Below are positions 1-27,384 of a stretch of 27,384 nucleotides of DNA, one piece after another; position 1 is the first letter of the stretch, and every line of letters starts with the position of its first letter. Origin of the DNA: a virus; the IMG/VR virus record IMGVR_UViG_3300034375_004573, positions 1 through 27,384 of that record; one strand, written 5' to 3'. The position numbers and the translations under genes were made by a program. The notes under the pieces were generated by a model, which searched no databases, was not told the origin of the DNA, and saw only the letters and a list, made by a program, of their open reading frames with translations.

Positions 1-1
1 G

Positions 2-94
2 CACTGGAAGTATTTAAGTTGGGCTAGAGAACACATTGACAAGTTATATAATGAACTTGATATGGAGTTACCAGAGAAACCAGATCTTGATTGA
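2..94 (+). CDS. 3' end of an unknown protein (partial)
   Basis: An open frame runs from the left edge to a TGA at 92-94 and gives the last 30 residues of a protein, ending in PEKPDLD. The fragment is charged and rich in Glu, Asp and Lys, with no recognisable domain. Its last 22 nt recur at 2223-2244, just after the next gene, where the same EKPDLD-stop tail can be read again. This suggests that the amidoligase-like gene in between was inserted or duplicated here. No function can be assigned from such a short fragment. Confidence 0.6.
   Translation, partial: HWKYLSWAREHIDKLYNELDMELPEKPDLD
72..93 (+). repeat. Direct repeat, copy 1
   Basis: A 22-nt block encoding the tail EKPDLD of the upstream gene. 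It matches 2223-2244 at 20 of 22 positions. The two copies bracket the amidoligase/kinase-like gene almost exactly. Confidence 0.7.
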
Positions 95-102
95 AAATAT
101 AT

Positions 103-2214
103 ATGAATTTAAAAGACATTATACAGGAAAAAATACCATTCGGCAAAACTGCTAGTATAAAACGTGGATTGAAATCTAAACATGGCAAATCCACTCTTGA
201 CGGTGGAACATTTGGAGTAGAGTTTGAGTTTTCTTCTAAAAACGATATTGATTTGGTAGCTTTATTGTTCAACAATAAAGATATTGTCGCTAAGTATTTA
301 AAAAATAACCTTCCCGGTAGCTTTGAATATGATTATGACAATTTTGTAGAACAAAAAAGATTTGAATTAAATCGAAATAATTCAGTAAACGACTGGGATG
401 ATTCGTATGGGCCTATTGATGTTGTAACATGGACGGAAGAAAATCCTAAGCCTGAAAGAGAAGATTACGATTCAAAAGAAGAATACAAAATTGATTTAGA
501 GAAATGGGATGTCAAACGAGATGAGGTTGAGGAAATTTACAATAAATGGGAGCATTTTGAAAAAAATAATAATATGGATGACTTCTGTGAGAACGTGTTT
601 ACCAATAATCAATTGGATCGTTATTTGGATTCTGACGACATTGATAATTTATTTGGCGACTATAACAACGTCGAGGAAATTATATCATCGGTAACGAATT
701 TTTTGGAGGATTTGGGTGAATCTGTTGGTGATGATCCGGACGAAACCACTTGGGCAGTTTTTCCGGAACACGACAATATGGTTGAAGTTGCTAGTAGACA
801 CTTGACTAAAAAGGATTTTCCGTTGTTGGTAAAGTTAATGAAATTTATTCACGATAATTTCAAAGTTCACGGTGGCTCTTCTGCTCATGTTCATGTTGGT
901 GTGCCTGATCTTAACTGGTTTGATTCTCTTGTTATGGCTACGTTAGTTGATGAAGACAAGATAAAGAAAGATATTTCTCCAGACAGAAAATCTACTTCTT
1001 GGGCTAATTTAAATGACGTTTTACATTTAAAGTTATATCATATATTAAAAAACCATTTTAAACAGTCAACGTTTGTTTCAGAAATTGAGTTATTGCAAAT
1101 AGTAAAAGATATTGGAAAATATTTTGGAACAAACACAACAGCATTCGTTAAACAAGGAACTATTGAATTTAGATATTTTTCATCACAGATCATTTCCAAA
1201 CCAAAGAAATTTTTAAAATGGATTGAATATTTTTTGGTTTTGCCTCATGTTGCCAAAAGACGCAAGGATGTTGTTTTTGGAGAAAAAGGCAATGTGGTTA
1301 AATTAAAACGTATTCCAGGAGGAAAGATTGAAATTATATTCGATGATGACAAATCTTCTAGTAAACTCCCATCCGGAATATCCCCAGATGATATGAAGGA
1401 TCGTGAACACACAGGAGTCGAAGGATTGAAATATTTCAAAAACGATGACAGAAAAACACTCGTCAAAGCGTTAAAAGGAATGCCGTTAAACAAACGTAAC
1501 AAGTTCCTTGCGATGATTAAAAACCCTAATATGGATTCTCATAAGAAATTAAGATCGTTAATCGATAAATTTGATGATTCCAATAAAAAGAGTATAAACG
1601 AAGATTACCCTAAAAGTTTTTCTATGGAAGAATTTAATAACATTCCTTCTTATAGAGGGAAGGTTAAATACGCTAATGACCGCTTGAAGAAATTAGGAGC
1701 AGGTTCTTCTCGTGTTGTATTTCAAATTGATAATAATAAGGTATTAAAGTTAGCAAAAAACGGTAAAGGATTGGCACAAAACGAAGTTGAAACTGATGGA
1801 TATTTTGGTCAAATGGATATAACTGCTAACATTATTGATTACGACGATAAACATGATATGCCATATTGGGTTGAAATGGAGTTGGCAATTCCCATCAATC
1901 GAAATAAGAAAAAATTGGAACACTTGTTGGGATTGTCTTTAGAAGAATTAGAGTCTTTTTTAATTGCCAATAATCCTAACTCAAGAGGGCCATCGTATAG
2001 ATCATATAAAATTTCACAAGAAAGAATGGATGAATTGTGGGAACATGAGTATGCTTCACAATTGGTAGATTTGGTTGGAAATATTGACATGGAAGTTGGC
2101 GACCTGGTAAGACCTAGTAGTTGGGGAATTGTAAATCGAGGCGGCAAGGATGAACCTGTATTAATTGATTTTGGGTTCACAAACAACGTAAGAGCTAATT
2201 ATTATGCAAGATAG
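103..2214 (+). CDS. Amidoligase-like and protein-kinase-like fusion protein
   Basis: A 703-residue protein with two visible modules. Residues about 35-420 resemble the putative Amidoligase_2 (glutamine-synthetase-like COOH-NH2 ligase) family: GVEFEF near residue 40, HVHVGV near 261 and GTIEFRYF near 352 would be the metal/ATP-binding strands. Residues about 510-703 look like a protein-kinase fold: a glycine-rich loop (LGAGSSRVVF, about 531), VLKLAK with a candidate ATP lysine, NEVE as a possible helix-C glutamate, a degenerate catalytic loop (GDLVRPSSWG) and LIDFGFT as the DFG segment. Amidoligases of this kind are predicted to join peptides or modify proteins; the phage substrate is unknown. 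ATG 103 is preferred over TTG 91, which overlaps the previous stop. The N-terminus MNLKDIIQEKI resembles short leaders of other proteins here. The catalytic loop is atypical, so the kinase half may be a pseudokinase or an ATP-dependent modifier. Confidence 0.65.
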   Translation: MNLKDIIQEKIPFGKTASIKRGLKSKHGKSTLDGGTFGVEFEFSSKNDIDLVALLFNNKDIVAKYLKNNLPGSFEYDYDNFVEQKRFELNRNNSVNDWDDSYGPIDVVTWTEENPKPEREDYDSKEEYKIDLEKWDVKRDEVEEIYNKWEHFEKNNNMDDFCENVFTNNQLDRYLDSDDIDNLFGDYNNVEEIISSVTNFLEDLGESVGDDPDETTWAVFPEHDNMVEVASRHLTKKDFPLLVKLMKFIHDNFKVHGGSSAHVHVGVPDLNWFDSLVMATLVDEDKIKKDISPDRKSTSWANLNDVLHLKLYHILKNHFKQSTFVSEIELLQIVKDIGKYFGTNTTAFVKQGTIEFRYFSSQIISKPKKFLKWIEYFLVLPHVAKRRKDVVFGEKGNVVKLKRIPGGKIEIIFDDDKSSSKLPSGISPDDMKDREHTGVEGLKYFKNDDRKTLVKALKGMPLNKRNKFLAMIKNPNMDSHKKLRSLIDKFDDSNKKSINEDYPKSFSMEEFNNIPSYRGKVKYANDRLKKLGAGSSRVVFQIDNNKVLKLAKNGKGLAQNEVETDGYFGQMDITANIIDYDDKHDMPYWVEMELAIPINRNKKKLEHLLGLSLEELESFLIANNPNSRGPSYRSYKISQERMDELWEHEYASQLVDLVGNIDMEVGDLVRPSSWGIVNRGGKDEPVLIDFGFTNNVRANYYAR

Positions 2215-2222
2215 CAATTTGT

Positions 2223-2244
2223 CAGAGAAACCGGATCTTGATTA
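2223..2244 (+). repeat. Direct repeat, copy 2
   Basis: Second copy of the 22-nt block at 72-93. Read in frame it gives SEKPDLD and a stop, like the end of the gene truncated at the left edge, but no gene leads into it. Its 3' end overlaps the stop of the convergent minus-strand gene. It is probably a remnant of a duplication or insertion. Confidence 0.7.
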
Positions 2245-2829
2245 ATTTTCTTCTTCTCTCAATTCCACATCACCTTGTAGATGATTCAAACATCCCAATA
2301 AATGTTTACATAATCCCGTTTCAAATGTAGGATTTGTTACATTTGGAAGAGCGCCATTTGAAAATTCTATATCGGATGCTCCTTGAAGTTGATTTGCTTT
2401 TTCCATACGATATTTAAAATCTTTGCAATCACATGAAACTTTGCATTTCATTTGTCTTAGATCTTCACCTTTCAAAATTTGAGGCGGTATTTTCTTATTA
2501 ACAAATTGTTTAAATTTTTGTCTAACTGACTTCCACCAGATTCCCACTTTACCCATCATTGATTTTTCATCGGATTTAGCTGGTGCAAATTTAATATATC
2601 CTCTATGAGATTTTCCTTCTACAGATGGAAATGATCTAAAATCAAATTTCAAAGACACGTTGCCATCACGTAACATAACAAATTTAGGCGGAGATGTTTT
2701 AACATTCTTGGTTGTTTGTAACCTAGTTGGAAAATTTTGATCAGTCGATGATTTCAATTGATCATATGAAACCCATTCTGAAATAATTTCAGTTTCAGTT
2801 TCATTTAACAAGTCTTTTAATTTGATCAT
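2242..2829 (-). CDS. SWIM-type zinc-finger protein
   Basis: A 195-residue protein. The C-terminal third carries CDCKDF, a spacer of about 40 residues, then GLCKHLLGCL: the CxC...CxH ligand pattern of SWIM zinc fingers, which bind DNA or proteins. The N-terminus, MIKLKDLLNETETEIISE, is a short amphipathic segment like the leaders on several neighbours. It contains LNE, the kind of site cut by T4-type prohead protease. The gene is transcribed divergently from the next gene, out of a palindromic promoter at 2827-2866. It ends 27 nt from the convergent amidoligase-like gene, with no hairpin between. The SWIM call rests on the ligand spacing; what it binds cannot be told. Confidence 0.6.
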   Translation of the reverse strand: MIKLKDLLNETETEIISEWVSYDQLKSSTDQNFPTRLQTTKNVKTSPPKFVMLRDGNVSLKFDFRSFPSVEGKSHRGYIKFAPAKSDEKSMMGKVGIWWKSVRQKFKQFVNKKIPPQILKGEDLRQMKCKVSCDCKDFKYRMEKANQLQGASDIEFSNGALPNVTNPTFETGLCKHLLGCLNHLQGDVELREEEN

Positions 2830-2866
2830 GTATATAAATAGTTATTATGCTATATTTATATACATG
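2827..2866. promoter_or_regulatory. Palindromic divergent promoter and start region
   Basis: Arms 2827-2840 (CATGTATATAAATA) and 2853-2866 are perfect 14-bp reverse complements around a 12-nt centre. Each arm holds one gene's start codon (2829 on the minus strand, 2864 on the plus strand) and one TATAAATA, the T4 late-promoter octamer: 2833-2840 on the plus strand, 2860-2853 on the minus strand. The same arms also place ATATTTAT (plus) or CTATTTAT (minus) at -12 to -5 of each start codon. The two promoters therefore overlap symmetrically. Confidence 0.65.
2852..2859 (+). promoter_or_regulatory. Start-proximal box ATATTTAT
   Basis: The octamer lies at -12 to -5 relative to ATG 2864. The same octamer at the same distance precedes ATGs 4974, 8610, 12266 and 18991, and CTATTTAT precedes the minus-strand ATG at 2829. 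It is a candidate late -10 box for a leaderless transcript, or a translation-start signal. Confidence 0.6.
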
Positions 2867-3556
2867 AAATACCGTTACAAGATAGACGAATCTATTGGAC
2901 AGTTGAAATTTGACAAACTTTTGGGGAATCATAGACCTGATAGTTTGGTTAAGCGGACAAAAACGGGAAAACAAAAAAGAGTTGGAAGTCAAATAATACG
3001 ACAACGTGGAATGAAGCCTGGAATGTTTCGTAGAAAGACTGTTAGTGGAGTTTCTTTACCATCGGATGAATGGTATGAACCTATAGCGTTTGCAAAAGAC
3101 GAAGAGACAGTTCCTCATGAGGGATTTCATAACACGATGAAGATAATTGAAGATCGGTTTGGAAAAAAAGTGGCCGATGGGATAATTCAAAAATTGATTT
3201 CTTACATTCCACGAAAAACTAAAGGAGAATTGACTTATATGTTGTCTGCTGTCAGATCTTATATGACATCAACAAACAAATATGATGAAGAAATTATTAA
3301 TATAATTCACGATATATTATCCGATAAGAAATATAATATAGATGGAACCGGATCTAGTGCAAGATCACATTACATCAAATCTATAATTCAATTGAACGAT
3401 ATAGATCCATCAGACGAAGCTTCTATTTTAGAAATAATTCATTATAAAATAGCAGAATTGAAGAAAATATGGAAGGAAATGTTGAAATTCAGTAAACAGT
3501 TAGTCGTTGACAAAAAAGATATAAAACCAAAATACAGACATGAACCTATCAACTAA
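2864..3556 (+). CDS. Unknown protein with an HExxH metal-site motif
   Basis: A 230-residue basic protein, starting at ATG 2864 inside the palindromic promoter; an upstream GTG-like frame extension would cross the promoter and is not used. Residues 85-89 read HEGFH, the HExxH signature of zinc metallopeptidases, within VPHEGFHNTM. It is followed by helical sequence with several Glu and His residues that could supply a third ligand (ELTYML, EIIHY). No full protease family is recognised, so the motif could be chance. The first 60 residues are very rich in Lys and Arg (KRTKTGKQKR, GMFRRK), which suggests nucleic-acid or virion association. It overlaps the next gene by 17 nt, so the two are probably translationally coupled. 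Confidence 0.6.
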   Translation: MKYRYKIDESIGQLKFDKLLGNHRPDSLVKRTKTGKQKRVGSQIIRQRGMKPGMFRRKTVSGVSLPSDEWYEPIAFAKDEETVPHEGFHNTMKIIEDRFGKKVADGIIQKLISYIPRKTKGELTYMLSAVRSYMTSTNKYDEEIINIIHDILSDKKYNIDGTGSSARSHYIKSIIQLNDIDPSDEASILEIIHYKIAELKKIWKEMLKFSKQLVVDKKDIKPKYRHEPIN

Positions 3557-3893
3557 AAATTTACCATATCCAGCAGGTCATTCGCCGATGACCGCTAATT
3601 TACCAACGTTCGATCCAATTGATATGATGATGAGACGTAAACGTGTTCAAGACGGTGAAGAGGTTCCTGAGACGGTTCAATTTGATCCCCAAGACATAAA
3701 AGAGTTGGAAGAGTTTTGTCAGAAACATGGCATCATGGGATTTGATTTTGGTAAGATGGGGCCTAAAGCAGCACTTGCTATGTTAAAAGGTCAATTTGGA
3801 ATGGCTGATGATGTGGTATCTAACATGGAAGCATCCGGACATCGTGTGGTTGGAAAAGAATATAAACAAGACCGACAAATTTTAAACGGATAG
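3540..3893 (+). CDS. Unknown small protein
   Basis: A 117-residue soluble protein with no recognised domain. The N-terminus is Pro-rich and polar (NLPYPAGHSPMTANLPTFDP). A Met/Arg patch (DMMMRRKR) follows, then an acidic helix (DPQDIKELEEFCQKHGI) and a Gly/Met-rich segment (GFDFGKMGPKAALAMLKGQFGM). It overlaps the preceding gene by 17 nt and is followed 4 nt later by the next start, so it belongs to one operon. Its place beside candidate virion proteins suggests a structural or packaged role, but nothing in the sequence shows it. Confidence 0.6.
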   Translation: MNLSTKNLPYPAGHSPMTANLPTFDPIDMMMRRKRVQDGEEVPETVQFDPQDIKELEEFCQKHGIMGFDFGKMGPKAALAMLKGQFGMADDVVSNMEASGHRVVGKEYKQDRQILNG

Positions 3894-3897
3894 TGTT

Positions 3898-4962
3898 ATG
3901 CCAAAAGACATCATAAAGAAATTTCAAGATCAATATGGAAAAGAAGCGGGAAAGAAAGTTTATTATGCTACTGCTAATAAACAAGATCGTGATCCAGAGA
4001 CTTTTGAAAAAATTGATGAAAATTTAAGAAAACAATATGGAGTTGGCAAATACATTGGAGGTGCATTGTATTTTCACAAGACGTATGTTGATGATATAGT
4101 TCCACCCGATGTATTATCCAAAGCATTATCATTAATTGGAGATGACATCAAAACATACAATATAATCAAATATTCCCCAAAAGAAAACAAAATTAGTTTT
4201 TTACAGAGTTCCGACTTTGATTCAGCAAGAGAACCCCTTGTTGATTACGGTTACTCAGTGGATTTAAATAAAGAAAAAACAGGCCTTCGTAAAGTTGGTC
4301 AAATATATCACCACAAATGGCAATTTGTTAAACCCGATTATACTGGATTTGACTATAATGAAAGTCAAGAATGGAGCAAATTATGGTCTTCTAAATTTAA
4401 AGAAGCTGGATTAAAATTGTCAGATATTGGATGGAAACAAAAATGGGAAGATAAATTACAACAGGTTGGATTACCTTTGGATAATATGAAAGAACAATTA
4501 AAAGAAATAATAAAAGAATCGTTGGAAGAAATGATGGATGTTAAAAAAATATCAACTAGCATGAATTCAATCATCACATCGATGGAAAAGTTACCTACGG
4601 TTGACAAAGTATTGACCTCACACAGTAAATTAGACGGTTGGCATGGTGAAATTTTGGGTGCTGATGGAACTGTATATGAAATTGATATGAAACCAAAATC
4701 AAAACCTGTAAATGAGTCTGTTTTTGAGGAAGAGTATGTAAATGGATTTATAAGTGAAGATTACTCCGCTATAAATGGGTATGCTTATCGTTTAAAAGAA
4801 TGTGGCGTTGATTCTAAGATGGGATATAACAACGGCAAACATAATTTAATGATACGTCGGGATCATTTAGGAAATGCTATTGATGTTTTAAAGAACTCTG
4901 CTGATGAATTAGGTTATACGGTAGCAGAAAGACTACAAAGAAGATATTTTGCAAAAATGTAA
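3898..4962 (+). CDS. Multi-segment unknown phage protein
   Basis: A 354-residue protein with at least three parts. Residues 1-36 form a basic helix (FQDQYGKEAGKKVYYATANK) of a type I have seen at the head of other phage proteins. Residues about 48-155 form a compact domain with GKYIGGALYFHK, IIKYSPKENKISFLQSSDFD and GQIYHHKWQFV; I recognise the style from uncharacterised phage proteins but not the function. Residues 197-215 (starting MKEQLKEIIKESLEE) look just like the N-terminal leader of neighbouring proteins, as if a second protein had been fused on. ATG 4486 could be an internal start. The last 70 residues hold a mixed alpha/beta unit (KHNLMIRRDHLGNAIDVL). No enzymatic motif is clear. Confidence 0.6.
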   Translation: MPKDIIKKFQDQYGKEAGKKVYYATANKQDRDPETFEKIDENLRKQYGVGKYIGGALYFHKTYVDDIVPPDVLSKALSLIGDDIKTYNIIKYSPKENKISFLQSSDFDSAREPLVDYGYSVDLNKEKTGLRKVGQIYHHKWQFVKPDYTGFDYNESQEWSKLWSSKFKEAGLKLSDIGWKQKWEDKLQQVGLPLDNMKEQLKEIIKESLEEMMDVKKISTSMNSIITSMEKLPTVDKVLTSHSKLDGWHGEILGADGTVYEIDMKPKSKPVNESVFEEEYVNGFISEDYSAINGYAYRLKECGVDSKMGYNNGKHNLMIRRDHLGNAIDVLKNSADELGYTVAERLQRRYFAKM

Positions 4963-4969
4963 TATTTAT
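4962..4969 (+). promoter_or_regulatory. Start-proximal box ATATTTAT
   Basis: At -12 to -5 of ATG 4974, overlapping the last base of the previous stop codon. It has the same sequence and spacing as the boxes before 2864, 8610, 12266 and 18991. Confidence 0.6.
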
Positions 4970-4973
4970 TAAT

Positions 4974-5495
4974 ATGAAAAAATCAGACTTAAAAAAAATA
5001 ATTAACGAAGAGTTACGTATACAAAGAAAACGTTTATTTGAATCACAAGAACAACCTCAACCACAGATAACAGATCCTAATGCTCCTGTTGGTTTAAATC
5101 CAAAGAAAGCACAAGGAATTATTGCTGGTGCTATTAAGACTTTAATTAATTCCGGTGCTTTAACTGGAGTTGATCAAACTGTAGTGGATAGTTTGACTGC
5201 TGATTTGATTAAGAATTTAGACATTTCGGTTAAAGCTAAAACTTCTGAAATCGAGGATGATAAAGAGGAAGCTGATTCTGTTGATTTGGATGATGAAATT
5301 CCACATAATCGTGAAAGCGATGAATTAGATGATCAAAATCAATACGACAAACAGTTGAAAGCAACCACAAGTGATGCAAAAGAGGAAGAACCTGAAGAGG
5401 GTGGTGAAGAAGAAGCTCCTGTTGATGACATGGGCGGTGAAGATGACATGGGCGGATTGTTTGAGGTTAAAGACCTAAAGAAAATTTTCAAGTAA
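4974..5495 (+). CDS. Acidic protein with an amphipathic N-terminal leader
   Basis: A 173-residue protein in three parts. A basic leader, MKKSDLKKIINEEL, runs into KRKR-like charge. A helical core at about residues 40-85 (KKAQGIIAGAIKTLINSGAL) follows. The C-terminal half is strongly acidic and low-complexity, with runs of Glu, Asp and Gly, ending in a basic tail (EVKDLKKIFK). T4 prohead core and internal proteins are often acidic with a short N-terminal targeting peptide, so a scaffold or packaged head protein is possible; this is inference only. It has its own start-proximal box and is separated from the next gene by 63 nt that contain a weak imperfect hairpin and a TATATA tract. Confidence 0.6.
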   Translation: MKKSDLKKIINEELRIQRKRLFESQEQPQPQITDPNAPVGLNPKKAQGIIAGAIKTLINSGALTGVDQTVVDSLTADLIKNLDISVKAKTSEIEDDKEEADSVDLDDEIPHNRESDELDDQNQYDKQLKATTSDAKEEEPEEGGEEEAPVDDMGGEDDMGGLFEVKDLKKIFK

Positions 5496-5558
5496 TCGGA
5501 TAAAAAAATATTCGGCTACTATATATACACAGTTACAAATTAATACAAAAGTTTAGTT

Positions 5559-6452
5559 ATGGATAATATACCTATTAAAAAGATGGGCGCTGATGGCATC
5601 AATCCAAATTTGGATTTGCCAGAAGAGGTCAAAGCAGCATTACAAAACGACATTGATAATGCACAGGCAACAGCTCCAGCTGCTCCTGTTCAACATGATT
5701 TTCCAACGGAAGTCATTGAGTTGCCAAGTGAAGGTCACTTTTATGATCCAAGTTCTCCGCTGTCAAATGGTAAACTTGAGTTGAAGTATATGACTGCTAA
5801 AGAGGAAGACATCTTAACGTCACAAAATTTGATTAAGAAGGGTGTTGTATTAGATAAGTTGTTAGAAAGTCTTATCGTTACTCCTGGCGTTACGCCTGAT
5901 GATATATTAGTAGGTGATAGAAATGCTGTATTTGTGGCGGCTAGGATATTAGCATATGGTTCTAAATATGAAGCGAAAGTTGTTTGCCCAAAATGTGGTG
6001 AAGAAAATGATGTTTCTATTGAATTGACTAAACTTACAAACAAAGAGTTTGATTTTTCTGGGTTTACTAAAGGTGTAAATGAATTTGAGTTTGAACTTCC
6101 AATTTCTCGTAAAGTCGTAAGATATAAACTATTAAAAGGTAAAGACGAGAAAAATATTGAAGAAGAGTTAAAAGCTCTATCTAAATTAAATAAGAATGGC
6201 CCTTCTCATGAAGTAACAACACGTTTAAAACACGTAATCGTTAGCGTTGACGGTGACGATAAACGTGGAATTGTTAATGCTTTTGTAGATAATATGCCTT
6301 CACAAGATGCTAGAGAACTTCGTAAACACATTAAAGAACATTCTCCCGACTTTGACATGACGTTTGATTTTACTTGTGAACATTGTGATCATGAAGGGAG
6401 AATACAGATGCCTATGGGAATTAATTTCTTCTGGCCGGATGCAGAACTTTAA
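5559..6452 (+). CDS. Baseplate hub protein, T4 gp26-like
   Basis: A 297-residue protein of the T4_baseplate (gp26/gp51) family. After a variable N-terminal 50 residues comes the family signature ELPSEGHFYD (54-63), with KYMTAKEEDIL and LIKKG...LDKLLESLIV. A zinc-ribbon pair follows: CPKC (143-146) and CEHC (273-276). In T4 the paralogues gp26 and gp51 act in baseplate hub assembly. A second paralogue lies at 7368, beyond an inserted endonuclease gene. This copy lacks the C-terminal extension seen in the second, which is why it is called the gp26-like one. The start has no Shine-Dalgarno sequence. A strong terminator follows 12 nt after the stop. Confidence 0.8.
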   Translation: MDNIPIKKMGADGINPNLDLPEEVKAALQNDIDNAQATAPAAPVQHDFPTEVIELPSEGHFYDPSSPLSNGKLELKYMTAKEEDILTSQNLIKKGVVLDKLLESLIVTPGVTPDDILVGDRNAVFVAARILAYGSKYEAKVVCPKCGEENDVSIELTKLTNKEFDFSGFTKGVNEFEFELPISRKVVRYKLLKGKDEKNIEEELKALSKLNKNGPSHEVTTRLKHVIVSVDGDDKRGIVNAFVDNMPSQDARELRKHIKEHSPDFDMTFDFTCEHCDHEGRIQMPMGINFFWPDAEL

Positions 6453-6464
6453 ATAATTCACTTG

Positions 6465-6496
6465 AGATGCAAAACGTTGAGTTTTGCATCTTTTTT
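6465..6496 (+). terminator. Rho-independent terminator after the gp26-like gene
   Basis: A perfect 11-bp stem (6465-6475 with 6481-6491), a 5-nt loop GTTGA and a run of T to 6496. It would limit read-through into the homing endonuclease and gp51-like genes. Confidence 0.9.
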
Positions 6497-6522
6497 AATG
6501 AGATTCAGTCCAAAAAAACGAA

Positions 6523-7371
6523 ATGAATAAAAATTGTAAAAACTGTGGTAATTTATTAAATAAACGACAAAAGATGTTTTGTTGTAGGAAATGTAAAGCT
6601 GAATATGAAAAAACTATTGGAAAAAAAGAAATAGTAGATAAAATCAATTCTACATTTAAGAAAAAGTATGGAATGACTCCAATTGAAAGAAAAAATGAAG
6701 TTCTGTTAGAAGCGCATGGAACAATTCACGCTTTACAAATAGAATCATCGAACCGAAAAATGAAAAACACGATGAAGGATAGGTATGGATGTGAACAAGC
6801 GTTAAAAAATAAAAAATTATTAGATAAGAAAAACAAAACATGTGAACAGATATATGGATCACAAAATGTTTTTAATAATGAAGATGTTAGAAAAAAAGCA
6901 AAAGAAACGATATTCAAAAAATACGGAACTGAATATGTTTCACAAAATGACGACATCAAACGTAAAGTGAAGAATACTATGTTTGATCGTTATGGAGTTG
7001 AATGTGCTTTTGAGTTGCCAAATGCTAAATCCCAACGAATATCAAAATTACAACAAACAATATTTGAAAGTGTAAAAAATATACACAGTGATGCTTTATT
7101 AGAACATAGATTGAATGACATCGGAAGATCGGTTGATATTTACATACCATCAAAAAATATAGTAATTGAAGTTAATGGTGATTATTACCATATGAATCCA
7201 TCCAAATATTCCCCTAATGATTTTAATAAACGATATAAAATGACAGCTAAAGAAATATGGGAACGTGAAAAAAACAGGTTACATTTAATATCAGAGCATT
7301 TAAGTTGTAGTGTAATAGTCATATGGGAATCGGATTGGAAAAATGACAAAAACATAATGAATTATTTATGA
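6523..7371 (+). CDS. Free-standing Vsr-like homing endonuclease
   Basis: A 282-residue protein. A zinc-binding N-terminus (CKNCG at 5-9, then CCRKC at 20-24) is followed by about six degenerate repeats of roughly 25 residues, each around a (K/R)(Y/H)G(x)n unit (KKYGMT, EAHGTI, DRYGCE, QIYGSQ, KKYGTE, DRYGVE). These are probably DNA-reading modules. The C-terminal 90 residues hold the nuclease core: VDIYIP, IVIEVNGDYYH, WEREKNR and VIWESDW. This is the pattern of the EDxHD/Vsr-like homing endonucleases known from phage introns and fractured genes. It sits between two paralogous baseplate genes. Its TGA overlaps the next ATG (ATGA). It shares the catalytic core with the endonuclease inside the helicase gene at 25632. 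Confidence 0.85.
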   Translation: MNKNCKNCGNLLNKRQKMFCCRKCKAEYEKTIGKKEIVDKINSTFKKKYGMTPIERKNEVLLEAHGTIHALQIESSNRKMKNTMKDRYGCEQALKNKKLLDKKNKTCEQIYGSQNVFNNEDVRKKAKETIFKKYGTEYVSQNDDIKRKVKNTMFDRYGVECAFELPNAKSQRISKLQQTIFESVKNIHSDALLEHRLNDIGRSVDIYIPSKNIVIEVNGDYYHMNPSKYSPNDFNKRYKMTAKEIWEREKNRLHLISEHLSCSVIVIWESDWKNDKNIMNYL

Positions 7372-8252
7372 AATTATCACATAAGACAATATCATTACCT
7401 AGTGAGGGGTTTTTTTACGACAACGAATTGAGTTGTGGCAAAATACAAATATATCCATTTACAGCACACGAAGAAGATATATTATCTGAAAATTCGTCGA
7501 ATGATTATGAATTGATTGACCAAATATTAAAATCAATGATAGTAAATGATGTTAATATCGACGATTTATTGGCGGTAGATGTTGACGCTATATTATTAGC
7601 TCAACGAATAATATCATACGGCACGTCATATGATGTTAAAATAACATGTCCACATTGTTCAGATGAAAATGATTATAGTTTAGATTTGAAAAAAATAACA
7701 TCCGTAGATAAAATATACAATTTTAGTAATATAATACAGTTTGAAAATTATTCAATTGAAGTTGTTCCAGAAACGTGGGAAATGCGAAAAAAATGTAAAT
7801 CTAAATCGGATACATTAAAGAATATTATAAAGTCGGTAACTAAACACAATTCGATTGACGATTTTGTGGATAATCGCTTTTTATCCAGAGATGCTAGAGA
7901 ATTTAGGAAAAAATATAAATCGATTATGCCAGAACTGAATTTTTCTTTGTTTACGTGTTCTTGTAAAGCTTGTGACAAACCAATGCCAATTAACTTAAAA
8001 ATAAATAGATCATTTTTTGGTCTGACGCCGAATTATAAGATAACTCTTCATAAAGAGATATTTAATTTGGCATATTTCTCAGAAGGAGCGTTTAATCAAG
8101 ATATTGTTTATAGACTCCCCGTTTATCTTCGTAGATTTTATTTAAATGAATTAAGAACTACTAAGGAAAAAGAAAAGGAGCAATCACAGGAAGGATTTTC
8201 TCCAAATGAGAAATCCGAAGGTGTTCCACGGGGACCTTTTGGGAAAAAATAA
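7368..8252 (+). CDS. Baseplate hub assembly protein, T4 gp51-like
   Basis: A 294-residue paralogue of the protein at 5559: SLPSEGFFYD (9-18), FTAHEEDIL, LLAQRIISYG and a zinc pair CPHC (94-97) with CSCKAC (197-202). Unlike that protein it has a C-terminal extension, YKITLHKEIFNLAYF then IVYRLPVYLRRFYLNEL (223-262), which is typical of T4 gp51-type hub assembly factors. It ends in a polar Lys/Glu/Gly tail. The start codon overlaps the stop of the homing endonuclease, so its translation now depends on ribosomes leaving that gene. The endonuclease gene was evidently inserted directly at this junction. Confidence 0.75.
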   Translation: MKLSHKTISLPSEGFFYDNELSCGKIQIYPFTAHEEDILSENSSNDYELIDQILKSMIVNDVNIDDLLAVDVDAILLAQRIISYGTSYDVKITCPHCSDENDYSLDLKKITSVDKIYNFSNIIQFENYSIEVVPETWEMRKKCKSKSDTLKNIIKSVTKHNSIDDFVDNRFLSRDAREFRKKYKSIMPELNFSLFTCSCKACDKPMPINLKINRSFFGLTPNYKITLHKEIFNLAYFSEGAFNQDIVYRLPVYLRRFYLNELRTTKEKEKEQSQEGFSPNEKSEGVPRGPFGKK

Positions 8253-8260
8253 AAAAAGTA

Positions 8261-8289
8261 TTGACATTTTATAAAATCAATATTATGAT
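8261..8289 (+). promoter_or_regulatory. Near-consensus sigma70 promoter
   Basis: TTGACA (8261-8266), a 17-nt spacer, then TATGAT (8284-8289). The -10 box ends 6 nt before ATG 8296, so the transcript should start at or next to the start codon. Confidence 0.8.
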
Positions 8290-8295
8290 ATTATC

Positions 8296-8535
8296 ATGTT
8301 TACATTAATTTTTAGTATATTAAGCGTGATTGCTGGTTTTTTAGGAATGGCATTATCGTTTTCAGCAGATGTTTCGGTCAATATGACGTGGTATACATTT
8401 CCACTAGCATTGATACTCCAAATTTTATTTGGATGGCGTGGTGGATATTTTTATTCAGGAATGTTTGTATTGACTGCTATTTTAGATATGAACGCTTTTC
8501 TCTTTTTATACGGAAAGGTTGATATTGTATGGTAA
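8296..8535 (+). CDS. Small membrane protein, moron-like
   Basis: A 79-residue very hydrophobic protein. A first membrane segment runs from about residue 3 to 23 (IFSILSVIAGFLGMALSF). A second is near 31-47 (WYTFPLALILQILFGW) and a third near 52-73 (YFYSGMFVLTAILDMNAFLFLY). There are few charged residues and no signal-peptidase site. It lies alone between a strong sigma70-type promoter and a strong terminator, in the middle of late tail genes. That is the usual make-up of a moron. Functions of such proteins include superinfection exclusion and lysis control; neither can be shown here. A holin is another option, but no lysin lies nearby. Confidence 0.65.
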   Translation: MFTLIFSILSVIAGFLGMALSFSADVSVNMTWYTFPLALILQILFGWRGGYFYSGMFVLTAILDMNAFLFLYGKVDIVW

Positions 8536-8554
8536 TTTAAATGATTTGAAAGAT

Positions 8555-8588
8555 AAAAACCGTAGGATGTAATTTCTACGGTTTTTTT
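8555..8588 (+). terminator. Rho-independent terminator after the membrane protein
   Basis: An 11-bp perfect stem (8555-8565 with 8576-8586), a 10-nt loop, and a T run to 8588. It closes the one-gene unit and isolates it from the tail genes. Confidence 0.9.
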
Positions 8589-8597
8589 GTGCATCCG

Positions 8598-8605
8598 ATA
8601 TTTAT
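8598..8605 (+). promoter_or_regulatory. Start-proximal box ATATTTAT
   Basis: At -12 to -5 of ATG 8610, just after the terminator at 8555-8588. The next operon therefore needs a new promoter at this point, and no sigma70 -35 box is apparent; this supports the box being a promoter. Confidence 0.65.
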
Positions 8606-8609
8606 ACAT

Positions 8610-9230
8610 ATGAAAAAGTCGGAATTGAAAATTTTAATAAAAGAATCATTGAACGAAGGTGGTTTTTTAGATTCTATAATGACATTGGTTAATCCCGCAG
8701 GAGCAGCCAAGTCACTAACATCGGCTTCGGTGAAATCTCCAAAATATCAGAAAGCAATATCGGATTTAATAGATTTTTACATGGATCGTATATTGTCAAC
8801 CGACAATATAAAATCAAAAACAAACATACAACTTGTCAATATGATATTAAAACGGTTTTATGCGACAGTCAGTGACGCACTACGTGAAAAATATAAATTA
8901 GATACGTTTGAATTATTTAAATCACGATTTAATAAAATATACAACATAAAGTCGTATGAGTTGGGAGATATGTTTTTTGAAAAACGAAATGGAAAACAAA
9001 TTTCAATAGGACAAAAAATCAAAGAACTTGAACAAGCAATTTCAATCAACAATAAAACGATTGAAGATAAACGCAATAGCGATCCTAGCAAGGCTAAGGA
9101 GACTGAACTTAAAAATCAAAAAAATATAAACAATTACAATAAATTAAAATCACATTTTGAAAAAACGATTCAGGAAGATTCAAATAGATTTAAAGAAGAC
9201 TTATTGCGATTCTTAAAAACAGGTGAATAA
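8610..9230 (+). CDS. Unknown tail-operon protein with leader
   Basis: A 206-residue mostly helical, basic protein. It opens with MKKSELKILIKESLNEGG, nearly the same leader as the protein at 4974. LNE followed by Gly matches the (L/I)xE-G/A/S cleavage rule of T4 prohead protease. The centre and C-terminal half (IGQKIKELEQAISINN, LKSHFEKTIQ) look like coiled coil. ATG 8610 is preferred over the upstream ATG 8589 because of the start-proximal box and the leader. Its stop overlaps the tape-measure start by one base (TAATG), so the two are coupled. A tape-measure chaperone or hub factor is possible from position, but there is no family match. Confidence 0.6.
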   Translation: MKKSELKILIKESLNEGGFLDSIMTLVNPAGAAKSLTSASVKSPKYQKAISDLIDFYMDRILSTDNIKSKTNIQLVNMILKRFYATVSDALREKYKLDTFELFKSRFNKIYNIKSYELGDMFFEKRNGKQISIGQKIKELEQAISINNKTIEDKRNSDPSKAKETELKNQKNINNYNKLKSHFEKTIQEDSNRFKEDLLRFLKTGE

Positions 9231-12200
9231 TGGCTAACGAAGGTGATTTTAAGCAATTTCAAGAATTTCAGAATAGCTTAGATAAAAGTGCTGATATAGC
9301 AGATAGACTATCCGATGCTGTCAAACAAGTCGCATCTAATGCTAAAGAAGTTAATTCTGCATTTGGTTCTACCGATGATGCTATGGCTGATATTCAGAAG
9401 AAGATGCAAGCCACTAAAGAGGTGTCTCATGACATTTCAAAAAGTGTCATTTCTCAACGTGATTATTCTAAAGAATTGTTTTTAGCAGAAAATAAATTAA
9501 AGATGACAGGCGACGATAAATGGTCATCAGTTGTCAATGGGATAAAATCTGCTCAAGTCGAACAAACTAAATTTCACACAGCACAAGAAGAATCTATAAA
9601 AAATGCTGATAAGCTTAGTGATAATGTAGTTGGTATGTTTGATAAAATTCCAATTGTATCTAAGTATGTTGATTTTTCACCTGTAAAAGAAAATCTGGCT
9701 AAGAACGTAACAGGACCATTACGAGAAGGCATGTTGAATGGCAAGATGTCAATGAAGGGATTGGGTAAGGTTGGAATCGGTGTATTTTCTGCTATTGGAC
9801 AGGGTATATCAACTATGATGAAAAATCCTATGGTATTATTCGCAGGATTAGCAATATCAGTATTCAAAACATTTCTTGCGTTGGATAAAGCAGGAGAAGA
9901 TTTTCGCAGATCTACAGGACTGACCGTTGCACAAACAAGAGACATCGATAAAAGTGTAAATTCAACAGTAAAATCCGTAGGTCATTTGGGAATTGGGATA
10001 GAAGAAGCTTATAAAGCAGCCGGAGCATTATCATCTACATTTGGAAAAGGAGCAGCCGGAGTTTCCAAAAATGTTGAATTTGTAGCCGCAATGAATGCTA
10101 ATTTAGGAATTTCAGAAGAAACTTCGGCTAAAACTTTACAGAATTTTATGGGTATGGGTAACATGTCTTCGGAAGCGGCTAAGTCATCAATGGTGTTAGC
10201 TGCTAGTTTAGCAGAAGCAGCCGGAGTTGCTCCTAATGCTGTAATGCAAGATATGGCTAATGCTTCGGAAAAGACCAAAATTATGATGAGAGGTAATGTC
10301 GAAGCAATGATGAGGCTTGCGGTTGAGTCTCGTCGTGTAGGAATTAGCATAGAATCCGTATCTGGAGCCGCACGTGGTCATTTAGATTTCCAATCATCTA
10401 TTAACGCTGAGATGGAGATGTCTACATTGTTGGGTAAGAACATCAATCTTCAAAAGATGCGTCAACTGGCGTTTGAAGGCGACCTTGAGGGTATGTTGAA
10501 GGAACAACAAAAACAACTCAAAAATGTAGGTGATATTACAAAAATGAATGCCTTCCAACAAGAGGCTGTCGCTAAAGCATTTGGAATGTCGGTAGACGAA
10601 TTAATAAATATGCAAGCTAAGGAAAAAATAAATTCCGAAGCTAGAGCAAATATGAATGAAGCTCAATTAAAAGCATTAGAAGATCAAGCCAAAAAAACAA
10701 AGGAAATACAAGCAAGAAACGACAAAATACAAGAATTGGAAGCAAAAGCGGTTATTTACAAAAAAGCAGGAGGTGAACTTACAAAGGAACAAAAAGCTGA
10801 TATGGATGCTCTTGCTAAGTTACACAAAGAACAAGTTGCTACGATGACCAAAGAACAGAAAATGCAAGCCGAATCCAAAAAGGCTATCAATGCTATAAAA
10901 TCAGTATGGACTCAAGTTCAAATGACTCTAGCTCCGATTGTAGAAGTTCTTGTGAAAATGATGGTTCCTGTAATAGAAAAGATTGCATCTAAATTAAGAG
11001 AATGGATGGCTCCATTCACAAAAGTAGATGCCGTTACAGGAGATATTTCTATAAAAATGGATGAATTTAAAGAAAAGATAAAATCCACATTAACAACAAT
11101 CACCAAAATCAGCGTTGCATTACTTGGAATTTATGGTACTATGAAATTATTATCAGCTTTAGGAAAAGCAGGAAAAGGTCCATTTTCATTTTTAAGCGGA
11201 GGAACATCAAAGGGTGGCGGCAAGGGTCTTGCTTCTATGGGCAAAGGTCTTCGTAAATTTGGAACTGGAGCTATTGTTGCTGCTGGTGCTATGGTTTTAG
11301 TTGCTGCTTCTATGTGGATCATGACTAAGGCTCTCCAAGGATTAACTGGAGTTTCTTGGGATGATTTAAAGAAAGCTGGAGTTGTGTTGGCTGCTATGGC
11401 AGTTTCAGTTGTTGCTTTGGGCGCAGCAATGTTGATACCAGGAATACAAGTTGGAGTAGCAATTGCAGCTGCTGCGATGTTAGCATTCGGAGCATCATTG
11501 TTAATGGCTGGAAAGGGGATTGAATTTTTAGGTCGAGGCGTTGAAAGTATGGGAACGGTAATGATTCCTATAATAGAAACGTTAGGAGAAATCGTAAAAA
11601 CAGCATTTGAGGCTTTACCATCAATAATAGAAACCGCTGGAAATACATTCTTGAAAATTGTAGTTGGAATGAAAGACGCTGTTGTTGATTTGTTGGATAA
11701 TTTAGTAAGACTTGGCGGTTCAGCAGGAGATTTAATGACAGCAGCAGCTGGTATAACTGCTGTTGGAGGAGCTTTGACAGCGTTGGCAGCAGCAACTGCA
11801 GTTAATGGATTTGCAAATTTAGTTGGGTTTTTCACAGGAGGTGGAAATCCAGTCGAGAATATGATAAAATTATCCGAAAAAGCATCAGGACTAACAACTG
11901 CTGCTAAAGGAGTCAAGGATATTGCTATTGCTATGAAAGGATTTGGAGAGATTGGCGATGGATTAGAAGACACTATAAAGGCTTTGGATAAGTTAGATAG
12001 TTTAGAAGACGAAGACCGAGAAACTATGCGAGAAATTGCTAATCTGAGTAGGGCAAATGCTGAATTGAATAATTCTATGAAAGCCGACAACTCAGGAATG
12101 GAAGCAAAATTGGATAAAAACAATGAGTTGTTAAGTCAATTGATAACAATGATGGCAAATGGCCATATTGCTGTTAATATGAGTGGTAAAAAGATATCCG

Positions 12201-12235
12201 AACAAATAGCATCAGATACTAAATACGACTTCTGA
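9230..12235 (+). CDS. Tail tape measure protein
   Basis: A 1001-residue protein with the build of a tape measure: an Ala/Lys/Gln-rich helical N-terminal part with coiled-coil character, hydrophobic membrane-like stretches near residues 177-218, 627-645, 680-702 and 719-761, and a long helical, Lys/Glu-rich middle (about 440-560). It sits between the gp51-like gene and the baseplate genes, where gp29 lies in the T4 order. Tape measures fix tail length at about 0.15 nm per residue, which would imply a tail near 150 nm; this is an estimate. A weak AGGTG lies 5 nt before the ATG, inside the previous gene. The last 60 residues form a polar coil (ELNNSMKADNSGMEAKL). Confidence 0.8.
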   Translation: MANEGDFKQFQEFQNSLDKSADIADRLSDAVKQVASNAKEVNSAFGSTDDAMADIQKKMQATKEVSHDISKSVISQRDYSKELFLAENKLKMTGDDKWSSVVNGIKSAQVEQTKFHTAQEESIKNADKLSDNVVGMFDKIPIVSKYVDFSPVKENLAKNVTGPLREGMLNGKMSMKGLGKVGIGVFSAIGQGISTMMKNPMVLFAGLAISVFKTFLALDKAGEDFRRSTGLTVAQTRDIDKSVNSTVKSVGHLGIGIEEAYKAAGALSSTFGKGAAGVSKNVEFVAAMNANLGISEETSAKTLQNFMGMGNMSSEAAKSSMVLAASLAEAAGVAPNAVMQDMANASEKTKIMMRGNVEAMMRLAVESRRVGISIESVSGAARGHLDFQSSINAEMEMSTLLGKNINLQKMRQLAFEGDLEGMLKEQQKQLKNVGDITKMNAFQQEAVAKAFGMSVDELINMQAKEKINSEARANMNEAQLKALEDQAKKTKEIQARNDKIQELEAKAVIYKKAGGELTKEQKADMDALAKLHKEQVATMTKEQKMQAESKKAINAIKSVWTQVQMTLAPIVEVLVKMMVPVIEKIASKLREWMAPFTKVDAVTGDISIKMDEFKEKIKSTLTTITKISVALLGIYGTMKLLSALGKAGKGPFSFLSGGTSKGGGKGLASMGKGLRKFGTGAIVAAGAMVLVAASMWIMTKALQGLTGVSWDDLKKAGVVLAAMAVSVVALGAAMLIPGIQVGVAIAAAAMLAFGASLLMAGKGIEFLGRGVESMGTVMIPIIETLGEIVKTAFEALPSIIETAGNTFLKIVVGMKDAVVDLLDNLVRLGGSAGDLMTAAAGITAVGGALTALAAATAVNGFANLVGFFTGGGNPVENMIKLSEKASGLTTAAKGVKDIAIAMKGFGEIGDGLEDTIKALDKLDSLEDEDRETMREIANLSRANAELNNSMKADNSGMEAKLDKNNELLSQLITMMANGHIAVNMSGKKISEQIASDTKYDF

Positions 12236-12253
12236 TAATAATTACAATGTCAT

Positions 12254-12261
12254 ATATTTAT
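12254..12261 (+). promoter_or_regulatory. Start-proximal box ATATTTAT
   Basis: At -12 to -5 of ATG 12266 in the 30-nt gap after the tape measure gene. Identical in sequence and spacing to four other starts in the window. Confidence 0.6.
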
Positions 12262-12265
12262 TGAT

Positions 12266-14362
12266 ATGGCATTAGTAAACACACCGACAACTCCAGATTC
12301 CTTATTGGTTATTCGGAAACATAGTAATTCAACTACTATATTCCGCCAAAACCGAAATAGTTTTTATTCCCCAAAAGGGCCTGGAAATATGAATCCAAGA
12401 AGCACTTTGCCAGGTGATTATTTTGACAATGTAGCTAGATTTCAAGAAGCTGAACGTGATGTGTATGGAAAAGGATCTATATACGCTCAAGACGTTCCGT
12501 TTTCAAATTTTGGATTTAGACAACCTTATGTGTGGACTTCATTAGACGATTCTGACTTTAAAAAGTTTGCTAAACGATATGATAACAGAGGAATTCCATT
12601 TGGATCTACGCTTCAAGACGAAGAAAGATTAGGGAAGATGTTAATATCCGGACACGGATTAAAATTTTTAGCTAAACAATTTCTACTACAAGCGCAAAAT
12701 CCGTTTGACGAAACAAGAGCATACAACCCATTAAGCGTTAATATAGCTGCTACTGGGTTTATAAACCCAAAACGTCATTTGAATGGTGGTGTATTAGGGT
12801 CTATAATGAGTCTGTTTGGGATGGGGGCTAAAAGCGATGGTGCTCCTAAATCAACTGTCGGTATACAGGCGTTGTCTGATATGGTAAAAGGTGATGGTGC
12901 TGGATTATTACGTGAAGAGACTGCTAAGAAGGGATTGAATCGTTTTACGTCTATATGGGATGATAGACTTACCGACAAAGGCGGTGGTTTATTAGAAGGA
13001 TTAATGAGTAAGTTCGGAAGTGTTGCTTTTGGCGGAGTCAATAAGACTGGAAATTTCACTTATAGAAAAGATGAACTTGCCCCATTATTACTCACAAATG
13101 ATGTCAATAAAGACATAATAGGAACAGGTGCTTCAATTCTAAGAAAAGGAAGTCAGAGAACATTAACTGATAATATAATACATCGTTGGACTAAATCATC
13201 GGAAGATAGTGTAGAATTCCAATACGCTCCGGACAAAACTCGTAGAGATGAAAGAGATACCGATGGAGACGCTTCTGGAAATTTAAAAACCAAATTTAAT
13301 CAGTCAATTGTAAACAAAAAATCAGGAGATCCTAAATTATATCAAGATGAAAATATCGTTGATAATAACCACGTGTCTGAGTTAAAATCAACATTTAATA
13401 ATCAATATTCATCGGAGATAAAAAACTTCACAGAATTAAATTCAGTTACAAAAGAAACTGGATATTATAAAACAGGAAATTCAATCAAATATCCATATAA
13501 GGTATCTGAATATTCACGTGAGGATAGATTATTATTTCCAGACTCGTCAAGAACTAAACAAGATTTGTATAATATAAATCGTATATTATCAGAAGATTCT
13601 ACAAAAATAGACGATTTATCAAAAAAAGATATAATTCCTTTTTACTTTCACGACATTATCAATAAAGAGTATCTTATATTTAGAGCAACATTAAAAGGAT
13701 TAAGTCAAAATACAACACCAGAATGGAATGAAACTAAATATTTAGGTCGTGCGGATCGTGTATATACCTATAATGGGGTAACTAGAGACTTGAGTTTTTC
13801 ATTCAGAGCATATGCTGCAAGTAGAGATGAAATGGGTCCAATGTGGGATAGAATTGATAGATTACAAGGAATGTGTTATCCAACAAATACGGATAAATTC
13901 AAGTTTGGAGAATCCAAAGAGTTTAGCGTAATGATCCCTCCTTTCATTAGATTGACAATTGGAGACATTTACAACAAAGTTCCTACTTTAATTAAAAGTT
14001 TTAGTATGAGTATACCAGATGAGTCGCCATGGGAAATATTGGGGGTGGGAAATAAATTCCCAATGATGGCAGACATTTCAATTAATGTTACATTATTAGA
14101 GGAAGAAATTGCCAAAAATGATAATGTAAGATGGAAATTTGAAGACGGTCAACCTAAACCAAGAACTCCTGATATAGAGGTGTTGCCAACGGTTCAAGAG
14201 AGAAATGATAAGAAAATTGAAAATGATCTTGTTAAATTAGATGAAGATGTTTCAAATAAGACAAAGGAAATTGCTCAAAAATCAATTTCGAGAAATCCCA
14301 GTCCAAAAGTTAAAACCGGTGGAGTTGGAGCTGGATTTAAAATGCCTGGAATTACACCATAG
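12266..14362 (+). CDS. Baseplate or tail-tube-initiation protein
   Basis: A 698-residue structural protein. The N-terminal 150 residues are polar and aromatic. Residues about 150-400 are variable, with Gly-rich and polar stretches. Residues about 450-620 hold the most conserved-looking part: FYFHDIINKEYLIFRATLKG, RVYTYNGVTRDLSFSFRAYA, MWDRIDRLQGMCYPT, VMIPPFIRLTIGDIY and SFSMSIPDESPWEI. I recognise this segment from baseplate proteins of marine myoviruses. The position directly before a LysM protein, in a tape measure-LysM-hub order, supports a role at the tube/baseplate junction (the region of T4 gp48/gp54/gp53). The last 60 residues are Lys/Pro-rich and probably disordered. A specific T4 equivalent cannot be fixed by eye. 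Confidence 0.65.
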   Translation: MALVNTPTTPDSLLVIRKHSNSTTIFRQNRNSFYSPKGPGNMNPRSTLPGDYFDNVARFQEAERDVYGKGSIYAQDVPFSNFGFRQPYVWTSLDDSDFKKFAKRYDNRGIPFGSTLQDEERLGKMLISGHGLKFLAKQFLLQAQNPFDETRAYNPLSVNIAATGFINPKRHLNGGVLGSIMSLFGMGAKSDGAPKSTVGIQALSDMVKGDGAGLLREETAKKGLNRFTSIWDDRLTDKGGGLLEGLMSKFGSVAFGGVNKTGNFTYRKDELAPLLLTNDVNKDIIGTGASILRKGSQRTLTDNIIHRWTKSSEDSVEFQYAPDKTRRDERDTDGDASGNLKTKFNQSIVNKKSGDPKLYQDENIVDNNHVSELKSTFNNQYSSEIKNFTELNSVTKETGYYKTGNSIKYPYKVSEYSREDRLLFPDSSRTKQDLYNINRILSEDSTKIDDLSKKDIIPFYFHDIINKEYLIFRATLKGLSQNTTPEWNETKYLGRADRVYTYNGVTRDLSFSFRAYAASRDEMGPMWDRIDRLQGMCYPTNTDKFKFGESKEFSVMIPPFIRLTIGDIYNKVPTLIKSFSMSIPDESPWEILGVGNKFPMMADISINVTLLEEEIAKNDNVRWKFEDGQPKPRTPDIEVLPTVQERNDKKIENDLVKLDEDVSNKTKEIAQKSISRNPSPKVKTGGVGAGFKMPGITP

Positions 14363-14372
14363 GATATAAATT

Positions 14373-14663
14373 ATGGCTAGATATAATAATATAGATTCAA
14401 AAGACCGTTTTGACGGTAAGAAGGTTTTTTCAACAAGATTAATGCCTCGTATCCCCGTATCAGAAAATGATATTTACATATATTCCCAAGAAGGTGATAC
14501 ATTGGATGGGTTAGCCGATAAATATTATAGAAATCCTTCATACTGGTGGATAATTGCAAATGCAAATAAAATTGGAAAAGGAACACGTTTCATAAAACCA
14601 GGAATACAAATACGTATACCTGTTAATATAAGTCAAGTATTATCTGACTTTGAAAAAGAATAA
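14373..14663 (+). CDS. LysM-domain baseplate protein, gp53-like
   Basis: A 96-residue protein. Residues about 33-82 form a LysM-like unit: IYIYSQEGDTLDGLADKYY, then PSYWWIIANAN and a closing PGIQIRIP. Small LysM proteins of this type (T4 gp53, gpX-like) sit in the baseplate wedge or hub. They lie between the tube-initiation and hub genes in many myoviruses, as here. ATG 14373 has AGGA 8 nt upstream. It is followed 5 nt later by the hub-like gene, with AAGG just before that start. Confidence 0.75.
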   Translation: MARYNNIDSKDRFDGKKVFSTRLMPRIPVSENDIYIYSQEGDTLDGLADKYYRNPSYWWIIANANKIGKGTRFIKPGIQIRIPVNISQVLSDFEKE

Positions 14664-14668
14664 AGGTT

Positions 14669-16945
14669 ATGTCAAAAGAAGATTCAAGAGAATTTCATGG
14701 ATTGTCACATATAGAAGATTGGGTTAGAAAAGAATTAGAAACTCGACAAAAAAATATAGGATTATCCACTTCCCCATCGGATGTATTAAATTACGATGGC
14801 AGTTCATACAAAGGCCCAAAAATGGCATGGGCCAGATTGGTTTCTAATGCTAAAGTAACGTTTCCAGGTGACAAACAAACAGAAAAGAATGGTTTTCAAT
14901 TATTTACTCAAGACGGATTTGATGCTATATATGGTTATAGACCAAACGGATCTGAGTTTAAACAAGGTATAATTGGGTACACAAAGGATGGAAAAGAACA
15001 CACGTTAACGGATGAATTTAATTTACATAGACCGCCTCCTGGACTTCAATCGATATCAACTGAAATGTTGGGTGGTAATGGTGGTAAATTTAGAAAAGCA
15101 TCTGTTAAATTTTCAGTATCTTCAAAATATCAACTTGATTATATGACTCCATTTTTTCTGGTTCCCGGAATAACATGTTTTATTGAATTTGGATGGAATA
15201 ACTTTGATCCTTCTAGTTTATTAAAGTTGAATGTTCGTGGTCAAGTCAAAAAGAAGGGTCAAGAAGGAACAGGGGTATTAGGAAGATTAACTGATTATAA
15301 AAATACCCACAAAGCGCAAATGGATTCCAAAGGAAATTATAGTTGCGTGGTTGGTAGAATAAACAATTATAATTATAATTTAAGATCAGACGGTGGATTT
15401 GATGTAACGTTGGAAGTTATGCAAGTTGGCGAGGCTATATATGGATTATCTGTAGAACCTGATAGTAAAAATAAAGCCGACCCTTCTGAGTTCTCTATAA
15501 ATTTATCCAAATATTTAGAAGATAATTTAGATAAAATAGCAGAAAACAACAAAGATGATCTTGGAGTTTTACCTGCTCCATTAGATACTGCTGTTAAGAA
15601 GGTTGGGAAAAATGAAATTCCATTAAAAATTGATGATCGTTATTTTTCATCTAAATATACAATAGAGGATGAGGGAAATCAATCCGCAAAAGAAGCCGAT
15701 GCTAAATACATTTCATTTGGATTGCTTATTGATATAATAAACTATTATTCAGAATTAAAGACCGGGGATGATGTAATAAGCGGTTTTAAATTTGACATAT
15801 CAAAAAGTTATATTTCAGCAACACCAAATTTAAAATCAATCGACCATTCGGTTATGATAATTCCTAATTCAATAGCACCATCTTTGAATTTTGACGCTGA
15901 TTTAAATAAAACGTCAGATACTTCAAATTCAGAAGGAACTTCTTTACGTGAAGCTAATGACGCTTTGAAATTGGCGGTTGGTTCGTCAAAAATTTCAACA
16001 GATAGAATAGATATAACTGAATTTTTTCCATTGAAGGGTAATTGTAAGTTTCCAGAATTAACCGATTTTTCATTAGATGAAATAAAATATGGCATTGGAG
16101 GATACTGGGGAAAATTAGAGAATTTGTATATTAATATAAAAATAATTAAAAACACAATAAAGTCATCAAAACGAATTGTCGATTTCGTTGAATCTATTTT
16201 AGAAAAAATGTCTGGTGCCGCATGTGACATTTGGGATTTTGAAATAAAAGGCAAAACCAACGGAGAAGTTGATTTAGATTGTACAATTGTAGATAATAAT
16301 TTTGCTGTAGATTCGACTAGATTTAAAAACGAAACATACACATTTAATCCATTAGCCACCAATAGTATATTAAAAAATCTAACGTTTGGGATAAATCTGC
16401 CAGATTCAGTGGCAACTCAAACTATAATGGATTCTTCTAGTTCCACAGATTCAAGAAAGGAAGCAACGTTTTTCTCTCAAATAAAAGGTCAAACCGTTAA
16501 AGTTTACGATGAGTATTTAAATGACATGGTAGTAAATGAAACGGAGGGTAATAAAAAAAGTAAAGTAGAACCTGATAAAATATTGGCAAAGAACTTCGAT
16601 AATGATTATTTTACAATAAAATCAAGCGATGGTAATATATTCAAACTAGCAGAACCAAATAAGAAATTAATGCAAAATCTCATTAATTTAGATAAAAGTC
16701 CAAATAATAATGCAATTTACAATGGCATGGTTCCCGGTGTAGAAGTTGAATTGGAACTTCTTGGAATTTCCGGTCTTAGATTTTTAAATGTATTTTCATT
16801 GGAAGGTATTCCTGATATTTACTCAAAAAATGGAGTATATCAAATAAAAAACGTAAAGCATTCAGTATCGGATCATATATGGACAACAGTAGTTACTGCT
16901 GGATTAAGACCATTTCCAACTGTATTAGAAAAAAAGAAGGTATAA
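14669..16945 (+). CDS. Baseplate hub / tail-spike-base protein
   Basis: A 758-residue protein with hub features. Residues about 140-270 contain ASVKFSVSSKYQLDYMTPFF, CFIEFGWNNF and YNYNLRSDGGFDVTLEVM, a beta-rich tube-like domain. The C-terminus (NGVYQIKNVKHSVSDHIWTT then AGLRPFP) is the typical closing strand pair of gpD/gp27-like hub proteins, where a ligand-contact domain ends. The centre (about 300-500) is polar and variable. It follows the LysM protein and precedes a small protein of 130 residues with overlapping transcription and a 3-nt gap. No lysozyme domain is visible, unlike T4 gp5, so puncturing would need a partner. The exact T4 counterpart (gp27 or another) is inference. Confidence 0.65.
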   Translation: MSKEDSREFHGLSHIEDWVRKELETRQKNIGLSTSPSDVLNYDGSSYKGPKMAWARLVSNAKVTFPGDKQTEKNGFQLFTQDGFDAIYGYRPNGSEFKQGIIGYTKDGKEHTLTDEFNLHRPPPGLQSISTEMLGGNGGKFRKASVKFSVSSKYQLDYMTPFFLVPGITCFIEFGWNNFDPSSLLKLNVRGQVKKKGQEGTGVLGRLTDYKNTHKAQMDSKGNYSCVVGRINNYNYNLRSDGGFDVTLEVMQVGEAIYGLSVEPDSKNKADPSEFSINLSKYLEDNLDKIAENNKDDLGVLPAPLDTAVKKVGKNEIPLKIDDRYFSSKYTIEDEGNQSAKEADAKYISFGLLIDIINYYSELKTGDDVISGFKFDISKSYISATPNLKSIDHSVMIIPNSIAPSLNFDADLNKTSDTSNSEGTSLREANDALKLAVGSSKISTDRIDITEFFPLKGNCKFPELTDFSLDEIKYGIGGYWGKLENLYINIKIIKNTIKSSKRIVDFVESILEKMSGAACDIWDFEIKGKTNGEVDLDCTIVDNNFAVDSTRFKNETYTFNPLATNSILKNLTFGINLPDSVATQTIMDSSSSTDSRKEATFFSQIKGQTVKVYDEYLNDMVVNETEGNKKSKVEPDKILAKNFDNDYFTIKSSDGNIFKLAEPNKKLMQNLINLDKSPNNNAIYNGMVPGVEVELELLGISGLRFLNVFSLEGIPDIYSKNGVYQIKNVKHSVSDHIWTTVVTAGLRPFPTVLEKKKV

Positions 16946-16948
16946 ATT

Positions 16949-17341
16949 ATGTCTGATGTAGTATCTGATTATAATAAAACGATAACATCTTTATCTAAAT
17001 TGATGAAAAGCAAATTTCCATCAGCATTTAAATTGACCATTACGGAGGATGATTATACTGAAGGTTTTGTGTATCGATTTTTTTGTCAGAAAATAAACAC
17101 GAAGGAAATCACTGAAGTGAGCGACAGAAACTACAGAGATTTAAAGCGTTCACCGTTATATCATTGTTTTGATGTTGAATGGAAAATTACAGGGCCTGAT
17201 CGAAATATAATGAATGAAAAGGTCATTCAAAATCAAGGAGTATACGAATATAATTCAGAAAGCATAGATGAAATTGCTAATATTGTTCCTGAAATTCGTA
17301 ATTTTTTAGTTAATCCTCTTGAGTTCTGGCGAGGGTATTAA
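16949..17341 (+). CDS. Conserved small protein of the tail operon
   Basis: A 130-residue soluble alpha/beta protein with no known enzymatic motif. Its main features are DDYTEGFVYRFFCQK (about 35-50), EITEVSDRNYRDLKRSPLY and a C-terminal NPLEFWRGY. I recall similar small proteins after hub genes in marine phages, but none with a role. It starts 3 nt after the hub-like gene, with AAGG at a normal distance, and ends the tail operon. After it comes a 259-nt non-coding region. A hub-attached cap or assembly factor would fit the position; it is not shown by sequence. Confidence 0.6.
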   Translation: MSDVVSDYNKTITSLSKLMKSKFPSAFKLTITEDDYTEGFVYRFFCQKINTKEITEVSDRNYRDLKRSPLYHCFDVEWKITGPDRNIMNEKVIQNQGVYEYNSESIDEIANIVPEIRNFLVNPLEFWRGY

Positions 17342-17355
17342 AATATATAAAAAGG

Positions 17356-17551
17356 GTACAAATAGTTTTTATAACTTGACAATGTACAATTTAATGGTAC
17401 AATATTGGTACCAATTAATAAATAAAAAATATTAAATATAATTTGTACAATTTAAATTAATAAAAGCAATTAGGTACAAAATATATAAAATAAGCATAAT
17501 GTACATTATATAAAAAATTAAGTACAATATCAACTATAAAAAGCATTGTAC
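17356..17551. repeat. Nine GTAC-centred repeats (possible iterons or operators)
   Basis: GTAC occurs at 17356, 17384, 17397, 17408, 17445, 17474, 17501, 17522 and 17548 within 196 nt. Several are extended palindromes: TTGGTACCAA (17405-17414), TTGTACAA (17443-17450) and AATGTACATT (17498-17507). Most fit (A/T)(G/T)GTACAA. The rest of the 17342-17564 gap is A/T-rich with no ORF. The array lies directly before the polymerase-like gene. It may be a replication origin or operator cluster for a dimeric DNA-binding protein. Confidence 0.7.
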
Positions 17552-17564
17552 AGAATTTTTTTGA

Positions 17565-17593
17565 TTGACTTTTACTGAAAAGTGTATTATATT
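17565..17593 (+). promoter_or_regulatory. Promoter of the polymerase-like gene
   Basis: TTGACT (17565-17570), a 17-nt spacer, then TATATT (17588-17593), 7 nt before GTG 17601. The -10 region reads TATATTTG, which also fits the Bacteroidota TAnnTTTG element. Confidence 0.65.
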
Positions 17594-17600
17594 TGCTGTC

Positions 17601-18968
17601 GTGAGGTATATTGAAGACAGTTTAGGAATACAAGAATTAAGCACCGCCTTGAAAAATAAGGATGTGTTTATGTATTGCATTCCTACGACTACCTACAAAC
17701 ATCCCTGTTGCGATAGTTTATCTTTATTATTTATTTTAGATATACAAGAGCGTGAAACCTTTGCGGTTATTTTTAATCATATAGATTCACAGTTTAATGT
17801 AAATTTGTCTGATATAATTCCAGTTCTTAATTTAACCAGAAGCCGTTTTGTCGTAGACAAAAAGAGCTTTAAGCAATATATTGATATCAGCGACCTGCTT
17901 GACGTTAAGTTTTTAGCGCATGCTATTAATAAAGATTTTAGCATTAATCCAACTTCAGTTCATACATTTTACAAGTATCAGTTTCCTAAATGTAATACAG
18001 TGAATCGGATCGTTCCGATCAATAAACACTATGAAACATTTGAAAAACTATACAGTAATGCTTTTGAAATTTTAAAAACTGAACATAATAAGTTAAAATT
18101 AGACGCTTATATCAATTCTAATAATATTTTGACTGATACATTATACCAAATAGAGAAAAATGGTATATGCGTCAATCCAGGCGACTTTATCAAGTCATTC
18201 AAAGAAGACTCTGTAAAGTTATTAGACGGAAACTTAATTAGATCACAATATAATTTATTTACATCTACTGGAAGACCATCGAATAAGTTTGGTGGAATAA
18301 ATTTTGCTGCTTTAAATAAAAAAGATGACAGTAGAAAATGTTTTGTAAGTAGATTTGGAACGAATGGAAAATTGTTTGATTTTGATTTTTCCGCTTTTCA
18401 TCCTCATTTAATTTCTAATTTAGTAAATTATGATTTAGAATTCGGCACAAACATCTATGAATATCTTGGTAAACATTATTTAAGTAAAGATAACTTAACT
18501 GAGTTGGAATTAGCTCATGCTAAGACTCTCACGTTCCGCCAGTTGTATGGAAACGTCGAACCTAAATACAAGTATATACCTTACTTTAAAAAGTGGATGC
18601 AATACATTGAACAACGTTGGAGCTTCTTTTTGGAAAATGGGTATGTTGAAACTCCGATATATAGTAGGCAAATCACGTTGGATCATATTGGTGATGATGT
18701 AAACCCAAGTAAACTTAGTAATTATATTCTACAAGCATATGAAACTGAAGTTGGTTTAACTACCGTATCCAGAATATTAAATTTACTAAAAAACAAGAAA
18801 AGTAAAGTTATACTTTATACATACGATAGTATTCTAATTGATTTTCATAAAGACGATAGCGTTGATTGTTTACATGAAATCAAGAATGCAATGGAGAACA
18901 ACAAAAAATTTCCAGTAAAAATTAAAGCCGGTGATAATTATAAAGAAATGTTCAATGTAAACATTTAA
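17601..18968 (+). CDS. Divergent family A DNA polymerase-like protein
   Basis: A 455-residue protein, short for a Klenow-type polymerase. The polymerase motifs can be seen: TSTGRPSNKFGGINFAALNK (template contact), motif A FDFDFSAFHPH with candidate metal Asp 262, motif B K308-x3-F312-x3-Y316 (AKTLTFRQLYG) and motif C YTYDSILIDF with Asp 409. The usual motif-C His-Asp-Glu reads Tyr-Asp-Ser, and the Arg before motif B is missing. The N-terminal 170 residues correspond to the place of a 3'-5' exonuclease but show no DEDD residues. GTG 17601 is chosen because the promoter ends 7 nt before it; a TTG further upstream lies within the -35 box. T4 itself uses a family B enzyme, so this may be a repair polymerase or the replicase. 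Confidence 0.7.
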   Translation: MRYIEDSLGIQELSTALKNKDVFMYCIPTTTYKHPCCDSLSLLFILDIQERETFAVIFNHIDSQFNVNLSDIIPVLNLTRSRFVVDKKSFKQYIDISDLLDVKFLAHAINKDFSINPTSVHTFYKYQFPKCNTVNRIVPINKHYETFEKLYSNAFEILKTEHNKLKLDAYINSNNILTDTLYQIEKNGICVNPGDFIKSFKEDSVKLLDGNLIRSQYNLFTSTGRPSNKFGGINFAALNKKDDSRKCFVSRFGTNGKLFDFDFSAFHPHLISNLVNYDLEFGTNIYEYLGKHYLSKDNLTELELAHAKTLTFRQLYGNVEPKYKYIPYFKKWMQYIEQRWSFFLENGYVETPIYSRQITLDHIGDDVNPSKLSNYILQAYETEVGLTTVSRILNLLKNKKSKVILYTYDSILIDFHKDDSVDCLHEIKNAMENNKKFPVKIKAGDNYKEMFNVNI

Positions 18969-18978
18969 ATTAACGGTT

Positions 18979-18986
18979 ATATTTAT
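18979..18986 (+). promoter_or_regulatory. Start-proximal box ATATTTAT
   Basis: At -12 to -5 of ATG 18991, in the 22-nt gap after the polymerase-like gene. Same octamer and spacing as four other starts. Confidence 0.6.
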
Positions 18987-18990
18987 TACA

Positions 18991-19812
18991 ATGGAAATAC
19001 AAAAGTTTATATCTAATATATTGGATGAGATTTGTCTTGATGAGCGAATAAAAAATGGTTTATTTGACATAGAGAGATCTGAACATCTTTTAATTCTAAA
19101 AGAGTATGCTACTAAAATGGTAAGTGAGGAATTTGCTTCTGAGTTACACAACATGTTGACCAACGAAGGAAATTATCCTGAACGCCAAGCGTATAACGAC
19201 GATGGCATATTGGTTACGTTCCCTGATGCTGAATCCAAAAAGGCTGCTATTGAACGTGGAACTCACCACGACAACAATCCTACAGGTGCTTCAAATGATA
19301 GTGAAAGTGGAGATCCTGACACAGAAGATGCGCCCGAGGAAGAATCTGAAGAAGAAAGTATGTTTGCTGACTTTGAAACTCCGGAAGAAGTTATGGCTGC
19401 TAAAGACGCAGGTGATATAACATTCCAAGAGTTTGAAAATCTGATGATAAAAGCTCGTGACGATGATGATACTTCGGATGAAGAAAAACATCACATTTAC
19501 GATGTGTTGACAAAAATGAAAGCGGATCAACAAAAGGCAGCCTCTGATGGCAAAATGACCGCTGATGATTTTGATGGAAGTGAAGCTAGTTCTGGATTAG
19601 AGTGGGATAGTTTACATCCTTCTATTTTGTTCGCTTTAAAACAAAAATGGGAATTTGATAAAGGTGGTAATTGGTATGATGAAACCAATCGTTTGCGTGG
19701 TGCTACTGATCGACGTGGACAATTAGATCCATATAAATCTGAAGACAAAGATGAAATGCTTATTTGGATGGATGATTACATCAAACGAAGAGGACAACCA
19801 AAAGGCAAGTAA
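18991..19812 (+). CDS. Unknown acidic protein
   Basis: A 273-residue protein. The N-terminal 50 residues are helical, with a leader-like start (MEIQKFISNILDEICLDE). Then comes a segment NYPERQAYNDDGILVTFPDA (about 57-76) followed by KKAAIERGTHH. I remember this segment from other phage proteins of unknown role. Residues about 90-125 are a run of acidic residues (DPDTEDAPEEESEEES). The C-terminal part, with DSLHPSILFALKQKWEF and WYDETNRLRGATDRRGQ, is probably folded. The start-proximal box suggests late expression, so a virion or internal protein is possible. The stop overlaps the next start (AATGA), so the next gene is probably coupled. Confidence 0.6.
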   Translation: MEIQKFISNILDEICLDERIKNGLFDIERSEHLLILKEYATKMVSEEFASELHNMLTNEGNYPERQAYNDDGILVTFPDAESKKAAIERGTHHDNNPTGASNDSESGDPDTEDAPEEESEEESMFADFETPEEVMAAKDAGDITFQEFENLMIKARDDDDTSDEEKHHIYDVLTKMKADQQKAASDGKMTADDFDGSEASSGLEWDSLHPSILFALKQKWEFDKGGNWYDETNRLRGATDRRGQLDPYKSEDKDEMLIWMDDYIKRRGQPKGK

Positions 19813-20198
19813 TGAGATCACAGTTGTTATGTACATTCAGTAATAAGAAGGAGTATGAATCAACGTTAATCCAAGTATCAAATAACCACGATATATTATT
19901 TGATAAAATTTACATTCTTCAGAACACGGAGAATCCACATTATTTGTATTTAACTTATAATGTCGAGGGATATGACTTTGACTTTTTGCCAAAAACAATT
20001 TCAGTTCACCGCAAGAAGCACACAAATACATTATATACAATAAATGCTTTAAACGAACTTGTTATGGAAAAGACAGGTGGTAAAAAAGACGAGCGGTATG
20101 AATTAGATTGGGATGAATATTATAATAATATCATATTAACCAATGATGATGGAATTAATATAATATCCACTAAATTATATAAGATCATAAACCTATGA
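19812..20198 (+). CDS. Conserved small protein of unknown function
   Basis: A 128-residue protein. I recognise the pattern MRSQLLCTFS at the start and ISVHRKKHTNTLYTINALNEL (about 73-93) from uncharacterised genes of T4-like marine phages, but no role is attached. The N-terminal half looks like an alpha/beta unit (DILFDKIYIL, HYLYLTYNVEG). The end is helical and acidic (DERYELDWDEYYNNIIL). The start overlaps the stop of the preceding gene, and the gene ends the block before the replication genes. A 14-codon frame starting at 20195 overlaps its stop. Confidence 0.6.
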   Translation: MRSQLLCTFSNKKEYESTLIQVSNNHDILFDKIYILQNTENPHYLYLTYNVEGYDFDFLPKTISVHRKKHTNTLYTINALNELVMEKTGGKKDERYELDWDEYYNNIILTNDDGINIISTKLYKIINL

Positions 20199-20302
20199 CC
20201 GAAACATTTATATTAAATGTAAACGAAAGTCAATCATAATCGGTTCAATTATTTTATTATAAAAAAATAATACTTTTTATAAGTAGATTATATTAAAAGT
20301 TG

Positions 20303-20311
20303 TGGTATAAT
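20303..20311 (+). promoter_or_regulatory. Extended -10 promoter element
   Basis: TGGTATAAT: a consensus TATAAT (20306-20311) with TG one base before. No clear -35 box lies 17 nt upstream. It would give a transcript with a leader of about 145 nt before the gp32-like start. Confidence 0.45.
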
Positions 20312-20380
20312 GATACTTATATATACGACCGGCTCAAATGGTTTAATTGAAAATTAAGAAATAAAAATTAATAATTGATT

Positions 20381-20398
20381 GACTTATTATAAATTGAC
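20381..20398 (+). repeat. Shared leader block, copy 1 (gp32 side)
   Basis: GACTTATTATAAATTGAC, identical to 24687-24704 upstream of the helicase gene. Both copies are followed by an AGTATATA element at different distances (13 and 7 nt). Confidence 0.75.
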
Positions 20399-20421
20399 TT
20401 TGTTGATTTATAGTATATACT
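20394..20421 (+). promoter_or_regulatory. Promoter of the gp32-like gene
   Basis: TTGACT (20394-20399), a 16-nt spacer, then TATACT (20416-20421). This leaves a leader of about 35 nt that is A-rich, with AGGAA about 5 nt before ATG 20464. The leader is a likely site for gp32-type autoregulation, as known in T4. Confidence 0.55.
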
Positions 20422-20463
20422 GGAAGTGTAATTAAAAAATAACAAATAAAAAATAGGAAATAT

Positions 20464-21264
20464 ATGGATATTAACGCATTAAAACAACGACTTGGAGAAA
20501 TCTCTGGGAAGAATAAAAAGAACAACAATCTCTGGAAACCAAACGAAGGTAAACAAATCATTAGACTTGTTCCTTGTAAAGACAATCCAGACAACCCATT
20601 TAATGAATTACGTTTTCATTATGGTCTAAACGGAAAAAATTGGTTATCGCCTGCAACATATGGTCGTCCTGATCCAGTTCTTGAGTTTGCTAATAAATTA
20701 AAGCAAACTGGAAACTCTGATGATTATAATTTGGCTAAAGACTTTTTTCCAAAAATGAGAATTTACGCTCCTGTAATTGTTCGTGGTGAAGAAGGCGAAG
20801 GAGTAAGATATTGGGGATTTGGTAAGAAAGTATATCAAGAACTTCTTGGGTTCATTTCTGATGAAGATTATGGTGATATTACTGATATGAAGGAAGGTAA
20901 TGATATTACAGTTGAATATATACCAAAAGAACAAAGCGGAAAGAATTTCCCTGAAACTGTAATTCGTGTTAAGCCAAAGAAAACTGTAGTTGGTGATTCT
21001 GATGTAGTTGATGCTATCAAAAACCAACCTTCTATTAAAGACATCTTTGATGAAAAGAGTTATGATGAACTGAAGGATGCTCTTGAGTCTCATATTAATC
21101 CTGAAGCTGGTGAAGTTGAAGACACTGATGATGAAGTTGTTGTTGTTGAACAAAAAGTAACCGAAACTTCAAAAGATGATGATGCTCCAGCGGTATCAAG
21201 TAAAGCTCCTAAAGCTGCTTCATCAAATGTAGGAACGGATTTTGATAAACTATTTGATGTATAG
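20464..21264 (+). CDS. 32: Single-stranded DNA-binding protein, gp32-like
   Basis: A 266-residue protein. The start MDINALKQRLGEISGK and following LWKPNEGKQIIRLVPCKDNP match the N-terminal and core opening of T4-type gp32. The OB-fold core continues with FNELRFHYGLNGK, then PVIVRGEEGEGVRYWGFGK and GNDITVEYIPK. T4 gp32 has a His-Cys zinc site in the core; no matching Cys/His cluster is seen here, as in many marine relatives. The C-terminal 60 residues are acidic and low-complexity, ending in a hydrophobic tip (DFDKLFDV), the usual partner-binding tail. It coats ssDNA in replication and recombination and works with UvsX and the helicase encoded just after it. It is followed by a strong terminator. 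Confidence 0.85.
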   Translation: MDINALKQRLGEISGKNKKNNNLWKPNEGKQIIRLVPCKDNPDNPFNELRFHYGLNGKNWLSPATYGRPDPVLEFANKLKQTGNSDDYNLAKDFFPKMRIYAPVIVRGEEGEGVRYWGFGKKVYQELLGFISDEDYGDITDMKEGNDITVEYIPKEQSGKNFPETVIRVKPKKTVVGDSDVVDAIKNQPSIKDIFDEKSYDELKDALESHINPEAGEVEDTDDEVVVVEQKVTETSKDDDAPAVSSKAPKAASSNVGTDFDKLFDV

Positions 21265-21290
21265 TTTTCGTGTTGATTGATTCGTTGTTT

Positions 21291-21325
21291 GGACAGAACC
21301 CTGTTAATGGGGTTCTGTCCTTTTT
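21291..21325 (+). terminator. Rho-independent terminator after the gp32-like gene
   Basis: A perfect 11-bp G/C-rich stem (21291-21301 with 21310-21320), an 8-nt loop and five T. It allows high-level gp32 expression apart from uvsX. Confidence 0.9.
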
Positions 21326-21351
21326 GTTTATAAACTTAAAAAATAAAATGT

Positions 21352-22539
21352 ATGGCTAAAAAAACTGCTAAAAAAACAACCTCAACTAAAAAGATTGAGG
21401 TAGAAGTCGAAGGAAATACCGACTCCATCATTGCCGACATTGCTGGCATGATCAATAAAGCTAACAAAGAGGGTGGAAATGTTGCTTTTGTAATGGGAAA
21501 TGACAATCCTGATGATCCGACAAAAATTGTTGACTGGGTTCCCAGTGGAAATGATCAATTAGATTTAATAATGTGTAATCGACCTGACGCTGGTTATCCG
21601 GTCGGTCGGATTACGGAAATTACAGGATTAGAACATTCCGGTAAAACATTATTATCTATGCACGCTCTCGCTGAGACACAAAGAAAAGATGGTATTGCTG
21701 TGTTTATTGATACTGAATCATCATTAGATCATAATTTTGTTAGAGCGATTGGTGTTGACTTGGATAAATTATTATATATTTCATGTGATCACGTTGAAGA
21801 AATATTTGAACACATGGAAACTATAATTCAGAAAGTTAGATTATCTAATAAAGATAAGTTAGTGACTATTGTTGTGGATTCTGTAGCCGCTGCTTCTTGT
21901 AAAGCTGAACAGGAGTCTGATTTTGATCAAACTGGATTTGCAACTCAAAAAGCTATAATTATAAGTAAGGCTCTTCGTAAGATTACTCAATTAATAGCTA
22001 GACAACGTGTAGCATTGATTTTCACCAATCAGTTACGTCTTAACTTGGGTGCTGTATACGGAGATAAATATACAACATCTGGCGGAAAGGCATTAGGATT
22101 TCATGCTAGTTTACGATTGAGATTATCTAAGGCTGGTCAAATTTTGGATAAACCTAAGAAAAACGGTGGTCGTGTAATTGGCATTAAAACTATATGTAAG
22201 ATGATAAAAAACCGACTGGGACCTCCTGATCGAGATCATACGTTTAATCTATTTTTTAATCGTGGCATTGACAATTATGGTGATTGGATAGAAACGCTTA
22301 AAGATAAAAAAATCATAAAAGGGACTAGAACTCCTTATACATATACGGATACAAATGGTCAAGAAATTCTATTACATAAAGACAAGTTCACGGATTTGAT
22401 GAAATCCGATACAGAACTTCGTGACGAACTGTATAAACATTTATGTGACATTCATATAATGAAATATACATTTCAAGAAGAATGTGCTAGTGATGATATA
22501 TTAGTCGTTGAAGATGACGACGATGATTTAGAAGATTAA
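21352..22539 (+). CDS. uvsX: RecA-like recombinase, UvsX-like
   Basis: A 395-residue RecA/Rad51-family ATPase. Walker A is GLEHSGKT (92-99). AVFIDTESSLD (116-126) holds a candidate catalytic glutamate. Walker B is VTIVVDSVAA (171-180), and the loop-2 region follows with FTNQLRLNLGAVYGDKYTTS and GGKALGFHASLRLRL. It lacks the RecA N-terminal domain, as T4 UvsX does. The first 20 residues are Lys/Thr-rich and the last 20 are an acidic Asp/Glu tail (VVEDDDDDLED) that may contact partners. It pairs ssDNA with duplex in recombination-dependent replication. It follows the gp32 terminator by 26 nt, so it depends on read-through or on an unrecognised promoter. Confidence 0.85.
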   Translation: MAKKTAKKTTSTKKIEVEVEGNTDSIIADIAGMINKANKEGGNVAFVMGNDNPDDPTKIVDWVPSGNDQLDLIMCNRPDAGYPVGRITEITGLEHSGKTLLSMHALAETQRKDGIAVFIDTESSLDHNFVRAIGVDLDKLLYISCDHVEEIFEHMETIIQKVRLSNKDKLVTIVVDSVAAASCKAEQESDFDQTGFATQKAIIISKALRKITQLIARQRVALIFTNQLRLNLGAVYGDKYTTSGGKALGFHASLRLRLSKAGQILDKPKKNGGRVIGIKTICKMIKNRLGPPDRDHTFNLFFNRGIDNYGDWIETLKDKKIIKGTRTPYTYTDTNGQEILLHKDKFTDLMKSDTELRDELYKHLCDIHIMKYTFQEECASDDILVVEDDDDDLED

Positions 22540-22541
22540 CG

Positions 22542-22577
22542 AAAAAAAGGGCGATCATTTAAGGTCGCTCTTTTTTT
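22542..22577. terminator. Terminator between convergent uvsX and nuclease genes
   Basis: A 15-bp A-to-T stem (22542-22556 with 22563-22577), a 6-nt loop, and a run of A before and T after. On the plus strand it pairs fully with two G-U wobbles. On the minus strand these become mismatches, so it should work better for uvsX. The minus gene's stop lies in the loop. Confidence 0.8.
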
Positions 22578-23548
22578 ACGAACTTAAAACTTCCCAGAGT
22601 CCTTCTTTCAAACTTATAATTTGATTTGAATTTGTCTATGTCAATGAAAACGGCAGTGTCATCACTACGTATTAAAATAATACCGTGATATTTAAGAACA
22701 CTGAATAATTCTTCCGTAATATACTCGTCGTTCAATTTAGTTGGATCGTTTACAACATCCAATTTTCTCAAATCCAAAAATAACTTGCCTTCCAATTTTA
22801 ATTCATCGTCTATTTTTGCTTTTAATTTATCATTGTCAATTGAAATTTCCGAAGCTGAAAATGTTTGAGTGCGTCCATTTTTTCGTATTTTAATATAATC
22901 TATTACATTAGAAACTTCCTCAGTTGACCCTATTAATTTACAAAATTCACGGATAAATGAAAACAATCCTTTTGATATTTCAATTTTTGTGTTTGTTTTT
23001 AACCAGTTTTCAAATGATGTCTTTGCTTTTTTTGTAGCATTAATCTTCGCTATGATTTTTTTAATAGAATCGTATTTTAATGGATCTTCGTGTTTATTAA
23101 ATGCTCTCTTCAATTCATTTATCTGATTGATAAAATTCAAATTAGCAAGATTGAGGGCTCCGCCCGGAATAGTGATTACTTCGGATGATTCATTTGGGCG
23201 TTTAATATCAATATATTCACTGTCGTTTATTATAATATCAGGATCAGTTGTTCCTCCTGATTTAACATTATCTTTACCCAATATCCTTTTTAATAATACC
23301 ATAAAAGCGGTTTCTCCTTTTCCCATTCCTTTAGTTTTCTTGTCAATATCATAATATTCTTCTTTTTCTTCAGTTGACATTTTATTAAATGTTTCCACAG
23401 CAAGCGATATAGCATCGAGATTGTCTTTACTTAAAAATTCCTTTAAGTATTTCAAATCATTCTTATTAAATTTACCATTTTCGATGATGGGGAATCCTCT
23501 TGGAATCTTTTTACACCATTGTTCTAAAATAAAATTGGAAATCTTCAT
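22559..23548 (-). CDS. Putative PD-(D/E)XK nuclease
   Basis: A 329-residue protein on the opposite strand to its neighbours. The likely nuclease core is in the first half: KGETAFMVLLKRILG supplies an upstream Glu, DPDIIINDSEYIDIKRP (101-117) gives the PD...DxK signature, and VITIPGGALNL follows. The rest is helical (KKIIAKINATKKAKTSFENW) and then mixed, without known motifs. Restriction-type or phage-encoded nucleases of this fold are a fit; specificity is unknown. The start MKISNFILEQW resembles a short leader. It is convergent with uvsX and divergent from the RNase H-like gene 52 nt away. As a lone minus-strand gene in a replication block it may be an accessory insert. Confidence 0.5.
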   Translation of the reverse strand: MKISNFILEQWCKKIPRGFPIIENGKFNKNDLKYLKEFLSKDNLDAISLAVETFNKMSTEEKEEYYDIDKKTKGMGKGETAFMVLLKRILGKDNVKSGGTTDPDIIINDSEYIDIKRPNESSEVITIPGGALNLANLNFINQINELKRAFNKHEDPLKYDSIKKIIAKINATKKAKTSFENWLKTNTKIEISKGLFSFIREFCKLIGSTEEVSNVIDYIKIRKNGRTQTFSASEISIDNDKLKAKIDDELKLEGKLFLDLRKLDVVNDPTKLNDEYITEELFSVLKYHGIILIRSDDTAVFIDIDKFKSNYKFERRTLGSFKFVKKERP

Positions 23549-23565
23549 ATCTTTAAACTTTTTTA

Positions 23566-23593
23566 TTGACTTTTGCTATAAATATCGTAAAAT
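23566..23593 (+). promoter_or_regulatory. Promoter of the RNase H-like gene
   Basis: TTGACT (23566-23571), a 16-nt spacer, then TAAAAT (23588-23593), 7 nt before ATG 23601. TATAAATA, the T4 late octamer, lies in the spacer at 23577-23584, so early and late control may overlap. Confidence 0.6.
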
Positions 23594-23600
23594 GATAAAT

Positions 23601-24683
23601 ATGGAAAAATTAGACAAACATAAAAAGAGCCGTCTTTTTTCAATTTTCGAGAATTTGGATTCTGATATAGACCTAAGATCGGAACGAAATATAAATAGTG
23701 ATGTGTTAATAATCGACGGTAATAACAATTACATAAGATGTCATTGTGCTAATCCAGCGATTAATGCTGATGGTGAACATATTGGTGGCATAGACGGTTT
23801 TTTCAAGAGTTTAGGGTATGCTATACGAACTTTACAACCTACACGGTGTATCGTAGTATTTGATGGTGTAGGAGGAAGTCAGCGAAGACGAGCGATATAT
23901 AGCAATTACAAAAACAAACGTAAAAGCAAACTGCGGTTGAATCGTGTGTATGAGGATTTGGATGATGGTTCTGACGAACAAACGAGTATTTTACGTCAAA
24001 TGCAGAAAGTTGTGGTGTTGTGTCAAAATTTGCCGGTTAGTATGATGGCGATTGACAATATTGAAGCTGACGATAGTATAGCGTTTCTTTGTACCGAAGT
24101 TTTCAATACTGATAAAACCGAAAACATTACTATAATGAGCAACGACAAAGACTTTTATCAGTTGGTAAATAAGAAGATAAAGGTTTATAGCCCAACGAAA
24201 AAGAAAATATTTGGCCCTAAAGAGGTATATGATGAATTTGGAATAACTGCTAAGAATTTTATATATTACAAAATACTTGCTGGTGACTCTTCTGATAATA
24301 TTGATGGTATAAAAGGGATCAAAGAAAAAACAGCGGTAAAATTATTTCCACAATTATCTACAGAAGATGACTTTACGTTAAACGAAATGATTCGATATAC
24401 TCAAGATAATGTAAATGGTAAATTAAAAGCATATAACAACATAAATGAAAATGTAAACATATTACATAGAAATTATGATTTGATGCAATTGGGAACTGCT
24501 GATTTTAACACACATTCAAAATTAAAAATTCAGAATATCATTAACCATAAGGTAGATCCTACTAATGTATATGAGTTTACAAAACTTTTAAAAAAATATA
24601 AATTGTTCAATGTAATAAAAAGCCACGACACTTGGTTACGTGATACATTTGACAATCTCGATTTTTACGCAAAACAGTCATAA
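23601..24683 (+). CDS. rnh: 5'-3' exonuclease, T4 RNase H/FEN-like
   Basis: A 360-residue FEN-family nuclease. The acidic metal-binding residues lie in order: IIDGN (37-41), VVFDG (85-89), IEADD (154-158), SNDKD (180-184) and GDSSDN (228-233). A helix-hairpin-helix-like GIKGIKEKTA (236-245) follows. In T4 this enzyme removes RNA primers from Okazaki fragments together with gp32. It lies just upstream of the helicase gene, in a replication block. ATG 23601 is preferred: ATG 23592 would overlap the -10 box, and the longer open frame upstream runs antisense into the nuclease gene. The 70 residues between the last FEN motif and the end are a helical extension typical of the T4 form. Confidence 0.85.
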   Translation: MEKLDKHKKSRLFSIFENLDSDIDLRSERNINSDVLIIDGNNNYIRCHCANPAINADGEHIGGIDGFFKSLGYAIRTLQPTRCIVVFDGVGGSQRRRAIYSNYKNKRKSKLRLNRVYEDLDDGSDEQTSILRQMQKVVVLCQNLPVSMMAIDNIEADDSIAFLCTEVFNTDKTENITIMSNDKDFYQLVNKKIKVYSPTKKKIFGPKEVYDEFGITAKNFIYYKILAGDSSDNIDGIKGIKEKTAVKLFPQLSTEDDFTLNEMIRYTQDNVNGKLKAYNNINENVNILHRNYDLMQLGTADFNTHSKLKIQNIINHKVDPTNVYEFTKLLKKYKLFNVIKSHDTWLRDTFDNLDFYAKQS

Positions 24684-24686
24684 CAC

Positions 24687-24704
24687 GACTTATTATAAAT
24701 TGAC
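24687..24704 (+). repeat. Shared leader block, copy 2 (helicase side)
   Basis: GACTTATTATAAATTGAC, identical to 20381-20398 upstream of the gp32-like gene. It starts 3 nt after the RNase H-like stop. Confidence 0.75.
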
Positions 24705-24728
24705 GAAATCAAGTATATATGGTATGTA
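24700..24728 (+). promoter_or_regulatory. Promoter of the helicase gene
   Basis: TTGACG (24700-24705), a 17-nt spacer, then TATGTA (24723-24728), leaving an A-rich leader of about 30 nt with no Shine-Dalgarno sequence. The -10 box is weak. Confidence 0.45.
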
Positions 24729-24764
24729 CTATATCTATATAAAATAAACACGAAATAAAAATAT

Positions 24765-25595
24765 ATGTCTAATAACAACGAGCGAGACACGTTAACAAAA
24801 TTTGGTAGTTCATTTCAAAGTAAATGTATTGCCAGTATATTCACAGATAAAGAGTTCCTTACGCAAGTGATGGATATTGTTCATTTGGATTTCTTTGAAA
24901 ATTCCGCACATAAGTGGATTTTGAATGAGATCATTGAATATTTCAAACAATATACTGAATTGCCAACGCTTGAAGTATTCAAGCACAAGATGAAAGACAT
25001 CGACAATAAGGTGTTATATGAAAGCATTGTAAATCAGTTAAGAGCGATCACAAATTCAACAACTTCTTCTGATTTGGTTTATATCAAAGAACAATTTTTG
25101 GAATTTTGCAAAAATCAAAAATTAAAATGTGCTATCATAGAAAGTGCTGATTTGCTTCAAAGTGGTGAATATGAACAAATCAAACATGTTGTGGATGAAG
25201 CTTTAAAGGCTGGAATGGAACGTGATGATGGACATGACTATTTAAACGAAATTGATGAACGTTTAGTTGATGATGCTCGTGATACGGTAAAGACAAATTG
25301 GAAAGCCATTGATGATTTAATGGATGGTGGATTGGGCCCTGGAGAGTTAGGAGTATTTTGTGCTAGTGCGGGTGCGGGAAAATGTATAGGCCCTAATACC
25401 GAAATCGACCTTCAGTATGAAGAACTTGGAATTGAGATACAAGGTAATACCGGAAATCCTTATGTATTGTGGATTGATCCGTTTAAAGAATATGATGTAT
25501 CTGGAATAGTAGATGGCGTTACTTCGTGTGTTGGTTGGCGAATATACAATGTTTTATGGGAACTTGACAATATTAGAATTAACTCCCAAACATAA
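24765..25595 (+). CDS. 41: Replicative helicase N-terminal part with intein N-half (gp41-like)
   Basis: A 276-residue ORF. Residues 1-206 are the N-extein: the helical N-terminal domain and linker of a DnaB/gp41-type helicase (DFFENSAHKWILNEIIEYF, ELPTLEVFKHKM), then NWKAIDDLMDGGLGPGELG and a Walker A that stops at CASAGAGK (199-206). The Ser that should complete GKS is missing; it is found at 26950, after the second half. Residues 207-276 are the intein N-half. The protein cannot bind ATP as it stands, and the C-terminal helicase motifs are in the ORF at 26542. Gene 41 unwinds DNA ahead of the fork as a hexamer. The clean stop, rather than a frameshift, and the intact junction chemistry argue for a fractured gene with trans-splicing and against a pseudogene. 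Confidence 0.85.
   Translation: MSNNNERDTLTKFGSSFQSKCIASIFTDKEFLTQVMDIVHLDFFENSAHKWILNEIIEYFKQYTELPTLEVFKHKMKDIDNKVLYESIVNQLRAITNSTTSSDLVYIKEQFLEFCKNQKLKCAIIESADLLQSGEYEQIKHVVDEALKAGMERDDGHDYLNEIDERLVDDARDTVKTNWKAIDDLMDGGLGPGELGVFCASAGAGKCIGPNTEIDLQYEELGIEIQGNTGNPYVLWIDPFKEYDVSGIVDGVTSCVGWRIYNVLWELDNIRINSQT
25383..25592 (+). other. Split intein, N-terminal half
   Basis: 70 residues starting at Cys directly after the Walker A lysine: CIGPNTEIDL is a good block A (Cys1, then PNT with the conserved Thr). No block B TxxH is found here; it lies in the other half. After block A the sequence is not like any intein region I know. The split site, between blocks A and B, resembles the rare atypically split class such as AceL-TerL. 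Confidence 0.8.
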
Positions 25596-25631
25596 AACCA
25601 ATAAAAATTATGTTTGATAATATATATTGAC

Positions 25632-26570
25632 ATGGAATTATTAAAATGTAAAATCTGTGGAATAGAACGTCGTAGTTTAGTAACTCATTTGACTAAAGTT
25701 CATAAAATAACTGGAAAACAATATAAGGAATTGTATGGTGATTGTAAATTAATATTGGTATCCGATGAAACTAAATTGAAGCTTAGTAAGTCTAATAAAC
25801 GATGGTGTTCTTCTGAGGAAAATAGAAAGAAATTATCCGAGCGTGCCAAAAACGGAGGAAGTATATTCACTGTTAATTATTGGATTAAACGTGGATATTC
25901 ATTGGAAGATGCAAAATGTAAAATTTCTGAAATACAGATTGAGAACGCGAAAAAATCAACTGACTCATTTGATAAATCAAGAAGTTGTTTCTGCGTCGAT
26001 TATTGGGTTAATAAGGGATTTTCTATAGAAGAATCAAAAACGGAAGTTTCTAAATTACAAAAAGAACTAACAAAACGATCGTCGAAATTTAAAGGAAAAA
26101 TTAGAACAGACGAATCAAAGATGAAAATATCAAAATCCATGACAGAACATATTAATTCAGTTGGTGCTAGCGAATGGTCTTCTCATTTTGGTGATTTCAA
26201 TGGTTCTTCTATTTTAGAAGACTCTGTATTTGACTTTGTTAATGGGAAGTTTCCTGGTGTCAAACGACATGTTGATATTTCACATTATGTAGTGGATATA
26301 TTAATAGATAATATAATAATTGAGGTTAATGGTGATTTGTGGCATGCAAATCCGATTAAGTATTTAGAAAACGACATTATAAATGAGTCTATATTGAACA
26401 TTACCGCTGGAGAACGATGGGAACGTGAAAAAAATAGAACTAATATATTAGAGTCGCTTGGTTATATTGTATATGTTATATGGGAACATGATTGGAAAAA
26501 TAATCGTAAAAATGAAGAAAATAAAGTAATTAAATTTTTATATGAAAATAATAGTAAAAACTGTAAATAA
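25632..26570 (+). CDS. Vsr-like homing endonuclease in the fractured helicase gene
   Basis: A 312-residue protein from ATG 25632; a TTG at 25614 would add 6 residues. Residues 5-35 are a zinc finger: CKIC, then HLTKVH and the MucR/ROS-like sequence ITGKQYKELYG. Two repeats follow, YWIKRGYSLEDAK...SEIQ and YWVNKGFSIEESK...SKLQ, likely DNA-binding modules. The nuclease core is at the end: VVDILI, IIIEVNGDLWH, WEREKNR and VIWEHDW, closely like the endonuclease at 6523. The gene lies between the two intein halves, as in the fractured-gene arrangement known from marine metagenomes (EDxHD family). It would spread the insert by cutting intein-free alleles. Its 3' end overlaps the second helicase ORF by 29 nt, in another frame. 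Confidence 0.85.
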   Translation: MELLKCKICGIERRSLVTHLTKVHKITGKQYKELYGDCKLILVSDETKLKLSKSNKRWCSSEENRKKLSERAKNGGSIFTVNYWIKRGYSLEDAKCKISEIQIENAKKSTDSFDKSRSCFCVDYWVNKGFSIEESKTEVSKLQKELTKRSSKFKGKIRTDESKMKISKSMTEHINSVGASEWSSHFGDFNGSSILEDSVFDFVNGKFPGVKRHVDISHYVVDILIDNIIIEVNGDLWHANPIKYLENDIINESILNITAGERWEREKNRTNILESLGYIVYVIWEHDWKNNRKNEENKVIKFLYENNSKNCK

Positions 26571-26949
26571 AAAAGTAAAAATAAAAGATATATTTGATGG
26601 GGTTGGCATTCCTAATGAGGAACATGCTTCAAAAGCGCCACCAATAAACTTACGGGTAAAGACTCCATATGGTTATAAACGTATAGCAAATATGTTCAGA
26701 ACTGAGCGTCAGAAAACCGTCACTACTTACTTCGGAAACAACAAAACTTTAAAAACGTCAGATAACCATAGGATAAAATCAAATGGCGATTGGGTATATG
26801 TTAAAGATTTGCGAGTTGGTCAAAAAGTTGAAACATTAAGCGACAACACTAAAGTAATAAAGAAAATAACAGGAAGAGAAGAAATTTTATATGATATTAG
26901 TGTAGAAGATGTTCATTGTTATTATTCAAATGGAATATTGAGTCATAAT
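26542..26949 (+). other. Split intein, C-terminal half
   Basis: 136 residues. KIKDIFDG and INLRVKTPYGYKRIANMF give the strands expected just after block A. Block B is TSDNH (72-76). GDWVYVKDLRVGQKV is the following beta unit. Block F is ILYDISVEDVHCYYS and block G is NGILSHN, with the penultimate His and terminal Asn, followed by Ser as +1 residue. All splicing residues are present. Confidence 0.85.
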
Positions 26950-27384
26950 TCTTGGTGTTTAAACAAGGTTGGAGTTGAAGCGTTAAAGCAAGGAAAAAAC
27001 GTGGTTCACTTCACAATGGAACTTCAACAAAAATATGTTGGTAGACGATATGATTGTTGTTTTACTGGAGTTGACTTTCAAAACATCGTAAGTCACAAAG
27101 AACAAGTATATCAAGAATTGAAAAATATAAATTCGTGGTTAAAAATAAAATACTTTCCGATCAAAACTGTATCAGCATTATCTTTAAAAAATTACATTGA
27201 ACGTATTCAGATGTTGAGTGGCGAAAAGGTAGATTTGATGATTGTGGATTATGCTGATATTTTGAAACCTGTTGCTGCTGAACGTAACAGCAATTCATAT
27301 AGTGAAGCTGGAGGAATTTATGAAGAATTACGTGGGGTTGCTGGAGAGTTACAAATTCCATGTTGGACAGCGTCACAAACGAAT
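26542..27384 (+). CDS. 41: Intein C-half and helicase C-terminal part (partial)
   Basis: An open frame of 281 codons with no stop before the right edge. An in-frame TAA at 26527 and the next ATG only at 26692 support ATG 26542, inside the 3' end of the endonuclease gene. Residues 1-136 are the intein C-half and end in SHN. Ser 137 starts the C-extein and completes the Walker A (AGAGK from the first half plus S). The C-extein holds the gp41/DnaB motifs: KNVVHFTMELQ, Walker B VDLMIVDYADIL and the arginine/glutamine-switch-like ELQIPCWTASQTN. Reconstructed, the N-extein (206 residues) plus the visible 145 residues make a continuous helicase. The rest lies beyond the window. Confidence 0.85.
   Translation, partial: MKIIVKTVNKKVKIKDIFDGVGIPNEEHASKAPPINLRVKTPYGYKRIANMFRTERQKTVTTYFGNNKTLKTSDNHRIKSNGDWVYVKDLRVGQKVETLSDNTKVIKKITGREEILYDISVEDVHCYYSNGILSHNSWCLNKVGVEALKQGKNVVHFTMELQQKYVGRRYDCCFTGVDFQNIVSHKEQVYQELKNINSWLKIKYFPIKTVSALSLKNYIERIQMLSGEKVDLMIVDYADILKPVAAERNSNSYSEAGGIYEELRGVAGELQIPCWTASQTN

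What the first reader, a model, noticed from the sequence alone, without database searches (positions are those of the whole stretch)
24765..27384. Fractured helicase gene with an atypically split intein and a nested endonuclease
Seen: the helicase ORF stops 70 codons after Cys1 of an intein inserted between Lys and Ser of Walker A. A Vsr-like endonuclease gene follows, and then a second ORF starts with the rest of the intein and continues into the helicase. Block A is in the first half, and block B (TSDNH), F and G are in the second. Known: fractured genes with this layout (helicase and other genes, EDxHD endonucleases) have been described from marine metagenomes, mostly with the split at the endonuclease position; splits near block A (AceL-TerL type) are rare. 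Inference: trans-splicing rebuilds the P-loop, so no active helicase exists without it. The N-half is unusual, with about 55 residues after block A that have no clear intein match.
Basis: partly seen in the sequence, partly recalled or inferred. Interest (0 to 1): 0.92.

Follow-up and report, generated by a model that had tools for sequence, protein, structure and literature searches.

The report
Phage helicase rebuilt by protein trans-splicing
A phage's essential DNA-unwinding enzyme is encoded in two pieces, each carrying part of a self-splicing protein element that should join them at the enzyme's catalytic loop, and relatives show the same site empty, split with or without a DNA-cutting gene, and unbroken, which makes the element's life cycle open to testing.

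Summary
Confirmed. A T4-like gp41/DnaB helicase gene is broken in Walker A (GAGK|S) into an N ORF ending with a 70-residue IntN, a Vsr-like endonuclease ORF, and a C ORF starting with a 136-residue IntC. The '55 residues without intein match' are real intein sequence: found in 26 helicase loci that I counted, some near-copies, under purifying selection, and in frame in two loci where the intein is one unbroken ORF (L017, L101). AlphaFold2 models of those two (pLDDT 93 and 95) agree; the searched one (L101) is a Hint fold, Foldseek best match VidaL. The tail is a strand subdomain inserted after block A, and the break falls in the least confident linker. The first Hint helix is on IntC, so the break is at the VidaL/PolB16 position, not AceL-TerL's, but with IntN of 45-74 residues against 15-37 reported. 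One site shows empty, split+endonuclease, split without it, and unbroken alleles. Synonymous divergence drops inside the cassette in 4 of 6 pairs, a homing signature. A 297-kb relative has one DnaB_C match, this gene. Splicing itself is inferred.

The parts
24765..25382 (+). N-extein: first 206 residues of the gp41/DnaB-type helicase, ending in Walker A ...ASAGAGK
   Evidence: ORF; phrog_19 1.8e-27; aligns to intein-less homologues up to K
25383..25592 (+). IntN, 70 residues: Cys1 and block A (CIGPNTEIDLQY) followed by the conserved insert subdomain; stop 25593-25595
   Evidence: alignment of 10 loci: G3 P4 N5 T6 I8 Y12 G16 I17 W30 P33 invariant, IntN numbering; purifying selection; models of relatives
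25425..25592 (+). insert subdomain of IntN (about residues 15-70): strands, then the NVLWELDN segment (helix in the L017 model), tail
   Evidence: present in frame in the unbroken inteins L017 and L101; modelled as E26-31, E36-39, E42-45, H46-63 in L017
25596..25631 (+). 36-nt gap between the N ORF stop and the endonuclease ATG
25632..26570 (+). free-standing Vsr-like endonuclease, 312 aa (IIEVNGDLWH ... VIWEHDW)
   Evidence: MTES_1575 4.6e-9, phrog_22677 4.5e-13, vsr 0.0019; homologues at the same place in relatives
26542..26949 (+). IntC, 136 residues, overlapping the endonuclease 3' end by 29 nt; block B 26755-26769, blocks F/G 26887-26949
   Evidence: alignment of 11 loci: S73, H76, H135, N136 invariant; phmmer/hmmsearch to Cat, gp41-1, VidaL
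26950..27384 (+). C-extein: SWCLNKVG... rest of the helicase, cut by the window end
   Evidence: DnaB_C 6.6e-9; in the identical contig L005 the C ORF runs from ATG 5001 to a stop at 6191, i.e. 136 + 260 residues

Best explanation
A mobile fractured-gene cassette in the P-loop of the phage replicative helicase. The two helicase halves are made as separate proteins. IntN (block-A strand plus its own small strand subdomain) docks on IntC to complete a class 1 Hint fold, the intein excises itself, and Lys and Ser of Walker A are joined to give a 466-residue helicase. The endonuclease gene lying in the split linker cuts intein-less helicase genes in co-infecting phages near the P-loop codons and spreads the cassette; it can be lost while the split remains. 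Shown: anatomy, conservation, selection, alternative alleles, drop in synonymous divergence inside the cassette, no second DnaB_C match in a large relative. Inferred: association, splicing, cleavage by the endonuclease, dependence of replication on splicing.
For: Layout and families. Empty alleles with the exact K|S junction. Unbroken alleles L017/L018 (two contigs) and L101 carrying the same IntN subdomain in frame. Two confident models with the same order of strands; the L101 model is a Hint fold, Foldseek best match VidaL E 2.4e-7, VIA Z 18.3 over 137 residues. Purifying selection on the IntN tail: of 12 pairs, 11 include the tail; dN/dS 0.00-0.37 in 10 of them, the eleventh (L073/L012) is saturated at synonymous sites with pN/pS 0.16. 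Homing signature: flanks pS 0.70-0.81 against cassette 0.22-0.41 in L010/L011/L012 and 0.74 against 0.32 in L084/L087. L087 keeps both borders of the endonuclease region but lacks the gene. One DnaB_C match in the 297-kb G001.
Against: No splicing or cleavage assay. The homing signature is absent in 2 of 6 pairs (L084/L091, L067/L087) and three of the four positive pairs share members; within the cassette pS is uneven (single 30-codon windows up to 0.84). Vsr, MTES_1575 and Intein_splicing matches are below curated cut-offs. The block-F His is replaced by N or G in L080, L102, L104 and L107. Structures are of unbroken relatives; the window's two chains were never modelled together. The PF03796 search missed the helicase of G002, so a second helicase could be missed too.
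Confidence: 0.87

Rival explanations
1. The halves are joined at RNA level by a group I or II intron that carries the endonuclease gene.
For: Phage endonuclease genes often sit in introns (general knowledge).
Against: No intron family match at E up to 1 in the window. Only 36 nt lie between N stop and endonuclease, and endonuclease and C ORF overlap by 29 nt, leaving no room for an intron core. L141 has N stop and C start 12 nt apart. Intein blocks A, B, F, G flank the break.
Confidence: 0.02
2. A decayed cassette: the helicase is broken and dead, and the phage relies on another helicase.
For: The window record is a fragment; another helicase cannot be excluded there, and the PF03796 search is not fully sensitive.
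Against: pN/pS 0.00-0.40 in the helicase halves of the pairs compared; ORFs intact in the loci; one DnaB_C match in 297 kb.
Confidence: 0.04
3. The halves work as a non-covalent two-chain helicase without splicing.
For: Both halves hold large parts of the enzyme (N-terminal domain; most of the RecA-like core).
Against: The break is inside Walker A, between its Lys and Ser; Cys1, block B, HN and Ser/Thr+1 are kept, which splicing would maintain.
Confidence: 0.03
4. The N tail beyond block A is leftover read-through of sequence at the endonuclease insertion, without function.
For: No profile match to the tail was seen, and the PDB profile of A5 has no positions from it.
Against: 39-58% identical to the window across loci, in frame in unbroken alleles, dN/dS well below 1, modelled with high confidence as part of the fold in relatives.
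Confidence: 0.03

Closest known systems
Fractured genes with split inteins and free-standing endonucleases (Dassa et al. 2009, doi 10.1093/nar/gkp095; not held, so recalled; seen only in reference lists; an AceL NrdHF case read in passages of PMC7891396)
   Same: Phage gene broken by a split intein with an endonuclease gene between the halves
   Different: Break just after block A with a 70-residue IntN; alleles without endonuclease and unbroken alleles at the same site
VidaL intein (6vgv)
   Same: Best Foldseek match of the L101 model; S1 split (PMC13014065, passages); by eye VidaL KKVTVQEL resembles KKVKIKDIF at the start of IntC
   Different: VidaL IntN is 16 aa (PMC13014065, passages); here 70 aa with an extra subdomain. 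The HMMER alignment pairs VidaL from residue 24 with IntC positions further in, without a gap, and does not itself prove the register of the first strand
PolB16 OarG intein (PMC10189870, abstract and passages)
   Same: Break near the N-terminal end; IntC nearly the whole Hint domain
   Different: 15-aa IntN, Ser1 instead of Cys1, polymerase gene
AceL-TerL / Cat inteins (6dsl, CatC)
   Same: IntC sequence similarity (phmmer 8.4e-5); N-proximal split
   Different: AceL-TerL is split at S2 after helix 1 (PMC13014065, passages); here that helix lies on IntC
gp41-1 split intein (6qaz)
   Same: Phage helicase host gene (recalled), Hint fold, profile match 3e-8
   Different: Canonical split at the endonuclease position and a different insertion site (both recalled)

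Membership tests
Fractured gene arrangement | Conserved enzyme gene interrupted by a split intein with parts in two ORFs | tested here: met
Fractured gene arrangement | Free-standing endonuclease gene between the intein parts | tested here: met
   homologues in the same place in relatives, absent in L087 and L141
Fractured gene arrangement | Endonuclease of the EDxHD/Vsr-like family (recalled) | tested here: inconclusive
   vsr 0.0019 below cut-off; no match named EDxHD was returned; motif read by eye
Class 1 intein | Cys1, block B T/S-x-x-H, C-terminal His-Asn, Ser/Thr/Cys +1 | tested here: met
Class 1 intein | Hint fold | tested here: met
   model of the unbroken relative L101, Z 15-19.5 to inteins and Hint domains in the 50 rows shown; same strand order in L017; the window's own two chains not modelled
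Class 1 intein | Splices | not testable with these tools
   needs expression
Atypically split inteins at S1 (VidaL, PolB16) | Break after the block-A strand and before the first Hint helix; block B on IntC | tested here: met
   alignment and models:
Atypically split inteins at S1 (VidaL, PolB16) | Short IntN (15-37 aa, PMC13014065) | tested here: not met
   70 aa here; 45-74 aa across split loci
Canonically split inteins | Break at the endonuclease position, block B on IntN, IntC 35-50 aa | tested here: not met
   block B on the 136-residue IntC
Group I/II intron with endonuclease gene | Intron RNA core around the endonuclease | tested here: not met
   no Rfam intron match up to E 1; 36 nt gap and 29 nt overlap

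The most novel reading that the evidence does not exclude
A distinct natural kind of split intein: an S1-split intein whose IntN carries its own folded docking subdomain, held at one site of one gene in all states of a life cycle (empty, invaded with endonuclease, split after loss of the endonuclease, unbroken). Unbroken alleles lie on both sides of a well supported division of the IntC tree, so split and unbroken states have changed into each other at least twice in nature. Phages may escape homing by writing the +1 serine as AGY instead of TCN.
Probability: 0.45. Interest if true: 0.75.

Novelty: new variant of a known kind. Interest (0 to 1): 0.66.

Why it matters
How split inteins arise, persist without the endonuclease that presumably spread them, and perhaps fuse again is open; here the alternative alleles sit at one codon junction of one gene in related phages, so each step can be rebuilt with natural sequences. 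The longer, folded IntN is also a new kind of starting material for protein ligation tools, between the very short and the canonical fragments. For phage biology, the replicative helicase of these phages should exist only after two proteins meet.

Tried and rejected
Group I/II intron: rejected (gap lengths). Canonical split: rejected (block B on IntC). AceL-type S2 split: rejected because the K-I-K-x-x-x-L-F element, the first Hint helix of the model, is on IntC. Junk N tail: rejected.

Looking for the IntN subdomain elsewhere: genome contigs, 177 pattern stretches, none confirmed. Viral scans with N-tail queries confirmed 21 of 119 and 28 of 30 stretches; every one whose context I read was in the helicase. 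tblastn of the L017 intein in 50,697 phage records at E 0.01 matched 18 records, all from query residue 77 on, so the subdomain was seen in no isolate there. Nothing is claimed for other collections; metagenome contigs was not scanned.

The first alignment of IntN and IntC fragments put IntC starts on IntN columns. I tested row sets in the sandbox and chose sets by whether landmark residues lined up; the models therefore used 16 of the 20 IntN fragments, cut after GWQV or some residues later, and its 20 IntC fragments without their first residues. L014, L126, L137 and L141 were in none of these alignments. Only the L101 model was searched against solved structures. Direction of the split/unbroken changes: not resolved; the tree is midpoint-rooted and L017 sits on a long branch whose place the tool calls unsure.

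Literature: in the rows listed by the searches (20 of 23; 7 of 7; 14 of 14; 15 of 47; 20 of 733; 12 of 12) no title or abstract start described this intein or an S1 split with a long IntN. The library lacks most subscription papers; the 2009 fractured-gene paper and the 2011 endonuclease paper were not held. Absence in print is not shown.

Full report
What is there. The window is a 27,384-base IMG/VR virus fragment with T4-like genes (PF12322 baseplate proteins, a RecA-family protein). At its right end a gp41/DnaB-type helicase gene is broken. ORF N (24765-25595) carries the first 206 helicase residues and then C-I-G-P-N-T-E-I-D..., stopping after 70 intein residues. An endonuclease ORF (ATG 25632-26570) follows after 36 nt. 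ORF C (ATG 26542) overlaps the endonuclease by 29 nt, starts with 136 intein residues holding block B (TSDNH), F and G, and continues from Ser+1 into the helicase. Profiles agree: helicase on both sides (phrog_19 1.8e-27 and 9.5e-24); on the C part DnaB_C and PT-HINT over their cut-offs and Intein_splicing below its cut-off, intein_Cterm over its cut-off. The endonuclease matches MTES_1575 at 4.6e-9 but 1.5 bits under the cut-off and vsr weakly (0.0019).

Relatives. Scans of viral contigs with the C ORF (55 loci), an IntN alignment (21 loci), an IntC alignment (29 loci) and a second IntN alignment (28 loci) overlap heavily. Merging duplicate contigs by hand I count 26 helicase loci with this intein, some still near-copies (L010/L011/L012/L014; L102/L104). 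22 are split with the endonuclease: window (= L005-L007), L008, L009, L064, L066, L067, L084, L091, L010, L011, L012, L014, L073, L080, L015, L016, L019, L102, L103, L104, L107, L137; L066 and L137 end inside the endonuclease, and the N part of L102's contig is in L126. 2 are split without it: L087, L141. 2 are unbroken: L017 (= L018) and L101. IntN is 60-74 residues in the split loci except L141 (45). In the 22 split loci whose C part is seen (21, L141) an ATG starts it at the homologous place. Intein-less helicases among the loci (L021-L048) join K directly to S.

The N tail. In L017 and L101 it runs in frame into the IntC part in one ORF. dN/dS of the tail is 0.00-0.37 in 10 of the 11 pairs that include it, highest in L084/L087 where changes are few; the eleventh is synonymously saturated. 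AlphaFold2 models of the two unbroken inteins, from alignments of loci fetched here, are confident: L101 pLDDT 95.2, pTM 0.87; L017 93.2, 0.85. Both show strand 7-20, then strands 26-31, 36-39, 42-45; L017 adds a helix 46-63; then comes the strand that begins IntC, followed by the first Hint helix. The lowest block in L017 (mean 65) is residues 61-70, the linker where split alleles stop, carry the endonuclease and start again. For the L101 model Foldseek ranks VidaL first (2.4e-7, TM 0.80 by target), and VIA gives Z 18.3 over 137 residues to VidaL and up to 19.5 to others, with 120-144 of 188 residues aligned in the 50 rows shown. I did not search the L017 model.

Where the break is. With the first Hint helix on IntC the break lies before it, i.e. 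at S1, not at S2, in the nomenclature of PMC13014065 (passages read), which gives natural atypical IntN as 15-37 residues; PolB16 with 15 was called the shortest characterised (PMC10189870, abstract and passages). By eye VidaL KKVTVQEL matches KKVKIKDIF; the HMMER alignment pairs the same VidaL stretch a little further into IntC, so the register of that strand rests on the models.

Mobility. In L010/L011/L012 synonymous divergence is 0.70-0.81 in the helicase flanks and 0.22-0.41 in IntN-endonuclease-IntC; in 30-codon windows the change falls at or near the borders, but the cassette is uneven (0.05-0.84). L084/L087 give 0.74 against 0.32. Circular shifts of the labels reach the observed contrast in 18 of 977, 1 of 977, 35 of 977 and 41 of 652 placements. 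Two further pairs show no such contrast (L084/L091, 173 of 792; L067/L087, 372 of 652). The four positive pairs are not independent. L087 retains the sequence just after the N stop and the last codons of the endonuclease seen in L084 but lacks the gene, so it descends from an endonuclease-bearing allele; L141 has TAAGGAAATTTTTAAATG between the two ORFs. In the IntC tree the unbroken L017 lies inside one set (98/97) and L101 inside another (97/96), each with split members, so at least two changes between split and unbroken are needed; direction is unknown because the root is only a midpoint, and L017 is a long branch.

Need for splicing. PF03796 finds one DnaB-type helicase in the 297-kb relative G001 and one in the 43-kb contig identical to the window locus, both the fractured gene. 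9 of 10 records matched, none more than once; G002, which holds a three-piece helicase, gave none, so misses occur. Since the break separates Lys and Ser of Walker A, active helicase should require ligation. This is inference.

Known and new. The fractured arrangement is known (Dassa et al. 2009, recalled; a worked case in PMC7891396, passages). Not met in the listings I saw are an S1 split with a long IntN bearing its own subdomain, and the full set of allele states at one junction. I file it as a new variant of a known kind.

Wider setting. One relative, L091, appears to have uvsX/recA in three pieces and the helicase in three pieces, four split inteins within about 9 kb. RecA matches: 0.0039, 2.3e-26 and 7.7e-13 for the three pieces; intein profiles support the first RecA intein and both helicase inteins, but no intein profile matched the second RecA C piece, which I assign from its ...NHN|T junction and the unbroken counterpart in L101. 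The 13- and 15-residue IntN ends are read from the ORFs. L016 and L101 also carry a second break in the helicase. Vibrio phage vB_VmeM-32 (Straboviridae, isolate) appears to have a fractured helicase with a 27-residue IntN (N ORF 2053-2748, endonuclease 2854-3990, C frame 3959-5125 of L001) and a canonically split uvsX; DnaB and DnaB_C match its two helicase parts, the intein parts were read by eye.

Noticed in passing
L091 (IMGVR_UViG_3300013132_002633) 23-8825: UvsX/RecA in three ORFs (IntN ends CVTEDTIIKVIIE, 13 aa, and CVDPYTTKIKIRYKI, 15 aa, both S1-like by eye) and helicase in three ORFs: apparently four split inteins in adjacent replication genes. The 13-aa IntN would be shorter than the 15 aa reported as shortest, if functional.
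   Followed up: partly
L101 1064-8616: uvsX split with a 16-aa IntN and endonuclease 1841-2833, followed in the same C ORF by an unbroken intein at the site that is split in L091; helicase with an unbroken first intein and a split second one.
   Followed up: partly
L001 (KU160494, Vibrio phage vB_VmeM-32) 2053-5125: Isolated phage with an unrecognised fractured helicase: IntN 27 aa after LMAGVN, endonuclease, then IntC ...HHN|TGKS; neither helicase part is annotated as such in the record. uvsX is fractured too, with a SegG-like endonuclease (record note).
   Followed up: partly
codon +1 at the insertion site (window 26950-26952): The +1 serine is TCN in 23 of 23 occupied serine alleles (a 24th, L101, has Thr) but AGY in 11 of 17 intein-less ones left after merging identical contexts among 29 (Fisher p 5e-6, not corrected for kinship; several of the 17 are near-copies). 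AGY may disrupt the endonuclease target, or TCN may come by co-conversion.
   Followed up: partly
L141 479-1042: Minimal split: 45-aa IntN, stop, GGA and ATG 12 nt after the stop, then IntC; no endonuclease.
   Followed up: yes
window 6523-7371: A second endonuclease gene (DUF7487, phrog_3339; shares phrog_22677 with the helicase one) lies between two T4 baseplate (PF12322) genes, a freestanding homing candidate.
   Followed up: no
window 17565-18968: ORF of 467 aa with a weak family A DNA polymerase match (PF00476 5e-6, under cut-off; phrog_17 2e-10), odd beside T4-like replication genes.
   Followed up: no
window 21352-22539: The window's own UvsX is intact; by eye both sites where L091 carries split inteins (GLEH|SGKT and GDKY|TTSGGKAL) are empty.
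   Followed up: no
L002 (MH375644, Vibrio phage YC) 2699-5119: Unbroken helicase ORF with a large intein at the P-loop, apparently with an internal endonuclease domain (read by eye), annotated only as primase-helicase.
   Followed up: no
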